From: Balneolaceae bacterium
GTDB taxonomy: Bacteria > Bacteroidota > Rhodothermia > Balneolales > Balneolaceae
Reading direction: 5' to 3'
Assembly (NCBI GenBank): GCA_034521445.1
Contig: JAXHMM010000011.1
Coordinates: forward strand, 62,001-126,000
DNA: 64,000 nucleotides
Position numbers and translations under genes: made by a program
Notes under the pieces: model-generated
Told to the model about the DNA's origin: nothing
The model's database searches: none
The model's input: the letters and a program-made list of their open reading frames with translations, nothing else
Part shown: one piece after another, positions 1 to 64,000 of the stretch
How the letters are laid out: each line of letters opens with the position of its first letter
How positions within the stretch are numbered: the stretch's first letter is position 1

Positions 1-297
1 GGCGGCGTACCTCGAGGGGCCGAAGACGGGAATGCCGCGCTCCTCCAGAAAGTCGGCAATGCCGTCCACCAGCGGCTGTTCGGGTCCCACAACCACCAGG
101 CCCACCTCCTTCGATTCGGCAAAGTCGGCGACAGCCCCGAAATCGGAAAGAGAGAGGTCCACGTTGGTTCCCACGTCGGCGGTCCCGGGATTGCCGGGGG
201 CGATGTAGAGGGTATCGAGCAGTTCGGAACGCGCAATGGACCACGCCATGGCATGTTCGCGTCCCCCGCTGCCCAGAAGCAGTACGTTGAGAGGCAT
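1..297 (-). CDS. purD: Phosphoribosylamine-glycine ligase (PurD), N-terminal part only
   Basis: This is the second enzyme step of de novo purine synthesis, joining glycine to phosphoribosylamine with ATP in the cytoplasm. The reverse complement reads from an ATG at 297 as MPLNVLLLGSGGREHAMAW, followed by the stretch TLYIAPGNPGTA and later VVVGPEQPLVDGIADFLEE. These are the characteristic N-terminal nucleotide-fold motifs of the GARS family. About 98 residues are present and the rest lies beyond the left edge. The ATG overlaps the TGA of tpiA by one base (TGATG), so the two are probably translationally coupled. Family assignment is from motif recognition only. Confidence 0.9.
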   Translation of the reverse strand, partial: MPLNVLLLGSGGREHAMAWSIARSELLDTLYIAPGNPGTADVGTNVDLSLSDFGAVADFAESKEVGLVVVGPEQPLVDGIADFLEERGIPVFGPSRYAA

Positions 298-1076
298 CAG
301 TCGGATGAGATTTGTTCGGCAATTTCAACGATGGCGGCGAAGCTTTCGGCCTCAAGGGAGGCGCCTCCCACCAGTCCCCCGTCCACGTCAGGCTGCTCCA
401 GCAGCTCACGGGCGTTGCGGGGCTTCATGCTGCCGCCGTAGAGAATCTGCACGGCGCGGGCCGTCTCCAGATCGTACAGATCGGTGATGGCGGAGCGTAT
501 CATGTCGTGCATCTCCTGGGCCTGCTGCGGGGTGGCCGTCTCGCCGGTGCCGATGGCCCAGAGGGGTTCGTAGGCCACGATCACGCCGGGGGCGTCGTCT
601 ATGGAGACCTCCGTAAAGGCGGCCTCCACCTGTTTGCCCACCATGCGCTGGTGGGTGCCCTTCTTGCGCTGCTGCAGCGATTCCCCCACGCAGACGACCG
701 GCGTGAGTTCCGCGCCGAGGGCCTTGCGCAGCTTGTAGTTGACGGTGGTGTCGGACTCCCCGAAAAACTCCCGCCGCTCGGAGTGGCCCACAATCACATG
801 GGTGCAGCCCAGCTCGCGGAGCATGGAGGTGCTCACCTCCCCCGTGTAGGCGCCCTCGTCCTCGTAGTGCACGTCCTGCGCCCCCAGCCATACGGTCTCG
901 CTGCCGTCGAGGGCCACGGAGGCCGCGGGGATGGAGACGAAAGGGGGACAGATCAGCACCTGGACAGAGTCGGGGAGGTCGCCCAGGCGCTCGCGGATGC
1001 CGCCCGCGAGCTCGGCGGACTCCCTGGGACCGCCGTTCATCTTCCAGTTTCCGGCGATGAGCAGCGGTCGAGTCAT
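297..1076 (-). CDS. tpiA: Triosephosphate isomerase
   Basis: Interconverts dihydroxyacetone phosphate and glyceraldehyde 3-phosphate in glycolysis and gluconeogenesis. The protein has 259 residues, close to the usual 250. It starts MTRPLLIAGNWKMNGG, which contains the substrate-binding Asn-Lys. It carries HSERREFFGE with the electrophilic His, the catalytic glutamate in VAYEPLWAIGTGETATP (the loop-6 lid motif), and the phosphate-binding YGGSMKP near the end. The start overlaps the stop of the upstream thioredoxin-like lipoprotein gene by four bases, and its own stop overlaps purD. The three genes therefore form a tightly packed minus-strand unit with no room for internal promoters. Nothing is odd about the gene itself. 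Confidence 0.97.
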   Translation of the reverse strand: MTRPLLIAGNWKMNGGPRESAELAGGIRERLGDLPDSVQVLICPPFVSIPAASVALDGSETVWLGAQDVHYEDEGAYTGEVSTSMLRELGCTHVIVGHSERREFFGESDTTVNYKLRKALGAELTPVVCVGESLQQRKKGTHQRMVGKQVEAAFTEVSIDDAPGVIVAYEPLWAIGTGETATPQQAQEMHDMIRSAITDLYDLETARAVQILYGGSMKPRNARELLEQPDVDGGLVGGASLEAESFAAIVEIAEQISSD

Positions 1077-2437
1077 GAAGCGGGGCCTTCGTTGTTAATC
1101 AGCGTTTGAATACCCTGAATGATATCGCGGAACTCCGTACCCACATACCTTCGCACGATGCGTCCCTGGCGGTCGACAAGAAAGCGCGTGGGCGTGCCTC
1201 GGATGTTGAACCGGTTCACCAGCTCCTGCCGGTCGTAGGCGCCGGCCTGGGCCACAGGCCAGGGCTGCACCCGCTCCTCAAAGAAGCCTTCGATCGTCAC
1301 CTGGCTTTCGTCCAGGGGAAGCGTGACGACCTGGAGTCCGTAATTGCGGTAGATGCTGTGGATGACCACCGTGCGGTCGAACTGCTGCTGGTAGGTGCGG
1401 CTGGCCAGCGAGGTGATCTCCAGGATGTAGGGAGTGCCCAGGAGCGACTCCCTGCTCACGGTACCCCCGTTGGTGCCAAAGGAAAATTCGGGAATGGTGT
1501 CGCCCGGCGCCAGATAGTCCAGATCGTACTGGATGGCTTCGGACCAGTTTCGCGCGGTGGGGTTATCGGGGTAGCTGTTCTGGAAATCGGTCAGCAGGTT
1601 CTGGGCGGTTTCCACACGCGCGCTGTCGTAGAGCAGCTTGATGCGTTCCATGCGGATGCGCATGCTCGCCTGGGAGCCCTCCGTCATCTGCTGGAGGGTG
1701 TCAAGGTAGGCCAGCGCGTGGTCGAGTCCCTGGTCCTGGGCCAGGTAGTCTTTGCCGTAGGTGGCGGCCAGCCCCACCAGGTCATCATCGGCGCGCACCT
1801 GGTTCAGGCGCAGCATCATGCTGTCGGGGTCCTGGGTGTTGAGGATGCGTATCGATTCGGTGGCCGCCATCTTGCCTGCAATGGTGGTGGGATAACGCTC
1901 GTAGACCTCCCAGTAGAGTCCGCTCCACTTGTTCATCTCCTGGGAGAGGCTGTCGGCGGAGATGCGGCCCGCCTGGGCGTAGATGCGCACCCGGCCTATG
2001 GTGCGGTTCATGCGCTGGAAAAGCTCCAGGGCCTCGTGCTCGCGGGAATGGATGTCCAGGGTCTGCTGCAGGTTGGCCAGGTCGCCGGTCACGCGCACCG
2101 TATCGTCGGCCGACAGGTAGAGGGGCACCCGGGCCAGCTCGCTCTGGTTGCGGGTGATGGAGAGGGGGTAGCGGTTCTGGGCAGGTACCTTGGCCATGCC
2201 GGCGAATCGACCCGTGGAATCGGTCACCTGGTGAAAAAGGGTATCGGTGATGGCGCCGGCCGAGTCCTCGCGGACCACGGTCACGCCGATGCCGGAATAG
2301 TCACCGCTCTGGTCCACCGAATCGGCCACGGTAAGCCGTCCCTCCATGCGCGCGCCGCCCTCCTCGGAGCCGCCCGAACAGGAGACGGCGAACATGGCGG
2401 TAAGGCCGAGGGCGATGCTGATAAATGGTTTTTTCAT
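1073..2437 (-). CDS. Thioredoxin-like (TlpA/DUF4369-type) lipoprotein lacking CXXC
   Basis: A predicted lipoprotein of 454 residues. I start it at the ATG at 2437, which gives MKKPFISIALGLTAMFAVSCSGG with a lipobox cysteine. A longer frame back to 2482 would bury this signal. Residues about 25-300 are a helical N-terminal region resembling the DUF4369 domains that precede thioredoxin folds in Bacteroidota-type proteins. The last 130 residues look like an AhpC/TSA-thioredoxin fold, with a Thr-Pro turn (RGTPTRFLVD) at the cis-proline position and GRIVRRYVG after it. The usual CXXC position reads EITSLASRTYQ, so there is no redox-active cysteine pair. It is probably a periplasm-facing structural or binding protein rather than an oxidoreductase. 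It overlaps tpiA by four bases. Confidence 0.75.
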   Translation of the reverse strand: MKKPFISIALGLTAMFAVSCSGGSEEGGARMEGRLTVADSVDQSGDYSGIGVTVVREDSAGAITDTLFHQVTDSTGRFAGMAKVPAQNRYPLSITRNQSELARVPLYLSADDTVRVTGDLANLQQTLDIHSREHEALELFQRMNRTIGRVRIYAQAGRISADSLSQEMNKWSGLYWEVYERYPTTIAGKMAATESIRILNTQDPDSMMLRLNQVRADDDLVGLAATYGKDYLAQDQGLDHALAYLDTLQQMTEGSQASMRIRMERIKLLYDSARVETAQNLLTDFQNSYPDNPTARNWSEAIQYDLDYLAPGDTIPEFSFGTNGGTVSRESLLGTPYILEITSLASRTYQQQFDRTVVIHSIYRNYGLQVVTLPLDESQVTIEGFFEERVQPWPVAQAGAYDRQELVNRFNIRGTPTRFLVDRQGRIVRRYVGTEFRDIIQGIQTLINNEGPAS

Positions 2438-2487
2438 CAATCCTGAATACTGACGGTGCGGTATGAGCAACCGATTAATCAACCTAT

Positions 2488-3963
2488 TTACGATTCTTCA
2501 AGCTTACTTGCAATGAGCTCGCGCACCAGGTTGGGATTTGCCTTTCCCTGGGAGCGCTGCATCACCTGCCCGATAAAAAAGCCTATAAGACCCTTTTTCC
2601 CGTCGCGGTATCGGCCCACTTCGTCGGGGTGCTCCTCGATGACCTGCTCCACGATGGGCTCGATGAAGCCGGCGTCGGAGACCTGCAGCAGGTTCATCGA
2701 CTCGGCCAGATCTTCGGCGCTGCCCTCCTGCTCCAGCATGGCGTCAAAGATAGCGGTCATGGCGGAGGAGTTCACCTTGTCGTCCTCGCGCAGGTCGATG
2801 AGTCCCCCCAGGCGTTCGGACGACACCGGGAATTCGCGAATCGAAATACTGCGCTCGTTGAGTACGCGCAGCACCTCGGTGAGCACCAGGTTGGAGGCCG
2901 CCCGCGGGGAACCGGAGGTATCGACCAGCTTCTCGAAAAAGTCGGCCAGGTAGCGGTCGTCGGTCAGGGTGCGGGCGTCCTGTGCGCTCATGTCAAAATC
3001 GTCCATAAAGCGCTTCTGCCGCACGTCGGGCATTTCGGGGAGCTCCGCGCGCACCTCATCAAGCATATCGTCGGTCACCACCACCGGCGGGATGTCGGGT
3101 TCGGGAAAATAGCGGTAGTCGTGCGCCTCCTCCTTGGTACGCATCATGCGGGTCTCCATCTTGTCGGGGTCCCACAGCATGGTTTCCTGCACGACCTCCC
3201 CGCCCTCCTCCAGCAGGGCGATCTGCCGCTCGATCTCGTAGCCCAGGGCGCGCTCCACGTTGCGGAAAGAGTTCATGTTCTTAAGCTCGGTGCGGGTGCC
3301 GAACGTCTGCGAGCCGCGCGGCATCACCGAGACGTTGGCGTCGCAGCGCAGGCTTCCCTCCTCCATGTTGCCGTCGCAGATCTCCAGGTACTGCACGATC
3401 TGCTTGATGCGAGTCAGGTAGTTGTAAGCCTCTTTCGGGGTGCGCAGGTCAGGTTCGGAGACGATTTCGATGAGGGGCACGCCCGCACGGTTCAGGTCCA
3501 CCAGCGTGTGGTAGGGATCCTGGTCGTGGATGGACTTTCCGGCGTCCTCCTCCATGTGTATGCGCGTGATGCCGATGCGTTTTTCGGTAGACGGGCCGTC
3601 CTCCCCTCCGGCCTCCTCATCGGTAATGGTGATGTGTCCGCCGTGGCAGATGGGCGTCTCGTACTGGGAGATCTGGTAGCCCTTGGGCAGATCGGGGTAA
3701 AAGTAGTTTTTCCGGGCGAAAATGGACTTGCGGGACACCTCGCAGTGGGTGGCCAGTCCCATCTTAATGGTGTAGCGCACCAGGTTATCGTTCAGCACGG
3801 GGAGGGTGCCCGGATGTCCCAGGCAGAGGGGCGTCAACTGGGTATTGGGCAGGCCGCCGAACTCGGTGGATACCGGCGCGAAGGCCTTGCTCTCGGTCAG
3901 CAGCTGGCAGTGCACCTCCAGCCCGATGACCGCTTCGTAGTTGTCGTGATCGATGGTACCCAT
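2488..3963 (-). CDS. gatB: Aspartyl/glutamyl-tRNA amidotransferase subunit B
   Basis: Subunit of the GatCAB complex, which converts misacylated Glu-tRNA(Gln) or Asp-tRNA(Asn) to the correct amide in the cytoplasm. The 491-residue protein has the family opening YEAVIGLEVHCQLLTESKAF, then FYPDLPKGYQISQYETPIC and the long catalytic stretch around DLNRAGVPLIEIVSEPDL. GSLRCDANVSVMPRG, RTELKNMNSFRNVERAL and HDYRYFPEPDIPP are diagnostic. The C-terminal half includes the YqeY-like tail ending GQVMQRSQGKANPNLVRELI. gatA and gatC are not in this window. The gene lies about 96 bases downstream of aguA on the same strand and may share its transcript. Confidence 0.96.
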   Translation of the reverse strand: MGTIDHDNYEAVIGLEVHCQLLTESKAFAPVSTEFGGLPNTQLTPLCLGHPGTLPVLNDNLVRYTIKMGLATHCEVSRKSIFARKNYFYPDLPKGYQISQYETPICHGGHITITDEEAGGEDGPSTEKRIGITRIHMEEDAGKSIHDQDPYHTLVDLNRAGVPLIEIVSEPDLRTPKEAYNYLTRIKQIVQYLEICDGNMEEGSLRCDANVSVMPRGSQTFGTRTELKNMNSFRNVERALGYEIERQIALLEEGGEVVQETMLWDPDKMETRMMRTKEEAHDYRYFPEPDIPPVVVTDDMLDEVRAELPEMPDVRQKRFMDDFDMSAQDARTLTDDRYLADFFEKLVDTSGSPRAASNLVLTEVLRVLNERSISIREFPVSSERLGGLIDLREDDKVNSSAMTAIFDAMLEQEGSAEDLAESMNLLQVSDAGFIEPIVEQVIEEHPDEVGRYRDGKKGLIGFFIGQVMQRSQGKANPNLVRELIASKLEES

Positions 3964-4059
3964 GTCCTCTGTTTACTTCGTGCCTTCCAAAAGCAAAATG
4001 ACGGCCGCCGTACAACCGCAATCGGGAAGGCCAAAGATATTAAAGATGCGAGACATTTA

Positions 4060-5175
4060 TTAGTGCTTCGGGGAATGGCCTGAAGGCAGCCCGTAGAGCT
4101 GCTGTGTGACGCAGTGAATGGAACCCTGACCCCAAACCAGGTCGGCGCAGGAAATGCCGTCTACCTCGCGGTCCGGGAAATGGCTGCCGATCAGTTCCAG
4201 GGCCTCCCCGTCGCGGCGCGTATCGTAGAGGGGCACCAGCACCACCCCGCTGGCCACGTAGAAGTTGGCGTAGCTGGCCGGCACATAGGCCGAGCCGTCC
4301 ACCGTGGTGCCCTCGATGCGGGTCTCCGGCAGCGGGAGAGTCTCGATGCGCAGGGACCTTCCGCCGGGGAGGGTGGCCGAACGCAGGATTTCCAGGTTTT
4401 CGGCCAGGGCGGCGTGGTTCACGTCGCCGGGCGGGGCGGTGACCGCCAGCACCGTATCCGGCGCCAGAAAGCGGGCCAGGTCGTCGATGTGGCCGTCGGT
4501 ATCGTCCCCGGTCAGCCCCTCCTTCAGCCAGATGACGTGATCGGCGCCCAGGTAGGCGCGCAGCCTGTCCTCGATCTGTCCGCGGTCCAGTGCCGGGTTG
4601 CGGTTGGGATTGAGAAGCACCGACTCGGTGGTCAGCAGGGCGCCTTCCCCGTTCACCTCGATGGACCCTCCTTCCAGCACCATGCCGGGGGCGTAGCGCG
4701 GGATGCCGAACCGGCGGGCAAACCAGGCGGGCAGGGCGTTGTCGTCTTCCCAGGGAGGATACTTTCCGCCCCACGCGTTGTACTCCCAGTCGGTGAGGGC
4801 CCATTCGGGGAGGTCGCCGTCGACAGCCTCCTCCCGCCGCACAAAGATGGGCCCGCAGTCCCTGGCCCAGACGTCGTTGATCGGGCGCACATGCCAGGTG
4901 ATGCGGGTGGGGTCCACCGCAAAATCCTCCAGCACCTTTCCGGCACGCTCACGGACTGCCTCATTTTCGGCCAGCAGGTGCACCTGCTCGTGCGGGGTCA
5001 GCGCGGCCAGGATGTCGCCGTAGACCCGCTCGACGCGCGCCAGGCACGCTCCGGGCCAGGTCTCCCGGTTGGAGGGCCAGTGGAGCTGGGTGGCAGCATG
5101 GGGATGCCACTCGGCCGGCATGCGGTAGCCGAGCTCTCCCGGGCGGCGGTTGGACGATGCAGCGGTTCGGGGCAT
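4060..5175 (-). CDS. aguA: Agmatine deiminase
   Basis: Hydrolyses agmatine to N-carbamoylputrescine plus ammonia, the first step of the arginine-decarboxylase route to putrescine. The 371-residue protein has the guanidino-group-modifying fold motifs: YRMPAEWHPHAATQLHWPS near the start, VWARDCGPIFV, LEGGSIEVNGEGALLTTE, TGDDTDGHIDDLARF with the catalytic His/Asp, and GQGSIHCVTQQ with the nucleophilic cysteine close to the C terminus. It follows aguB by three bases on the same strand, so the two enzymes form one operon for putrescine synthesis. No agmatine-producing gene is seen here. Confidence 0.94.
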   Translation of the reverse strand: MPRTAASSNRRPGELGYRMPAEWHPHAATQLHWPSNRETWPGACLARVERVYGDILAALTPHEQVHLLAENEAVRERAGKVLEDFAVDPTRITWHVRPINDVWARDCGPIFVRREEAVDGDLPEWALTDWEYNAWGGKYPPWEDDNALPAWFARRFGIPRYAPGMVLEGGSIEVNGEGALLTTESVLLNPNRNPALDRGQIEDRLRAYLGADHVIWLKEGLTGDDTDGHIDDLARFLAPDTVLAVTAPPGDVNHAALAENLEILRSATLPGGRSLRIETLPLPETRIEGTTVDGSAYVPASYANFYVASGVVLVPLYDTRRDGEALELIGSHFPDREVDGISCADLVWGQGSIHCVTQQLYGLPSGHSPKH

Positions 5176-5178
5176 GGG

Positions 5179-6060
5179 CTAGTCGTCGTAGCGTTTCAGC
5201 AGGGGACCATAGGTGTCGATGCGGCGGTCCCTGAAAAAGGGCCAGATCTGCCGCTGTCGTTCGACGGCCGACAGATCCAGTTCGGCGTGCAGGATCTCCT
5301 CCTCCCGGCCGGCCTGCGCCAGAATCTGCCCGAAGGGACCCGCCACGAAGGACTGTCCCCAGAACCGCGTGCCCCCCTCCTCGCCCACGCGGTTCACGCT
5401 GGCCACGAAGCATCCGTTGGCGATGGCGTGGCTTCGCTGGATGGTCTGCCAGGCCTGGTGAAACTCTTCGCTCTCGCCCCCGCTCTCCTCGGGGAGGGTG
5501 CCGATGGCCGTGGGATAGAGCAGCAGGCCGGCCCCCTTCAGGGCGGAGACCCGCGCCGCCTCCGGGTACCACTGGTCCCAGCAGATCAGGGGGGCGAAGC
5601 GTGGCGCGTCCTCCCCGACATCGTCCAGGCCGAACACCCGGTAGCCCTCCTCCCCCGGGGTGAAATAGTACTTCTCGTAGAAGCCGGGATCGTCGGGGAT
5701 ATGCACCTTGCGGTAAAACCCCTGCAGCTCACCGCCGGGTCCGATCACGGCCAGGGAGTTGTGGTAAATGCCGGCCGCGCGCCGCTCGAAAAAGGGCGCG
5801 ACAAGGGAGATGTCCAGTTGATCGGCCAGCTGGCGCAGACGACGGGTGAGGGGACCGTCCAGGGGCTGCGCCCACTCGAAAAAACACTCGTCCATCTCGC
5901 GCGGGAAATAGGTGGTATGGAAGAGCTCCTGCAGACAGACCAGGCGGGCGCCGCCCCGGGCGGCCTCCTCCACCAGTCCGCAGGCGCGCTCCAGGTTGGC
6001 CTGCGGGTCGTCGGTGCAGGGATGCTGTATGAGCGCCAGGTTGAGGGTGTTCATGCTCAT
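5179..6060 (-). CDS. aguB: N-carbamoylputrescine amidohydrolase
   Basis: Nitrilase-superfamily enzyme that hydrolyses N-carbamoylputrescine to putrescine, CO2 and ammonia. The 293-residue protein starts MSMNTLNLALIQHPC; a second ATG at 6054 is also possible. It carries the Glu-Lys-Cys triad of the superfamily: LVCLQELFHTTYFPRE (Glu), FYRKVHIPDDPGFYEKYYF (Lys) and PLICWDQWYPEAAR (Cys). EKYYFTPG and the DQWYPE context are typical of the plant/bacterial AguB branch. It is the first gene of the aguB-aguA pair, with gatB possibly downstream. The promoter must lie in the 6061-6341 region it shares with the divergent pckA. Confidence 0.93.
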   Translation of the reverse strand: MSMNTLNLALIQHPCTDDPQANLERACGLVEEAARGGARLVCLQELFHTTYFPREMDECFFEWAQPLDGPLTRRLRQLADQLDISLVAPFFERRAAGIYHNSLAVIGPGGELQGFYRKVHIPDDPGFYEKYYFTPGEEGYRVFGLDDVGEDAPRFAPLICWDQWYPEAARVSALKGAGLLLYPTAIGTLPEESGGESEEFHQAWQTIQRSHAIANGCFVASVNRVGEEGGTRFWGQSFVAGPFGQILAQAGREEEILHAELDLSAVERQRQIWPFFRDRRIDTYGPLLKRYDD

Positions 6061-6245
6061 GATTCGTTTACCTATGCTCGGCCGGAATTACGGATGTTTC
6101 GGGTCTCCCGAAAGGCACGTCCGGAAATACCGCGCCGGCCTTCCGGAGACCCTTCGAACTAAATATTTTCGTTATAGGCCCGTCTTCGCCTGAATAACTT
6201 GCCTCATCCAAAAAGCGGCCTTTAGAATATTAGGAGACCGGTTTT

Positions 6246-6281
6246 AGCCTCCGAAAGATCGAAGGTACGGGTTTTGAGGCT
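6246..6281 (+). promoter_or_regulatory. Inverted repeat in aguB/pckA divergent intergenic region
   Basis: AGCCTC at 6246-6251 and GAGGCT at 6276-6281 are perfect inverted repeats 24 bases apart. They lie in the divergent space between aguB (leftward) and pckA (rightward), upstream of a stronger hairpin at 6316-6339. Together they could form a leader structure on the pckA transcript. The stem is short and may be chance. Confidence 0.3.
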
Positions 6282-6315
6282 CCCATATTAACAATAATTA
6301 TTCGTATACTAACAG

Positions 6316-6339
6316 GCTCTCTGAAGAGAGCTTTTTTTT
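6316..6339 (+). terminator. Intrinsic-terminator-like hairpin just upstream of pckA
   Basis: GCTCTC, TGAA loop, GAGAGC, then eight consecutive T residues: a perfect six-base stem with a tetraloop and U-run, the standard shape of a rho-independent terminator. The aguB gene upstream points the other way, so no plus-strand gene ends here. The hairpin lies 38 bases before the pckA ATG. It may attenuate pckA or end a short leader RNA. Confidence 0.6.
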
Positions 6340-6377
6340 GATTGAACATTTCAGAAACCGAAACACAACAGCATCAG

Positions 6378-7976
6378 ATGAGTAACCAAGCACATCCCCG
6401 GAGTTCCGTGGGACTGGACTACCTGGGACTGGAAAACAACGACCATACCCTCTGGAACCTGACGCCCCCGGAGCTCTACGAGGAGGCCATCCAGAACGGG
6501 GAGGGAACCCTGACCAGGGACTACGCCCTGCGCGTGCTTACCGGAAAGTATACGGGACGTTCGCCGGAGGACAAATACATTGTGGACCTGCCCTCCATCC
6601 ACGACGACATCGACTGGGGTGAGATCAACCAGCCCGTGGACGAGGAGACCTTCGACGGACTCTTCGAGAAGGTGACCGAGTATCTCTCAGAAAAGAAACT
6701 CTACATCAAGGACTGCTTTGCGGGCGCCGAGGAGGAGCACCGCCTGAACGTGCGGGTGGTCAGCGAGGCCGCCTATCACGGGCTTTTCGCCCACAACATG
6801 TTCATCCGCCCCAGCCACGAGGAGCTCAAGAACCACAAGCCCGACTTCACCGTGCTGGCCGCGCCCAATTTCAAGGCGAACCCGGAGGAGGACGGCACCA
6901 AGAGCGAAACCTTCATTTTTGTACACTTCGACAAGCGGATCATTCTCATCGGGGGCACCCTCTATTCGGGCGAGGTGAAAAAAGGCATCTTCTCGGTGAT
7001 GAACTACCTGCTGCCCAAAAGGGAGGTGATGGCCATGCACTGTTCGGCCAACATGAGCGAGGAGGGCGAAACCGCCGTATTCTTCGGGCTTTCGGGCACC
7101 GGCAAGACCACGCTGAGCTCCGATCCCGACCGCGTGCTCATCGGAGACGACGAGCACGGCTGGAGCGACGAGGGCGTTTTCAATATCGAGGGCGGCTGCT
7201 ACGCCAAGACCATCAACCTCTCGGAGGAGGGCGAGCCGCTGATCTACGCCACCACCAGGATGCCGGGCACCATCCTCGAGAACGTGGTACTCTACAGCGA
7301 CCGCAGTCCCGACTTCGACGACACCAGCTTCACGCAGAATACGCGCTGCTCCTACCCCATTGACTACATCCCCAATGCCAGCGACGCCGGCCGGGGCAAC
7401 CATCCGAGCAACGTGATTTTCCTGACCTGCGACGCCTTCGGGGTGCTGCCTCCCATCTCGCGGCTCACCCCCGAGCAGGCCATGTACCACTTCATCAGCG
7501 GCTATACCGCCAAGGTGGCGGGCACCGAGCGCGGCGTCACCGAACCCCAGGCCACCTTTTCGGCCTGCTTCGGCGCCCCCTTCATGCCCCTGCACCCCAC
7601 CGTGTACGCCGAGCTGCTGGCCGACAAGATCCGCCGCCACGAGTCCAACGTCTGGCTGATCAACACCGGCTGGACCGGCGGGCCCCACGGCACCGGCCAC
7701 CGCGTCAAGCTGGGCTACACCCGGCAGATGCTCAGCGAGGCGCTGGAAGGCAATCTGGATGATGCGAACTTTGAGACCGAGCCCTTCTTCGGGCTTCAGA
7801 TTCCCGCCGAAGTGGCCGGCATCCCGGACGAGCTTCTGCGTCCGCGTCAGACCTGGGACGACCAGGAGGCCTACGACGAGAAAGCCCACAAGCTGGCCGG
7901 CATGTTCCGCGAGAACTTCAAGCAGTTTGAGAGCGAGGCGAGCGAAGAGCTGATCGCCGCAGGACCGAACGCCTAG
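6378..7976 (+). CDS. pckA: Phosphoenolpyruvate carboxykinase (ATP)
   Basis: Converts oxaloacetate and ATP to PEP, CO2 and ADP, the entry step of gluconeogenesis. The 532-residue protein has the kinase-1a P-loop FFGLSGTGKTTLSSDP, the metal-binding stretch IGDDEHGWSDEGVFNIEGG that includes the kinase-2 aspartates, and the FIRPS/HFDKRIILIGG substrate region. The frame can be extended to a TTG at 6342, but that lies directly after the T-run of a terminator-like hairpin. I therefore prefer the ATG at 6378 (MSNQAHPRSS). No strong Shine-Dalgarno sequence precedes either start. Its TAG stop overlaps the TAG of the convergent prfA within a single CTAG. Confidence 0.95.
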   Translation: MSNQAHPRSSVGLDYLGLENNDHTLWNLTPPELYEEAIQNGEGTLTRDYALRVLTGKYTGRSPEDKYIVDLPSIHDDIDWGEINQPVDEETFDGLFEKVTEYLSEKKLYIKDCFAGAEEEHRLNVRVVSEAAYHGLFAHNMFIRPSHEELKNHKPDFTVLAAPNFKANPEEDGTKSETFIFVHFDKRIILIGGTLYSGEVKKGIFSVMNYLLPKREVMAMHCSANMSEEGETAVFFGLSGTGKTTLSSDPDRVLIGDDEHGWSDEGVFNIEGGCYAKTINLSEEGEPLIYATTRMPGTILENVVLYSDRSPDFDDTSFTQNTRCSYPIDYIPNASDAGRGNHPSNVIFLTCDAFGVLPPISRLTPEQAMYHFISGYTAKVAGTERGVTEPQATFSACFGAPFMPLHPTVYAELLADKIRRHESNVWLINTGWTGGPHGTGHRVKLGYTRQMLSEALEGNLDDANFETEPFFGLQIPAEVAGIPDELLRPRQTWDDQEAYDEKAHKLAGMFRENFKQFESEASEELIAAGPNA

Positions 7977-9058
7977 GCGCCCTCCTCCATCACCGCATTG
8001 AGCTTGTCCAGGTTGTCCTGCACGCGCAGGGCCTGGATCACCTCGTCGATCTCCCCCTTCATGATGTCCTCCAGGTTGTAGAGGGTCAGTCCGATGCGGT
8101 GGTCCGTGAGGCGGCTCTGGGGGTAATTATAGGTGCGGATTTTGGCGCTGCGGTCGCCCGTAGAAACCTGGCTCTTGCGTTCGGCCGCACGCTCCGCGCG
8201 CAGCTTCTCCTCCTCGCGCTCGTAGAGCTTGGTACGCAGCATGGTCATCGCCTTCTCCTTGTTCTGGTGCTGGGAGCGCTCCTGCTGGCACTCCACCACC
8301 ACGCCGGAGGGTTCGTGGGTAATGCGGATGGCAGAGTCGGTCTTGTTGACGTGCTGTCCCCCCGCCCCGCTGGCCCGGAAGGTGTCGATGCGCAGATCGG
8401 CCGTATTGATTTCGATATCCACCTCCTCGGCTTCCGGCAGCACGGCCACGGTGGCCGCCGAGGTATGCACGCGCCCCTGGGTCTCGGTCTCAGGCACACG
8501 CTGCACGCGGTGCACCCCGCTCTCGTACTTCATCTTGGAGTAGACTTCGTCGCCTTCCAGCCCGAAGACAATCTCCTTGAAGCCGCCCTTATCCCCTTCG
8601 CTGAGGGTCATTACGTTCAATTTCCAGCCCATGTGGTCAACGTAGCGCCGGTACATCTCGAACAGGTCGCCGGCAAAAATGGCGGCCTCGTCGCCGCCGG
8701 TGCCCGCGCGCACCTCCACGATGACGTTCTTGGAGTCGTCGGGATCCTTCGGGATGAGCATGAACTTGATCTTCTCCTCCAGCTTCTGCAGGCGCGGCTT
8801 GAGCTCCCTGTTCTCCTCTTCCGCCATCTCGGTGATTTCAGGGTCCTCCCCGTCCTCGATCAGCTCGCTGTTACCCTCGATCTGGCGGTTGATGGACTTG
8901 TATTCGTCGTAAAGATCCACCAGCTCCTTCAGGTCGCTGTGCTCCTTGGTCAGCTCGGTATAACGCTGGGGATCGTCGTATACAGAGGGGTCGCTCATGG
9001 CGGCGGTAACCTCCTCGAACCGCTCGCGGACCTGCTCCAGTTTCGCTTCAATATCCAT
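7973..9058 (-). CDS. prfA: Peptide chain release factor 1
   Basis: Class I release factor that reads UAA/UAG stop codons and triggers peptidyl-tRNA hydrolysis on the ribosome. The preferred start is the ATG at 9058 (MDIEAKLEQVRERFEEV), giving 361 residues, the usual length. The frame runs upstream to 9100 without resembling the family. Motifs are the PxT tripeptide as RVPETETQGRVHTS (RF1-type codon recognition rather than the SPF of RF2) and the catalytic GGQ in RASGAGGQHVNKTDSA. The gene is convergent with pckA and ends with it in a shared CTAG. No prmC methyltransferase gene is adjacent. Confidence 0.96.
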   Translation of the reverse strand: MDIEAKLEQVRERFEEVTAAMSDPSVYDDPQRYTELTKEHSDLKELVDLYDEYKSINRQIEGNSELIEDGEDPEITEMAEEENRELKPRLQKLEEKIKFMLIPKDPDDSKNVIVEVRAGTGGDEAAIFAGDLFEMYRRYVDHMGWKLNVMTLSEGDKGGFKEIVFGLEGDEVYSKMKYESGVHRVQRVPETETQGRVHTSAATVAVLPEAEEVDIEINTADLRIDTFRASGAGGQHVNKTDSAIRITHEPSGVVVECQQERSQHQNKEKAMTMLRTKLYEREEEKLRAERAAERKSQVSTGDRSAKIRTYNYPQSRLTDHRIGLTLYNLEDIMKGEIDEVIQALRVQDNLDKLNAVMEEGA

Positions 9059-9173
9059 GGGGTGCTGATAATTCGAATTCACGCGCCGGTAGGCTGTCAA
9101 AGTAGTAAAGTTCTATTACAAAATAAGGGATATTCGGCACTATTCACGGGTGGGCGGGGGTTAACTTTCACGC

Positions 9174-9192
9174 GCCAATGGGCTATATTGGC
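9174..9192. promoter_or_regulatory. Short inverted repeat upstream of purK
   Basis: GCCAAT at 9174-9179 and ATTGGC at 9187-9192 form a perfect six-base inverted repeat with a seven-base spacer, about 34 bases before the purK start. Position and symmetry suit an operator in the prfA/purK divergent promoter region, but no known repressor motif is recognised. Confidence 0.3.
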
Positions 9193-9225
9193 CCTTCATT
9201 CTTCGCAACGTAAAGCACAGTCCCC

Positions 9226-10383
9226 GTGTCCAACCCCCTTAGCGCCCGCTACCGGCTCGGCTTCCTGGGAGCCGGCCAGCTCGCCCGCATGTCCGGCCTC
9301 CAGGCCTTCCGTTTCGGCATCCAGGTCGGCGTTTTCTCCGACCGCGAGGAAAACGAGCCGGTCCAGTTCATGACCCCCCATTCCCGTTCCGGTTCCTTCG
9401 ATTCGGAGGTGGACCTTGCCGAATTCGCCCGAACCTGTGACGTACTCACCCTGGAGAACGAATTCATCGACTCGGAGGTGCTGGCCGCCGCCCAGGAGTC
9501 GAGCGGAACGCCCATCTATCCCTCCCCGGCCAGCTTCGCCCTCATTGAGAACAAGCTGATTGAGAAACAGACCTTCGAGAAGGCCGGCATCCCGGTCACT
9601 CCCTACGCCCTGGTGGAGGGCGAGCAGGAGCTCAAGGCCTTCGGGGCCGAACACGGCTGGCCCTACCTGCTGAAATCCTCCAAGGGCGGCTACGACGGCT
9701 ACGGCAACGAGACCGTGGACGACCTGGAGGAGGCGGTCCGGGCCTACCGTGACCTGGGAGGCGAAAAGGGGCGGGATATTGTGGCGGAAGCCTTCGTGGA
9801 TTTCACCCATGAGCTGGCCGTACAGGTGGCTCGCAACGAAACCGGCCACGTGGTTTATCCCTGCTGCGAGACGGTTCAGGAAGAGCACATCTGCGTGGCG
9901 GTGCGCTCTCCCGCGCCGGTGGACGAGTCGGTGCGGCAGCGGGCGCAGCAGCTGGCGGTGGCCGCCACCGAGGCCATCGACGGCCGAGGCATCTTCGCCT
10001 ACGAATTTTTCCTTACCCCGGAAGGCGAGGTGCTGCTGAACGAATCGGCCCCGCGCCCCCACAACTCCGGCCACTACACCATCGAGGGCTGCGTGACCTC
10101 CCAGTTTGAGAACCACGTGCGGGCCGTGCTGGGCCTGCCCCTCGGGGATCCCTCGCTGCGCACCCCGGCCGTAACCATGGTGAACCTGCTGGGCGCCCAC
10201 CGGCGTGATGCCCGGGTGGACCACGCCCTGTCGGCCGTGGCCGAAAAGGACGGCCACCTGCATGTCTACGGCAAGCTCGACAGCAAGCCCGGCCGCAAGA
10301 TGGGACACTACACCCTGCTGGGTGAAGATCCCGAGGCCACCTACCGGCGCGCCTGGGAGCTGGCCTCCGGCATTGAAATTTAG
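9226..10383 (+). CDS. purK: N5-carboxyaminoimidazole ribonucleotide synthase
   Basis: ATP-grasp enzyme that carboxylates aminoimidazole ribonucleotide with bicarbonate in de novo purine synthesis; its product is the substrate of PurE. The 385-residue protein starts at GTG 9226 (SNPLSARYRLGFLGAGQLARM). It has the nucleotide-binding GAGQLARM, the ATP-grasp segment PYLLKSSKGGYDGYGN, and the metal/active-site stretch FFLTPEGEVLLNESAPRPHNSGH followed by TIEGCVTSQFENHVRAV. These are all classical PurK signatures. purE follows 139 bases downstream on the same strand, so the two steps are encoded together. Confidence 0.95.
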   Translation: MSNPLSARYRLGFLGAGQLARMSGLQAFRFGIQVGVFSDREENEPVQFMTPHSRSGSFDSEVDLAEFARTCDVLTLENEFIDSEVLAAAQESSGTPIYPSPASFALIENKLIEKQTFEKAGIPVTPYALVEGEQELKAFGAEHGWPYLLKSSKGGYDGYGNETVDDLEEAVRAYRDLGGEKGRDIVAEAFVDFTHELAVQVARNETGHVVYPCCETVQEEHICVAVRSPAPVDESVRQRAQQLAVAATEAIDGRGIFAYEFFLTPEGEVLLNESAPRPHNSGHYTIEGCVTSQFENHVRAVLGLPLGDPSLRTPAVTMVNLLGAHRRDARVDHALSAVAEKDGHLHVYGKLDSKPGRKMGHYTLLGEDPEATYRRAWELASGIEI

Positions 10384-10522
10384 GGGGAGGGCGTCCGGGA
10401 TCGTCCCCGCAGGAAGCCTCCACGGCTGTGCCTTGCCCGTTGTTTGTTTCCCCGCTGATCGGTTTATTGCAGTCGGGATTTACACGTTTTTTAACCGCCT
10501 CTGACCTGAAATCCGGATCGAT

Positions 10523-11014
10523 ATGAGTGACAAAAACACCCGCGTAGGAGTCATCATGGGCAGCGACAGCGACTGGCCCACCATGAAGGAGGCCTGCCAG
10601 ATCCTGGACCGTTTCGGCATCGCCTACGAAAAAAAGGTGGTATCGGCGCACCGTACGCCCGACATGATGGCCGAATACGGCAAGAGTGCGCGGGATCGGG
10701 GCCTGAAAGTGATCATCGCAGGCGCCGGCGGTGCGGCGCACCTTCCCGGCATGACCGCCGCCTACACCACCCTGCCTGTCATCGGCGTGCCGGTGAAGAC
10801 CAGCGCGCTGGGCGGCGTGGACAGCCTCTATTCCATCGTGCAGATGCCGGGAGGCGTGCCCGTGGCCACCGTGGCCATCGGCAAGGCCAAGAACGCCGGT
10901 CTGCTGGCCGCCCGCATCCTGGGGGCGGAAGACCCGGACGTGGCGGAGCAGCTTGAAGCCTATCACCGGGAGATGGCCGAGGAATCGGAAAAGAAAACTC
11001 GGAATCTCACCTGA
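10523..11014 (+). CDS. purE: N5-carboxyaminoimidazole ribonucleotide mutase
   Basis: Moves the carboxyl group of N5-CAIR to C4 to make CAIR, completing the PurK-PurE pair. The 163-residue length is typical of class I PurE. Signatures are [18 protein letters not shown], the catalytic [12 protein letters not shown], and [15 protein letters not shown]. The C-terminal stretch includes [20 protein letters not shown]. The gene starts at an ATG at 10523 and ends 17 bases before an SDR gene. The presence of PurK excludes the class II (animal-type) PurE route. Confidence 0.96.
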
Positions 11015-11031
11015 ACCGCAATTCCAGGGAC

Positions 11032-11838
11032 ATGAAGACAGCCGAACCGGAAAGCGCGCCTGTAGCCTTGATAACGGGTGCTTCCGGCGGCATTGGCATG
11101 GAACTGGCGCGGGTGCATGCCGCCCACGGGCATGATCTCGTGCTGGTCGCGCGGCGGGAGGAGCGCCTGCGCGAACTGGGGGAGGAACTCGGCGAGGCGC
11201 ACGGAATCCGGGCCACGGTGGTGCCGGCCGATCTTGCCACCGCCGGAGGACCCGAGAACGTTTACCGACGCACGCAGGAAGCCGGCATCCGCGTGCGCTA
11301 CCTGGTCAACAATGCCGGGATCGGCGACTTCGGACCCTTCGCCGAATCCGACTGGCAGAAACAGTCCGACATGATCGGCATTAATGTCACCTCCCTGACG
11401 CGGCTCACGCACCTCTACCTGCCGGACATGGTGGAGGCGGGGCGGGGACGCATCCTGAACGTGGCCTCCACGGCCGCCTTCGTCCCGGGTCCCCTCATGA
11501 GCGTCTACTACGCAACCAAGCACTACGTGCTGGCCTTTTCGGAATCCCTCTATACCGAACTGCGGGGGGACGGCGTCACGGTTACCGCGCTCTGCCCCGG
11601 ACCCACCCGCAGCGGGTTCCAGTCCACCGCCGAAATGCAGGAGTCCGGCCTGTTCGACTACCAGGTGGTGGCAGGCGCGCGCGAGGTGGCGGAATACGGA
11701 TTCAAACAGATGATGAAAGGCCGTCCCGTGGCCATCCACGGCTGGGCCAACAAGATCAGCATGCAGGCGGTGCGCCTCTCCCCCCGGTCGGTGGTGCGGA
11801 AGATGGTGCACACCATGCAGAAACCCAGGTCCCAATAG
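11032..11838 (+). CDS. Short-chain dehydrogenase/reductase
   Basis: A cytoplasmic NAD(P)-dependent oxidoreductase of unknown substrate. The 268-residue protein has the Rossmann TGASGGIG motif near residue 15, VNNAGIG around residue 95, and the catalytic Ser/Tyr/Lys as NVASTAAFVPGPLMSVYYATK. CPGPTRSGF follows the active site. This pattern fits the DltE/YqjQ-like classical SDRs often annotated as acyl- or ketoacyl-type reductases, but substrate cannot be inferred. It lies 17 bases after purE and five bases before a GNAT gene, so it is likely part of the same transcript. Confidence 0.85.
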   Translation: MKTAEPESAPVALITGASGGIGMELARVHAAHGHDLVLVARREERLRELGEELGEAHGIRATVVPADLATAGGPENVYRRTQEAGIRVRYLVNNAGIGDFGPFAESDWQKQSDMIGINVTSLTRLTHLYLPDMVEAGRGRILNVASTAAFVPGPLMSVYYATKHYVLAFSESLYTELRGDGVTVTALCPGPTRSGFQSTAEMQESGLFDYQVVAGAREVAEYGFKQMMKGRPVAIHGWANKISMQAVRLSPRSVVRKMVHTMQKPRSQ

Positions 11839-11842
11839 ACCC

Positions 11843-12340
11843 ATGATTCAAAGGGCAGGCCCACAGCACCTCGGGGAGATTACCCGAATCTACAACCAAG
11901 CGGTGGAGGCGGGCCTTAGAACCGCCCACCTGGAGGCCCGCTCCCGGGAGCAGCAGGAGGCGTGGCTTCGGCGACATCTTGACGATCCCTACCCCGTTTT
12001 TGTGGATGAACGTGAAGACGAGCTGGTGGGATGGTTTTCCGTCTCTCCCTACCGGCCGGGTCGCGGAGCCCTCGACGGGGTGGCCGAGATCAGCTACTAC
12101 GTCGATTTCCGCCACCACAAGGAGGGCATTGCCACAGGACTCATGGAACATGCCCTGGCCTACTGCCGGGAACAGGGCTTGAGGATACTGGTAGCCCTCC
12201 TGATCGAAGGCAACACCGGCAGCGTGCACCTGCTCAAGAAATTCGACTTCAAGCTCTGGGGCGTCATCCCTCAGGCCGTAGAATACCAGCACGAGTACTA
12301 CGACCACATCTACATGGGCAGGGACATTACAGACAGCTGA
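11843..12340 (+). CDS. GNAT N-acetyltransferase (phosphinothricin acetyltransferase-like)
   Basis: Predicted acetyl-CoA-dependent N-acetyltransferase of 165 residues. The opening IQRAGPQHLGEITRIYNQAV and the middle AEISYYVDFRHHKEGIATGLMEH resemble the Pat/Bar and YwnH-type GNATs that acetylate amino-acid-like substrates. Within that stretch HHKEGIATGLM aligns with the acetyl-CoA pyrophosphate-binding loop (R/QxxGxA). The end FDFKLWGVIPQAVEY is also typical of this branch. It follows the SDR gene by five bases. The natural substrate is unknown. Confidence 0.8.
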   Translation: MIQRAGPQHLGEITRIYNQAVEAGLRTAHLEARSREQQEAWLRRHLDDPYPVFVDEREDELVGWFSVSPYRPGRGALDGVAEISYYVDFRHHKEGIATGLMEHALAYCREQGLRILVALLIEGNTGSVHLLKKFDFKLWGVIPQAVEYQHEYYDHIYMGRDITDS

Positions 12341-12423
12341 AAACGCGGGCCGAGGTTGCCCAAGGCCTTTAACCAAGCCCAAACATTGGTTATACTGTTC
12401 CTGTAACATTCACTCCATCCCCT

Positions 12424-12582
12424 ATGCTTATGCAAGTGCTCTGGCTGCTGGTACCCTTCGGGCTGCTCTACCTGGTGTACCGCTGGAACCGCAAGAGACT
12501 CAACGAGCCGCGTGAGCGCTGGGAACGTTTCTGGGAAATCCGCAGCCAGGCCCACGACACCCATCGCAACGAAAAAGGATGA
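12424..12582 (+). CDS. Small single-pass membrane protein, 52 residues
   Basis: A short frame from ATG 12424 to TGA 12580-12582; an alternative ATG lies at 12430. The product begins MLMQVLWLLVPFGLLYLVY, a hydrophobic segment long enough to cross the membrane once. A charged tail rich in Arg and Glu follows (RWNRKRLNEPRERWERF) and ends HRNEKG. Codon use resembles the surrounding GC-rich genes. It lies between the GNAT gene and the RRM gene on the same strand. No family is recognised and nothing indicates function. A coding call rests on the clear transmembrane-plus-basic-tail architecture. Confidence 0.5.
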   Translation: MLMQVLWLLVPFGLLYLVYRWNRKRLNEPRERWERFWEIRSQAHDTHRNEKG

Positions 12583-12740
12583 TCTAAAAATACCTGTTGC
12601 TATTGAACACGAAAGTGTCGTAACATGCATCTCGTGGGATGAATGACGACCGTTCTGATTGCGCTGCCCAAAGCTGCCTTTCCGCTTAGACCGCACGACA
12701 TGCCTTCCCTTCACGCTAATAACAATGTACGATACGACCG

Positions 12741-13019
12741 ATGAACATTTACGTAGGTAATCTTAGCTACAACATCTCGGATGACGACCTGAGAGAACTT
12801 TTTGAAGAATTTGGCGAAGTGGATACCGCAAAGGTAATCACCGACCGCGAAACCGGCCGCAGCAAGGGCTTCGGCTTCGTGGAAATGCCGGACGATGACG
12901 ACGCCCGCGCCGCCATCGAAGAACTGGACGGCGATGAAATCGACGGACGCACGGTGAAGGTTAACAAGGCCCGTCCCAAGGAAGAGAAGAGCGGAGGAGG
13001 CGGCCGCTACGGACGCTAG
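12741..13019 (+). CDS. RNA-binding protein with single RRM domain
   Basis: A 92-residue RNA-binding protein of the bacterial RRM (Rbp/cyanobacterial-type) group. It has RNP2 as IYVGNL at residues 3-8 and RNP1 as KGFGFVEM around residue 43, with the expected spacing. A short Gly-rich tail (KSGGGGRYGR) ends the protein. Such proteins bind single-stranded RNA and are often cold-induced, which is family knowledge and not shown here. The gene stands alone, with about 158 bases of untranslated sequence before it and an intrinsic terminator after it. Confidence 0.92.
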   Translation: MNIYVGNLSYNISDDDLRELFEEFGEVDTAKVITDRETGRSKGFGFVEMPDDDDARAAIEELDGDEIDGRTVKVNKARPKEEKSGGGGRYGR

Positions 13020-13047
13020 TCCCGGTCACCTTACGAATGGCATAGCC

Positions 13048-13083
13048 ATGCCCTCTCCGACCACGTCGGGGAGGGCATTTTTA
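13048..13083 (+). terminator. Rho-independent terminator after the RRM gene
   Basis: ATGCCCTC at 13048-13055 pairs with GAGGGCAT at 13071-13078, with further pairing of TCCGA and TCGGG inside, and a T-rich run follows. It separates the RRM gene from the convergent dnaJ. Confidence 0.85.
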
Positions 13084-13084
13084 T

Positions 13085-14242
13085 TCAGGTAAAGACGTCC
13101 TTGATCTTCGAGAAGAAGCCCTTGCTGTCGTCCTGCTTGTTCTCAATGGCAAAGTTGGGATTCTCGCGAAGCGCCTCCATATGCTTGCGCTCGCTGGTGT
13201 TCAAGTCCCGGGGAATGTATACGTTTACCCGGATAAACTCATCGCCAATACCGCTGTTGTTGAGTCCCTGTATGCCCTTGTCCTTCATGCGCAGCAGCTT
13301 GCCGGGCTGGGTGCCCTCTTCAATCGTGATCCTGGCTTTGCCTTTCAGGGTGGGCACCTCCACCTCGGTGCCCAGGATGGCGTCGGGCACGGTCAGCAGC
13401 AGGTCGTAGTAGATGTCGTTGCCGTCCCGCTCAAAATGCTCGTGCTCCTCTTCCTCGATAAGCACGATCAGGTTGCCGGGATCCCCTCCCCTCATGCCCG
13501 CGTTGCCCTTGCCGCGCAGGGTGATGTAGTTGCCCTTGGAAACGCCTGAGGGCACGTTGATCTTCACCTGCTCCTGCCCTTTCATGCGGCCCTCGCCGCT
13601 GCATTCCGAGCAGGTGTTGCGGATGATGCGCCCCTCCCCGTTACACTCGGGACAGGGCTGCACGTTGACCATCTGTCCCAGCATGGTGCGGTGCACCTGG
13701 CGCACCTCGCCCATGCCGTTGCAGGTGCCGCAGGTCTCGAAATCCTCTTCGGTCTCCGCGCCTGTGCCGTTGCACTCCTTGCAGGTGACAAACTTCTTGA
13801 CCTTCAGCTTCTTTTCGGTGCCGAAGGCGATGTCCTCCAGGGAGAGTTTGATGCGCAGTTTCATGTCGGAGCCCTGCTGGCCCCGCTGGCGTCCGCCCTG
13901 CCCGCGGCCTCGTCCGCCTCCCCCGAAAAATTCCGAACCGAAGATCTCGCTGAAGCGGCTGAAGATGTCGTCGAAACCCACGTTTTCGTAGGCGCCGCCC
14001 CGGCCTCCAAATCCGCCGTTCATGCCTTCGTGGCCGAACTGGTCGTAGCGCTGGCGCGTCTCGGGATCGCGAAGCACCTCGTAGGCCTCCGAAGCCGCCT
14101 TGAACTTCTCCTCGGCCTCGGGATTGTCCTTGTTGCGGTCCGGGTGGTACTTCATGGCCAGCTTGCGATAGGCCTTTTTAATCTCGTCCTGGTCGGCATT
14201 CCGGCTGACTCCCAGGATTTCGTAATAATCTTGCTTGGGCAT
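13085..14242 (-). CDS. dnaJ: Chaperone DnaJ (Hsp40)
   Basis: Co-chaperone that delivers unfolded clients to DnaK and stimulates its ATPase in the cytoplasm. The 385-residue protein has the J domain with the HPD motif ([11 protein letters not shown]), a Gly/Phe-rich linker ([17 protein letters not shown]), and all four CxxCxGxG zinc modules ([32 protein letters not shown]). Two C-terminal substrate-binding domains follow. It sits 20 bases downstream of grpE on the same strand. dnaK and hrcA are not in the window. Confidence 0.97.
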
Positions 14243-14262
14243 ATAAGTTCAGGAATTGGCGG

Positions 14263-14961
14263 TTACTCGCTTACAATGACTTTGGCGTGGCGGATGGTGC
14301 GTTCACCTATGCGGTAGCCGTTCTCGATGACCTGCAGTACCATGTCGCTGTCGACGTCGTCGCCTTCGGGCTTCCGGCGCATCATGGCGTCGTGAATGTC
14401 CACGTCGAAGGGCACCATCTCCTCGTCTATGCGCTCCACCCCGTGCTTGCGGAGCACCTCCTCGAATTTCTCGGCCACCAGGTTGACCCCGTCCATCAGC
14501 GTGTCCGGCACGTCGAGGTCTTCGGCCGCCTTCAGCGTGCGGCGCAGGTCGTCGTTCACCGAGAGGAAATCCTCCAGGGCATTGGCCTTGGCCGTCTCGT
14601 AAATCTGGGCGCGGTCGCGCTGCACCCTTTTGCGGAAATTGTCCATTTCGGCCGTCTTGCGCAGGTTGCTCTCCTTGAGGCTGCCGACCTCCTGCTCCAT
14701 CTCCTGGATGTAGCGGTCGCGCTCGGCCAGTGCGGCTACCAGCTCCTTGCGATCAATCTCTTGGTAGGTGGAGATATCGGGTCCAATGAAGCCGGAGGGC
14801 GTCTCGCCTTCGCCGCCCTCCCTCGACTGCGGTTGGCCGGCCTGCCGGTCGCCGGAGGCCTGCTGCTGTCCGCCCTGCGCTCCCCCCTGTCCGTCGGCGG
14901 TGGCGGACACCTTCTCGGAGTCCCGCTGCTGCTGTTCCTGTTCCTTGCTGGATTCGCTCAT
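14263..14961 (-). CDS. grpE: Nucleotide exchange factor GrpE
   Basis: Releases ADP from DnaK. The protein has 232 residues, longer than the usual 190-200 because of an N-terminal region of about 80 residues rich in Gln, Ser, Glu and Gly (SSKEQEQQQRDSEKV). The core has the coiled-coil segment ELVAALAERDRYIQEMEQEV, then MDNFRKRVQRDRAQI. The beta-wing region ends GDDVDSDMVLQVIENGYRIG with RTIRHAKVIVSE, a classical GrpE tail. It is upstream of dnaJ in the same operon. No CIRCE-type operator was recognised in front of it. Confidence 0.95.
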   Translation of the reverse strand: MSESSKEQEQQQRDSEKVSATADGQGGAQGGQQQASGDRQAGQPQSREGGEGETPSGFIGPDISTYQEIDRKELVAALAERDRYIQEMEQEVGSLKESNLRKTAEMDNFRKRVQRDRAQIYETAKANALEDFLSVNDDLRRTLKAAEDLDVPDTLMDGVNLVAEKFEEVLRKHGVERIDEEMVPFDVDIHDAMMRRKPEGDDVDSDMVLQVIENGYRIGERTIRHAKVIVSE

Positions 14962-15117
14962 GAAAAAGTCGTTTATGCGTCTGTATTGGGGTTTGCTTCA
15001 GGCAGCCTTATGAAAGCAAATAACATGCCATCAAATATTGCGGCCGCCGGTACTGTCAAAGTTACGCAATCTGGCGCAATTCCCTGAAGGGTTGTGCAAG
15101 ACCTGTCGCGGTCGGAC

Positions 15118-15510
15118 CTACGCTGCGTCTTCTTCGTAGAAGACCTCGATCATGTTGCCGTCGGGGTCCGAGATGAACACAAAACGGCCCCGCTTGCGGT
15201 TGGCCGGTCCGCTCATGATGGTCACTTCATGCTCGCGAAAATACTCGGCCAGCTCGTCCACCCGGTCCGGAGAATCCACGTAGAAGCCGAAATGGTCCAC
15301 CCGGTAGTCGCGCGAGGTGGGGTCGTAGCTGGTCTCGGCCTCCACAAGTACGATGGTGTCCTCTTCGCCCACCCGGTAGACGGCCATGCTCTTGCCCATC
15401 TTGCGGACCAGCTCGAAGCCGAGGACCTCTCCGTAAAACTCCTCCGCCCTGTTAATGTCGTTGACCCGGATGGTGATGTGATTGATGCCCGATGGTTCGA
15501 ATTTTGCCAT
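15118..15510 (-). CDS. VOC (glyoxalase/bleomycin-resistance fold) protein
   Basis: A 130-residue vicinal-oxygen-chelate protein. It opens with INHITIRVNDINRAEEFYGE, which includes the first metal-ligand histidine, and has VLGFELVRKMGKSMAVYRVG. The second half has VDHFGFYVDSPDRVDELAEY and ends FVFISDPDGNMIEVFYEE, with the glutamate that usually completes the metal site. It is likely a lyase, dioxygenase or lactoylglutathione-lyase-like enzyme, but substrate is unknown. It is a single gene transcribed away from rsmI. Confidence 0.85.
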   Translation of the reverse strand: MAKFEPSGINHITIRVNDINRAEEFYGEVLGFELVRKMGKSMAVYRVGEEDTIVLVEAETSYDPTSRDYRVDHFGFYVDSPDRVDELAEYFREHEVTIMSGPANRKRGRFVFISDPDGNMIEVFYEEDAA

Positions 15511-15630
15511 AATTTGTCTTTAAAGTCTAAAGGTCTGATACGTTTCATGGTCCAAACGGGCAGCTACCTGCCCCGGACCTGTTCATCAGGGAATAATACC
15601 ATTTTTGGCGCAGACGTTCATTTATTGGGC

Positions 15631-15660
15631 ACGGGGAGGCGGGGCACATTGCCTCCCCGT
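15631..15660. promoter_or_regulatory. Perfect 10-bp stem-loop between VOC gene and rsmI
   Basis: ACGGGGAGGC at 15631-15640 and GCCTCCCCGT at 15651-15660 are exact inverted repeats around a 10-base loop. The element lies in the divergent intergenic space 15511-15750 and has no clear T-run on either side. It may be a leader structure or a bidirectional factor-dependent terminator. Confidence 0.45.
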
Positions 15661-15750
15661 TACATAGTTCCCTAATTTTACTATTTTCCCGACCGTGCAA
15701 ATAAAGCTTGAATTCCCGGACCACAAACCCTAACCGACGGTATCCCGCCC

Positions 15751-16434
15751 GTGAGTACCCTTTACCTGGTCGCGACCCCCATCGGCAACCTGGACGATCT
15801 CTCCCCGAGGGCCGTGGAGGTGCTCTCCTCGGTGGCGCAGATTGCCTGCGAGGACACGCGAACCTCGGGCGTGCTGCTGCAGCGGTACGGCATCTCCACC
15901 CCCACCTTCGCCTTCCACCAGCACAACGAGCACCAGAAATTGGCGCACCTGCTTAACCTGCTGGACGCCAACCGGGAGGTGGCGCTGATCTCCGACGCCG
16001 GCATGCCGGGCATCTCCGACCCGGGATTCCTGCCTGCGCGTGAGGCCTGGAAAGCCGGCCATACCGTTTCGGCCATACCCGGACCTGACGCGGCAACCAC
16101 CGCCCTGGTGGCCAGCGGACTCCCCTGCGACCGCTACGTCTACGAGGGGTTCCTGCCGGCCAAAAAGGGACGCCAGAAACAGCTCAGGCAGCTGACCGAA
16201 GAGGAGCGCACCGTGGTGCTCTACGAAAGTCCCCGCCGCCTGCTGAAACTCCTGGAGGAGCTGGAGACGTACATGGGAGGCGAGCGCATGGTGGCCGTGG
16301 CGCGCGAGCTCACCAAGAAATTCGAAGAGGTTGTGCGCGGCCCCCTGCACCGTATCGCCTCCGACTTCACCGCGCGCAACGAAATACGAGGTGAAATCAC
16401 CGTAATCATAGCCCCCAAGGACTACCGCGAATGA
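15751..16434 (+). CDS. rsmI: 16S rRNA (cytidine-1402-2'-O)-methyltransferase
   Basis: Methylates the ribose of C1402 in the ribosomal P site using S-adenosylmethionine. The 227-residue protein starts at GTG 15751 (STLYLVATPIGNLDD), the family's conserved N terminus. It has IACEDTRTSGVLL, LISDAGMPGISDPG and FEGFLPAKKGRQ-like signatures (YEGFLPAKKGRQKQL), then LYESPRRLLKLLEEL. The C-terminal extension found in some members is absent. Its stop overlaps the start of lnt by four bases (ATGA), implying coupled translation. Confidence 0.95.
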   Translation: MSTLYLVATPIGNLDDLSPRAVEVLSSVAQIACEDTRTSGVLLQRYGISTPTFAFHQHNEHQKLAHLLNLLDANREVALISDAGMPGISDPGFLPAREAWKAGHTVSAIPGPDAATTALVASGLPCDRYVYEGFLPAKKGRQKQLRQLTEEERTVVLYESPRRLLKLLEELETYMGGERMVAVARELTKKFEEVVRGPLHRIASDFTARNEIRGEITVIIAPKDYRE

Positions 16435-18059
16435 CGCTGTTAAGAAGAGTGCAAAACATCTGGAACAAACCCTGGGTCCTCTCCGTGCTGGCCGGCGTGC
16501 TGCTGGGCCTGAGTTTCCCCCCCTTCCCCTTTCCTATTCTCAGCTTCCTGGGAATATTTCTCATTCTGCGTATCGTCGACCTGTCGGATTCCGCACGGCA
16601 GGCAGCCCAATACACATGGGTGGGATTCATCATATGGAATTCCATCGTAACCTATTGGCTTCTGATGGCATCTGTTGCGGCGGGCGCCGCCGCCATACTG
16701 GCGAATGCGGCCGTCATGACCCTGCCGGTCATGATGCAGAAAAAGACGGCGGATTGGTTCGATCACCCCTGGGTGACCGGGTTGCTGCAAGCCTGCTGGT
16801 GGGTGAGTTTCGAATACCTGCACCATAACTGGGACCTGGCCTGGCCCTGGCTCTCCCTGGGAAATGCCTGGGCGAACGTGCCCCAGCTGGTCCAGTACAT
16901 CTCCGCCACCGGTTACCTTGGCATTTCTTTCTGGGTGGTCGCCACGTCCGCCCTGGCCTACAGGTTGCTTGCCGACGGCAGCCAGCGTAAAAGCCAGGAT
17001 GCTTCGCCCGCACTGAGACAAACCTCGCTCAAATGGGGTGCTCTGGGTATGCTCCTGCTCTTTCCCGCCGTCTCATTGATCGTTAACGCCGGGCTGCCCA
17101 CTCCGGATGACGGTCCGGAGAACACCCTCACAACCCACGTGGTGCAGCCCAACTTTGACTCCTATCAAAGCAGTGGGGGACACGGCTCACCCATCGAATC
17201 CAACGCCTACATACGGGCTCTGAGCGACTCGCTGCTGCGGGGCGGGACCGAATTGGTTTTATGGCCGGAGAACGGCATTCATCCGGGCCTCAGCAATGTA
17301 TCATCCGAATACTCCATGGCCTATTATGTGGAGGATGAAATCCAGGATTTCGCTTCGGATCGTAACCTGACCGTTATCGGAGGAGCAACGTTTTACGAAT
17401 TCTTCAATCAAGACGAACTGCCCCCCTTGCCCGAATATGACGAGGATGGGCTGCCGTACCTGACCTACAACGCGGCCATGGCTTTCTATCCGGGCGACAG
17501 CATCCGGGTATACCGAAAACACAACCTGGTTCCCATCGTCGAGCGCATGCCCTTCGCGCGTACGCTTGCCGCCTTGGACATCCTGGACCTGGTCAGCTGG
17601 TCAGCCATCCAGGGATATGGCAAGGGCTGGGAACCTACGCTCTTCTCGGTCGGCAATACCAAGGTGCCCGCACTTATTTGCTACGATTCCATATTCCCGA
17701 ATTGGGTCCGCCGTTTTGTCAAGGGGGGCGCGGGCCTGATTACCGTGATTACCAACGACGGCTGGTGGGGGGATACGGGAGGGCACGAGCAGCATTTTGC
17801 GTATGCCCGACTGCGGGCCATCGAATTTCGCCGCTTCGTAGTGCGCAGCGCCAATAATGGCATATCGGGCGTGATCGGGCCGGACGGATCGCTGCACGTT
17901 CGCACGGAATACTGGGAAAAGGATGTCTTTCGCTACGAGGTGCCCATCATGGAGGATCTTACATTCTACGCCCGTTTCGGGCCCTGGCTGCCCTGGCTTT
18001 GTCTGCTGGGCGGATTCGGGTCACTGGTGTGGAGGGGCGTGCGGCGTTTCAGGGAGTGA
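16431..18059 (+). CDS. lnt: Apolipoprotein N-acyltransferase
   Basis: Inner-membrane enzyme that adds the third acyl chain to the N-terminal cysteine of lipoproteins. The 542-residue protein has several hydrophobic segments in the first 220 residues, then a nitrilase-fold periplasmic domain and a final membrane segment near the C terminus. The catalytic triad is visible as Glu in LVLWPENGIHPG, Lys in VYRKHNLVPIVERMP and Cys in KVPALICYDSIFPNW. Several lipobox lipoproteins in this window are likely substrates. The gene is translationally coupled to rsmI. Confidence 0.92.
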   Translation: MTLLRRVQNIWNKPWVLSVLAGVLLGLSFPPFPFPILSFLGIFLILRIVDLSDSARQAAQYTWVGFIIWNSIVTYWLLMASVAAGAAAILANAAVMTLPVMMQKKTADWFDHPWVTGLLQACWWVSFEYLHHNWDLAWPWLSLGNAWANVPQLVQYISATGYLGISFWVVATSALAYRLLADGSQRKSQDASPALRQTSLKWGALGMLLLFPAVSLIVNAGLPTPDDGPENTLTTHVVQPNFDSYQSSGGHGSPIESNAYIRALSDSLLRGGTELVLWPENGIHPGLSNVSSEYSMAYYVEDEIQDFASDRNLTVIGGATFYEFFNQDELPPLPEYDEDGLPYLTYNAAMAFYPGDSIRVYRKHNLVPIVERMPFARTLAALDILDLVSWSAIQGYGKGWEPTLFSVGNTKVPALICYDSIFPNWVRRFVKGGAGLITVITNDGWWGDTGGHEQHFAYARLRAIEFRRFVVRSANNGISGVIGPDGSLHVRTEYWEKDVFRYEVPIMEDLTFYARFGPWLPWLCLLGGFGSLVWRGVRRFRE

Positions 18060-18080
18060 TTCACCCGGCCGACCCTCTCA

Positions 18081-18097
18081 GGGGCTAATTGAGCCCC
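18081..18097 (+). terminator. Hairpin between convergent lnt and sprA
   Basis: GGGGCT (18081-18086) and AGCCCC (18092-18097) form a six-base stem with a five-base loop just after lnt. A C-run then T-rich bases follow instead of a clean U-run, so termination is plausible but not certain. Confidence 0.45.
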
Positions 18098-18105
18098 CCC
18101 CCCTT

Positions 18106-21100
18106 CTAATTCGACTGAATGCTCACCACCACGTTGAAGCGCAGGTCGTGGTCGGTGCGGGCGTAGATTCCCGAGCTTTTGGGGATGAGCCGGCTGTAGG
18201 TGTACTCAAAATTGGCGCGGATGGTCTGGGAAAACTGGTAGCCTATTACCGCCGAACCGTTGATGCGAGACTGTCCCCCGGTAAAACTGCTGGCGTAGCC
18301 GTATGCATGAACATCCCGGTCAATATGTTGCGGCGGCTGCACCAGGGCATTGTCCAGGTCAGAGTCCAGGCGAAACTTCTGCTCGGTGTCCTCGATATAG
18401 CTGCCGTTGATGGTCACGTCCACCGCATTCCGGATGGTGGGAAAAAACGGCAGGCGCAGGTCACGGATGGTATAACCGAACGACATCGTCACACCCCGCG
18501 ACAACCGCTCGATCACCGTGGTGTTGCTGAGCGACAGGCTGGTCAGCTTGCTGTACTCGTACTGGAAGTTGGTCCGCAGGTTGGAGTCCCAGGTGATGCT
18601 CAGTCCAACCAGGGGCGAAAAACTCTTCTGGATGTTGATGGTGTTGGGCTCGTAGCTCTGGCGGAAGTTTGTCACCGCGTACCGCCCCAGCGACAGGGCC
18701 GGCAGCTCGCCCGTGTCGGCGTTGAATTCCCAGCCCAGCCGGTAGCTCCCGCTGTAGCTGTGACTGAGGGAAGCGCGCGCCATAAAGTTCCCGAAGTAGG
18801 GAATATACCTTTCCAGTCCGCTCCAGGTCACCTGCCAGCCCGGCAGGGGCAGCGGCATGAAATCCTGTTTGCCGACGACTGACGAGCCCACCGAAAGGAA
18901 GGCGGTCCGGAAATCTTCCTCCAGCGACTTCCTCCCCATCACGATCCGCCCGTCCCTGTTGCCGGCGGCGTCGCTGAGGGTGTCTCCCTGCACGCCCAGG
19001 TCGTCGAAAGCCGTCTGCAGCTGCTTCCGGAAAAATTTCCCGTAGCCGCTTCCGAAATTCCAAACGCTGGAGCTCACATTGCCGCTTCGGGATTGCACGA
19101 TGGAGGTGGATTCATCAGGATTCAACGTGATGCTGCGCGAGGAGGTGACGTCCCACTGCACGTTCCAGGTGAGATCGACGGTGAAGTTTTGGAAGGGTTC
19201 CCAGCGCGAATCGACATGCAGCTCGTCGTCGATGCGCTTGCTGGAAGGAATCTGGATGCTGCGGTCCTCGAAAGGGTTGTCGATGAGCTGAGCCAGTCCG
19301 ATGCGGTCGCCGAAGCCGGTTCGGTAGGAGAAAGGCGGCGAATAGTTCTGCCCGGAATTTCGGAACATATGGAAAATCTGGGAGTCTCCGCCATAGCCCC
19401 GCTGCATGGCATTCTTGGATATGTTAAACGCGATCTCCACGTTCTGGATCCTGGTCCGCCCCGCCAGCAGCTCCTCCATATCGAAATCCAGCGACTGGTC
19501 CAGCGTCAGGTTGTTGGTCAGCGTGGAGCCCAGCCCGGAGCCGACCGGGGAGTTCTCCCACTGATAGCCTCCCCCGTAGTTGGCCGAATAGGAGACCCAT
19601 TCGAGGGCCTCGATACGGTCCAGGCGCGGATCCCAGGCCGCCGTATACTGCTCTTCGTAGTCGTTGCGGCGCGAGCGCAGGGAGTCGAATACCAGATCCT
19701 CCAGCACGTCGAAGGAGGGGCGGACGCGGAACCGCGTGCTGTCGGCCTCGCCCGGCAGACCCGCCTGCTCGATGCCGGCCCGCGAAAGGTCGAACACCGT
19801 GCGCGTCTGGAAGCTGGTCTTGATGGAGGGCGTCAGATTGTAGCCGAAACCGAAACTGGTGGAATAGTTGAAGATATGCGACTGCTGCAGGGGCGGTGTG
19901 ACGCCGGATGAGGCATTGTCCTGAAGCCGGCGGCGGCGCTCTTCGTACTCGCGGGTGATCCCGGCAGAGGCGTTCACCGAGGCGGGGGTGTAGCCCAGGC
20001 GAAGCCCGGCCAGCGGATGCAGCAGGGGGACGTCTCCCAGGAACCCGAAGGGCCGGAAAAGTTGCGTTTGGTCGAAGGAAATGCCGTAGTTCAGCGACCC
20101 GCTGTAGTTCCAGTTGTCGTTGAAGAGAAACTCGGGATTGCGCCGGCTACCGGTGTTGTAGACGTAGTTGAGGGTGGTGTTATCGAGGGTGGCGCGAGCC
20201 AGTTTGCTGCTGGAACCCTGCTTGCCCACATTGGAGAGACTCACCGAGTAACTCTCATTGAAGGTCTGTATTTCGTGCACTTTCTGGTCGATCAGGCGCT
20301 GCTTCTGTTCTTCGCCCAGATCGCGCGCGTTCACCGCCTCCCTGAACTCCGACAGGCGCACGTCGCCCTGGTTGGGCAGGTAGCGCGGGGTGGAGGTGGA
20401 GCGGCGCGTGGCCAGGCTGAGCGGGATGTTCCACCCGTAGCGCTCCGGCAGGAACTTGTCGATGCTGAAGGTGGAACTGAGGTCGTAGGACCAGACGTCG
20501 GACACCCGGCGCTGCCCCATCCGGGAGTCCAGCGCCCCGAAGCCGTCGGTCTCCCGCGCCACGTTGGCATTGAAGCGGGCGAAGTCGGCCACCTGCACCT
20601 CCATTTTGGCGTTGGCCGCCCAGCCGCGCTTGTTGTCAAAACCGGAGACGCGCAGCTCGTTCAGCCAGAACTCCGCGTCCAGGGAGCCCGTACCTCCGGC
20701 CTCCGGGTTTTGAGGGTTGTAGGGATTGCGTATGCCCATGCCGATCTCACCGATGCGGTCCAGGGAAGGGTTCCCCTTGACGGCAAGCACCGCACCCGGG
20801 GGCGCGTCGGGCAGCATGTCGGTGCTCTCGAAGATCTCGCCGGTGTTCATCTGCTGCTGGTCACGCAGCTGCTTGAGCCGGTTGAGGGCGCGCATGACCA
20901 GGTTCATGCTGTTCTCCTCGTAGAGCCAGACCTGCTCGGCCTCCTGCAGGCGCTCGCCCTCGGTGAGCTCGTCCAGCGGCTTCCGGGCATACCTGTAGTC
21001 TTCGTCGCTGGGGGTCACCGGCTGCCGGTACTCGTAGTAGTTGTTGGTCAGGTCCGTTCCAAAGCGCATGACCAGCTCCGCTTCGTCGCGCGAATCGTAG

Positions 21101-24100
21101 CCCTCCCCGTGCACAAACATGCGCAGGTTGGAGTAGTGGATCATATTCATGCCTCCCGGGTAGACCCGCTTGACCATCTTCAACTCGCCCGGTCCCAGTC
21201 CCCGCGCCTGAAGCACCAGCGACTGCTCGTTGGCAATGGTTTGCCGCTGGCGGCTTCGGTTGGTGGCGCGGATGGCGCCCTCGGGCTGGCGGTAGGGAAT
21301 GGGGCGCCGGCGCGAGTTCTCCTCGATGTTGACCGAGGATATGCTGAAATCGGCCGTGCTGGGCTGCTCATTCGACACATTTTCGGCGGGGCGCCACTGG
21401 CTGCCCACCAGCTCAAAGGTGGCGAAGCGCATGGTAAAGGCCTGTTCGTAACCGGAGAACCAGAGGCGGATATAGGAGATGTTCTGGAAGTTCTCGATGT
21501 CGCCCACCCTCCGCATGAAATCCTCCAGGGGAATGCGCACCTGGTACCAGCGATCCTGCTGGTCCTCCGCCGGGATCTCGTCAACGATATAGGTGCCCGG
21601 ACTGCCCGGCTCCAGCTCGCTGAAATCGGCGGGGTTCCAATCGATTTCGTACTGAAAGTAGGCGTTGTTCTGCTCCACATTGGAGGGGGTGATCAGCCCC
21701 TCGGAATCGGGGCGGTTGGTTACAGCCCGCTTCTCGGCGGTGTTGGGCGGGGTATTGCCGTCGTGAAAACCGTACATGCGGTGGAAGCGCTCGTGCAGCG
21801 GAAGTCCGCTCACCTCCTCCTCCCCGTAGTAGACGTAGTCGTCGTTGGAGGGATCCTCCAGCGCCTGCTGGAACTCGGGACTCTCGGTGCCCCAGGCCTG
21901 GCGCACCGACTCCAGAAAGGTGGCGAAGACGGCCTGCTCGTTGATACCGTCAAAACCCTCGCGGTTGGGCATGCCGTCCAGTCCCACGTCCTCCAACGCC
22001 CGCAGCTCGTTGGAAAACTGTCCCTCGGGGGGCGGCGGCGGACTCGGAATGTACGAGCGGGTCTGTCCCCCCAGGTTGTCGGGCTGCAGGTCGTCGGGCC
22101 GCTGCGCCAACCCGTCCTCGGAGTTGGTCTTGAAATTGGGCACGACGTCCTCCGATACCGTGCCGATGTCGATGTAGATCTTGCCTTCGTAATCTTCCAA
22201 ATCCTGGGAGGTGGGCAACTCGGCGCCGGGCAGCACCGGCTGCACCCAGAATTCCAGGAACTCGATGTTGTTCTGGGTAAGGTCTTCCTGTCCGCTGGGA
22301 AGGGTGGTCACCATCCCGCCCCAGGTTCGATCCGGCTGGGCCTGCAGCAGCTGATGCAGGTTTTCGTTGTAATTATAGGAACCTCTGTGGGTGGGATCGT
22401 AGTGGATGTCGAGCGTGGTGATAAAATTCTCCTCGCTCAGCACGTCCCGGTTGGGGAAGACGTCGGTCACCGCCACAGGTTTTGACTCGGGGGTAAACTC
22501 GGTCCCCTCCAAAATCTCGGTGATGTTGCGGGGAATGGCGTACCAGGAAAACTGGCTGCGCAGGTCCGACCGGGCAATCTTGTCGGGGAGGTTGGTGGAA
22601 GGATTCACCCGGGTGGTGTCGTTAAAGAATTGCTGGTCCGGCCGGTAACCCGGCACGGCGGCGGGAGCGGCAGCCAGGCTCCAGCGCGAGGGATTCATGA
22701 AGGAGAGCCCTATATCGGCCCCCTCGAAATCATCGATAAAAACCAGCCCGTTCTCCTCGTCCTCGAAGAGCCGGTTGTTGCGGATGGCGTCCTCCACCGC
22801 GTTGGTCTGGGAGACGTCGGGGCGGAGCTGCGCAAACTCCCCGCTCAGGCTGATGCTCGAGGTGGCGGTGGTCTGCAGCAGGGGCACCTGGTCGAGGGCG
22901 CGGGTGAGCCACGGCAGCTCTCCCTGAGCGGTGGCGTCAAAGCCTATGGCCGTATTGTTCACCGGCTCGTTGCCGATGCGGATCTTGTCCTGCAGCGGCT
23001 TCTCCTTGAGTTTGAGGTAGGTGCCGCCGATGCTCACGCCCGGTGCCAGGGTATATTCGGCCCGCAGTCCCGTGAAGCCCTTCTGCTCAATCTGGGCGAA
23101 CTGGTTGTTCTCGTACTCGATGCGGATTTCCTGTCCCCGTTGCAGGTAACGGTCGTTGAGGATGGTGATCGAGCCGATGGAGTAGTCCACCACGTAGTCG
23201 GTGCCCTCCTGCAGGCGGGTGCCGTTGGCGTAGACCTCCACGGAACCCTCCACCAGGGAGATACCCAGGGAGTAGGAGTCGGACACGCTCCCCTTGGCCT
23301 GCCCCTCGATGCGGTAGAAGCTGTTCTTGGAGACCTGCTCGGCGTTCACCTTTTTCTCCTCGTAGAGCTCGGTGAAGGCGAGGTCGCTCACCCGGTCGGG
23401 CGGCTGTCCGCTCTCCTGCAGCAGTTCGGCGATGCGCGAACCGAAGGGCTCCAGGTAGGGAAAGATGACAGTGCCCTCCACCGGGTTGAGGGTGCCCGTG
23501 CTGAAATCCACCTGGTTGTCCGGGGCCGTGGCGCCCTGCCGGTCCACGCGGTCCAGTCCCAGGTCCTGCAGCAGGATGGAGCTGCGCCCGGGCAGGGAGC
23601 TGCTGGGCACGTTCTGCTCGGTGAACTTGATGTCAAGCTCCAGTCCGTCGGCCGTCAGGTTCTGCACGCCCGTGGAGTAGACATTCTTGAGCATCAGGTC
23701 CCACGCCGCGTTGGAGGTGGTCACGTTCTGGGGACGGACAAGTTTCAGAAACAGGCGGCTGCTGCCCCCCTGGCTGACGTCACCCACGCTCACCGTCTGA
23801 CCCGTCTGCGGGTCCACATACTTGAAGGACACCGCCACGGCCTGCCGGGAGTTGAGGCTGCGGTTGACCGAGATGAAGCCCAGCGAGCGGTGCACCTCGT
23901 AGTCGGTGCCCTCCTGCAGGGGAATGAAATAACCCTCGGTAAACTCGTCCGGGTCCACCCCGAAATCCGCCGCCGAGACCCCCGTGGAAGGATTCCGGTA
24001 CGGGTTGAGCAGCGACTCCGGGAAGGCGTCCCGCGCCTCGTCCGGCGGCAGGTAGCTCCCGTCCGGACCCTGCCGCACGCCCAGGTCCACCATAGCGATG

Positions 24101-25278
24101 GCCTGGCGCTCGCCCTCGCTGGCCTGGCTCGACTGGCGCAGCATCCAGACGTTGATTTCGGAAAGCTGAAGGGCCTGTCCCAATTGCTGGGGATCGGACA
24201 TGTTCTGCTCGAACTGCTGCCGCGGGAAAAAGTCGATGAAAAAGTGGGTGTCGTTTTCGTAGTTGGCCGGCCGGATGGAGATCTCCTGCTCCTGGGCACC
24301 GCCGGTGATGGTCTCCGTGCGCCCCTGCCCTTCCTGCTGGGAGAGCACGCTGGTGAGGCGCAGGGCACCCAGCTGGGCGGTGGATTTGACCCCGAAAAGC
24401 GCGCTGCCGCCCCGCATGAGGGAATTGCCCGTTTCCATGGAGACGTTCCCCATCTCGATGGACTGCAGGATCTCATCCTCGTAGCCCTGGTAGCGTATCG
24501 ACAGGCGGTTCATGAAATCGAAGGGCCGCTCGGTGTCCCAGTCCGTCGCAATGGTGAGCTTGTCGCCTATGGTCCCCTGGATATTGAGCTGCAGATCCTG
24601 CTCAAAGGTGGGATCCACCTGCGTCTGCTGGTCGGGGGGAACTTCGGGGTTCTCCGTGGTGGAAATGGAGGCGCCCACGTTCAGGTTGGCCGTCCCGTTG
24701 ATGCTCAGGTCTACCGTCGGCCGCCCGAAGATGGTGGAGAAAGCCGATTGCTCGCCTGCCGGCAGGTCAAACTGGAAATCCAGGAGTCCCCCGCCCTCCT
24801 GCGTCTGCTCGGTGTAGGCGGCGATCAGCTCCTGCCAGTTGCTCCGTTTGGCCTCCTCGAAGGAACGCATCTCAAACTCGTCGAAGGTCATCCGGTAGGG
24901 ATCGCTCAGAGCCAGTTCGCCCAGCCATCGGCGGCTGGAATAGTAGCCGAGCGAATCGCGCGTGATGCGGGTCTCCTCCCCCGGCAGCCTGACGTACCAG
25001 AGCGCGGGCGGCCAGACGGGAAAGGGACGCGCCAGGAACCAGGGCTCCGGGAAGTCCGGAAGGCGCCAGTCGGTGGTGTCGCCCGCAGCATACTGCCAGG
25101 GGAGCGCGAAAAGAGGGAGCGCGGGACCCGAGAGGCCGACCGCGGCCTGCACGGAGTCAGCCTGCGATGTGTCGGCCACCGCCGTGCTGTCCTCCTGCGC
25201 CTGCGCCTCGAGGGAGGCCAGCAGAAAGAGGCAGACGCCGATTACCCAGGAGTAGTAAGCGGGTACGTTGAGCTGCAC
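18106..25278 (-). CDS. sprA: Type IX secretion translocon SprA (Sov)
   Basis: Outer-membrane translocon of the type IX secretion system, one of the largest single-chain beta barrels known (family knowledge). The 2,390-residue protein has an N-terminal signal peptide (WVIGVCLFLLASLEAQAQ). Early residues include LDFQFDLPAGEQSAFSTIFG and DLSINGTANLNVG, followed by long series of alternating-residue beta strands. It also has the typical SprA stretch on a plug/linker (FIDDFEGADIGLSFMNPSRW) and NELRVSGFDNKRGWAANAK. It ends in a barrel strand (DLRFNVVVSIQSN). It is divergent from lptF across 252 bases that contain no other gene. Its length and intactness show that the strain relies on T9SS. Confidence 0.95.
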   Translation of the reverse strand: MQLNVPAYYSWVIGVCLFLLASLEAQAQEDSTAVADTSQADSVQAAVGLSGPALPLFALPWQYAAGDTTDWRLPDFPEPWFLARPFPVWPPALWYVRLPGEETRITRDSLGYYSSRRWLGELALSDPYRMTFDEFEMRSFEEAKRSNWQELIAAYTEQTQEGGGLLDFQFDLPAGEQSAFSTIFGRPTVDLSINGTANLNVGASISTTENPEVPPDQQTQVDPTFEQDLQLNIQGTIGDKLTIATDWDTERPFDFMNRLSIRYQGYEDEILQSIEMGNVSMETGNSLMRGGSALFGVKSTAQLGALRLTSVLSQQEGQGRTETITGGAQEQEISIRPANYENDTHFFIDFFPRQQFEQNMSDPQQLGQALQLSEINVWMLRQSSQASEGERQAIAMVDLGVRQGPDGSYLPPDEARDAFPESLLNPYRNPSTGVSAADFGVDPDEFTEGYFIPLQEGTDYEVHRSLGFISVNRSLNSRQAVAVSFKYVDPQTGQTVSVGDVSQGGSSRLFLKLVRPQNVTTSNAAWDLMLKNVYSTGVQNLTADGLELDIKFTEQNVPSSSLPGRSSILLQDLGLDRVDRQGATAPDNQVDFSTGTLNPVEGTVIFPYLEPFGSRIAELLQESGQPPDRVSDLAFTELYEEKKVNAEQVSKNSFYRIEGQAKGSVSDSYSLGISLVEGSVEVYANGTRLQEGTDYVVDYSIGSITILNDRYLQRGQEIRIEYENNQFAQIEQKGFTGLRAEYTLAPGVSIGGTYLKLKEKPLQDKIRIGNEPVNNTAIGFDATAQGELPWLTRALDQVPLLQTTATSSISLSGEFAQLRPDVSQTNAVEDAIRNNRLFEDEENGLVFIDDFEGADIGLSFMNPSRWSLAAAPAAVPGYRPDQQFFNDTTRVNPSTNLPDKIARSDLRSQFSWYAIPRNITEILEGTEFTPESKPVAVTDVFPNRDVLSEENFITTLDIHYDPTHRGSYNYNENLHQLLQAQPDRTWGGMVTTLPSGQEDLTQNNIEFLEFWVQPVLPGAELPTSQDLEDYEGKIYIDIGTVSEDVVPNFKTNSEDGLAQRPDDLQPDNLGGQTRSYIPSPPPPPEGQFSNELRALEDVGLDGMPNREGFDGINEQAVFATFLESVRQAWGTESPEFQQALEDPSNDDYVYYGEEEVSGLPLHERFHRMYGFHDGNTPPNTAEKRAVTNRPDSEGLITPSNVEQNNAYFQYEIDWNPADFSELEPGSPGTYIVDEIPAEDQQDRWYQVRIPLEDFMRRVGDIENFQNISYIRLWFSGYEQAFTMRFATFELVGSQWRPAENVSNEQPSTADFSISSVNIEENSRRRPIPYRQPEGAIRATNRSRQRQTIANEQSLVLQARGLGPGELKMVKRVYPGGMNMIHYSNLRMFVHGEGYDSRDEAELVMRFGTDLTNNYYEYRQPVTPSDEDYRYARKPLDELTEGERLQEAEQVWLYEENSMNLVMRALNRLKQLRDQQQMNTGEIFESTDMLPDAPPGAVLAVKGNPSLDRIGEIGMGIRNPYNPQNPEAGGTGSLDAEFWLNELRVSGFDNKRGWAANAKMEVQVADFARFNANVARETDGFGALDSRMGQRRVSDVWSYDLSSTFSIDKFLPERYGWNIPLSLATRRSTSTPRYLPNQGDVRLSEFREAVNARDLGEEQKQRLIDQKVHEIQTFNESYSVSLSNVGKQGSSSKLARATLDNTTLNYVYNTGSRRNPEFLFNDNWNYSGSLNYGISFDQTQLFRPFGFLGDVPLLHPLAGLRLGYTPASVNASAGITREYEERRRRLQDNASSGVTPPLQQSHIFNYSTSFGFGYNLTPSIKTSFQTRTVFDLSRAGIEQAGLPGEADSTRFRVRPSFDVLEDLVFDSLRSRRNDYEEQYTAAWDPRLDRIEALEWVSYSANYGGGYQWENSPVGSGLGSTLTNNLTLDQSLDFDMEELLAGRTRIQNVEIAFNISKNAMQRGYGGDSQIFHMFRNSGQNYSPPFSYRTGFGDRIGLAQLIDNPFEDRSIQIPSSKRIDDELHVDSRWEPFQNFTVDLTWNVQWDVTSSRSITLNPDESTSIVQSRSGNVSSSVWNFGSGYGKFFRKQLQTAFDDLGVQGDTLSDAAGNRDGRIVMGRKSLEEDFRTAFLSVGSSVVGKQDFMPLPLPGWQVTWSGLERYIPYFGNFMARASLSHSYSGSYRLGWEFNADTGELPALSLGRYAVTNFRQSYEPNTINIQKSFSPLVGLSITWDSNLRTNFQYEYSKLTSLSLSNTTVIERLSRGVTMSFGYTIRDLRLPFFPTIRNAVDVTINGSYIEDTEQKFRLDSDLDNALVQPPQHIDRDVHAYGYASSFTGGQSRINGSAVIGYQFSQTIRANFEYTYSRLIPKSSGIYARTDHDLRFNVVVSIQSN

Positions 25279-25530
25279 GAAACCGTTTTTCTTACGTTAG
25301 GCGTTGCTATAACAGAGAATCAGGTCGTAGCAGTGTTCGATACGCAGCTCCTGTAGTGCGAAATGAGTGTTTATGCTGAACCCAGATAGCCTCCGGCGCC
25401 GTTTGGGCCGAATGGGGGGCTATTTTCCCCGGAACTGCCAGTATAACGCTAAAAACTTACTGTTGAAAGGGGGCCACGTTTTGTTATATAGGCGCAGTGG
25501 CCTAATTTAGCCCCTACGCAAGCATTACCT

Positions 25531-27195
25531 ATGAGACTCATACCCAACAAACTGCAGCGGGACGTCCTCCGGAGCCACATCGGACCCTTCCTGTTCTGTT
25601 TCTTTACGCTGATGTTCCTGCTGCTGATGCAGTTCCTGGTACTGTATATCAACGATCTGATCGGCAAGGGATTGCCGCTGGGGGTCGTCGTAGAGCTCAT
25701 CCTGACCAACCTGGCGTACATGGTGGTGCTCGCCTCACCCATGGCCACCCTGGTGGCCTGCCTGATGGCGTTCGGAAAACTTACCGAGCACAACGAGCTC
25801 ACCGCCCTGCGCGCAGCCGGCGTAAACCCCTTCCGGGTCATGGTGCCCGTGCTGGCCGCCTCCGTGCTGCTCTGCGGGTTCCTGGTCTGGTTCGGCAACG
25901 GCTTGCTGCCCGACGCCAACCAGAAGGCCAAGACGCTATTCATCGACATCCAGATGAAACAGCCCTCCTTCGAGCTGGAGGAAGACCAGTTCTACGAGGG
26001 CGTCGAGGGGTATACCTTTCTGGTAGACGAGATCGAGTCGCAGGAAGACTCCCTCTATAATATCACCTTGTACCAGGAACAGACCCGAAGGAAGAACAAG
26101 GCCATCATACGGGCCCAAAAGGGACAACTGCAAAGCAATCCTGACAGCCAAACGGCCACGCTCATGCTTCGCGACGGCCACGTCCTGCGATATTTGACGC
26201 GGATTGACGATGGCGAGCCGCAGGAAGTGCTGGAGAAGACCAACTTTCACCGGTACAGGATCAGCTTCGACCTGTCGGCGCTGGCGTTTTCACGCTCCAA
26301 CCCAGATGACCAGGCGCGCCATGAGCGTACCATGAATATGCAATCGATGCGCATGGTGGTCGACTCCCTGCGGGACGACATCGCCCAGGAAAAGGAGCGT
26401 CTCTGGCAACATACCCCCTTCACTTCCGCCGAACCACAGGAACCGGCTGAATCAGGAGAACCCGCTGAATTGGACCGTGCTTCGAACGACCCTTCCGACA
26501 CCGGGTTCGATATTCGCGGCCCGACTACCCGGCAGGGAGACTCCGGTTCAGAATCTGCCGCGGACAGGCCCCGGCTGCTGGAAGTAAACCTGGAGGCCTC
26601 CGAGCAGCCCCCCCCGGTGCAGAGCTCCTACCTGGTGCTCAACGAGCTGGACAACGCCACCTCCCAGCGCAACCTGCGGGACATGGCCCTGAACGCGCTG
26701 CGCGACTACAAGGGCACCTACGACAACGTCATCGTGAACACCGACTGGCGCAAAACACGCGTGGCGCGCTACCTGGTGGAGATCCACAAGAAACTCTCCA
26801 TCCCGGTGGCCTGCATCATCTTTGTGCTGCTGGGAGCGCCCGTGGGCATGTACTCGCGCAAGGGCAACCTGGGCTACGCCGCCCTCATCGGGACGGTGTT
26901 TCTCACCTTCTACTGGATCTCGATAATCCAGGGCGAGAAACTGGCCGACCGGCTGTTCATATCTCCCTTCTGGGGCATGTGGTTCGGCAACATCGTGCTG
27001 GGCACCATCGGGCTCTACCTGACGCTGCGGGTCAGCACCTCCTTCCGGCTCTCGCGGATGGTGCCCGAGCGCTACCGTGTGCCGGCGGGCGACCTGCTGC
27101 CGGCGGGACTCATGGAGTCGTTCTGGAAACTGCTGCCGGGACCCGCCGGATCAAGCTCGCCCCCTCCACCCGACGAGAGGTCCTCCGATGATTAA
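25531..27195 (+). CDS. lptF: LptF/LptG-family lipopolysaccharide export permease (LptF)
   Basis: Inner-membrane permease of the LptB2FG transporter, which extracts LPS from the inner membrane. The 554-residue protein starts MRLIPNKLQRDVLRSHIGPF and has three N-terminal membrane helices with LTEHNELTALRAAGVNPFRV, the coupling-helix motif. A periplasmic beta-jellyroll domain and three C-terminal helices follow (IPVACIIFVLLGAPVGMYSRKG). Residues about 300-357 are a Pro/Glu/Ser-rich insert within the periplasmic part, which makes the protein longer than the usual 360-480. Its stop overlaps the start of the next permease gene by eight bases. Confidence 0.88.
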   Translation: MRLIPNKLQRDVLRSHIGPFLFCFFTLMFLLLMQFLVLYINDLIGKGLPLGVVVELILTNLAYMVVLASPMATLVACLMAFGKLTEHNELTALRAAGVNPFRVMVPVLAASVLLCGFLVWFGNGLLPDANQKAKTLFIDIQMKQPSFELEEDQFYEGVEGYTFLVDEIESQEDSLYNITLYQEQTRRKNKAIIRAQKGQLQSNPDSQTATLMLRDGHVLRYLTRIDDGEPQEVLEKTNFHRYRISFDLSALAFSRSNPDDQARHERTMNMQSMRMVVDSLRDDIAQEKERLWQHTPFTSAEPQEPAESGEPAELDRASNDPSDTGFDIRGPTTRQGDSGSESAADRPRLLEVNLEASEQPPPVQSSYLVLNELDNATSQRNLRDMALNALRDYKGTYDNVIVNTDWRKTRVARYLVEIHKKLSIPVACIIFVLLGAPVGMYSRKGNLGYAALIGTVFLTFYWISIIQGEKLADRLFISPFWGMWFGNIVLGTIGLYLTLRVSTSFRLSRMVPERYRVPAGDLLPAGLMESFWKLLPGPAGSSSPPPPDERSSDD

Positions 27196-28270
27196 GAAGT
27201 TCGACCGCCATATCTTCGGGCGCCTGACGGGTATCACCCTTTTCGTGCTGGGCGTGCTCATCTTCGTGTTCATCATCTTCGACTTTTCCGAGCACAGCGA
27301 CGAGTTCACCGACCGCGGCGCCACCATGGGACAGATCTTCGGGACCTACTACCTGAACTACATCCCCGAAATGTTCCGCCTGGTCATGCCCATGGCCGTC
27401 TTTGTGGCCGTACTCTACCTCACCGGACAGCTCTCCGAGCGGCTGGAGATCATCGCCCTCAAGGCCGCCGGGGTGAGCCTCTACCGCCTGCTGGCCCCCT
27501 ACCTGGTCTTCGCCTTCCTGGTGGCCGGCGCCATGTTCTACCTGGACGGCTGGGTGATCCCCGACGCCAACGCCAAGCGCATCGCCTTCGAGAGCCGCTA
27601 CCTTACCGACAAGTCGCAGCGGGTGGACCGCAACCAGATCTACCGGCAGGAATCCGAAAACGCCCTCTACCGGATCAATTACTTTAATGCCAACGAACAG
27701 GTGGGCTATACCATCGAGGTGGTCAACTACGCGGGCGACTCCCTGCAGTCCCTCACCACTATCGACCGCATGCGCTGGGCGGAAGGCCGGGAACAGTGGG
27801 TGATGTACAATATCCAAAAGCGGGTCTTCGACTCTACGGGCTTCACCGATTTCCAGACTGACTCGGCCGACACCACGCTCAATATTCTGCCGCGAGACAT
27901 CACGCGGACCACCTCAGACATCTACCAGCTCACCTACCCCGAGGCGCAGAACTACATCGCCTCCATTGAGCGCAGCGGGGCCGGCAGCGTAGGCCTGCCC
28001 AAGATCCAGTACTACGGGAGGCTGGCCTATCCCCTCTCGGTGATCGTGATCACCATCGTGGGCTTCTCCATCGCGGCTGTTCGCAGGAAAGGCGGAAAGG
28101 CCATGTACATCGCGGCCGGGCTGGCCATCGCCATCATCTACCTGGTGTTCATGAAGATCATGGAACCGGTAGGCAGCAAGGGAGCGGTGGACCCGGCCAT
28201 CGCGGCTTTATTGCCGCACCTGAGCTTCTTTGTGGTGGGGATGGGACTGCTGATCAGCGCACGAAAATAA
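27188..28270 (+). CDS. lptG: LptF/LptG-family lipopolysaccharide export permease (LptG)
   Basis: Partner permease of LptF. I use the ATG at 27188 (MIKKFDRHIFGRLTGITLFV), giving 360 residues. Longer frames begin inside lptF and do not resemble the family. It has LSERLEIIALKAAGVSLYRLL, the motif contacting LptB, and a C-terminal membrane block that includes YPLSVIVITIVGFSIAAVRRKGG. Overlap with lptF indicates coupled synthesis of the two halves. lptB is not in this window. Confidence 0.87.
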   Translation: MIKKFDRHIFGRLTGITLFVLGVLIFVFIIFDFSEHSDEFTDRGATMGQIFGTYYLNYIPEMFRLVMPMAVFVAVLYLTGQLSERLEIIALKAAGVSLYRLLAPYLVFAFLVAGAMFYLDGWVIPDANAKRIAFESRYLTDKSQRVDRNQIYRQESENALYRINYFNANEQVGYTIEVVNYAGDSLQSLTTIDRMRWAEGREQWVMYNIQKRVFDSTGFTDFQTDSADTTLNILPRDITRTTSDIYQLTYPEAQNYIASIERSGAGSVGLPKIQYYGRLAYPLSVIVITIVGFSIAAVRRKGGKAMYIAAGLAIAIIYLVFMKIMEPVGSKGAVDPAIAALLPHLSFFVVGMGLLISARK

Positions 28271-28312
28271 GGCAGCTCCAATGCCAAGCCGCCTCCCTCC
28301 TATTTCGCCGCA

Positions 28313-29005
28313 CTAAAACTCTTCGGAAACCCAGTCGAGTTGCCCGGGTCGGTCGCCGGTATACTGCATCTTGTTGTCACGGTCGCTCACGTCGAAGTAG
28401 ACCTCGTTCCAGCCCTGATTCAGCTCCACGTCCACCGCGGCAGACGAACACGTCACATCCACGCTCACGTCCTCGCTGGCGTAGATCCACCGCGCCTGGT
28501 GGTCCCCGTCCGTGTCGCTCTGGGGAGGATAAACATTCCCGTTGGGCGAACCCGAGGACAGGGCGATCTGCATGACGTTGGTGTCCTCCCCGTAGGTAAA
28601 GTTGAACAGGTTCACATCCACAAACTGCGGCGAGCCGTCAAGGGCCTGGGCCGCCTCGTCGCGGCAGTACATGCCCACAAAATCGTCCGAGGAGTCATCC
28701 CCCAGGGGTTTCAAGGCATCCTCGATGGCACTCTCGCCCAGGAATTCCGCCGAAAAACTGCCGTCGGCCTGGATGGAGCCCTCGATCAGGTCCACAAAGT
28801 CCTCCTTCTGGTAGAGCTCCTGCTCGCTGTCGCTGGGGTTGTTGACCGACCCTTCAACCGTGAGAGGACCCGAAGGCGGTCCCCCGTCGTCAGAATCGTC
28901 GTTGCCCGCCGGGTTGTCGCTGCAGGCCGTCGCCAGCAGTCCGGCCGAAAGGATCAATACCAGCATTGCGGTGGGTATGCGACGCGCGTGTTGGGTCAAA
29001 GGCAT
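28313..29005 (-). CDS. Hypothetical lipoprotein
   Basis: A 230-residue secreted protein with a type II signal peptide (AMLVLILSAGLLATACSDN; lipobox cysteine near residue 28). An acidic low-complexity linker of Asp, Ser, Gly and Pro follows, then a predicted beta-rich domain ending DRDNKMQYTGDRPGQLDWV. No enzyme motif or known family is recognised. It is convergent with lptG across about 40 bases. Its own promoter region lies at 29006-29142, where an AT-rich TATATTAGG box on the minus strand is visible. It is probably anchored to the outer membrane or periplasmic leaflet. Confidence 0.75.
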   Translation of the reverse strand: MPLTQHARRIPTAMLVLILSAGLLATACSDNPAGNDDSDDGGPPSGPLTVEGSVNNPSDSEQELYQKEDFVDLIEGSIQADGSFSAEFLGESAIEDALKPLGDDSSDDFVGMYCRDEAAQALDGSPQFVDVNLFNFTYGEDTNVMQIALSSGSPNGNVYPPQSDTDGDHQARWIYASEDVSVDVTCSSAAVDVELNQGWNEVYFDVSDRDNKMQYTGDRPGQLDWVSEEF

Positions 29006-29142
29006 GAAAAGGGCTCTCTTGGGGTTAAACCGAGAAAATTAATTACCTAATATAGAGCAATAGCGGCCCGGAAATGCAAATGCGGTCTCAATCGGCGCCC
29101 CGGAAAAGAACGGCTGAGGTCAACCGAACGACCCAAAAAGCG

Positions 29143-30621
29143 TCAGCTCACCGAGTAGTTGGGGCTCTCCTTGGTGATCTGCACCGAGTGGGGATGACTC
29201 TCCTTGTAGGCCGCGGCCGAGATCTGCACGAATTCCGCCTGCTGCAGTGCGGCGATATCGGCGGCGCCGCAGTAGCCCATGGCGGCCTGCAGCCCGCCGA
29301 TCATCTGGTAGACCACCTCGCCCAGGTGGCCCTTGTAGGGGACGCGTCCCTCGATGCCCTCGGGCACCAGCTTCTTGATGTCGTCCTCCACGTCCTGGAA
29401 GTAGCGGTCCTTGGACCCCTCCTCCATGGCGCCCAGGCTGCCCATGCCGCGGTAGGACTTGTACTTGCGCGATTCGTAGATGATGGTCTCGCCCGGCGCC
29501 TCGTCCACCCCGGCAAACATCGATCCCATCATCACCGCGTGCGCCCCGCCGGCGATGGCCTTGGGGATGTCCCCCGTCTGCTTGATGCCGCCGTCCGCAA
29601 TCAGTCCGATACCGTTGGCGTGGCAGTACTCCGCCACTTCCATCACGGCGCTGAGCTGGGGCACGCCCACGCCCGTCACCACGCGCGTGGTACAGATGGA
29701 ACCGGGTCCCACGCCCACCTTCACGATGTCCGCGCCCGCCTCGTCCAGCGCTTCCGCGCCGCCACGCGTGGCCACGTTGCCCGCGATAAGATTCAGGTCG
29801 GGATGGCGCTCCTTCACCGATCGCACCATGTCCAGCACCCCGCTGGAGTGACCGTGCGCGGTGTCGATGGTGATCACATCCACCCCGGAATCCACCAGGG
29901 CGTCCACACGGTCGTGCGTGTCAGGCGTCACGCCCACCGCAGCGCCCACCCGCAGGCGACCCATGTCGTCCTTGCAGGCGTTGGGGAAATTCATCTTCTT
30001 CTCGATGTCCTTGAAGGTGATCAGCCCCACCAGCCTGTGGCTGTCGTCCACGATGGGCAGCTTCTCCACCTTGTGTTCCTGCAGGACCTTCTCCGCCTCC
30101 TCCAGGGTGGTGCCCTCCCGCGCGGTCACCAGGTTTTCGGAGGTCATGATGGAACTCAGTTTCTTGTCCACGTACCGCTCAAAACGCAGGTCCCGGTTGG
30201 TCACGATGCCGATGAGCGTATTGTCGGACTTGACGATGGGGATCCCGCCGATCTTGTGCTTTTTCATCAGGGAGCGGGCCTCCTTGACCGTGGAATCCTT
30301 TGGGAGGGTAATGGGATCGACGATCATGCCGCTCTCGCTCCGCTTCACCAGGCGCACCTGCTCCGCCTGGCTTTCGATGCTCATGTTCTTGTGGAGCATG
30401 GCGATGCCCCCCTCCCGCGCCAGCGCGATGGCCAGGCGATACTCCGAGACGGTATCCATGGCCGCGCTGATGACCGGAATGTTCAGCCGCAGGTTGGGCG
30501 CCAGGTCCACGCTGGTATCCACGTTGCGAGGAAGGGTTTCCGAGTAGGCCGGCACGAGCAGAACGTCGTCGTAGGTGAGGCCCTGCCGGGTAATGCGATC
30601 GAAGGGAGAGGAGTTGTTCAT
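29143..30621 (-). CDS. guaB: Inosine-5'-monophosphate dehydrogenase
   Basis: Oxidises IMP to XMP with NAD, the first committed step of GMP synthesis. The preferred start is ATG 30621 ([20 protein letters not shown]), giving 492 residues; the frame also reaches a TTG at 30633. The barrel begins with [17 protein letters not shown]. Two CBS domains occupy about residues 90-210 ([19 protein letters not shown] and [19 protein letters not shown]). The catalytic cysteine loop reads [15 protein letters not shown], and the flap has [11 protein letters not shown]. It is the last host-type gene before the AT-rich accessory region. Confidence 0.96.
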
Positions 30622-30969
30622 TGCGTAGCTCAAAAAGGTCAGGTTCCCATTTGAGCTAAGATAAAAAATTTGCGGGGGAGGTGCTTAACGGGATTTGCTA
30701 AATATTCGGTTGTCGGAGCTCTTCGCCAATTGTGGGTTAAGATATGCGGATAGCAGGACCGGTTTACGTGATCGCTGGACAATTCATATGAATAAACTCC
30801 GGTAGTTATGTCAAAATATTATATCAAGATATTATGCCTCCAAATCGGTGTGCTCACGTACCCTATCGCTAACTGACAGGCACTCCAGTTGCTTGATAAA
30901 CCATTATCGACTACGTTACTTGATGTAAGACTAGGTTAGGTATTTTTATTTTCAATAGCGGCTTTTATT
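30622..30969. other. guaB upstream region and composition boundary
   Basis: No gene is seen. The first 60-70 bases must hold the guaB promoter. From about 30,700 rightward the base composition drops sharply in GC and stop codons appear in all frames. This marks the left edge of the accessory region. Confidence 0.6.
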
Positions 30970-31241
30970 CCCCTATTAATTGATTGTAAAAAAATTGACC
31001 TGTCCTGTTCTTTGTTAAAGTGGAATGAAATTTTCTGTTTGAATCCACCCCTCCAATTCAATATAAAGTTCTCCAAACAATTCTTTTGAAAATCCAGTCG
31101 ATAAGTTTTGTTAGACCATCAAATTCAAATATAATCTCCTCATCACTTTCATTTATTTTTTCCAATATATTATCTTTTTAATTTTGCACCAAGTGCCCGT
31201 GGCCGTAAATTTTTGCCATGTTCTTTTAATTCAATCCGCAT
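30970..31241 (-). pseudogene. Broken STAS-like (DUF4325-type) protein
   Basis: The minus strand reads from an ATG at 31241 as MRIELKEHGKNLRPRALG, then in another frame as NILEKINESDEEIIFEFDG, then in a third as LSTGFSKELFGELYIELEG. The pattern, a short N-terminal strand, an R-x-x-G segment, an 'E..I.F(D/E)F.G' strand and 'S..F..ELFG.L', matches STAS-like DUF4325 proteins. At least two frameshifts break it. These proteins are usually encoded next to a GHKL-type ATPase, as here: the stop of the preceding ATPase remnant is two bases before this ATG. Family assignment is from pattern recognition only. Confidence 0.6.
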
Positions 31242-31243
31242 AA

Positions 31244-32221
31244 TTAAACTATTTGATGGTCTTCTAAATAACTTTCAACACTTGTTGAACTTATAATATC
31301 ATTAAAAGGTAGTTCAACACTTGCATTAATTTTAAAATTGACTAAAGTCCCCGTCATAAAAACTACCTCGCCCGAGGGTACTTATAACCATTTTCATTAA
31401 TTTCTATACTTCTGCCTGAACTCCATATAGCAATTTCTCCGTTGTTTGATTTAGTAAGTTCTAGCACTAAAAAGTCCGAATCCTGGACTGTATATTTGGG
31501 GTGCCCTGTAACCTCGTCTTGGATTGCTATTTTTAAAGCTTCTTTTGCTCCTAAGCCTGCATATTTATCTTTTTTTTCTTCTTAGTCTTTCATGAATCCC
31601 TTGTCCAAGATCTCAGTATTGCTACCTCCACTCCAGTTTTATATGAGAATGCTGTTAAATAAACTGGTTTTGGATAAGAATCTGAATAATAACATTTATA
31701 GCCATGGGTACCGGCATTATCCCATATCTACAGTTATCATATAATCTATAGCTGCAAAAGCTGATTCTGTAGAGTCAGTTCTGTCTTTGACTTGCCTCAT
31801 TATTTCTTGCTGCACCGCCAAGCATTCATCATAGAGTATCACATCTTTGTTTTAATTTTACTGTATAATCAGTTAAGTTCTTCACATACTCATCTTCATA
31901 CAGTTCCTCTACGTTTAGTAAACCAAATATCTGTAAAAACTTCGTTAGCTTATTCTTTTTCTTTGTATCGAATTATGATTTTTAAATCATTATTTTGTTC
32001 CCTTAATAAATCTGAAAAACTTGAAACAACTAAAGCACCTGCAGGTGTTATATATTTGCAAATTAGAGAAAGTCAAAAATCAACCTGTCATATTTTTTCA
32101 CCTTGCCCTTAAAAGTTCTTAACTCATCAAAGAAATCGCTAATCTTCTTATATGATAGATATGTGGGTACTGCAATTTTAAAATCCATTAAATAATTAGC
32201 CAATTCTTCTCACCGAAACAT
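31244..32221 (-). pseudogene. Broken STAS plus GHKL-ATPase protein
   Basis: Reading the minus strand through several frameshifts gives one continuous protein. The N-terminal part is NYLMDFKIAVPTYLSYKKI, then KYITPAGALVVSSFSDLL, a STAS-like strand/helix pattern. The C-terminal part is a GHKL ATPase: WDNAGTHGYK (N-box region), TGVEVAI, then DLGQGIHERLRRK in a shifted frame (the G1 box), KYAGLGAKEALKIAI and NGEIAIWSSGRSIEI. It ends GTLVNFKI followed by a short tail. At least five frameshifts or stops interrupt it, including a TGA three codons after the ATG at 32221. Such proteins could be regulators of the anti-sigma/partner-switch type; function here is lost or unknown. Confidence 0.62.
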
Positions 32222-32683
32222 AAGAAAAAATACCTAACCCCTTTATAAAGGAATTTGTCGAGCAGCTAGTACTCAACTACGGTATAAGTTCACTTCATTT
32301 CATTAATCTTGTTCTCGAACCTATTGCTGGCATCCGGTTCCGTTGATCAAGTTCGGATTACCTGCTGGTATCCGGACCCCTTTACGGGCTGGGTCTTTGT
32401 CAATGGGCAAAGACTGCCGCATTAAAAAAATGCGGCCGTGCCAGAATCTTCCGCCGGCCAGCGAACCGATGTCCCAATCCCGCGCACGGGTTTTAATACC
32501 CCTCTTAGGCGTACGGGCTTATCGGCTGGGGCCAGCAGGTTTGTGAGGCTGCCCGCACGGGCTGCCCCTTATATCCCCTCATATTTTTAGTATTAACATG
32601 AATAGCATTAGTTTTTATGCCAATGTTATGTTTAATTCCCTAGCACTTGAACAGAACGATCTTAATAAATCGACATTTGAAAT
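32222..32683. other. Intergenic, no gene recognised
   Basis: Holds the upstream region of the minus-strand GHKL remnant and, from about 32,330 to 32,580, a GC-richer stretch with small inverted repeats and no coding frame resembling a protein. It may be a remnant of a recombination site or insertion element, but I could not identify it. Confidence 0.4.
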
Positions 32684-33397
32684 ATGGCAAGATGTACAGC
32701 GCCTGTAAGAGGGCATCGAACAGCTAGTGCGGCGGCAGCCTGTCCAGCCTGTGGAGGACGCTATCGCAGGTACAATTCTCACTCACATTATTCTTCATAT
32801 AGTAGTAGCTCTAGAAGCACAGGGGCTGGAAGTAGAAATTATGGGGGTGGGAACACAAGAAATGGAAAACCAAAATGGTCTAGCCCTAGTTCAAATATCT
32901 ATTATACACCAGCCGAGATTCGGACATTAACACCTATTCGTGAAAATATTGAAAAACGCTCAACTATACCTGACCTTCGCGACGTTTTTCTTTGTCACGC
33001 ATGGGATGACCGAAAAGATGCTGCGAAGGAATTACACGATTTACTTGATTCCAATGGAGTATCAGTATGGTTTAGCGAAAAGGATGTTTTGCTAGGTTCG
33101 TCATTACTTCGAAGAAATCGACAAAGGCTTGGCTAATTCGCGTGTTGGCATAGTACTGGTTACGCCATCTTTTCTGAATCCAGTAAAAAAGGAAGGTATT
33201 GCTGATAAGGAACTTTCGGCACTTTTAAGCACGTGATCGTACTTGTTCCTATTGTTCATAAAACAACATTCGAAGAACTTCGTGAAGTTAGCCCTTTACT
33301 CGGCTCAAGAAGCGGTCTGAGTACATTGGAAGAATCATTGGTGGATATTGCCTTTAAATTAGCCGAGTTGGTAGAAGTTGAAGAAGAATCTGCTTAA
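32684..33397 (+). pseudogene. Broken TIR-domain protein
   Basis: Starts at ATG 32684 as MARCTAPVRGHRTASAAAAC with a CPAC segment, a small Cys-rich head followed by a Ser/Tyr/Gly-rich linker. The TIR domain begins DVFLCHAWDDRKDAAKEL and continues GVSVWFSEKDVLLGSSL. A frameshift near 33,110 moves the reading to EIDKGLANSRVGIVLVTPSF, and another near 33,230 to VIVLVPIVHKTTFEELREV, ending EVEEESA at TAA 33395-33397. Undamaged, it would be about 237 residues. The catalytic-type glutamate expected in TIR NAD hydrolases would lie in the VSVWFSEKD segment. Related bacterial TIR proteins are NAD-consuming defence effectors, but that role is inference here. Confidence 0.75.
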
Positions 33398-33903
33398 ACT
33401 GTATTAGCTAAGATTTCATCTGACAGTCGGGGTGGTTTTAGGCGTATCCATCCAGGCGTCCCTCCTGCGTGGTAAACGGTTCCTGTGGAGTGCCTCCCTC
33501 TCCTGCCGAGAACTCATCATTAGATGAAGGTAGTGTTACCTATCAGCAATAGTGTACCACCTGTTCTCACTAAAAATGTACCACCCAAGTGCTGGTGAAT
33601 GAGCGACTATTACGTAGAGCCGAATCTGCACCCGTGCTTTTGTCTGTGAGATTCAAGGATAAATACCAGCCACGACAATTAGACTCCCCACCGGTCTGGG
33701 TCCAGTTGGTGCCCTGGTGCCCGAGCCGTTGCCCGGCAAGTGCCCGTTAATTTCATCGATGCATAAACAGGGTCTGCAGCCACTATTTGGGGATTGCCCA
33801 TCCAGGTCCTTACCGGCCGCCGTTGGGCAGGGACCTCTTCTTGGGTGAATATTGAGACCTCCCCTTATGTTCTGCTGTAGGCCGGTACCCCTTCATCTCT
33901 GCC
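33398..33903. other. GC-richer non-coding stretch left of the cassette array
   Basis: No convincing gene. Two near-copies of TGTACCACC occur at about 33,553 and 33,580; such motifs flank some IS21-type elements, but no transposase frame is present. The GC content differs from the AT-rich genes on either side, suggesting debris of a mobile element. Confidence 0.4.
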
Positions 33904-34030
33904 CGTGCGAAACAAGGCGCATTAACCGCACCAGCCCTTGCTTTTCCGGGTAGATTCTACCAGATTCGAATTTCAATCACGGCTCAATGGTCCAACGGCC
34001 GGGCCGGTTACGCGCTACCACATTATAGGA
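33904..34030 (+). repeat. attC-like cassette recombination site I
   Basis: GCGCATTAACCG at 33917-33928 (L'') pairs with the reverse complement of CGGTTACGCGC at 34005-34015 (L'), leaving an extra T in the L'' arm as an extrahelical base, as attC sites have. A right-hand ATTATAGG box (degenerate GTTATAGG) follows. CCTATAA in site II is its complement, as expected if this is the start of the sigma-factor cassette. It is related in sequence to site III. Confidence 0.65.
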
Positions 34031-34134
34031 TCTTACCGATTTCATAACTTGTAGTTAGTTTTTGTTGTAACTTTTTCTTTATGTCTTGCATCTAAAGAGT
34101 GTACAATAAGAATACTCACTCAAAAGATTCTCTT

Positions 34135-34467
34135 ATGGAATTAATTTTACTCACTATTCTGGCCATCGCTTTTATTACAGCCATCTTTCTAACCTGGTTT
34201 TTTATTCATAAATCGAAGCAAGAAGAACGCCAGTTACTCATCGAAAAAGGTGTTGATCTTTCAGAATTACCAGAAAGAGGGATATTAAATTTCAATTTTC
34301 CGTGGCTGAAAATAGGATGTGTCTTAACAATAGGTTCTATCGGTTTGTTAATCGGAGTAATCTTGCAAGATACGATAGTAAAAGGAGGCGGTGAGCCCCT
34401 GCTGGGCATGTTAATATTTGGAGGCATCGGAATGATTGCTGCACATTTTATTGGTAATCGTAATTAG
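34135..34467 (+). CDS. Small membrane protein (DUF6249-like) in sigma-factor cassette
   Basis: A 110-residue protein from ATG 34135 (MELILLTILAIAFITAIF); a GTG at 34099 would add 12 residues. It has one N-terminal membrane helix, then a cytoplasmic loop containing KQEERQLLIEKGVDLSELP, and two further helices (VLTIGSIGLLIGVIL and MLIFGGIGMIAAHFIG). The layout fits the DUF6249 family, which is often encoded directly before an ECF sigma factor in Bacteroidota-type genomes. That is the arrangement here, with the next gene starting 12 bases downstream. A role in signal reception for the sigma factor is inference. The gene is intact and AT-rich. Confidence 0.65.
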   Translation: MELILLTILAIAFITAIFLTWFFIHKSKQEERQLLIEKGVDLSELPERGILNFNFPWLKIGCVLTIGSIGLLIGVILQDTIVKGGGEPLLGMLIFGGIGMIAAHFIGNRN

Positions 34468-34479
34468 AAGTCTTTGAAA

Positions 34480-35039
34480 ATGTGTGACTCATACATTCAA
34501 AAAGTGCTTGATGGAGATACCGATGCATTCCGATTTATCATAAAACAATATCAAGATGAAGCATATTCGCTTGCTATATCCGTAGTGAAAGATGAGTTTC
34601 TCGCAAAAGATGTGGCTCAAAATGCTTTTATAAAAGCTTATACCAAACTTGATACGTTCAAATGGAATTCAAGATTCTCCACTTGGTTGGTAAGAATCGT
34701 TATCAATGAAGCCTTTATTCAACTACGAAAACAAAAGAGGCAAACGAAGATTGCAGAGGGAATCTTGAAACAACCAACCGATCCACCATCAATTTATCTT
34801 CTGAAAAAATTGAAAAAGATAACCAGCGTTATTACATCAATGAAGCTTTAAAACAAATTCCTGCAAAGTATAGCCTGGCCTTGCGGTTGTTTTATCTTCA
34901 GGATTATAGCATCAAGGAAATCAAAGAAATTACGGGTTGGTCTATTTCTAATACGAAAGTCATTTTGTATCGTGCCAGAAATAAGGTAAAAACGCTTCTT
35001 GGTGAAATCTATAATATTGATAAAGAAGAATTGTACTAA
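34480..35039 (+). pseudogene. ECF-type RNA polymerase sigma factor, frameshifted
   Basis: From ATG 34480 the frame gives MCDSYIQKVLDGDTDAFRF and region 2 (KDVAQNAFIKAYTKLDTFKW, STWLVRIVINEAF). Near 34,795 it goes out of frame. The continuation in another frame reads EKIEKDNQRYYINEALKQIP, then ALRLFYLQDYSIKEIKEITG and SISNTKVILYRARNKVKTLL, a clear region 4 helix-turn-helix. It ends at TAA 35037-35039. One single-base indel accounts for the break, so this is either a recent pseudogene or a sequencing error. The stop overlaps the ATG of the next gene (TAATG), showing an originally coupled operon. Confidence 0.8.
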
Positions 35040-35431
35040 TGAAGCAATCAGACAAAGATCCATCTTTCAAAGAGTTGATGTCCCAAAGCAAACTGGAAAT
35101 GCCATTCCCAGACTTTGGAGATGAGGTAATATTACAGATAAAAAAGCAAGAAGAGCATAAAAAATCTTTATCACGCCATCTAAAAGTATCGTGGTTATCA
35201 TTCTTTGCGGGAACTATTTTGGGAATTGTTTTGACCATACAGCTATTTCAGCTAAGAATGGAAGGCTTGGGAATAAGTTCAGGAATGATAGAACTCATAT
35301 TCCAAATAGTATTCTCAGTATTTGTGATACTTAGCTTGGACTTATTAATACGATTTTCTATGGAAATATGGCCTGAAGAATTATTCAATATTAAGTCATT
35401 GAAAATTCCATTTTTGAATAATAAAAGTTAA
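35039..35431 (+). CDS. Membrane protein of sigma-factor cassette (anti-sigma-like position)
   Basis: A 130-residue protein whose ATG overlaps the sigma-factor stop. The first 50 residues are charged and cytoplasmic-looking (KELMSQSKLEMPFPDFGDEV). Two membrane helices follow (WLSFFAGTILGIVLTIQLF and IFQIVFSVFVILSLDLL). The position directly after an ECF sigma gene, the soluble N terminus and the membrane anchor suit an anti-sigma factor. No zinc-binding anti-sigma motif (HxxxCxxC) is present, and no family is recognised. It is the last gene before attC-like site II. Confidence 0.6.
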   Translation: MKQSDKDPSFKELMSQSKLEMPFPDFGDEVILQIKKQEEHKKSLSRHLKVSWLSFFAGTILGIVLTIQLFQLRMEGLGISSGMIELIFQIVFSVFVILSLDLLIRFSMEIWPEELFNIKSLKIPFLNNKS

Positions 35432-35460
35432 AACTTGAATATTAAGTAACAGCAACGCAT

Positions 35461-35601
35461 GGCCCTATAACCCGCACATTAAGGGGGACGTACCTCGCCC
35501 TTCCTTGCCAATTTTTACATCCTCAATTTCTGTAGTACATTTTGTTATTAAATTGACGTTAGTCTGCACACCCCTTATGCGCAATGTCGTTAAGTGGCCA
35601 C
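35461..35601 (+). repeat. attC-like cassette recombination site II
   Basis: Left R'' box CCCTATAAC (35463-35471), L'' GCACATTAAGGGG, and at the right end L' CCCCTTATGCGC with R' GTTAAGTGGCCAC (35589-35601). L'' and L' pair with an extra T in L''. The 18-mer TTATGCGCAATGTCGTTA at 35575-35592 recurs exactly in sites V and VI. It closes the sigma-factor cassette. Confidence 0.8.
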
Positions 35602-35626
35602 TTGAAACGACTCGAAAGTATAAACT

Positions 35627-37433
35627 ATGAGAATTAAATCAATAGACCTGACGGACTATCCTCCCATTGGTAAGTTCAAAATCGAAAACTTGGGAAGCAC
35701 CATAATTATTGCGGGTGCTAATGGATCCGGAAAAACGAGACTGAAGGAGGCTATCGTTCAGACAATACAAGGGAAGCCAGTTATGGATATGACTATAGAA
35801 GCTACCCGACCTGATGAAGAGGAAGAGAAATACTTTGGATCTCACGAGATTAGTGTCACTAAAGGGGTGAATAATGATAAGTTGAAAAACTATTTCAGGA
35901 GTCGGAGCTTTGGCCGAGGGCGTTATGTCGGTTCACTCGTTCAGATAGATTCTAATAGGAGTGTTGAGAATGTGAACTATTCTGCTGTGAACTGGCTAGG
36001 GGGAGATCCGGACGATCAGGAGACAGCGTCGAATTTTTACTTTTCGGCATTCCGTACAAGGTGGCAAGATTTCGTCAACTACATCCACCAAAAAACAGCA
36101 GCTCGCGGGAAGAAAATATCTGATGCCGTAATATCTGATCCTTCAAAGACTGGTGAAGAGGTGATTGCACTTCATCCAAATCCACTTGACAAGTACAAGA
36201 AAATATTTCGGGAAGCACTACCTGGAAAGGAACTACTGGACATAGACCCAAAGAGCCCCTCGTGATTTTCGATACTCAGATTCATCTGGACAAGAGCTTA
36301 ATTTCCAGACGTTGAGCTCTGGAGAGAAGGAGATCATTAAGGTTCTATTCGATGTCGCCAGAAAAGACATACGCCATTCAATTGTGATTGTCGATGAGCC
36401 AGAGCTTCACCTCCACCCGACCCTTACGTTTCAATTAGTCGAGTCCCTGAAAAGTCTCGGCGATCAGTACAAATCAATTCATATTTCTCACACACTCATC
36501 AGATTTAATAACCACATACTTCTCAACCGGAGATGTGTATTTCATAGATTCAGAAAATGATGGTACTAACCAAGCACATCGTCTGCTTGACCTAGTCGAG
36601 CAACACCACGAAATTGTACCCTTAATTGGGCAGAACATCGGCTTGTTCGCCGTCGGAAAGAAAATTGTATTCGTTGAGGGTGAGCATTCAAGCATAGATC
36701 GGCTTGCCTACCAGAAAATAGCTCAAAAAGTTGATAGCGAGATTCGGGTAGTACCTGCTGGTTCTGTTCTGAATGTATTCGCGCTAAGTCAGATTGAACG
36801 TCAGATTCGAACAGCCATTTATGTGGTATTGAGTTGTATATGGTTAGGGACCGAGACGGGTTATCTGATGATCAGGTCAGTAAACTCGAGGAGAACGGGC
36901 GAATCCGTTGCCTCAAAAGGCGACACATTGAAAATTATTTTCTCGACCCAGAAGTGCTAGCCGCGGTCGCGCAACGACTCTACATTAATAAGAGACATCC
37001 AGATGTCAATCGAGAGAGTGGATCGATCAATGTATCCAAGAGATAGTGCAAGAGTCAATAGGGTACACACTCTACAAAACCGTATGTGAGAACCTATCTA
37101 TGAATTATTCTATCCAGACATCCTAAGATATCTGATCTTCATAAAAAGACCTTAGATGATATCCGAACAGAGTTGCACAAGGGCGTTCTTGAGGGTGTAC
37201 GGGGTGTTGCCGACTCGTTAGATGATGCCAGTGTAAGTAGCTGGTTAGAGACTGAGTCGATGAACTTACAGCGCATGGTTGACGATGGTACATGGGTAAA
37301 GGGTTTCCACGGCAAGTACATCTTTAATCGTGTATGCAGTGAGGTCATGAGAGAGGATGCGATTCGAGTTAGGCACGCCTACGTTGACATAGCGCTCGAG
37401 CAATATCCGAATAAGATATCAGATCTGAATTGA
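35627..37433 (+). pseudogene. Broken AAA ATPase with TOPRIM/DUF4435-like C-terminus (OLD/PARIS-like)
   Basis: The first frame from ATG 35627 has the Walker A IIAGANGSGKTRLKEAI at about residues 27-43. After a frameshift near 36,260 come the ABC signature TLSSGEKEIIKVLFDV and Walker B HSIVIVDEPELHLHPTL. Further frames give TYFSTGDVYFIDSENDGT, then KIVFVEGEHSSIDRLAYQ, MVRDRDGLSDDQ and RCLKRRHIENYFLDPEVL. This SMC/OLD-type ATPase plus a TOPRIM-like 'VEGE...D.D...ENY' end resembles OLD nucleases or the AriA/AriB (DUF4435) pair of PARIS in one chain. At least four frameshifts disable it. It fills one cassette between site II and the R'' box at 37,507. Confidence 0.65.
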
Positions 37434-37506
37434 CATATATAACCAAATGTAAGTCACTTTATAATATTTAAGCCGAATGAAGTACGATGGTCTAAGTACG
37501 AAAACA

Positions 37507-37519
37507 GTGGCCACATAAC
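37507..37519 (+). repeat. R''-type box of a truncated attC site
   Basis: GTGGCCACATAAC matches the reverse complement of the cassette's own first bases (GTTAAGTGGCCAC, 35589-35601) at 12 of 13 positions. This identifies it as the left edge of that cassette's attC site. No matching L' and R' boxes follow in the next 130 bases, so the site is probably interrupted or eroded. Confidence 0.6.
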
Positions 37520-37949
37520 CGTATATATGGCCTCCAATGTCAAGGGCAATAGCATTCCCTGCAAGAAAGGGAAGTCCTTTCTCCCCGTTTCAGATTCGAC
37601 CCTTTTCTATCGACACTGTTCTGCAGGTATTTTTCAATTTGGGATGGCAGCCACATGACTGCACCAAACATATATAGAGGTTCGACGGAAACGGGCGGAA
37701 TTCATTCCACATCCCGTTCTCCGGTCCTGCTTATTGCGGTGACGACCATAGAGAATATTACGTTCCCTGAACCCGGATGATCACGCGGATGGCTATGGGC
37801 AGATGTCTCCGCCTATTCCAGTTATGGGACATCTCGGAGCAGGGGCAGCACATGCCGATTTCACCGGCAGCGAGCGAGCTGACGGGAATCGAATCAAATC
37901 CAAGGGCAACTACCGCATCCAACGGGGCGCCAGAGGTCGGCTTTTGGGC
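37520..37949. other. Non-coding stretch left of the IS110-type remnant
   Basis: No gene recognised. A short inverted pair (CCCTGCAAGAAAGGG region near 37,555-37,575) and mixed GC content are seen. It probably contains the left flank of the inserted IS110-type element and the interrupted remainder of the preceding attC site. Confidence 0.35.
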
Positions 37950-39174
37950 TTAGCCAGTCATTGAAGTGATCGAGCTGGTCGTTACAGAGCGGTAACTGGT
38001 CAAAAGCTCTCGCCTGGGTGCCTCAGTTATACGTCGGGCTTGCGGCAGCGCCCCATTCATACAGCTTTCCTGGTTGGGTGTTTTAATCCAGAAACGTGTA
38101 TTCATTAAATGGTTCGGATCGTTTGAGCATGTAGTAGACGGCCGTGCCCAGACGTTTGGCCAGGATCGTAAGGCAGGCTTCGGCTTCAGCCATGCCGGCA
38201 GATCAGCCTGTCGGTAGTACCGCCCGGCAAGATCATTGCGCCCCGCACATATAACAGCGCGGCTTCTGAGAAGGCCCAACGCAACTGCGCATTGCCGATG
38301 CGTCCGCCCGTGCTGCCATAAGACCTTCCCGGCCGAGGACTTTCTGCCCCTTTACCAAACGGGCGTAGGAGCAGAACTCTCCGCGAGAGGGAAACCGCCG
38401 GATGTCGTGAATCTCATAGAGCATCGTCAGCGCCAGTACATCACCGACTCCCCGGATGCTTCGCAGAAGGTGCAAACTGGTCGGTCGTGTCCCTCTGGCC
38501 AGCCGCAGGATCTGGCTGTCCAAGGCCTTGATGAGAGGATCGTAGTGGTCGATCATTTGAAGGTCGGCCTCCACGATAAAGCCGGACGACGGGATCCGGG
38601 ACATGCCCGACGATATCTTTACCCCGGCGGTGATGGGAACGCGACAGGGTGCCCAACGCGGGCAGGTTGTAGCCGACCGGCGTGGTATTCTGGACATGGG
38701 CCAGCAGTTCGGCCCGTTTGCGCACAAAATGCGTGCGCCGGCGCATCAGATCCCGGGCCGGTCGCATACGGGCCGGATAATAATAGGCGAGGGAAATTGC
38801 CGCCCCGCAGCAGCCGCGCAATTTTCAGTGAAGTCGATGCGGTCGTTCTTCGTCTTCACCCCATGAATGGGGATCTCATGTAGAGAGCATGACCCAGTAC
38901 AAATTCGATCCCCTCCCGATCACACAGATCGGCCAGCCAATACCAGCAAAAAAATACACTCCACGCCTACCAACAGCCCTTCCCGGTATGGGGTAATGGC
39001 AGCCAGAAACCAGTCCGGATGGCATGGCATGTTTTTGTGATAGACCGTTTGTCCCTCTTGGTTCAGGATACATACGTACATGGTCCTCTGCAGCTGCAGA
39101 TGCCCACTTGACTGCGCGGGAATCGCTTCGCTCGGAGCGCAGTAAAATAGATGTTGTTTAAGGTATACGTTCAT
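37950..39174 (-). pseudogene. IS110-family transposase remnant
   Basis: The minus strand, read through several frameshifts, gives an IS110 (DEDD) transposase. Its N-terminal part is QRTMYVCILNQEGQTVYHKN, then YREGLLVGVECIF and LADLCDREGIEFVLGHALYM. The middle is LAYYYPARMRPARDLMRRR and KRAELLAHVQNTT. The C-terminal transposase-20 domain reads LRSIRGVGDVLALTMLYEI and FPSRGEFCSYARLVKGQKVL. The tail continues in other frames (DLAGRYYRQADLPAWLKPK). At least five frameshifts make it inactive. Insertion ends are not defined; IS110 elements often lack clear terminal inverted repeats. It lies between a half attC site and attC-like site III. Confidence 0.78.
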
Positions 39175-39238
39175 GGCTTTCCTCTTTGGTTTTATTGAGG
39201 TTGTCCAGAACCCTGATCTGACGATTCCGAGAGGAGGC

Positions 39239-39374
39239 CGGTGAACAATATCAAGGCGCATTAACCGGACCGGACGGAAATTTGCTTTTGCCGGTCGGAT
39301 CTGCCAGATTGGAATCTACGCGCCTGGCTACAGCTTCACTGAACCGGCCGGTTATGCGCTACCACGTTATACTC
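39239..39374 (+). repeat. attC-like cassette recombination site III
   Basis: L'' GCGCATTAACCGGACCGG (39256-39273) pairs with L' CCGGCCGGTTATGCGC (39344-39359), leaving an unpaired T and an unpaired A in the L'' arm only. The R' box GTTATACTC begins at 39366. The 15 bases from 39366 are exactly complementary to 43456-43470 in site IV. Confidence 0.8.
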
Positions 39375-39498
39375 AATTTTTCATATCTATAGCAAAATTT
39401 CACTATTAAACTACTTCTCTAAGGATGACACGTACTGTCACAAATAACAATTACATTATTAAAACAAGACTAGAAATCAGTGACTAAAAACTGCAAAT

Positions 39499-42400
39499 AT
39501 GTCTAAAATTAATACGATTCAAAATAAGATACTTGAATTAAGCGGAGGACGATTTCAAGAAGTCGGCCGATTTGTATCTGAAAGCCAAAGGATATCAACA
39601 TATCAATAGTATTGGTTCAGTTTATGGCAAAGACAAAACTAGATCCGGTACACCAGATTCATTTATCTCACTTCCTGAATGGGAAGTATGTTTTTGCAGA
39701 GCACACTAACGAATGAATCCCGCTATTTGTTCAACAAGTTGAAGGATGATATAAACAAATGTCTTGATGTTGAAAAACATGGTATATCCGTAGAAAAAAT
39801 TGAAAAAATCCTTCTTGTTATACCGGAAGGTTAGCTCCGAAATGAAGAAAGTGAGCTTAAGAGAATTAGCGCATTCAAGGGGAGTATTTTATACGATCTA
39901 TTTAATCTTGAGGAAATCTCAGAATGATCTCTACTCACTTTTTTCCAAAAATTGCCAAAGATGAGCTTGGGATTAAGATTGATACCGGTCAGCATAGTTC
40001 AGCCAGCCGATTTCATTAAAATCCATGAGGATTCCAAGTATTTCAACTCCTCTGAGTTTAGACCTTCAGTTTAGAGAGACTGAAAAGATAATGCACTAAA
40101 GAAATTGGCTGATCACGATCTTTTGATTTTATCCGGTCCGGCTGGCGTGGGAAAACAAGATTGGCGTCCAAGTAGCAAAAGATTTCAAATCTGGCAACTC
40201 CGATTTCAATCTATGGTGCATATTCAAAAGAACAGCAGATCTTTGGGAGGATATACAGGATTATTTTTCATCTCCTGGTAAATATTCGATTATCGTTGAT
40301 GATGCCAATCGGATTAACAGTTTTTCATATGTGGTAGATTTTCTCAAGCATGCAAGTCCAAACCATGATATCAAAATTATTGCCACAGTCAGAGACTATG
40401 CATTATCAAAAGTAAAAAATGAGGCCTATCTGGAGGTGGACTTAGATGAATTAAACATAAAACCACTCACAGATGATCAAATAAAAGAGATTGTAAAAGT
40501 ACAGTTTGAAATTTCGATAAATCATCTTTTTCTCGATCGTATAGTTCAGATTGCAAAAAGGTAATCCGAGACTGGCCGTAATGGCTGCGTGATGTTTGCA
40601 AGAAAAGAGGATTCCATTTCGGCAATTAGCGATGTATCTGAACCATATATGATCAAATATTTCAAGTCCGGTCCACGATGATATTTTCAATGATGCGAAT
40701 CTCAATGGTAAGACAGATTTGAGTAGTCAAATTTTGTTAAAAACTTGCATCTATTATTTCTTTTTTCAAAGCCGTTGACCGTGAGAATGAAGAAATGATG
40801 AGCCTGATTGAGCAAGTGTTAGGCATTTCTAAAAAATGAGTTTTGGGAAGCAGCGTTATTTCTTCATGAGACCGAGTTTGTCTGACATGTATGAAAATAT
40901 CGTTCGCATGTCTGATCAGGTACTTGGAACATATTTCTTTTATCTATGCTTATTTAAAAAGAACTTAATTGAATTTGGTATGCGATCTCAATCATACCTT
41001 TCCTCAGTTTAAACATAGAATTGTTGATTCGTTAAATCCCTGACTTCTAAGTTCATTTGATCATCGCTCAAATTTTTGAATCAATTAAACCAGTAGTAAG
41101 CACACGTATTAACCATTTTCGGAAAAGAAGGCGATACAGGAAGTGTACATGATTTGATTGGAAACATTTTGGTTTGTAAATGAAACAGAAACGCTTCTTT
41201 TTGCAAAATCATTAATCGAAGAGACAACTTCTGAAAGGATCTGATTGATCAAGTTCAGTTTACTATCGACAAGAACTGGACCTCCTGACCGATCCAAGTC
41301 CTATCCTTATTGAAACCTTTTTCGAACGCTGAGCCCCGAAAACATTTGGAATTGCTATAGACCTAATTCTGGACTGATGCCGAAAAAAAGCCCTTCTGAA
41401 GTGCCAAAGATATTGGGTGTTTTAACTCGAGATTTTGGATTTAAACTGCACTCCTATAGAAGAAGGTTTGAGGTTCAGGAATTGGTAGTCGAAAAATTAA
41501 TCCAAAGAATATCCAAGGGAGAGGATCTTTTTAGATACACCTTTCTTGCTGTGAGCCGGTCTATTTTTAAAAACGCAGTTTGAATCATCTGGAATGAAAA
41601 AGACAATCGAACTGTACAGATTCACGAGGTTTTCCCACTTCCGTTGTCGTCCGATACAAAACAAACAATTGCGAAATAAAAATATGGCAACACATTTTTG
41701 AATTGTCAGAAAACTGGAAAGTACAGAGAAGAAGTTTTGAAGCTAGTTCGAAGCGTATTCTCAGCCACATTTGGAATTTGAAGAAGAAGTGGAACTTGTA
41801 GTATGGGAAAGCGATCTACGCGCTTTCGCATTTATCTTAGATGCTTGCAGAGAGAAGCAGTGGCGAGTATGATGGATGTCAGTGCTTTTCAAAGCTACCT
41901 TGACCTCCTCGACACAGTATACAATGTTACTGATGAGAAATCACTCCGTGAACAATACGCGAATGACATTTATCAAATTTCTGAAATATTCTTGCCAGAG
42001 AATGGGGAGTCAGGGATTCTGGAAGAAAAAATACATGGAAAGAATTTCATAAGCAGGAAAAAGTGCTCGACGCAAACGAGTTTATTGAGAGCTACACCAT
42101 AGAAGATTTTGTCGAATTGATTGTATGCATGTATAGTTATCTGAAAGAATCGCAGCAAAAGACAGATCTGATATATTGAGAAGTCTTAGGCTTCTAGTTA
42201 GTATTTGAGATATCGACTGCATTCCGAATTCCGATCTCTTTCTAGAAGCAATTCGATACTATTTGTCTATTGGAGATCCATTTAATATTAGGGGCAGGGA
42301 AGTAATAGAAAGTTGGCTTAACACTTGAAAAGCCAAATGTCGTTTTGGAGTCAATTGAAGGTTTTGAATTTTCGAATAAAGACCGTTGGATCTTCTGCTA

Positions 42401-43408
42401 TTATGAAGCACTTCCTGAAACAGAAAATTACTAAAATAGATACGAGTAATTTATGCGTACGAGACAAATTCCGTAGAGGCCAAGAATCTTCCAAGAGACT
42501 GGAATTATCTTACAAAATATACTTCTCAGGATAATAAAGCAGTTGAAACTGTACTACAAACACTAGTAGAGAGAGCAAAAGAAAATCCCGATGTTATTTC
42601 CGCACTGGATATGTTATTTCTAAGTTTTGAAAATATTGAGTCTCTCATAAGAGAGTACTCCAGAAGAAGTGTTTGGAAGCGGTAAAAAAAGCCTACCTTT
42701 TAGTTTCTGCAAAAAGAAATCATACTGACTATAAGGGCACCACCCTCTAATCTTTTACTTGATCGAGACATTGATTTTATCGAGGAGTTTATAAATTCAA
42801 TGTATCCCGAGGATACTGATTATATAAACGAGAGAGGGGACAATCGTGATTTTGCCTTCGTTTGGGATCGTGATGATTATATAAAGATTATCGATTTAGC
42901 GGTTGATCAAGTATATATGAATGAACAAAAGTCCAAAGCGTTTTGGGAGAGTAAATTACAAATATTTTTTGATGCCAATTTCAAAGAAAACACATCAAAA
43001 GAAGTCCAAGAGAAACAAATCCAATATCTGAAAGAATGCATCTCAAGTAAGTGTGAACAGATTCTAATTCCTTCAGTTTATTTTCCAAAATCATTAAAAA
43101 AGCTTCCTTCCAAAAAACGTCGAAATCTTATCGAATTATTTCTTAAGTCGGTAATCCAAGTACGTATGGACGATTTTAAAACTCTTCAGCTTGAGCCCAG
43201 TTCATGGGGTGGTGTTGGTAGCATGGTACCAGTTTTTTCGGGTAGAATTAAGTTTTTCGAATCATTATTACCACTGATGAATAGTGCAGATTTACTTTCT
43301 CACAAACAACTTATTGAAACCAAAATTGAAAGCTTGGAAGTAGATCTTCAAAGAGAGAAAAAGAGAGACTTTTTGAGTAGATTGATCTTTAAAATTTCAA
43401 TTCTTTAA
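39499..43408 (+). pseudogene. Broken nuclease-STAND NTPase (nSTAND3/Avs-like)
   Basis: From ATG 39499 the reading begins MSKINTIQNKILELSGGRFQ. After shifts come KGYQHINSIGSVYGKDKTRS, GTPDSFISLP (39647 on) and GKYVFAEHT, a PD-(D/E)xK-like nuclease core. The NTPase follows, with Walker A LILSGPAGVGK near 40,130-40,160 and Walker B YSIIVDDANRI near 40,285. Then come IKIIATVRDYALSKVKNE, DELNIKPLTDDQIKEIV and a long helical C-terminal sensor region running to FLSRLIFKISIL at 43408. Intact relatives of about 1,250-1,300 residues are large STAND ATPases resembling antiphage Avs proteins. At least ten frameshifts or stops are present. The whole gene is one 4.1-kb cassette. Confidence 0.65.
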
Positions 43409-43460
43409 CCAAATGGAAGTTGCTACCAATATCATCATAAAGCTGAATCGAAGTGAAAAT

Positions 43461-43609
43461 TGAGTATAACAACGGTTTCAACGCGGACTTGGCCACTGTT
43501 TGCCCTTTTTAAAATTTGTCCGACGAATAGCGTCAGTCTAGATTTTTGAATCTGACATAGGATGTCCCAGTAATGCAAGCCGGTTATGCTCGCAGGCCGT
43601 TATAAGGCA
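43461..43609 (+). repeat. attC-like cassette recombination site IV
   Basis: Left box TGAGTATAAC at 43461-43470; AACGCGGACTTG on the left arm pairs with CAAGCCGGTT on the right arm with one extra A, and the R' box GTTATAAGGCA starts at 43599. TATAAC and GTTATA form the outer stem. It closes the STAND cassette and opens the CPBP cassette. Confidence 0.72.
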
Positions 43610-43677
43610 GAAACATATAGAAAAATGTTTGAACACAGGATGATATTTTTACAGCAATTTGATTAAGGAGTCATGCT

Positions 43678-44703
43678 ATGAAAAACTTTATCAAATCTCA
43701 TCCCATTATAAGCTACACCCTAATTACATTTGCTCTTTCCTGGTTCTTTTGGGGTAGTTCAATAGTTGTAAACTTTTCTGATGATATTTTTCTTGGCGTA
43801 ATTTTAGTTGGGGGATTTGGGCCTGCCATTGCGGCTTTTATCATGATGCACATTCAGTCAGAAAAGAAAATAACCCTAGGCAGCAACAGGTTATTCTGGT
43901 CGTTTTCCTTTATTGCTATTGTAGTAGTTGTTGTTACATATTTTTTAGTTCAGGGTTCCACCGATGAGGCTTGGGGAACTAGTATTTGGTCTGGCTTAAA
44001 GGAACCAGGATTACTAGCTATATTCCTCATCACAGCTTGTTGTCTTTTTTGGGGGCTCCTGGTTAGTAATGCTTACAATGGAGATCTTAAGGAGAATTTT
44101 CTAACCTCTTTTCTATTTCAGAATAAAAAAATCAAATGGTATGTCTTTGCTTTATTACTTTTTCCGGCAATTTATTCGTTAAGTTTTGGTGTCGGCAAAC
44201 TATTAAACTTTAACACAACAGAAGCAATATTTTCTCCTGATACTAATTTTTTTATAAGTTTCATACTTACCTTCATTTTTACGGGTGGCAATGAAGAGTT
44301 TGGGTGGAGAGGATTTTTTCAAAAAGAATTACAAAAAAAATACTCTCCGCTGTTCAGTGCTTTTGTTATAGCGATCGTTTGGGTTCTTTGGCATTTACCC
44401 TTGCACTATAATGGATTTTATCCCTCTGAATTTAGCTTTACTTCCCGTTTTGCACTGGGATTTCAAATGGCTTTACTGTATACCTGGCTGTATAACAAAT
44501 CCGGCTATTCTCTCCTGAGTGTCGTTATACTTCACGCTATGTATAATAATGTGTCAGATATCTTTGGATCTTCATATGTGCCTGCCATGTCGATAGGAAT
44601 CGTGCTAGTATTAATTTTTATTATCGAGGATAAAATGTGGGTTAAAAAGAGCTATCATGATAATATTTATCAGTCAAGTGCTTTAAGCCAAGAATCTACG
44701 TAG
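43678..44703 (+). CDS. CPBP-family intramembrane glutamic protease (Abi-like)
   Basis: A 341-residue membrane protein with about eight hydrophobic segments. It carries the CPBP/CAAX-protease motifs: motif 1 GGNEEFGWRGFFQKEL (Glu-Glu-x3-Arg), motif 2 VWVLWHLPLHYNGF (conserved His) and motif 3 SVVILHAMYNNVSD (His-x3-Asn). Family members cleave prenylated or membrane substrates, and some are bacteriocin self-immunity proteins. The substrate here is unknown. The gene is intact, AT-rich and the only gene of its cassette, with attC-like sites 68 bases upstream and 21 bases downstream. A GGAG-type ribosome-binding sequence (AAGGAGTC) precedes the ATG. Confidence 0.88.
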   Translation: MKNFIKSHPIISYTLITFALSWFFWGSSIVVNFSDDIFLGVILVGGFGPAIAAFIMMHIQSEKKITLGSNRLFWSFSFIAIVVVVVTYFLVQGSTDEAWGTSIWSGLKEPGLLAIFLITACCLFWGLLVSNAYNGDLKENFLTSFLFQNKKIKWYVFALLLFPAIYSLSFGVGKLLNFNTTEAIFSPDTNFFISFILTFIFTGGNEEFGWRGFFQKELQKKYSPLFSAFVIAIVWVLWHLPLHYNGFYPSEFSFTSRFALGFQMALLYTWLYNKSGYSLLSVVILHAMYNNVSDIFGSSYVPAMSIGIVLVLIFIIEDKMWVKKSYHDNIYQSSALSQEST

Positions 44704-44724
44704 CTACAATCCCATTTTTAATTA

Positions 44725-44861
44725 TGCCATATAACCCACGCTCCAACGGGACACACCTCGCCCGGGCTTGCCACTTATCTGGCTTTTTAACTCTTCGTTC
44801 ATTTTATCTAATAAATCAACATTCATTCGCGTGCAGCTTATGCGCAATGTCGTTATATGGC
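44725..44861 (+). repeat. attC-like cassette recombination site V
   Basis: Outer boxes GCCATATAAC (44726-44735) and GTTATATGGC (44852-44861) are perfect inverted repeats. The 18-mer TTATGCGCAATGTCGTTA at 44838-44855 is identical to that in sites II and VI. TGCCATATAAC differs at one base from the complement of the CPBP cassette's start (43599-43609). Confidence 0.82.
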
Positions 44862-45048
44862 TTAAGTAGCTATCAAAACAGTAAGGGGGCTTCGGTAAGT
44901 TACTTTCATTTGAGAGCGATTTTCTTCAAGTTGCCCTTATGATTTATCAGAATAACCTGAAGAAAACGTATGACCGAAGTTAGTATAAGATCAACCGCAT
45001 TGGGGTTATGCCAATGTTAGTGCCCATTTTAAATATCATAAATACATT

Positions 45049-45636
45049 ATGGAAAAAGACGACATTAAATTTACCGCCAAGCATTTAGCTAAAAAACTTA
45101 AACTGCGAAATGCAAATTCCGAAGTCGTAAAAAGACATAATAAACTAAAGGAAATCTATGATGATGACCCAGAAAAAGCGTTAATCATAGATTCAGCAGT
45201 AGTTGAAGGTGAAAACTTGGATGATCCATTTCATTCTAAAGTTCTAATGAATGATGAGCTAAAATTACCACTTAAAACGGGTCTCCATAGAGCTGTGGGC
45301 GGTGACCACGATTACTCAACACCCGGAGACATTTTATGTGCCGCATTGGCTGTTTGTTTGGAAAGTACCATAAGAATGATTGCAGATAGATTAGAAATTC
45401 AATTGGATCACACAAAAGTGTCAGTTGGAGCCCATCTTGATGTTCGTGGCACATTAAGGTTTAATGACTCTGTTCCTGTAGGATTTCAAAAAATAAATGT
45501 GGAGGTAGAATTAGGTTCAGACAATGTAGGAGAAAAGGTTATAAATACTTTATTTAGTGCTGCAGTAAAAAGTTGCGTGGTCTATCAAACTTTAAAACCT
45601 GGTATTCCAATAGAAAAAAACTTGAAAATAATGTAA
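45049..45636 (+). CDS. OsmC/Ohr-family protein
   Basis: A 195-residue protein whose second half is the OsmC fold. The first redox cysteine is in DILCAALAVCLESTIRMIAD and the second in AAVKSCVVYQTLKPG, the usual pair of thiol-dependent peroxidases. An N-terminal extension of about 50 residues is Lys-rich (KFTAKHLAKKLKLRNANSEV). Family members reduce organic hydroperoxides in the cytoplasm; the specific substrate is unknown. The gene is intact and forms a single-gene cassette between attC-like sites V and VI, 188 bases after site V. The long leader may hold the promoter. Confidence 0.82.
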   Translation: MEKDDIKFTAKHLAKKLKLRNANSEVVKRHNKLKEIYDDDPEKALIIDSAVVEGENLDDPFHSKVLMNDELKLPLKTGLHRAVGGDHDYSTPGDILCAALAVCLESTIRMIADRLEIQLDHTKVSVGAHLDVRGTLRFNDSVPVGFQKINVEVELGSDNVGEKVINTLFSAAVKSCVVYQTLKPGIPIEKNLKIM

Positions 45637-45682
45637 ACCAATCTTGAATTGTCATAAACACCGGCTATAGCAAACAAGATCT

Positions 45683-45817
45683 GCCATATAACCCGCGCAT
45701 TAACGCGTACGCACCTCGCCAATTCCTTGCCAGCTCTTGGTTTTAAGGCTCCTCTTTCGTTAGTTGCTAATTTAACATTAATCCGTGCGCAGGTTATGCG
45801 CAATGTCGTTAACTGTC
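45683..45817 (+). repeat. attC-like cassette recombination site VI
   Basis: R'' GCCATATAAC (45683-45692) is the exact complement of the OsmC cassette's first ten bases (44852-44861). L'' GCGCATTAAC pairs with L' GGTTATGCGC with an extra T. The 18-mer shared with sites II and V is at 45794-45811. R' GTTAACTGTC starts at 45808. Confidence 0.82.
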
Positions 45818-45852
45818 GATGCCTTTATTCAATCAACCATAACTAGCAGTAA

Positions 45853-46769
45853 ATGAATACCCTCAATAATATTAGCTGTATAACCTTGACCTTACTTATG
45901 ATGTGGGGTTGTAGCATACAAGATCAGGATGAATATCGAGTGGAGATTACCGCATATGACTACGCATTTCAGGCTCCTGAGGAACTACCCTCTGGATGGA
46001 TCACCTTTATTTTAAATAATGAACAAGCTCATGAAATTCATGAATTAAGTTTTGCCCGCCTCCCCGAAGACATTACCTACAAAGAGTATCTGGATGAATA
46101 TGTTGGAGCATGGGAAATTTTATTGGAGGAATTTCAGGCTGGTGAAGTTGAACGATCCGGTATTTCGACAGCGAGTAAATGAACTGTTGCCAGACTGGGC
46201 TGATGCCGTGAAATATGTGAACGCCCGGGGACTGGTTTCTCCGGGACGATCAGCCGAAAAAACCGTTTATCTGGAACCGGGATTGTATGCTGTGGATTGC
46301 TGGGTTAAAACGGAAGATGGTATTATTCACCTCAGTAATGGCATGACGCGGTCTCTTACTATAACGGAGGAGTCTACGAACAGCCCTGAACCTTCTGTCG
46401 AATAATATTATTACACTGAAAGAAAATGAAATCGATATTAATTGGAATGCACAAGTCGGTTTCCATTCTTTTGCTGTACTCATGGAAGCAGATTCTTTGG
46501 GAAATCCAGTTCATAATAATATCCATCTGATCAAAACAGAGGAAAGTACCAATCTGAATGAAGTAAATACATGGATGGATTGGTACAAAGTTGGAGGACT
46601 CAGAGCTCCCGCTCCGGCTGATTTCCTTGGGGGTGTTAGTACTTATAATGCCATTCCCGGTGAAAGTGCTACTTACTTCTCTTTAGAAATTGATGAACCT
46701 GGAGAATATGCTTGGATCGTTCAGGGACCGGAAGGTGAACAATTGTGGAAGACGTTCAATATTCCATAA
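45853..46769 (+). pseudogene. Frameshifted two-domain lipoprotein (cupredoxin-like fold possible)
   Basis: Starts at ATG 45853 with a type II signal (ISCITLTLLMMWGCSIQDQ; lipobox cysteine). The first domain has YRVEITAYDYAFQAPEELP and GWITFILNNEQAHEIHELSF. Out-of-frame continuations follow: DPVFRQRVNELLPDWADAV and SPGRSAEKTVYLEPGLYAVD. The third frame has INWNAQVGFHSFAVLMEADS and PGEYAWIVQGPEGEQLWKTF, ending at 46769. The repeated beta-rich pattern with 'GxY...C/W' turns resembles two cupredoxin-like domains, but copper ligands are not clear. Two frameshifts (near 46,150 and 46,400) disable it. It is the last cassette of the array. Confidence 0.6.
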
Positions 46770-46823
46770 AACGGTCTAAATCTTGTAAAATTCCTCTTTG
46801 TTGTACCTGATTTAGAAATACGT

Positions 46824-46960
46824 GACAGTTAACAAGCGATTCGTGCAGACCGGTTCAAGATTTTGCCCTACTTCAATGTTGGTCGCCCTGAAAGCTTCCC
46901 CTCAAACAGCCACGCCCATGATCACGGAAGAGATCAAAAATGCCGGTTAAACAACTTGCT
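46824..46960 (+). repeat. attC-like site VII, R'' box clear, right half uncertain
   Basis: GACAGTTAAC at 46824-46833 is the exact complement of the lipoprotein cassette's first ten bases (GTTAACTGTC, 45808-45817). AAGCG spacing and an ACCGG box follow. A GTTAAAC box near 46,949 fits the GTTRRRY consensus, but the inner arms do not pair well. It probably marks the right end of the array. Confidence 0.5.
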
Positions 46961-47120
46961 GTGAAGACTAAAAACCCAATCCCCCTCAACTCTCCAGCAG
47001 AACAGGACAAAACAGAATTCCCAGAATAGAATCCAAATAACTGGCCGCCAGCGGCTGCCTTGGGCCTACCTTGTCAAGAACCTCCTGCTTCAACGTAGGA
47101 TATCCGCTGAATCCCTCACA
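46961..47120. other. Gap between cassette array and arsenic operon
   Basis: No gene seen. GC content rises again. This is downstream of acr3 and may hold its terminator, but no clear hairpin with T-run was recognised. Confidence 0.4.
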
Positions 47121-48158
47121 TTAATAACGCGATCGGCTTTTGTTGGCAAATCGTACCAGGGAAAGCATCACCGGTACTTCAATCAGAACCCCGACCACGG
47201 TTACCAGGGCTGCGCCTGACTGGAGGCCGAACAGTGCAATGGCAACGGCCACAGCCAGCTCAAAAAAGTTGCTGGCGCCGATCATTGAGCCGGGGGCGCA
47301 CACCTTGTAGGGCAGCCCGATCCACTTTCCGCCATACCAGGCGATCGCAAAGATGAAATAGGTTTGAATAAGTAATGGAATGGCTATAAAGAAGATGGCG
47401 GTGGGCTGATCAATAATCCTGTCTCCCTGGTAGGCAAATAACAGTATGAGCGTAATCAGCAGGGCTGAAACTGACACCGGCTTGAACTTTGGCAGAAAGC
47501 GGTTGAGGTACCAGTCTTCCCCTCTTCTTTTAACCAGTATTTTATGTGTCAAATATCCGGCGGCCAACGGAACCACCACAAATACAAGCACGGAAGCCAC
47601 CAGCGTGCCATACGGGATGGTGATATCGGTAATGCCAAGCAATAATCCCACGATGGGAATGAACAGAATTAAAATCAGCAGGTCGTTCACCGAAACCTGC
47701 ACGAGGGTGTAGTTGGGATCACCATCCGACAGATACGACCAGACAAAAACCATCGCCGTACAGGGAGCAGCCCCCAGTAAAATAGCCCCGGCGATGTACT
47801 GATCCGCCAGTTCCGGGCTCAACCATGCCGAATACAAATGATCGAAAAAGATCCAGGCGAAAAAGGCCATGGTGAAGGGCTTTATGGCCCAGTTGATGAT
47901 GACGGTCCAAACCACCCCCTTGGGCGATTTACCGATCTCTTTGAGTGATCCGAAATCAATTTGAAGCATCATCGGGTAGATCATCATCCAGATCAGGATG
48001 GCGACCGGTATGTTGACCTTGTAGATCTCCCACTTGCTCAGCTCTTCTATGCTGTCACCGGCCAGGTAGCCGACCCCGATTCCTATGGCTATACAGAGCA
48101 ATACCCATACCGTCAGGTATCGCTCAAAAAACGCCATTTTCTTTTCGTTACCGCTCAT
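47121..48158 (-). CDS. acr3: ACR3-family arsenite efflux permease
   Basis: Inner-membrane arsenite exporter of the bile/arsenite/riboflavin superfamily, about ten membrane segments, 345 residues. It has the ACR3 features SIEELSKWEIYKVNIPVA, ILIWMMIYPMMLQIDF, GAAPCTAMVFVWSYLSDGD with the conserved cysteine, and IGASNFFELAVAVAIALFG. It begins MSGNEKKMAFFERYLTVWV. It follows arsA by 34 bases. Pairing of arsA with an ACR3 permease instead of ArsB is known in some operons; the ATPase could energise it. Confidence 0.95.
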   Translation of the reverse strand: MSGNEKKMAFFERYLTVWVLLCIAIGIGVGYLAGDSIEELSKWEIYKVNIPVAILIWMMIYPMMLQIDFGSLKEIGKSPKGVVWTVIINWAIKPFTMAFFAWIFFDHLYSAWLSPELADQYIAGAILLGAAPCTAMVFVWSYLSDGDPNYTLVQVSVNDLLILILFIPIVGLLLGITDITIPYGTLVASVLVFVVVPLAAGYLTHKILVKRRGEDWYLNRFLPKFKPVSVSALLITLILLFAYQGDRIIDQPTAIFFIAIPLLIQTYFIFAIAWYGGKWIGLPYKVCAPGSMIGASNFFELAVAVAIALFGLQSGAALVTVVGVLIEVPVMLSLVRFANKSRSRY

Positions 48159-48192
48159 GCTGAAGTTTTTATAGAGATGTTAAAATTCCGAT

Positions 48193-49965
48193 TCACGCCA
48201 ACTCTTTCTCGCCCGGAAAAGCCATGCTATGTGCTACCGAGTCGCCATGAATCCAGGGAATGGAATAGAGCTGGTTGGCTTTCTCATTTTGAATGGTTTC
48301 CAGGATGGGCAACTCTTCTTTTGCCCGCTGCACCAGCAGGGGATCACTCACCTCGGTTGCAGAGAGACTCTGATTGACGATCCACCCATAGGGCTCAATA
48401 TCGGCCCGGCGCAAATCTTCCTGAAGGTGCGCCGCTTCGTTCACCGGCGTGGTTTCGGGCAGCGTTACAATCAGCAGCCGGGAGTGTTCCGGATCCTGCA
48501 GATACATGTAGGGGGTTTTCAAGTGGCTTGCATCCATATTCGTGTTTCGCATGATCTCCCGGTGATAGCTGCCTGCCGTATCAAGCAAAAGAAGCGTGTG
48601 CCCTGTCGGGGCTGTATCTACCACCACAAACTGGCGTTTCGCTTTTTGGATGGCTTTGGAGAATGCGTGAAAGACGGCGACTTCTTCGGTGCAGGGAGAC
48701 TCCAGATCTTCCCGAAGGAGCTTGCGTCCCTCTTCATCCATATTTTTCCCCTTCTGGCTCATCACCTTTTCGATGTAGTTTTGTGTCTCCTTCTTAGGAT
48801 CAATGCGATCAACGGTGAGATGATCTTTGGCGTCCTTATCTCCCAAATGATCCATGAGATGTGCAGCCGGATCGGTGGTGGTGAGATGAACCGGATATCC
48901 CTTATCTGCAAGTTTCAGGGCCACGGCAACGGCTACGCTCGTTTTTCCAACACCGCCTTTGCCCATGGTCATGATCAAACCATGGTCCTGCCGCGTGAGG
49001 TCTTCTATCAGGTCATTCAGACCGGGTAATGTGGCGAGCGGCTCTTTTTTCAGATCATCGGAATGACTGGCCATGATCTCGTCTTTCTCAAGCGGTTCGA
49101 ATACTTTTCGAAGCTTATCAATGCCGAGAATGTTATACGGGCGAAGCGGAAATATCTCCCGGTCCAGGTGTTGAATGCTCTCCGGCATCTGTTCGATGGC
49201 CTGATCGGCGGTTTTCTTCATTTCCAATGCGACAGGATCGCCTAAATCCAAGGGCTCAAAATATCCGTTGATCAGCAGCAGTTGACTCGAAAGTCCAAGA
49301 TCATCCAGTTCCCTGCTCGATCTGGCGGCTTCTTTAAGGGCGGACGTTTCGGGGCGGCTCACCAGGTAAACCGTGGTGGCATCCCCATCGCGAAGCCGGC
49401 TTACCACTTTCTCGTATAGTTCCTTGCTGCTTTTGAGAGAGGAGGTTGGACCCAGGCAGGAAGCGCCCTCCGGATTTTTATCAATGAAGCTGCTCCACGC
49501 CGCCGGCAGTTCCAGCAAACGCAGTGTGTGCCCCGTGGGAGCGGTATCAAATACCACGATATCATAGTCCTCGCCTTCGTGCTCGCCGGCTACGAAGCGG
49601 GAAAATTCATCGAAAGCGGCGATTTCGGTGGTGCAGGCCCCGGAAAGCTCTTCTCTTATTTTATTGAGCTGATCGGCTCCGAGCACATCCTCAAGGGGTT
49701 CCAGCGTGCGGTTTCGATACTCTTCAGCCGCAATTTCAGGATCAATATTGATGGCCTCCAGGCCGCTTACGCCTTCAATGGGCTGAACCTTATCGTTTAC
49801 GTTGCTCTGCAGCACATCACCCAGGTTCGACGCCGGATCGGTACTGATCAGCAGCACGCGATTTCCTTCATCCGCCAGCTTCACCGCCGTGGCACATGCA
49901 AGCGTCGTTTTTCCAACGCCACCCTTGCCGGTAAAAAAGATGTATGGGGTAATCTTGGATAACAT
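48193..49965 (-). CDS. arsA: Arsenite-transporting ATPase ArsA
   Basis: Soluble ATPase that drives the arsenite permease. The 590-residue protein is a tandem duplication. Each half has a deviant P-loop (FTGKGGVGKTTLACATA near residue 12 and MGKGGVGKTSVAVAVA near residue 330) and a DTAPTGHT signature (VVFDTAPTGHTLRLLELP; VVVDTAPTGHTLLLLD). The metal-binding cysteines are in SGACTTEIAAF and ESPCTEEVAVF. The gene follows the arsD-fusion gene by 52 bases. Length and motifs are standard. Confidence 0.96.
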   Translation of the reverse strand: MLSKITPYIFFTGKGGVGKTTLACATAVKLADEGNRVLLISTDPASNLGDVLQSNVNDKVQPIEGVSGLEAINIDPEIAAEEYRNRTLEPLEDVLGADQLNKIREELSGACTTEIAAFDEFSRFVAGEHEGEDYDIVVFDTAPTGHTLRLLELPAAWSSFIDKNPEGASCLGPTSSLKSSKELYEKVVSRLRDGDATTVYLVSRPETSALKEAARSSRELDDLGLSSQLLLINGYFEPLDLGDPVALEMKKTADQAIEQMPESIQHLDREIFPLRPYNILGIDKLRKVFEPLEKDEIMASHSDDLKKEPLATLPGLNDLIEDLTRQDHGLIMTMGKGGVGKTSVAVAVALKLADKGYPVHLTTTDPAAHLMDHLGDKDAKDHLTVDRIDPKKETQNYIEKVMSQKGKNMDEEGRKLLREDLESPCTEEVAVFHAFSKAIQKAKRQFVVVDTAPTGHTLLLLDTAGSYHREIMRNTNMDASHLKTPYMYLQDPEHSRLLIVTLPETTPVNEAAHLQEDLRRADIEPYGWIVNQSLSATEVSDPLLVQRAKEELPILETIQNEKANQLYSIPWIHGDSVAHSMAFPGEKELA

Positions 49966-50017
49966 AGTGAAACCTCTTGATGGTTCTTATGACTTGTTCA
50001 TATAATTTGATATCACA

Positions 50018-50647
50018 TCAGCAGCATCCGCTTCCGGGAGCGCAGCCGTTGGATGGCTGAGAAGATACTCCCAGCAATTTGTTTGCCAGTTGTACCATAT
50101 CGGAAGCCGGACTTTCTTTTACCTGCTGAGCCATCTGCAGTGTCCGGGCAAGGTCCTCTTTGGCAATGCCCAGTTTTTCTGCCTCTTTGTAATGGTGCTT
50201 CAGACACGGTTCGCAATTAGATGCCAGTGAAGCCGCTATCGCCACCAGTTCATTAATCCTGGCATTGTAGATGGACTCATGTGGTTTTTCTGCAGCTCCT
50301 TTTTCATTGCTTTTGGATTTTTCATCCAGCTGGCACAGATCTATTAGCAGCGCACGTGTGGGATAATCTCCTTCCAGCTCCAGCTTACCGTTTACGACGA
50401 TAATCGGAAGAATATCGGTTCCCATTTTTTGAATACGCGTGATCACCTCAGGGTGATTTTTAAACGCTTCAGCCTCCTGCCCCAGGTTATATCGCTGTAC
50501 TTCAACCCCCTGGCTTTTCAGCCATTTCAGGTCGTTATTAAAATCCACCAGTTTTTGATCCACCTCCGGTCCGCACACGCCCGTGCTGCAACACATTGGA
50601 GGATCGTACACTTCAATTTTGGTTTGTTTGTCCGTTTGGATAGTCAT
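50018..50647 (-). CDS. arsD: ArsD metallochaperone fused to an AhpD/CMD-like domain
   Basis: ArsD carries arsenite to ArsA and usually has about 120 residues. Here the protein has 209. The N-terminal ArsD part has the metal-binding PPMCCSTGVCGP (Cys19, Cys20, Cys25 in this frame) and ILPIIVVNGKLELEGDYPTR. From about residue 125 a second domain begins (IYNARINELVAIAASLASN). It contains CEPCLKHHYKEAEKLGI, the CxxCxxxH of carboxymuconolactone-decarboxylase/AhpD-type proteins, and MAQQVKESPASDM. The protein ends in GCAPGSGCC, a further thiol cluster. The fusion would join an arsenite carrier to a redox-active dithiol module; function of the extra domain is inference. Confidence 0.88.
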   Translation of the reverse strand: MTIQTDKQTKIEVYDPPMCCSTGVCGPEVDQKLVDFNNDLKWLKSQGVEVQRYNLGQEAEAFKNHPEVITRIQKMGTDILPIIVVNGKLELEGDYPTRALLIDLCQLDEKSKSNEKGAAEKPHESIYNARINELVAIAASLASNCEPCLKHHYKEAEKLGIAKEDLARTLQMAQQVKESPASDMVQLANKLLGVSSQPSNGCAPGSGCC

Positions 50648-50695
50648 GATTTCCGAATTAGATATTTGACTAATTAAAATTTTTCGTTGAGTGGT

Positions 50696-51142
50696 TCATG
50701 AATTTTTCCCGTATTTCAAGGCGAGGGCCATCTGCCCGGCATGGTAGGCGGTATGCGTTGCAATACGGCCGAGGGCTTCAGCTTTTGCAACGGTGCCAAA
50801 CTCCGCTGTGGTGACTTCTTCCTTCCAATCTTCAATCTCGCTGATTGCTTTTCCAAGTTCCTCTCCGGCTTTGTCAATCAGGCCCAGAAGTGGATTGAGT
50901 TCCTTAAACTGTCCCCGGTCTTTGGCGATTGAGCCAATAGTTTGTGCTTTTACTTCCAGTTCACGTCCAAAAACATTCTTGGCAAATAACAACTCTACTT
51001 CCGCGATATGACGCAGTAACCAGCCAACGGATGCCGCATCAGGATGCAACCTTTTGGCAAGGTCCGATTCATCAATAGAACCAAGCTGATCGGTCAGGCG
51101 GGTACGCCCCATTTTCCACATTGCCAGTTGCATATCTTTCAT
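50696..51142 (-). CDS. DinB-family protein
   Basis: A DinB-like four-helix-bundle protein of 148 residues. I start at ATG 51142 (MKDMQLAMWKMGRTRLTDQL); the frame open to 51253 lies in the upstream gene. It has the three metal-ligand-type histidines (GWLLRHIAEVELLF, IATHTAYHAGQM). Family members include bacillithiol/mycothiol-dependent transferases, and many are uncharacterised. It sits 48 bases before arsD and 22 bases after a metallophosphoesterase gene. Its place in an arsenic operon suggests a thiol-linked detoxification role, which is unproven. Confidence 0.8.
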   Translation of the reverse strand: MKDMQLAMWKMGRTRLTDQLGSIDESDLAKRLHPDAASVGWLLRHIAEVELLFAKNVFGRELEVKAQTIGSIAKDRGQFKELNPLLGLIDKAGEELGKAISEIEDWKEEVTTAEFGTVAKAEALGRIATHTAYHAGQMALALKYGKNS

Positions 51143-51164
51143 TGTGCCCTTCTCTGTTTTTCGT

Positions 51165-51929
51165 TCATCCGCCCTTTCGCAGCATGTCCGCGAAGGGATT
51201 CGGCAACGGACTTTCTTCAATGGCTTGTGCCGCTTTTTCCACCTCATAGTCAACCCGGATAAAGGCTACCTGAAGGCTGTCTGGATTCTTCAAGTTCAGT
51301 TCGCCATCCCACTCCAACATCACGTAGCAGGCTCGCGGGTCTCCGTCTTTCGGTTTCCCTACCGAGCCGATGTTAAGGGCATGGCGATAGGATCCGTCTT
51401 CATCCTCTAAAATTTTGTGATAGGGTTTGTGCGTATGGCCGAACGCCATCACCTGTGCGTTGGAACCTTTCATCATGCGCAGCAGGCTTTTATCCTTCCG
51501 GTCTTCAAACAGGTACTCGTTGATCTTTCGCGGACTACCATGCACCAGCAGCAGGTTCCAGGGATCGCCGTTCACGCCGAATTCAAGGCGCAGGTGAGCC
51601 GGAAGCGAATTCAAATACGCCCGGTTTTCATCACGGATGACCTTGTTCGTATAGGCGATGGATGCTGCGCCTCGCGCCTTATCCTCTTCGGTTTGATAGG
51701 CGCAGCCGCAATCGTCACTGTTCAGGCCCACCCCCTGATCGTAATTCCCTGCGATCGCCGGAATCCCTCTTTCCCGAATGAATTCGGTTACCTCATTGGG
51801 CCAGGTGGCATATCCCACCAGATCACCCAGGCAATAGATGGCATCCGGCGCCCGTGCGCTGATGTCGTCCATGACAGCTTCAAGTGCGGGAAGATTTGCG
51901 TGTATGTCACTGAAAAGAGCGATTTTCAT
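51165..51929 (-). CDS. Calcineurin-like metallophosphoesterase
   Basis: A 254-residue phosphoesterase with the full two-metal motif set: FSDIHANLPALEAV (D-x-H), CLGDLVGYATWPNEV (GD), AIAGNYDQGVG (GN[HY]D-like), LLLVHGSPRKINEY (H) and VMAFGHTHKPYHKI (GHTH). This fits the YfcE/diadenosine-tetraphosphatase-like group acting on phosphodiesters. It lies between the usp gene (31 bases) and dinB-like gene (22 bases) in the arsenic operon. The natural substrate is unknown; a role in arsenic handling is only suggested by context. Confidence 0.88.
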   Translation of the reverse strand: MKIALFSDIHANLPALEAVMDDISARAPDAIYCLGDLVGYATWPNEVTEFIRERGIPAIAGNYDQGVGLNSDDCGCAYQTEEDKARGAASIAYTNKVIRDENRAYLNSLPAHLRLEFGVNGDPWNLLLVHGSPRKINEYLFEDRKDKSLLRMMKGSNAQVMAFGHTHKPYHKILEDEDGSYRHALNIGSVGKPKDGDPRACYVMLEWDGELNLKNPDSLQVAFIRVDYEVEKAAQAIEESPLPNPFADMLRKGG

Positions 51930-51960
51930 ATTGGCGCGATTTGTTACCGGTCGTAAATTC

Positions 51961-52839
51961 CTATTGGGTTGTCGGGATCACCATCGTATTGGTCTTTCCG
52001 CCTTCGATAACTCGCCGGACGGTGCTGCCCAAAATATGGTCGGAAATAAAATTTTGGCCCTGGGCGCCCATCACCACCAGAGATACCGAATACTCGTTCA
52101 TAGCTTTGATGATCTCCTGGGAAGGAACTCCGGTCGTAATGTTTATATCAATGGCCGCCTCCGTAATTTTTTGGAGATCCTCTTTCAGCCGCTCAAGCCT
52201 GGATTGGTCGATGTCATTGAATTTTTGAATGTCCGCATCATCGCGATGCTTCATCACTTCACGGTTTTGCACGTGCATTAACAAAATGTGTTCGGCCTTC
52301 GGAGCTACCTGCTTCTTGAAATGATAAAAGGCTTGTTCCGACGACTCCGAAAAATCGGTTGCAAACAAGACCTTCCGATTTATTTCATGGCAATAAAACT
52401 CACATTTTGCGGGATCACCGTTTTCTTCCAGCTTATCAATGAGCTGAATTAGGAGAATGGGATTTTTCCCATATCGCAATACCTGGTCAGCCGTGCTGCC
52501 GATCAGAACATTCTTGGCAAATCCCATCCCTTTGGTTCCAATTATAATCAGGGTTCCCGGATCTTCCTGGGCATACTGAACCAGCTCCCGGGCGGGTTGA
52601 CCTTCTTTGAGGACAATTTCTGTCTTGAAGCCTCTCTCCTCTAACCGTTCCTTGAGCTGATTTAACTTTTGCTTGGTGTTATCAATAAAGGTGATGCCTG
52701 CAAAATTCATGTAGCTTACTCCAAGGGCATGAAACAGGGTGATTTCATCAATACCCAGAGCCTTATACTGATCGGTGCAGTCAAGCAGCAGATCTGCCGC
52801 TTCTGAAAGGTCGGTAGCTAAAAGGGCCTTTTCTTTCAT
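51961..52839 (-). CDS. Tandem universal stress protein (arsenic operon)
   Basis: A 292-residue protein of two UspA domains. I prefer ATG 52839 (MKEKALLATDLSEAADLLLD), preceded by GAGGAAACC as a ribosome-binding site. An ATG at 52872 would add 11 residues. Domain 1 has the nucleotide loop IIIGTKGMGFAKNVLIGSTA; domain 2 has VVMGAQGQNFISDHILGSTV, both of the G-x2-G-x9-G-S/T type, so ATP binding is likely. It follows arsR by 26 bases. USPs next to arsR have been noted elsewhere, but its role in metalloid stress is inference. Confidence 0.87.
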   Translation of the reverse strand: MKEKALLATDLSEAADLLLDCTDQYKALGIDEITLFHALGVSYMNFAGITFIDNTKQKLNQLKERLEERGFKTEIVLKEGQPARELVQYAQEDPGTLIIIGTKGMGFAKNVLIGSTADQVLRYGKNPILLIQLIDKLEENGDPAKCEFYCHEINRKVLFATDFSESSEQAFYHFKKQVAPKAEHILLMHVQNREVMKHRDDADIQKFNDIDQSRLERLKEDLQKITEAAIDINITTGVPSQEIIKAMNEYSVSLVVMGAQGQNFISDHILGSTVRRVIEGGKTNTMVIPTTQ

Positions 52840-52865
52840 GGTTTCCTCAAGTTTAACAATGACAG

Positions 52866-53198
52866 CTAACAACAGTTTGCCTGATCAGGAGTAAATTCCT
52901 CGAACCACTGGTCCATCAGCTCCTTCAGTTCACGCATCGTTTCCGGGTGGATGCAATAGCAGGTGCGGGGGCCCTCCACCTCGCCTTTAATGAGGCCGGC
53001 TGTTTTAAGCACTTTCAGATGCTGCGAGACGGTGGATTGAGCCAGCGGCAATTCGCTGGTTATATCCCCGCAAATGCAACTTTCCCGCTTGCTCAGAATT
53101 TCCAATATGGCCAATCTCGCCGGATGAGATATGGCCTTTGCAAGCTCAGCCGCCTTTACGTGTTTTTCTTTGAACAGGGATGCTTTGGTATGTGCCAT
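52866..53198 (-). CDS. arsR: ArsR-family transcriptional repressor
   Basis: A 110-residue winged-helix repressor, first gene of the operon. The DNA-binding helix region is [20 protein letters not shown], and the preceding sequence includes [14 protein letters not shown], a CxC pair in the alpha3 position typical of As(III)-sensing ArsR. Further cysteines occur in GPRTCYCIH and at the end (QANCC). It starts [18 protein letters not shown]. By family knowledge, it represses its own operon until arsenite binds. The probable operator is the inverted repeat directly upstream. Confidence 0.93.
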
Positions 53199-53257
53199 AA
53201 TCGTATATCGTAATTGAACGATTAAAGGTACGACGTCCTATTGGAATTGTCAACCCG
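53199..53257 (-). promoter_or_regulatory. arsR promoter/operator with inverted repeat
   Basis: AATCGT (53199-53204) and ACGATT (53218-53223) form a perfect six-base inverted repeat immediately before the arsR ATG. The sequence from 53211 onward (TAATTGAACGATTAAAGG...) recurs in degenerate form at 58289. The position fits autorepression by ArsR. Confidence 0.6.
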
Positions 53258-53642
53258 AATGGTCTTTACATCAAGTGATTGACGGGCAAATTCTGGTAAA
53301 GCCCCATATAGCCGTGTACGCCTGTTGGAGGTGCCTGGACCGGGAGCCGGAACAGATTCAGCAGTTCTGCAAGAAGTGAGGTACCAGCGAGCCGTTTGGC
53401 CATAGGTGCCTTTGATGAGAAAGGTATATCGCCGGGCGGTCTGAATGAGCAAATCAGAGTGACTTGCCCGCCAGATGGCAGCAAAATCCGGCCCCTTCAG
53501 AGCCTCCAGTGGATAAATCAACTCCCGGCCTCCGCGAAATTCAAAAAAGTACTTCAAAGAACGTATCTTGATGAATCAACTCACGGAATGAGGATTTAGT
53601 TTGGAAACCTCTGGGCAACGAAATCAATAAATCAGACGAGAC
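53258..53642. other. No recognised gene; possible mobile-element debris
   Basis: Frames on both strands are open for up to 110 codons, but neither resembles a family I know. The plus frame near 53,300-53,600 has short protein-like pieces (REPEQIQQFCKK; SLQWINQLPASAKFKKVL) broken by stops. It may be the end of a lost gene. The promoter of the downstream phosphoribosyltransferase must lie near 53,600-53,640. Confidence 0.35.
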
Positions 53643-54257
53643 ATGAAGAAGGATTTTACCGCTAGAATTGTCGGCCTGCCCGAAGTGTATGAGATGGCCT
53701 ATGTTATCTCTCAAAAGGTAACGGAAAGCAATCTGAAATTTGATGTAATCGTTGGCATCGCACGCGGCGGTTTCCCTCCCGCACGGTTTGTATGTGACTT
53801 TCTGAATATTAAAACACTTACATCCGTACAGATACGTCACTACACAGGTGGCGCCAAGGAAAAGAAAGATATTGAAATAACGGACGCCGTTGGCATCGAC
53901 CTGCAGGACAAGAACGTCCTGATCGTGGATGACGTCAACGACTCGGGCAAAACCCTCACCGCCGCCGTGAACCATATCAAAGCAAAGGGAGCCTCGGAGT
54001 TCAAAACAGCCGTTTTACACGAAAAGGACAACACCTCATTGAAGGCTGATTTCGTGGGAGGTTATCTCGACGATTGGAAGTGGCTCATCTACCAGTGGGC
54101 GGCAACAGAAGACCTGGTGGAATTCCTGCAGGGGGATGATATGCTGACAGCCGGCCAGCAAGAAATTCGCTCGCATCTTGAAGACACCTATGAGCTTGAA
54201 GTATCAGGAGAGCTCATTGAAAAGGTGATGGCTATGAAAGGTAATTACCTCCGATAA
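53643..54257 (+). CDS. Phosphoribosyltransferase (purine type)
   Basis: A 204-residue PRTase. The PRPP-binding motif is VLIVDDVNDSGKTLTAAV, and VIVGIARGGFPPARFVCDFL is the family's pyrophosphate-loop region. HYTGGAKEKKDIEI fits the flexible hood loop. The whole resembles xanthine/hypoxanthine phosphoribosyltransferases that salvage purine bases in the cytoplasm. The last 50 residues (TAGQQEIRSHLEDTYELEV) are an extra helical tail. It stands 26 bases upstream of the pncB remnant in the same direction and is intact. Confidence 0.85.
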   Translation: MKKDFTARIVGLPEVYEMAYVISQKVTESNLKFDVIVGIARGGFPPARFVCDFLNIKTLTSVQIRHYTGGAKEKKDIEITDAVGIDLQDKNVLIVDDVNDSGKTLTAAVNHIKAKGASEFKTAVLHEKDNTSLKADFVGGYLDDWKWLIYQWAATEDLVEFLQGDDMLTAGQQEIRSHLEDTYELEVSGELIEKVMAMKGNYLR

Positions 54258-54282
54258 CCACATTCACCCATTAATTTTTGAT

Positions 54283-55224
54283 ATGATGTTTGATTATACC
54301 GCGACCTACACCGACCAGTACCAGGTTACGATGTCCCAGGTCTATTTTCACAAAGGGATGAGAGATGAGACGGCCATTTTTGACTATTTTTTTCGAAAAT
54401 TACCGTTCGAAGGTGGTTATGCCGTATTTGCCGGTCTCGAAGATCTTCTGAATGCCCTTGAAAATTTCCGCTTCGACCAAAAAGACCTGGCGTTTTTGGA
54501 AAAGGAAGGGATGGACCGGGATTTTCTCGACTATCTTGAAGACTTCCGGTTTACGGGAAATATATATGCCGCAAAGGAGGGCGACCTCATCTTTCCCAAC
54601 CGGCCGGTGCTTAGTGTGGAAGCACCCATTATTGAAGCACAGCTTCTTGAGACGCTCACCCTTAATACGCTCAACTACCAGTCCTTGATCGCCACCAAAG
54701 CCAGCAGAATGAGGCTATCGGCCGGAAACCGTAAACTTGTGGATTTTGGATTGAGACGGGCTCCGGAACCGGCGGATATTCGGCCAGCCGCGCAGCCGTC
54801 ATCGGCGGATTTGACGCCACCAGCAATGTGCGCAGCGGACGCGATTACGGCATCCCGATATCGGGCACCATGGCCCACTCATTCGTGCAGCGCTACGATA
54901 AGGAGATAGATTCGTTCCGGGATTTTGCTGAAATACGCCCCCACGACGCTGTATTTCTTGTGGATACCTACGACACGTTAAAAAGCGGGGTGCCGAATGC
55001 GATTACGGTGGCGAAAGAGATGGAAGAGCGCGGTGAAAAACTCAAAGGCATCCGGCTCGACAGCGGTGACCTGGCCTGGCTGGCCAAAGAATCACGGGAA
55101 ATGCTGGATGAAGCCGGGCTGGACTATGTTAAAATTGCGGCCTCCAACCAGATTGATGAGCATATAATCAAGAGCCTGCTCAGCCAGCAAGCTCCCATCG
55201 ACCTGTTTGGGGTGGGCACGACGC
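54283..55224 (+). pseudogene. pncB: Nicotinate phosphoribosyltransferase, frameshifted and truncated
   Basis: Makes nicotinate mononucleotide from nicotinate in NAD salvage. From ATG 54283 the frame gives DYTATYTDQYQVTMSQVYF, VFAGLEDLLNALENFRF, PNRPVLSVEAPIIEAQLLET and LLNTLNYQSLIATKASRMRL-like residues (NTLNYQSLIATKASRMRL). A frameshift occurs near 54,760; the continuation SASRAAVIGGFDATSNV and GRDYGIPISGTMAHSFVQRY shifts frame again. It then gives FLVDTYDTLKSGVPNAI, IRLDSGDLAWLAKESREML and IAASNQIDEHII. It stops resembling the family after DLFGVGT near 55,218, about 100 residues early, where the sequence changes to the reverse of a P-II-like gene. Confidence 0.85.
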
Positions 55225-55229
55225 CTAAT

Positions 55230-55436
55230 GCACGCCTCGTTTTGGATGGAGAAGAAGAGCGTGGAGTAGACGCCGTAGCGGTCCTGTGCAAACCAGTTGG
55301 AGATGTCCGGCTGGTGCTCTTCTGTCCGGAAGCCGTGGATCTCCGTTTCGCTGTAGATGGGTACCTTCTGGCGGGCCAGGATTTTCCGTACGTCGTTGGT
55401 GTATTCTTCGATGCTGAGGATGATGAGCAGTTTCAT
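55230..55436 (-). pseudogene. Truncated P-II-like small protein of efflux cluster
   Basis: The minus strand from ATG 55436 reads MKLLIILSIEEYTNDVRKIL, then KVPIYSETEIHGFRTEEHQ and RYGVYSTLFFSIQNEA. This resembles small P-II/DUF3240-type proteins encoded next to RND efflux genes. After FFSIQNEA, at about 55,230, the sequence becomes the reverse strand of pncB, so the normal C terminus of about 30 residues is missing. The start is five bases after the probable end of the RND gene, so they were once one operon. Confidence 0.45.
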
Positions 55437-55438
55437 AG

Positions 55439-58283
55439 TCAGGCGGTTTCGTTGTTGCAGATGTGAATCCCTTTCTGCGTCTACTGAAATAGATCAGGGG
55501 AACCATGATCAGGGTCAGGGCTGTAGAGGCGACCGCGCCGCCCATCAGGGAGATGGCCAGTCCCTGGAAGATGGGGTCAAACAGGATCACGACCGCCCCG
55601 ATGACCACCGTGCCGGCTGTCAGCAAGAATGGGCATGCTGCGGACGGCGCCGGCCTCGATGACCGCCTGCTTGAGCGAAATCCCGTCCTTGAGTCGCAGG
55701 TTGATGAAGTCGATCAGCAGCACGGAGTTACGCACCATGATGCCGGCCAGGGCGATCATGCCAATCATGGAGGTGGCCGTAAAGAAGGCGCCCAGCAGCC
55801 AGTGGCCGATCATGATGCCCACCAGTGACAGCGGTATGGCGATCATCATGATAATGGGCACCTTGAAGTCCTGGAACCAGCCGATGATCAGCATGTAGAT
55901 GATCACCAGCACCACGGCGAAGGCGATGCCCAGGTCGCGGAATACCTCGTAGGTGATCTGCCACTCGCCGTCCCACTTGAGCGTGTAATCCTCCTGCATG
56001 AAGGGCTGCCCGGCGAAGATCTGCTCCAGGCTGTAGCCCGCCGGCATGTCGATCTCCGCGATCTGCTCGCCGGCGTCCAGGATGGCGTAGACGGGACTCT
56101 CGATGGCGCCGGCGACCTCGGCGGTCACGTACATGACGCGCCGCTGGTTCTTGCGGTGGATGCTGGGCTCGAGCGTTTCCTCCCGCACGCTGACCAGGTC
56201 CGCAACCGGCACCATGCTGCCCGGATGCCGACTGCATGTAGAGCTCGCTGGAGCTGCGGAATGCCGGAGCGATCCGCCTTCGGGAAGCTCCAGGACGATG
56301 GGAATCTCGTTGACCTCCCGGTCGCTGTACAGGCGCGAGACCGGCATGCCCTCCAGGGCCATGGTCACCGTCTCCACCACCTGCCCGGAGGGAATGCCCG
56401 AGAGCATGGCCTTCTCGGTGTTCACGTCCAGCCGGTACTTGGATCTGCGGCGCCTCCACGCATCCAGTCCACATCCACCACGCCTTCCATGCTCGCGGAA
56501 AATGTCCATGACCTGGCCGGCGACGCGTGCGCGCTGCGTCGCTGTCCGGGCCGTAGATCTCGGCCACCAGGGTGGACAGCACCGGCGGGCCGGGCGGGAC
56601 CTCCACCACCTTGATGTTGGCGTCGTACTTGCGGCCCGACCTGTTGAACGATGGGACGAATGCGCTTGGCGATGGCGTGGCTCTGATCGCTTCGCTCGCC
56701 TTTCTCCACCAGGTTGAGCTGGATGTCGGCAACGTTGGCGCTGCCGGCGCAGGTCGTAGTGGCGCACCAGTCCGTTGAAATTGATGGGCGCGTTAAGCCC
56801 CGCATAGATCTGGTAGTCCTTCAGCTCGGGCAGGTCCTTCAGGCTGATGCCCACCTCCCGCGCCACGGCGTTGGTGCGCTCCAGGGTGGTGCCCTCGGGC
56901 ATGTCGATGATGAGCTGCACCTCGTTCTTGTTGTCGAAGGGCAGCATCTTCACCTCCACCATGCGGAAGTACAAACAGCAGCGTGGAGGCCAGCAGCAGG
57001 AGCGTCACCCCGCCGATGAACATCCAGCGGTAGGTCGCCTGTTCCAGGAGCGGCTCGCATGGTTCCGCGCAGTACCATCGGTAGATGCGCGTGTCTTCCA
57101 GCCGGTAGGCCTTTTCGCTGCCGCTCCTCATCCTTTTCCGGCTTGACATGCGGCAGCAGCTTGTAGGCCAGCCACGGGGTTATCACCAGGGCCACAATCA
57201 GCGAGAAGATCATCGCCAGGGAGGCCCCGATGGGCATGGGACTCATATAGGGTCCCATAAGCCCCGATACAAAGGCCATGGGCAGCACGGCGGATATCAC
57301 CGTGAAGGTGGCCAGGATGGTGGGGTTGCCCACCTCGTTGATGGAGGCGATGGCAGCCTGCTTGAAGGGCAGCTTCCTCATCTTGAAGTGCCGGTGCATA
57401 TTTTCGGCTACGATGATGGAGTCGTCCACCACGATGCCGGTCACGAAGACCAGCGCGAAGAGGGTGATGCGGTTCAGCGTGTAGCCGAAGAGATAGTACA
57501 GAAAAAGGGTCAGGGCGAAGGTGACCGGCACTGAGAGGAAGACCACCAGTCCGCCCCGCCATCCCATGGCCAGGGCCACGACGACGGTCACGGCCAGGAT
57601 GGCCGCCAGCAGGTGTTCCAGCAGCGAAAGCACCTTGTTGGCCGCCGTCTCCCCGTAGTTGCGGGTGGTGGTCACGGTGATGTCGGAAGGTATGAGGCTG
57701 CCCTCCAGCAGCGCGATCTTCTCCTCCACCTGCCCGGCGATGTACATGGCGTCCGCCCCGGGGCGCTTGGCCACCGAAATGGTCACGGCGGGAAAGGACT
57801 CGCCCGGCATCAGATCACCTTTTCCCGCGGCCGCCCTTCCCAGCCCGTAGGAAACATAGTCTGTGGGCTCACCGGGACCGTCGCTTACCGTCTGCGATGC
57901 TGCCCAGGTAGATGGGGTCGCCGTTGCGCACGTCGACCACCAGGCTGCGCACCTCCTCGGCGTCGCGGAAGAAGTCGCCCGTGTCTACCAGGTAGCTGGT
58001 GTCGGCCCGGTCAAAGGAGCCCGAACGAAAGCTCCCGGTTGGCCGCGCGGATCTGGCCGGCCACCTGCATGGGATCGATGCCGTAGGAGGCCATCCTGGC
58101 CTTGTCGAGCTGCACGCGAACCTGCCGGGTTCGTCCCCCGTGCAGGCTGGTCTGCGCCACGTCGTCGATTTTCTTGATCTCCAGGGCCAGCTCGTCGGCC
58201 ACCCGCCGGATCTGGTAGTCGTCGTAGCTGCGGCTCCACAGGGTCAGCGTCATGATGGGCACGTCGTCGATGGAGCGCGGTAA
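55439..58283 (-). pseudogene. RND efflux permease, 5'-truncated with many frameshifts
   Basis: Read leftward from 58283, it begins inside the protein with LPRSIDDVPIMTLTLWSRSY and RRVADELALEIKKIDDVAQT (first periplasmic part). In-frame pieces then include MPGESFPAVTISVAKRPGAD, FLSVPVTFALTLFLYYLFG, and the characteristic TM4 region FVTGIVVDDSIIVAENMHRH. Later pieces are [40 protein letters not shown] and [19 protein letters not shown]. The end is SMPILLTAGTVVIGAVVILF and a stop near 55,439. At least six frameshifts and loss of roughly the first 150 residues make it non-functional. The base composition is GC-rich like the host genes. Confidence 0.85.
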
Positions 58284-58287
58284 TTTA

Positions 58288-58333
58288 ACGATTAAAAGTA
58301 CGGCGTCTTTTCAGATTTGTCAATCGTTTTCGC
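58288..58333 (-). repeat. Degenerate second copy of the arsR upstream sequence
   Basis: TAATTTAACGATTAAAAGTA (58289 on) matches TAATTGAACGATTAAAGGTA at 53211 with two differences. Similarity continues through ACG[A/G]CGTC and into [A/T]TTGTCAA, over about 45 bases. It abuts the point where the RND pump sequence begins, in the same relative position that arsR has to the first copy. Confidence 0.6.
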
Positions 58334-58387
58334 ACAAATTGACCAAAAAGACGTGGAGTTTCGCGACTCTCTTGATGACTTCCGGTG

Positions 58388-59233
58388 CTAGCTCACCAGC
58401 AGCAGCGGACATTTCACGTTGCGCAGCAGCGAATCGAGGTACTTGCTCACCACCTCCATCCCCTTCGGCAGGACCAACAGCCCGCACCGTTGCCTGTAGA
58501 CGACGTCCATAAAACTGCCCAGGTCGGCATGGGGCATGGCCTGCACGTCTGCGAAGACCCGGTGCCGGTCCAGCACGTCGCGAACTTCGACGCGCCGCTC
58601 CTCGGTCAACTTGTCACCCTCCCCCGTCACCAGCACGGACAGCCGGCTGTTGTCGTTTTTCGCAATCTGCAGGGCGATGGCCAGTCCTTTCCGTCCTGAC
58701 GGCGATCCGTCATAGACCACCGTCAACACCGTCCCCACGTACATCCCCTTCTCCAGGATCAGCACGGGTTTGTCGGATTGCCGGATGATGGCCCGGGCCG
58801 TGGAGCCCAGCCGCCCCCTTTTGGCGTAGTTGCCTTTCAGTCCCAGCGTGATCAGGTCCGACCGCCTGGAGGCCTCCAGCACCTTTTCGTCCACCTTGCC
58901 GCTGGCGGTCTCCATGGAATAGGTTACCTGGTAATGCTGGCCCAGGTCGTGCATGCGGTCCCGGATGCGGTTGCGCAGGCGGGTCATCTTCTCCTCCACC
59001 GTGTCCCTTTCGAGGGGTCCCTCCTCCCCGGTGAGCTCGCTGATGCTGGTGGTGACCGGCAGGTCGGACAGCCGGCCCCAGAGCTCGTTCTCCACGAAGA
59101 GGCCCTTCACGTTGGCTTCCAGGATGTGGGCCAGCGTGACGGCGGCCTCCAGGGCGGCGTGGCTGTGCGGGGAGGTGTCCACCGCCACCAGGATCTCCCG
59201 CAGCACCCGTTCTTTTTCGGATTCTTCGGCCAT
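58388..59233 (-). CDS. Tandem universal stress protein (Lon-linked)
   Basis: A 281-residue protein of two UspA domains. Domain 1 has EILVAVDTSPHSHAALEAAV, LITLGLKGNYAKRGRLGSTA (nucleotide loop) and IIRQSDKPVLILEKG. Domain 2 starts TVLTVVYDGSPSGRKGLAIA and ends LRNVKCPLLLVS, with a weaker nucleotide loop. It starts at ATG 59233, two bases after the stop of the Lon-like protease gene, so the two are co-transcribed. ATP binding is likely for domain 1 only. The general role is stress survival; a specific function cannot be given. Confidence 0.87.
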   Translation of the reverse strand: MAEESEKERVLREILVAVDTSPHSHAALEAAVTLAHILEANVKGLFVENELWGRLSDLPVTTSISELTGEEGPLERDTVEEKMTRLRNRIRDRMHDLGQHYQVTYSMETASGKVDEKVLEASRRSDLITLGLKGNYAKRGRLGSTARAIIRQSDKPVLILEKGMYVGTVLTVVYDGSPSGRKGLAIALQIAKNDNSRLSVLVTGEGDKLTEERRVEVRDVLDRHRVFADVQAMPHADLGSFMDVVYRQRCGLLVLPKGMEVVSKYLDSLLRNVKCPLLLVS

Positions 59234-59235
59234 GG

Positions 59236-61674
59236 CTACTTCCTGCCGTTTTCAGGGGTTGCGAATTCCTTGCGGCGCTCGGCAAAGTCGGAGAGCTTTT
59301 CCCGGATAAGGTGATTGACGGTATCCTCGGGGAAACTGCCGTCCGGCTGCTCCTCGCCGGCGGTCATGCCGGTGAGCAGCTCCATGCCCTCGTCGAGGGT
59401 TTCGATGGACCAGATGTGGAACCGGCCCTCCTCCACCGCCTCCACCACGTCGCTGCGCAGCATCAGGTTCTTCTCGTTGGCCTTGGGGATGATCACGCCC
59501 TGCTCGCCGGTGAGCCCCTTTTTGCTGCAGACGTCGAAGTAGCCCTCGATCTTCTCGTTCACCCCGCCGATGGGCTGGATCTGCCCGTGCTGGTTGACCG
59601 AGCCGGTTACGCTGAACGACTGTTTCAGGGGGAGGTCGCCTATGGCCGAGAGCAGCGCGAACAGTTCGGCTGCCGAGGCGCTGTCGCCGTCGATGTTCCC
59701 GTAGGACTGTTCGAATACGAGGGAGGCGGACATGGCCAGGGGACGTTCCCGCGCGTAGCGCTCGCCCAGGTAGCCCTTGATAATCAGCACGCCCTTGGAG
59801 TGAATGGGACCGCTCATCTCCACCTCGCGCTCGATGTTGATGATCTCGCCCTTGCCCAGCTGCACGCGGGCGGTAATGCGGTTGGGCCGCCCGAACATCA
59901 GGTTGCCCAGCTGCAGCACCGACAGGCCGTTCACCTGCCCGACGGCCTCCCCTTCCGTGTCGATGAAGATGGTGCCCCGCTCGATGGTCTCCTGCACCTT
60001 GTCGCGCAGGCGCGCCGAGCGGTAGATCTTGTGCTCGATGGCCTTCTCCACGTCTTCGTAGTGCACGTGGCCGTTATCGTTCTCCTCGGCCCAGTGGTCG
60101 GCCTCAATCAGCAGGTCCTTCAGCTCCTCGGTCTGCGTGGAGAGCTTCTCGTTGTCGCCGGTCATCCGCGATCCCTGCTCGATGATGCGGGCCACGGCCT
60201 TCCGGTCGAAGTGCCGCAGGCCGTTCTCCTCGATAAGGCCGGCGATCAGCTGCGAGTAGTGCTCCTGGTTGTCGCCGTTGCGGTCAATCTCGTCCTCGAA
60301 GTCGGCCTCCACCTTGAAGAGCTTCTGGAATTCGGGGTCGTGCTCACAGAGCAGGTAGTAGAGCATGCGCTGCCCCAGCAGCACCACCTTCACCTCCAGG
60401 TCCACCGGCTCGGGCGAAAGCGAAACCGTGCTGATCATGCTGTAGGATTCGCCGAGGGACTCGATCTTGAGCCTGCCCGATTTGAGGGCGCGCTTCAGTC
60501 CCTCCCAGGCGAAGGGCTCCAGCAGCACCTGCCGCGCGTCCAGCACCAGGTAGCCCCCGTTGGCGCGGTGGAGGGCGCCCGGCTTGATCAAATTGAAATT
60601 CGTGGTCAGGGCGCCCATGCGTGACTTGTACTCCACGCGGCCGACCAGGTTCTTGTAGTTGGGATTGTCCTCGTAGACCACCGGGGCGCCCTCGGTTTCG
60701 GCGTGGTCCACCAGCACGTTCACCCGGTACCGGTCCAGCACCGGGGTGCCCGAGTCGGTGCCCTGCAGCCGGGCTTGCCGGCCGCCCATCATCTGGGCCA
60801 TCTGGTTGCCGCCCTGCTGCTGACCCTGGTTGCTCATGATGGCCTGCACGTTCTCCACGATGTCCAGCTCCACGGCGTCCAGAAAGTCCTGCACGCGTTT
60901 CAACTCGGAGAAGGCCTCCCGGATGTCGTCAAAGAGGTCCTTGATGGCAAAGGTGGCGATCTCCTTGTCCAGCTCCTTCTTCTTGCGGCGCAGCTCGCGC
61001 TGGGCGGACGGCATCTGGCGTATCAGTTCCTGGAGCTTCTCCTGCAGGCCCTTGGTCTTCTCCTGCAGCTCCTGGCGTTTCTCCTGGGAAAGGCTGTTCA
61101 CCTCCTCCTGGTTCATCAGGTCGCCGTCCTCCTTGATGGGCGCGAAGGTAAAGCCCGCGGGAGTGCGGAGCAGCGAGAGTCCCTTCTCCCGGGCCTCCTC
61201 CTGCAGCTCCTCGAAAGTCTGGTCCTGCTGGTCCTGCACCTCATCCTGCAGGGCCTGGCGGCGGTTTTCGTACTCCTCGGTCTCGAAGGCGGCCGTCAGC
61301 GTGGGAGGCAGGTCCTCGATCAGCTTCTCCATCCACTCCTTCAGCTCGCAGCCGCGGCCGCGAGGCATATGCAGGGCCGCGGGTTCGTAGCGGTCGTCGA
61401 AGTTGTTCACGTAGCAGAGATCCCCCGGGGTCTCCTCATCAGCGGAGGCCTCCTCCAGGTACTCCAGGATGTGTCCCCGCTTGTCGGTCTCATGGGGACC
61501 CAGGGCAAAGATGTTGTAGCCCTTGCGGTCGATGCCCGTGCCGAAATCCAGGGACGAGGTCAATCGCTCCTGGCCGAGCACCTTGACCCGGTTGGAGATT
61601 TCTTCGGTGGATTCAAAGTCGAATTGCCGGGCGTCGCACGCCTTGCGAAGGGACGCGGCGTCGAGCTGGTTCAT
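59236..61674 (-). CDS. Lon-like (LonB/LonC-type) ATP-dependent protease
   Basis: An 812-residue AAA protease lacking the usual LonA N-terminal domain. I start at ATG 61674 (MNQLDAASLRKACDARQFDF); the open frame upstream to 61833 does not fit. The AAA part opens RVKVLGQERLTSSLDFGTGI and IFALGPHETDKRGHI in place of a strict Walker A. A long coiled-coil insertion follows (residues about 170-300). The C-terminal S16 protease domain has the Ser-Lys dyad: catalytic Ser in GDSASAAELFALLSAI and Lys in PIGGVNEKIEGYFDVC. It precedes and probably co-operates with the usp gene. Confidence 0.9.
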   Translation of the reverse strand: MNQLDAASLRKACDARQFDFESTEEISNRVKVLGQERLTSSLDFGTGIDRKGYNIFALGPHETDKRGHILEYLEEASADEETPGDLCYVNNFDDRYEPAALHMPRGRGCELKEWMEKLIEDLPPTLTAAFETEEYENRRQALQDEVQDQQDQTFEELQEEAREKGLSLLRTPAGFTFAPIKEDGDLMNQEEVNSLSQEKRQELQEKTKGLQEKLQELIRQMPSAQRELRRKKKELDKEIATFAIKDLFDDIREAFSELKRVQDFLDAVELDIVENVQAIMSNQGQQQGGNQMAQMMGGRQARLQGTDSGTPVLDRYRVNVLVDHAETEGAPVVYEDNPNYKNLVGRVEYKSRMGALTTNFNLIKPGALHRANGGYLVLDARQVLLEPFAWEGLKRALKSGRLKIESLGESYSMISTVSLSPEPVDLEVKVVLLGQRMLYYLLCEHDPEFQKLFKVEADFEDEIDRNGDNQEHYSQLIAGLIEENGLRHFDRKAVARIIEQGSRMTGDNEKLSTQTEELKDLLIEADHWAEENDNGHVHYEDVEKAIEHKIYRSARLRDKVQETIERGTIFIDTEGEAVGQVNGLSVLQLGNLMFGRPNRITARVQLGKGEIINIEREVEMSGPIHSKGVLIIKGYLGERYARERPLAMSASLVFEQSYGNIDGDSASAAELFALLSAIGDLPLKQSFSVTGSVNQHGQIQPIGGVNEKIEGYFDVCSKKGLTGEQGVIIPKANEKNLMLRSDVVEAVEEGRFHIWSIETLDEGMELLTGMTAGEEQPDGSFPEDTVNHLIREKLSDFAERRKEFATPENGRK

Positions 61675-61865
61675 GTGGGATGGTTTCGTTGCAGAGTATG
61701 ACGTGTAATTACAAAGGGAGCCGGGGCGCTGACGTTCCATGAGATCTAAAATGGGTGCCGGCTCGAGGATGACAGCACTGGGGATCATTTTGCAGAAGTT
61801 GGGATATATGGTATTATAAATGATCAGGTACAATACGATACCAGAAACCAGCCCTGAAGTCTGCT
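61675..61865. promoter_or_regulatory. Divergent promoter region of lon-like and histidine kinase genes
   Basis: The 191 bases between the leftward protease gene and the rightward kinase gene must hold both promoters. TATGGTATTATAAA near 61,807-61,820 is the most promoter-like AT-rich box. No operator is recognised. Confidence 0.35.
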
Positions 61866-63317
61866 ATGGATACTTCCCTGCAATCGATACTGGACGCCTT
61901 TCACGATCTGCTTTTTCTCTTTTCGGAAGAGGGGGTCATCAAGGAGTACCTCTCTCCGGGCAGGCAGGACAGGCCGGTGTTATCCGTAAACGATTTTTTA
62001 GGGAAACATTACCGGGATGTAATGCCCCCTCATGTGAGCAAAAAACTGGACCAGGCCATTGAACACCTGGATCGGAAGGAGACCGATTTCAAATTTGACT
62101 ACAGCATCGAACTCGACGGGGAAAAATCCTGGTTCGTGGCCGTGGTGTCCAAGGTAGACCTGGGAGACAAGACGGCATACCTGGCGGCGGTGCGTGACAT
62201 CACCGAGCGGAAAAACAAGGAGCTGTTGCTCCAGGGCGTGCTGAATACCGCGCCGAGCGGTATTTTCGTGTACCGTGCCATACGGAATGCCGATGATGAA
62301 ATTGTGGATTTCGAAATCAGCCAGGTGAACCGCTCGGTCGAACAACTTACCGGCGTGTCCCCTGAGGAGCTCGTAGGATTGAGAGTGACCACCATGATTC
62401 CTAATAATTCCCAGGCGGAGATACTGGAACAGTTCAAGATCGTCGTAAACACCGGGGAGATGGTGGATTTCGAATATCATGATAAGGAGGGCCTCGGCAA
62501 ACCGTCCTGGTACAAGTGCAAGTCAGCAAAATTCCGGGACGGAGTGGTGAGCTCGTTCCAGGACATCACCGAACTGAAGGAATACCAGGAAAAGCTCGTA
62601 CGGAAGAACCAGGAGCTGAAGAATCTGAACCGGCAGAAAGACAAACTGCATTCCGTCATAGCCCACGATCTCACCAATGCTGTATCCGGGTCCGAAGCTG
62701 CCTGGGATTTCATCTTTGAGGAGTATGACACTCTCTCGGAAGAGGAGCTGCTGGAATTCCTGCACGCGTTGCGGGAAAATAACAGGAACGCCAATAGGCT
62801 GCTGAAAGATCTCTTGATGTGGTCCAGGAACCAGTTTCAAGAGGTGGAGGCAAATTCCGAAATCATTCCTCTGGCTGAAGTTGCCGACCAGGCATTTCAA
62901 GGCGTCAAGTCAAAGGCCGACGATAAAGAGATTGCACTGAAAAATCGGGTTCCAGGACAGACGACCGTCAAAGCCGATCCCAACATGTTGAAAACCATAT
63001 TACGCAACCTGGTCGGCAACGGCATCAAGTTCACTCCCGAAGGTGGGGAAGTCACGGTGGAGGCCGTTCAAAAGGATCAGGAAGTAAAAATTACCGTATC
63101 GGATACCGGGGTGGGGATGGATCGGGAGACGCTGGAAAAAGCCCTCGACAAGACCAACAACTTTACCTCACACGGGACCTCCGGCGAAAAGGGCTCCGGA
63201 CTGGGACTGGATCTCTGTCACGACTTCCTGGAGAAACAAGGGAGTAAACTTATGGCCGAAAGCGAACCGGGTAAGGGGACTTCCTTCTACTTTACCCTGC
63301 CGGCCGGTACCTCCTGA
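61866..63317 (+). CDS. PAS-domain sensor histidine kinase
   Basis: A 483-residue soluble-looking kinase with no membrane segment. Two PAS domains occupy about residues 1-115 and 120-240 (ILDAFHDLLFLFSEEGVIKE; VLNTAPSGIFVYRAIRN with VSSFQDITELKEYQEKL). A coiled linker leads to the H-box DKLHSVIAHDLTNAVSGS (phospho-accepting His). The HATPase has N-box ILRNLVGNGIKFTPEGG, G1 ITVSDTGVGMDRE and G2 EKGSGLGLDLCHDFLE. It ends FYFTLPAGTS. No response regulator gene is adjacent in the window. The signal is unknown. Confidence 0.92.
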   Translation: MDTSLQSILDAFHDLLFLFSEEGVIKEYLSPGRQDRPVLSVNDFLGKHYRDVMPPHVSKKLDQAIEHLDRKETDFKFDYSIELDGEKSWFVAVVSKVDLGDKTAYLAAVRDITERKNKELLLQGVLNTAPSGIFVYRAIRNADDEIVDFEISQVNRSVEQLTGVSPEELVGLRVTTMIPNNSQAEILEQFKIVVNTGEMVDFEYHDKEGLGKPSWYKCKSAKFRDGVVSSFQDITELKEYQEKLVRKNQELKNLNRQKDKLHSVIAHDLTNAVSGSEAAWDFIFEEYDTLSEEELLEFLHALRENNRNANRLLKDLLMWSRNQFQEVEANSEIIPLAEVADQAFQGVKSKADDKEIALKNRVPGQTTVKADPNMLKTILRNLVGNGIKFTPEGGEVTVEAVQKDQEVKITVSDTGVGMDRETLEKALDKTNNFTSHGTSGEKGSGLGLDLCHDFLEKQGSKLMAESEPGKGTSFYFTLPAGTS

Positions 63318-63563
63318 CCTGCACCTTCCTGTTGTTCCGTTACGTTCTCTCTTCCGGGATCGCAATTATTCGTACTGAGACAAGCACCGCGGCAGAATCC
63401 CAAAAATTTATTTGGTAAATATTTGATTAAGACAAAATACTCTTATATCTTTTAAACGCACTGAAGAAAGAACCCGGCCGGATCAAAAGACCTGAATCGA
63501 CCGATGGATTGAAAAGCTTCTACGCACTCATCTACCATTTAATAAGCCATAAAGGCAACTCAT
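63318..63563. promoter_or_regulatory. Upstream region of the nirK-like gene
   Basis: AT-rich 246-base gap. TTTGATTAAGACAAAA near 63,424-63,440 resembles a weak FNR/CRP-type dyad (TTGAT-N4-ACAAA), as would suit nitrite-reductase control, but the match is imperfect. No gene is seen. Confidence 0.3.
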
Positions 63564-64000
63564 ATGAATACCTTTAAACAGATTACACTGGCGATGGCGG
63601 GCCTATTCCTGGTCCTCTTCGCCGTACCGACCCTTGCACAGGACAGCACCGGAACCGAACCGTTTCCGGCAGAATTTGAAATTGACGGCAAATGGTACGG
63701 CCTGCCCGACGCCAGGCTCTACCAGGAGGACTACGATGGACCTCCCGTTGTGGGCGACAACCTGACCATGCTGCCCAACGTCGCCCCCCTCTCCCCCGGG
63801 AACAAAAACCACGATGTGCGCATCGACGTGGTGACCCAGGAGATCGAAGTGGCGCCGGACATGCGCTACCGCGCGTGGACCTTCGGCGGAACCGTCCCCG
63901 GTCCCGTCCTGCACGTTCGCGAAGGCGACAAGATTACCTTCACCATGAAAAACCGCTCCCACGAGGAGGTCGCGATCTCCCAGCCGGCCAAAGGCGGCTC
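63564..64000 (+). CDS. NirK-like two-domain multicopper oxidase, N-terminal part
   Basis: Begins MNTFKQITLAMAGLFLVLFA with a signal peptide cleaved after LAQ, so it is periplasmic. Residues about 65-140 form the first cupredoxin domain: HDVRIDVVTQEIEVAPDMRY, RAWTFGGTVPGPVLHVREGD and KITFTMKNRSHEEV, which match the start of copper nitrite reductases and related two-domain oxidases. The copper-ligand histidines lie beyond the window edge, so the catalytic type cannot be decided. It is cut at 64000. Assignment as nitrite reductase (NO-forming) is likely but not certain. Confidence 0.65.
   Translation, partial: MNTFKQITLAMAGLFLVLFAVPTLAQDSTGTEPFPAEFEIDGKWYGLPDARLYQEDYDGPPVVGDNLTMLPNVAPLSPGNKNHDVRIDVVTQEIEVAPDMRYRAWTFGGTVPGPVLHVREGDKITFTMKNRSHEEVAISQPAKGG

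Follow-up and report, generated by a model that had tools for sequence, protein, structure and literature searches.

An attI-headed gene cassette array without an adjacent integrase in a Balneolaceae genome: a probable integron platform potentially served in trans

Integrons are bacterial gene-collecting systems in which the integrase IntI inserts cassettes by attI × attC recombination. A 64-kb stretch (hereafter the window) of contig C11 of a Balneolaceae genome (G000; 3.2 Mb, a draft assembly of 18 contigs) raised the question of how a cassette array comes to stand without an integrase, as a preliminary description had reported an integron-type array there with no IntI frame in sight. A tblastn search of the 64 kb with 20 IntI proteins agreed that the window holds no IntI. 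With at least two attC sites and no adjacent integrase, the array is a CALIN by the IntegronFinder 2 definition, which is two or more attC and no integrase (PMC9024848). That designation is correct but incomplete, given an attI at the head of the array and an intact intI on contig C6. We propose with considerable confidence that the region from 30.8 to 46.9 kb represents an integron cassette platform which lost its own intI and is still potentially served in trans.

A covariance model (R1) built from 11 attC sites beside the genome's IntI on C6, and from none in the window, matched the window at exactly six attC, all on the + strand and in a single cluster spanning 33907–45815, with none elsewhere in the window. 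With filters off, the next-best match had an E-value of only 0.12, clearly apart from the six. These are attC I (33907–34029; 38.7 bits, E 1.8e-7), attC II (35464–35593; 44 bits, E 9.5e-9), the L″/L′/R′ part of attC III (39245–39373; 36.4 bits, E 6.5e-7), attC IV (43463–43606; 22.1 bits, E 0.002), attC V (44728–44859; 19.2 bits, E 0.011), and attC VI (45685–45815; 42 bits, E 2.9e-8). The six sites in one orientation proposed earlier were thus recovered by a model built without window sequence, where the preliminary description had set at least four scoring sites as its test. The R and L boxes of attC II are intact, and the R′ core with its GTT crossover is intact in five of the six sites. In attC I, mutation of R′ to ATTATAG has removed the G from the cleavage triplet, so this site is probably dead; attC III, whose R″ has been displaced by an insertion, also looks inactivated. 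Two finer claims were confirmed as well. The alignments show the extra, extrahelical base on the L″ side only, and the 18-mer TTATGCGCAATGTCGTTA is present in exactly three copies, one of them in attC V, where 0.02 would be expected even with two mismatches allowed.

The six window sites, taken by themselves, show covariation of the paired bases in the R and L arms (double changes at five pairs, matched by none of 500 shuffles), and so do all 25 attC sites of the genome together. Comparison with R1 supports the assignment of the window sites to one family with the attC of the genome's own integron. In favour of a chance or REP-like family are the unremarkable folding energies of the paired elements; single-strand folding energy does not discriminate (z −0.8 to −2.2 for the window sites, and +0.2 and −1.8 for two of those adjoining IntI). 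Rfam searches at gathering and relaxed thresholds gave nothing relevant, and a plain L-arm matching script recovered the good sites but many false positives. A non-integron repeat is nevertheless ruled out by the independent R1 model, the covariation and the attC-to-attC homology of the OsmC cassette described below; the L″ extrahelical base and the presence of such sites beside a true IntI also count against it, and its probability is negligible. R1 gave no support to the two further "partial" sites listed previously, and one of them, near 45001–45019, falls within the OsmC cassette, in both of its copies.

The array does not start where it was first drawn (33904–46960). An attI-like platform site at 30792–30940 on the + strand, which is 77% identical to the intI-linked attI of C6 (E 4.9e-24 genome-wide), places the true start about 3 kb to the left of that boundary. 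Its crossover core GTTAGGT begins at 30935, and the homology to the C6 attI stops at the G|TT crossover, between 30935 and 30936. GC content drops from 0.64 to 0.33 at the site, and is 0.40 across the array versus 0.55–0.62 in the surroundings. Three attI copies are all that the genome holds (next match, E 0.37), and every one stands at the head of an attC array. They have diverged to 77 to 80% identity, with conservation concentrated in two blocks either side of a diverged middle, the blocks having been picked post hoc so that their p-values are optimistic. Only the C6 array has an intI; the window array and a second C11 array, whose attI lies at C11:13.8 kb, are detached. Of the features of a complete integron, an attI at the array head is therefore present in the window, while an intI adjacent to attI and array is found on C6 and not in the window.

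This attI bears on the origin of the array. For the origin of CALINs there are three proposals, namely off-target insertion, integrase loss and rearrangement (PMC8618304). Under off-target insertion, cassettes released from C6 would have been inserted serially at a genomic attG-like site, and the array would never have had an attI. This is among the proposed origins (Cury et al., as summarised in PMC8618304), and lone attC sites on C5, C3 and at C6:363 kb look like such events; an attG origin predicts no attI, whereas both detached arrays of C11 begin with an attI copy, that of the window being 149 bp long, which makes it very unlikely. A rearrangement that split one large integron, with the window array as the distal stretch cut off from C6, would fit the shared attC family and is a known proposal for CALINs (PMC8618304). 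It would, however, give one attI rather than three diverged copies, and with the window deep within its 186-kb contig the separation is not an assembly break; we consider this origin highly improbable.

The preferred reading, integrase loss, draws on the C6 locus and on relatives. A search for intI elsewhere in the genome, as the preliminary description had suggested, revealed an intact IntI on C6 (322 aa; TIGR02249, 433 bits versus a cut-off of 265), which is accompanied by 13 same-family attC sites; the genome has no other intact integrase. Next to the two detached C11 attI copies, that of the window included, no intI remnant could be detected, local alignment there being no better than shuffles. 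For this reason we infer the loss of intI at the window platform from relatives. The 3′ flanks of the two C11 arrays share only 34 bp at 88%, a match to which no weight is given. G054 has two intact intI, a truncated intI adjoins attI at C1:699.8 kb of G034, and C-terminal or N-terminal intI remnants lie at arrays in G018 and G043; these loci are read as stages of integrase loss and are taken as support. Nine intI-less array heads (two from the window's genome, the others from relatives) match attI at E < 1e-4, compared with a best value of 0.002 for all tails. Whole-genome attI searches recovered 13 detached copies, of which 11, among them both in G000, are followed at a distance of 0 to 4.5 kb by a same-strand attC. 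That attI stands at the head of many intI-less arrays and is absent behind them speaks for former or satellite platforms in the family.

A mechanism is proposed where the array was assembled by IntI-mediated attI × attC insertion, to give an attI followed by about eight mostly decayed cassettes parted by attC, on a platform that would once have had its own intI and has since lost it. The C6 IntI could still act on this array in trans. Because that integrase adjoins same-family attC, cassettes with intact attC (II, IV, V and VI) could be excised by it and new ones inserted at the window attI.

Alternatively, the detached attI arrays could be maintained, working satellites of one integrase rather than relics, providing several capture and expression points. 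There are three attI arrays per intI in G000 and more in G034 and G031, and the two-block pattern of attI conservation would fit this reading, with the optimistic p-values of post hoc blocks. So would the mostly intact genes in the arrays at C11:9.8–13 kb and G021 C11, and a G034 attI copy whose identity to the intI-linked attI, about 95%, coincides exactly with the attI module and gives way upstream to unrelated sequence. Against this, the window array itself is largely decayed, and selection may date from when each platform had its own intI; we therefore hold the satellite reading only tentatively, at somewhat under an even chance. Equally tentative is the wider proposal that one IntI of the family works in trans on several chromosomally spread attI-headed arrays, such that capture and expression platforms multiply independently of intI. 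In G021, one detached attI is closer to a sister species' attI than to the intI-linked copy of G021 itself, so recognition in trans is not a given in every genome. Should the detached attI sites be active, a single integrase would supply several points of expression, and this would alter the view of cassette dosage and gene order in chromosomal integrons. Some attI copies of G034 are preceded by a repeat unit of 550 bp that contains a small ORF.

The cassettes of the window platform, all on the + strand, are for the most part broken, as judged with a frame-analysis script whose penalties are arbitrary. A TIR-domain gene resembling Thoeris ThsB (32684–33396; PADLOC ThsB 226 bits, Pfam TIR_2) carries two frameshifts, and an OLD/AriAB-like ATPase gene (35627–37433; PADLOC AriAB and PtuA-like fragments, Pfam AAA_21) carries three indels and two stops; the array thus once carried defence-like genes that are now broken. 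Between them, a three-gene cassette (34135–35431) encodes a DUF6249-like protein (PF19762, 31.8 bits, just below the cut-off of 33), a sigma-70 factor with one frameshift (Sigma70_r2, Sigma70_r4_2) and a small membrane protein. A large pseudogene (39500–43408) contains about 15 indels and 13 in-frame stops, which rule out sequencing error as the sole cause of its breakage. The last unit, a lipoprotein-like gene without a Pfam match (45853–46769), has two frameshifts; sequencing error may explain the broken TIR, sigma and last-unit genes, which show indels only. Intact genes encode a CPBP (Rce1-like) membrane protease (43678–44703; PF02517, E 1e-16) and OsmC (45049–45636; Pfam OsmC). The earlier statement that most units hold one gene is partly upheld, with exceptions in the three genes after attC I, the splitting of attC III by an opposite-strand IS110-family element and the several broken genes. 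In the second C11 array the OsmC cassette recurs at 89% identity (blastn, 881 bp, from the preceding attC into the next attC), and dN/dS between the two copies is 0.31 (NG86), indicating purifying selection. This unit is shared attC-to-attC by two arrays with different neighbours, and by its sequence the array appears to be made of units that behave as mobile cassettes.

Like other CALINs, the array has at least two attC in one orientation with cassettes between them and no intI nearby, but it differs in keeping an attI at its head and in that another contig of the genome bears an intact IntI beside attC of the same family. In sedentary chromosomal integrons, such as the complete one reported in Salinibacter ruber M1 (PMC9024848), IntI, attI and an attC array stand together as on C6 here, whereas the present genome has attI-headed arrays at three loci and one intI only. 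Xanthomonas CALINs away from ilvD (PMC12444791) likewise stand detached elsewhere on the chromosome, and their genomes may retain intI; the text consulted on them mentions no attI at their heads, while here attI is present and repeated across the family. The attI of the unusual delta-attI-type cassettes found in class 1 and 2 integrons also lies away from intI, and was shown to be recombined by IntI1 (PMC12901181); it takes the place of the attC behind a cassette gene, whereas the present, longer attI stands at the head of arrays at separate loci. The literature searched, of partial coverage, yielded no description of attI-headed CALINs and no paper naming "integron" and "Balneolaceae" together. 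Checking for attI at the array head is a simple test for any genome with a known intI-linked attI.

The element that interrupts attC III is a decayed IS110-family element (37520–39254, − strand; Pfam Transposase_20, PF02371), which sits between the R″ (about 37511–37518) and L″ of the site. With its flanks rejoined, the site scored 31.3 bits against the attC profile, up from 24.6. Of the traits of the IS1111-attC group, which also include sub-terminal inverted repeats and a guide RNA (seekRNA) region, an IS110-family transposase and an insertion inside attC are found here. As with IS1111-attC insertion sequences (Tetu and Holmes 2008, Post and Hall 2009, cited in PMC11187229), an IS110-superfamily element lies at one attC end. 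The window element differs from those of that account in being decayed and in occurring as a single copy, the only one in the genome, plus one 50-bp remnant. The same junction is seen at two loci, as the right end of the element also abuts an attC L″ on C3.

The window covers positions 62001-126000 of contig C11 in the 3.2-Mb draft assembly of the Balneolaceae genome (G000; 18 contigs). This assembly contains a sole intact integron integrase, at 714806-715750 of contig C6, which scores 433 bits against TIGR02249 (cut-off 265) and is intact across 322 residues; upstream, the opposite strand carries a cassette array with canonical attC sites. A covariance model was built only from an alignment of 11 of these C6 attC sites, whose arms covary (83.7% of cells paired versus 26-40% after sliding 1-3 columns), and was then searched against the window. 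The preliminary description had reported six attC-like sites in a single orientation, of which at least four were to score as attC in such a search. All six matched, on the plus strand and within 33907-45815, and no further attC was found by the model elsewhere in the 64 kb. The six sites stay well apart from noise with all filters off, covariation is detectable within these six alone, and the 18-mer reported from three of them occurs in exactly three copies versus 0.02 expected (two mismatches allowed). Because of the model matches and the 18-mer count, the attC observation holds well past chance. The proposed search for intI in the rest of the genome returned one intact copy, that on C6. Across G000, the same model places 13 sites beside the C6 intI, six in the window, three on the minus strand of C11:9779-13043, and one each on C5, C3 and at 363 kb of C6, with strong covariation over all 25. 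The window sites thus belong to the attC family found next to the intact C6 integrase. The lone sites at C5:380697-380821 and C6:363221-363347 are distant from any attI match and are possibly off-target cassette insertions.

Arrays of attC sites without an integrase (CALINs) are a kind already known, for which PMC8618304 lists three origins: off-target insertion, integrase loss and rearrangement. The window array is headed by an attI: positions 30792-30940 match the stretch of C6 that separates intI from the first cassette. A whole-genome search with the 251-bp attI region found three places only, namely C6 beside intI, C11:13826-14043 (79% identity to C6) and the window (77%, E 4.9e-24); the next-best match has an E value of 0.37. 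All three copies precede a same-strand attC array, and their homology stops at the crossover core (ATG|TTAGG, AGG|TTAGG and ATG|TTATG), as expected since all sequence past the crossover is cassette. At the window crossover, the GC content falls from 0.64 to 0.33. The array had been placed at 33904-46960; attC sites do occur from 33.9 kb, but the attI match, the end of homology at the crossover and the GC drop put its start near 30.94 kb. No trace of intI was found beside the window attI, in agreement with the reported lack of an IntI frame, or beside the second C11 copy. Identity among the attI copies is concentrated in two blocks around a diverged middle, which is only suggestive of constraint because the blocks were defined after the alignment was viewed.

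The attI at the array head speaks against two origins, pure off-target insertion of cassettes and a simple split of one array. The platform would formerly have had its own intI, or would have arisen as a copy of attI together with cassettes, and the C6 IntI may still work on it in trans. That the window array is an integron platform, whether or not still served in trans, is probable. This reading overlaps with one in which a single IntI serves several attI-headed arrays; that the detached attI copies are working satellites and not relics merits somewhat less than even confidence. Mobilization of CALIN cassettes in trans is described in PMC12444791 and PMC9668308. In the literature searched, which was covered in part, we found no description of attI-headed, intI-less arrays recurring in one family with several attI per intI. 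Sites of attI outside the well-known classes are not routinely annotated.

One cassette is common to two arrays. The OsmC unit at 44832-45708 is 89% identical over 881 bp to a unit of the second C11 array, and the match begins where one attC ends and stops where the next begins; the neighbours differ on both sides. The attC behind OsmC in the second array is truncated. Both copies have been under purifying selection, given a dN/dS ratio of 0.31 (dN 0.054, dS 0.178). The unit looks as a mobile cassette should and shows exchange between platforms or a common source. One toxin cassette of the second detached array is interrupted by a transposase-like gene that seems to be of the IS1595 kind (C11:11.3-12.6 kb; about 7350-8400 of locus L049).

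The window array is extensively decayed. From left to right, it carries a broken ThsB-like TIR gene, a DUF6249/sigma-70/membrane-protein unit, a broken OLD/AriAB-like ATPase gene, an IS110-family element (37520-39254), a 3.9-kb pseudogene, intact CPBP protease and OsmC genes, and a broken lipoprotein-like gene. In the large pseudogene, frame tracing by script counted about 15 indels together with 13 in-frame stops, and in the IS110-family transposase gene seven indels and two in-frame stops. The TIR, sigma and last genes have indels only, so assembly errors could account for some of their breaks. The window likewise shows indels but no stops at 54-58 kb, where the genes for nicotinate phosphoribosyltransferase and an RND-type efflux protein (54283-57810; named from their translations) appear frameshifted but free of in-frame stops, a pattern suggesting local assembly errors. 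Directly right of the array, the minus strand carries Acr3-type arsenite transporter-like and ArsA-type ATPase-like genes (47121-49965), again read from translations. In contrast to those of the window array, the genes of the intI-linked array (C6:703892-713645; L009 8893-18646) look intact; many are of toxin-antitoxin type (several ParE toxins, Fic, PIN), together with one ferritin and one cupin gene.

The IS110-family element, the only such copy in G000, sits between R'' and L'' of the third attC site. When its flanks are rejoined in silico, the profile score increases from 24.6 to 31.3 bits and the product is a normal attC, GCCACATAACCGGCGCATTAACC. The right end of the element also abuts an attC L'' on C3. 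Such behaviour is that of the IS1111-attC group, for which PMC11187229 cites one end of attC sites as the target.

Among 59 relatives, intI scores above cut-off in 27 and sites match the attC model in 35. For 22 intI-less arrays or single attC sites, those of G000 included, the upstream 3.5 kb was compared, on the same strand only, with intI-linked attI leaders from 20 genomes, and the 3.5 kb behind the arrays served as the control: nine heads match attI at E<1e-4, versus a best tail E value of 0.002. Independently of arrays, two genome-wide attI-query searches in nine relatives and the G000 search gave 13 detached attI copies, 11 of which are followed, 0 to 4.5 kb downstream, by a same-strand attC that the model supports, two of these depending on weak attC matches (E 0.003 and 0.014). 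Stages of integrase loss are visible: one relative (G054) has two intI, another (G034) has a truncated intI beside an attI, and G018 and G043 have intI remnants at arrays. In several relatives (G034 C1:699805-700077, G006 C1:91199-91483, G024 C1:13585-13866 and G002 C76:598-870), open frames of about 106-136 residues match integron integrase over its N-terminal 90 residues only; they are either truncated integrases or a protein in which the N-terminal domain has been retained. G034 has a linked attI and five further copies, one of them 95% identical to the linked attI over exactly 147 bp, with unrelated sequence replacing the intI side. At two detached G034 copies (L151 about 10590-11130, minus strand, and L153 about 4770-5321, plus strand), a repeated unit of roughly 550 bp that includes a small ORF runs up to the attI crossover and stops there; part of the unit is also found at a third (L124), and identity between two of them is 79%. 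Since the unit repeats up to the crossover, attI may be copied along with a segment upstream of it.

Follow-up and report, generated by a model that had tools for sequence, protein, structure and literature searches.

Introduction

The described proteins closest to the gene discussed here are the Avs immune sensors. Avs4 (AVAST type IV; PDB 8dgf, bound to a phage portal) has an N-terminal PD-(D/E)xK nuclease, a STAND NTPase and a helical C terminus. Avs3 (8dgc) and Avs5 (9jap, 9nc9) have the same STAND core and the same order of effector, switch and sensor as our family, although the effector of Avs5 is a SIR2 domain and Avs3 is much longer, at ~2,000 residues.

Integrons are also known to keep anti-phage genes as cassettes (Darracq 2025, Kieffer 2025, Getz 2025, reviewed in PMC12409362). 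In that review, the integron defence genes are described as small and size-streamlined, with larger systems notably absent. In chromosomal integrons the median coding sequence is 362 bp, excision has been tried only up to ~3 kb, and long cassettes are slower under some conditions (PMC5371416). Integrons of Salinibacter and Ignavibacteria have been described (IntegronFinder 2.0, PMC9024848), the sections of that paper used here giving no large cassette contents. In contrast to the small genes of the reviewed integrons, the family presented here occurs in several phyla as a single-gene Avs-like cassette of 3.9-4.2 kb.

The cassette and its attC sites

The window, that is, the whole 64,000-nucleotide stretch of DNA analysed, is G000:C11:62001-126000 of a 3.2-Mb genome. 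Its AT-rich part from 31 to 47 kb contains six attC-type sites, which are listed here together with the features between them.

33908..34030, + strand: attC-type site I, of the same class as site III (71% identity to site III over 120 nt)
35465..35595, + strand: attC site II, TTATGCGCAATGTCGTTA-core class, with an identical core on contig C6 beside the IntI integron
37950..39261, - strand: broken IS110-family transposase, outside the cassette, ending just upstream of site III
39240..39372, + strand: attC site III, the upstream cassette border, crossover at ~39366, inside GTTATAC
39373..39498, + strand: cassette leader, AT-rich
43464..43605, + strand: attC site IV, the downstream cassette border, crossover at ~43600, inside GTTATAA
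43678..44703, + strand: next cassette, an intact 341-aa membrane protein, putatively CAAX-type protease-like (sequence reading only)
44729..44858, + strand: attC site V, TTATGCGCAATGTCGTTA core
45049-45636: intact 195-aa gene before site VI, possibly OsmC-like, judged from its sequence alone
45682..45814, + strand: attC site VI, TTATGCGCAATGTCGTTA core, 3' of the intact 195-aa gene

From crossover to crossover, the unit between sites III and IV measures ~4.24 kb. It is filled by one gene (39499-43408, + strand) that lies in the attC orientation, and it has an attC at both borders, as expected for the single large cassette that an earlier note on this DNA had proposed. It is also, as that note held, longer than typical cassettes when set against the 362-bp median coding sequence (PMC5371416); the neighbouring units in the window are of 1.6, 3.8, 1.25 and 0.95 kb.

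Sites III and IV are genuine attC-type sites. The arms of site III pair with each other (GCGCATTAACCGGACCGG / CCGGCCGGTTATGCGC), with a paired-arm score higher than that of all 300 shuffles, and its repeat class has a similarity score of 67, compared with a shuffled mean of 16. This class has two further copies in the genome, at 33908-34030 of the window and at G000:C3:570645-570790. Site IV pairs less well than site III, its R'' and R' matching at 6/7 positions (p ~0.05), and it has the core GGTTATGC, which is the same as in other window sites, together with a left arm resembling the attC of the array-bearing Melioribacteraceae genome G195 (p 0.003). Both borders of the unit thus hold up as attC, with site IV the weaker on pairing. 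The TTATGCGCAATGTCGTTA core common to sites II, V and VI occurs six times in the genome, once with a mismatch, and two of the six are on contig C6, beside a full integron integrase.

It is worth adding that the copy on contig C3 (1501-1645 of locus L030) is a lone site of the site III type outside any array, and that its likeness to site III runs ~20 nt upstream of R''. An Rfam scan of the window at gathering scores gave no matches.

The window array has no integrase of its own nearby. A full IntI-type integrase is encoded on contig C6 (TIGR02249, 433 bits, above the cut-off), the same cut-off being reached in 0/14 control genomes. The unit between sites III and IV is thus very probably one integron gene cassette of ~4.2 kb, with one Avs4-like immune-sensor gene and its integrase on another contig. 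The genome's own integron (G000:C6:702000-720000) consists of IntI, attC sites and many small genes, which appear to be toxin-antitoxin cassettes (PIN, MNT-HEPN, ParE-like and RelE-like).

Promoter-like sites in the leader (39373-39498) are not above chance. The neighbouring unit of 3.8 kb (35596-39240), bounded by sites II and III, contains a broken gene for an AAA_21/OLD-like ATPase and the broken IS110 transposase; the latter matches Pfam Transposase_20 at 38236-38727 (E 1.6e-9), IS110 being present as a single copy in the genome. Upstream of the array, at 32684-33133, is a broken TIR_2-domain gene (E 5.4e-7).

The interrupted gene

The gene is laid out as follows, and the PD-(D/E)xK-like region, P-loop and DD Walker B reported earlier can all be located in it.

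39499..43408, + strand: interrupted gene for a ~1,250-aa protein with PD-(D/E)xK nuclease, STAND NTPase and helical C-terminal region, collinear in tblastn with intact relatives
39499..39970, + strand: nuclease domain, with the motif GTPD(S) at 39647-39661 and ExT within VFAEHTN at 39690-39710
40037..40980, + strand: STAND NTPase core, with the P-loop GPAGVGK at 40135-40155, the Walker B DD within IIVDDANR at 40289-40312, TVRDYAL at 40385-40405 and GNPRLAVMAA (GNPR) at 40560-40589
40981..43408, + strand: helical C-terminal region, presumed sensor, helical in the model of a relative

The gene pieces, spread over three frames, match a single intact protein of 1,252 aa from another Balneolaceae genome (G010, locus L042). 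A frame-aware alignment to the family profile pairs 1,243 codons, with residues 1-1252 in order, and the frame-corrected gene is 39% identical to one relative (L047). The raw fragment itself matches nSTAND3 (E 2.2e-4), and the C-terminal region aligns with the family C terminus (hhalign 98.4%). The last ORF (42800-43408, 202 aa) is unbroken and matches the G010 relative with E 1.8e-17; used alone as a query, it found no relatives in genome contigs. Once corrected for frame, the window gene is collinear with the STAND family over residues 1-1252.

As deposited, the window copy is broken. Depending on the penalty applied, it has 16-44 apparent frameshifts and 1-7 stops, compared with 0 in three intact controls, and in this form it would no longer yield the full protein. 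The term decayed, used in the earlier note, is thus correct for the deposited sequence, but part of the damage may be sequencing error. The organism may instead have an intact gene, the frameshifts being indel errors in the assembly consensus; this is a serious possibility, though short of probable. It would fit with the 55/58 near-invariant residues that are kept, which is inside the range of intact members, although this figure is inflated because the frame path was optimised to match the family. With a low frameshift penalty there are 44 frameshifts and only 2 stops, neighbours such as 43678-44703 are unbroken, and the other broken genes are patchy, including, at 54-58 kb, an AcrB-type pump and the start of a nicotinate phosphoribosyltransferase. 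Against this, stricter penalties still leave 16-23 frameshifts and 7 stops, and close by, the IS110 and further genes of the mobile region are broken too, as real decay predicts. Both of the frameshifted genes at 54283-57810 of the window, for nicotinate phosphoribosyltransferase and for the AcrB-type efflux pump, lie in a GC-rich part that does not belong to the integron, and suggest patches of consensus indels in the contig.

The protein family and its likely function

Relatives were found by running a profile of intact relatives against genome contigs. Across 80 genome loci and 2 viral loci, 67 members are intact, with lengths of 1,180 aa or more; phage genomes gave no matches and viral contigs two. 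Pfam nSTAND3 is found in 36/36 relatives and nSTAND_NTPase5 in 32/36.

The AlphaFold model of the Idiomarina relative (L110; 1,196 residues, pLDDT 86.6) has a long helical C terminus, and its best whole-chain matches in the PDB are Avs4 (E 3e-13), Avs3 and Avs5 (EfAvs5). Residues 154-505 are predicted to have a STAND fold, with Z of 16-19 to CED-4, Apaf-1, RPP1 and EfAvs5. Residues 1-158, modelled alone (pLDDT 88), have a restriction-endonuclease fold, the best match being Avs4 (Z 12.2, over 145 residues), followed by LlaBIII (10.4), AspBHI (10.2) and FokI (9.0), with MspJI also matching. The predicted order of nuclease, STAND and long C-terminal region in this model is that of Avs4. The P-loop, Walker B, TxR sensor and GNPR-type motifs do not vary within the family, and the window gene has all of them. 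At the predicted nuclease site, D49 is invariant and E63 is conserved at 94%, but the family consensus has ExT where ExK would supply the catalytic lysine, with an invariant K74 nearby. The two folds, the whole-chain matches and nSTAND3 in 36/36 relatives support the description of the gene as a nuclease-STAND of the Avs type. A non-STAND family is rejected by the nSTAND3 matches, the Avs whole-chain matches and the STAND fold. Two sets of PDB hits by sequence, those of the N-terminal profile to haemagglutinin (E 0.16 or worse) and those to UvrA, are due to chance or to generic P-loops.

The placement among the Avs families, also put forward in the earlier note, holds by fold but not by the PADLOC Avs models, which at E 0.01 match none of the 36 members scanned; the same PADLOC library did recognise an Avs4-like neighbour of one relative (L113). 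We therefore file the family as Avs4-like, and not as Avs4. It differs from Avs4 also in length (~1,250 aa as against ~1,540 modelled residues), in sequence (~12% identity) and in being carried in integron cassettes.

By analogy with Avs proteins, the C-terminal helical region, when expressed, would bind a phage protein, whereupon the STAND NTPase would oligomerise and the nuclease would cut DNA; the cassette itself would be moved by IntI via its attC sites. Phage sensing followed by STAND-driven nuclease activation is the most likely function, given the fold and the defence-gene neighbours, and an anti-phage role of the family is presumed on this analogy. The scan for defence genes covered neighbours picked by eye: hand-picked relatives outside integrons adjoin a type I RM system, a type III RM system together with DrmD, and an Avs4-like gene paired with one for MBL. 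It is unlikely that the STAND protein instead has a role outside defence, for example as a toxin or a regulator of the array. Such a role would agree with the lack of a match to any recognised defence model in PADLOC and with the hipBA that adjoins one relative, but not with three anti-phage Avs proteins as the top whole-chain matches, a predicted nuclease effector, and the presence of several relatives within defence islands.

The gene also has relatives on plasmids in Leptospira interrogans and L. noguchii (NZ_CP092679.1, 33102-36821, and 12 other records), labelled hypothetical protein where annotated.

Cassettes in other bacteria

The presumed immune sensor is found between attC sites in several other bacteria. 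In Melioribacteraceae SCALA702 (genome G195, loci L033/L094) it lies within a 16-kb array with ~10 attC repeats, in Stygiobacter (also Melioribacteraceae; genome G172, loci L032/L081) an intact gene lies between attC sites, and in Idiomarina (L110) an intact gene has a textbook attC on either side. The last is true also of a gammaproteobacterial copy (L046), the gene here having 2 stops. In Vibrio (L062) there is an attC downstream and a left end shared with the Idiomarina cassette, in Scalindua (L068) an attC downstream only, and locus L058 and the 5'-truncated site L048 have the look of cassettes by eye. Each of these genomes that was tested has an IntI hit above the cut-off: G195, G172 (a broken gene), and the genomes of L046, L110, L068, L062 and L072. 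The gene also occurs in Vibrio pectenicida (L064) and Shewanella (L114), with no clear downstream attC and no IntI hit, and four further homologues from the order of Idiomarina have no clear attC on both sides. The intact attC-flanked homologues sought in the earlier note are thus found in G195, G172 and L110.

The Vibrio (L062) and Idiomarina (L110) loci share the same 3.93-kb cassette. They are 84% identical only across 5928-9856. This stretch runs from GTTATAGGGC, where the upstream attC has its crossover point, as far as R' in the downstream one, and the flanks are unrelated. A cassette that has moved should leave just such a trace, identity bounded by the crossover points, and the alignment thus indicates that one such cassette has been transferred between Vibrio and Idiomarina with exact boundaries. 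This movement as a unit is seen for the Vibrio and Idiomarina relatives, which are distinct from the window copy. In the family tree, cassette members occupy four separate places, with at least six label changes. The suggestion that large defence-type genes travel as cassettes is borne out by this shared cassette and by the attC-flanked relatives in other phyla.

That the window gene was never one mobile cassette, and lies by chance between two unrelated attC-like sequences or in two cassettes fused via attC loss, is very improbable: site IV is weak by pairing alone (p ~0.05) and a broken IS110 end adjoins site III, but the whole unit is taken up by one gene in the attC orientation, and several relatives each lie in a single 3.9-4.1-kb cassette, which in one case has moved in one piece.

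The recurrent Avs-like single-gene cassettes of 3.9-4.2 kb, of which the window unit is very probably one, are new, since larger systems have been called absent from integrons, the median coding sequence is small, and excision has been tried only to ~3 kb. A limited literature search found no other reports of such large Avs-like cassettes. The family is a counter-example to the absence of larger defence systems from integrons. Given at least four places in the tree, the integron route is open to immune sensors almost as large as Avs. This joins the fields of integrons and STAND immunity, with intact testable cassettes at hand in Idiomarina, Vibrio and Melioribacteraceae, and lets any effect of cassette size on excision past 3 kb be tested directly.

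Several minor observations concern these loci. The SCALA702 copy (L033, 5892-9629) is an open frame that has ATA at the conserved N terminus and is without ATG, GTG or TTG. An attC-like match within 300 bp downstream in L094 is due to chance, the real attC being at 9948-10077. In Scalindua, the gene that follows directly on the family copy and its attC (L068, 9925-12777) encodes a protein of 950 aa whose N terminus is SEFIR/TIR-like. Flank repeats of L087, L055 and L079 were rejected as attC, since by inspection they are not attC-like.

Arrays in Bacteroidota

Relatives in Bacteroidota are flanked by attC-like imperfect palindromes of ~130 bp, which occur in arrays.

L077: attC-like palindromes at 3411-3537, 7488-7618, 9114-9248, 9855-9987 and 10646-10778
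L101: attC-like palindromes at 5687-5818 and 9964-10097
L089: attC-like palindrome at 5120-5250
L092: attC-like palindrome at 9862-9995

L101 and L102 have the gene unit in common, and its limits coincide exactly with two successive R'-like ends. No IntI above the cut-off was found in the tested genomes that have such arrays. The Bacteroidota arrays look like an integron-like cassette system that uses another, putative recombinase.

We tentatively propose that this compact, unnamed Avs4-like family has passed from phylum to phylum mostly in the form of full-size single-gene cassettes, through IntI integrons and through the Bacteroidota attC-like arrays in genomes that yielded no IntI; this is possible, but doubtful enough to be held loosely. 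If true, it would mean that cassette systems routinely carry large immune sensors and impose no strict size filter.

Copies outside arrays keep the left end of the cassette and stop exactly at R'', the attC hairpin being precisely lost. This loss is seen in three groups, namely in L064 compared with L062 (at 9783), in L127 compared with L110, and in L075 and L078 compared with L077 (at ~7492).
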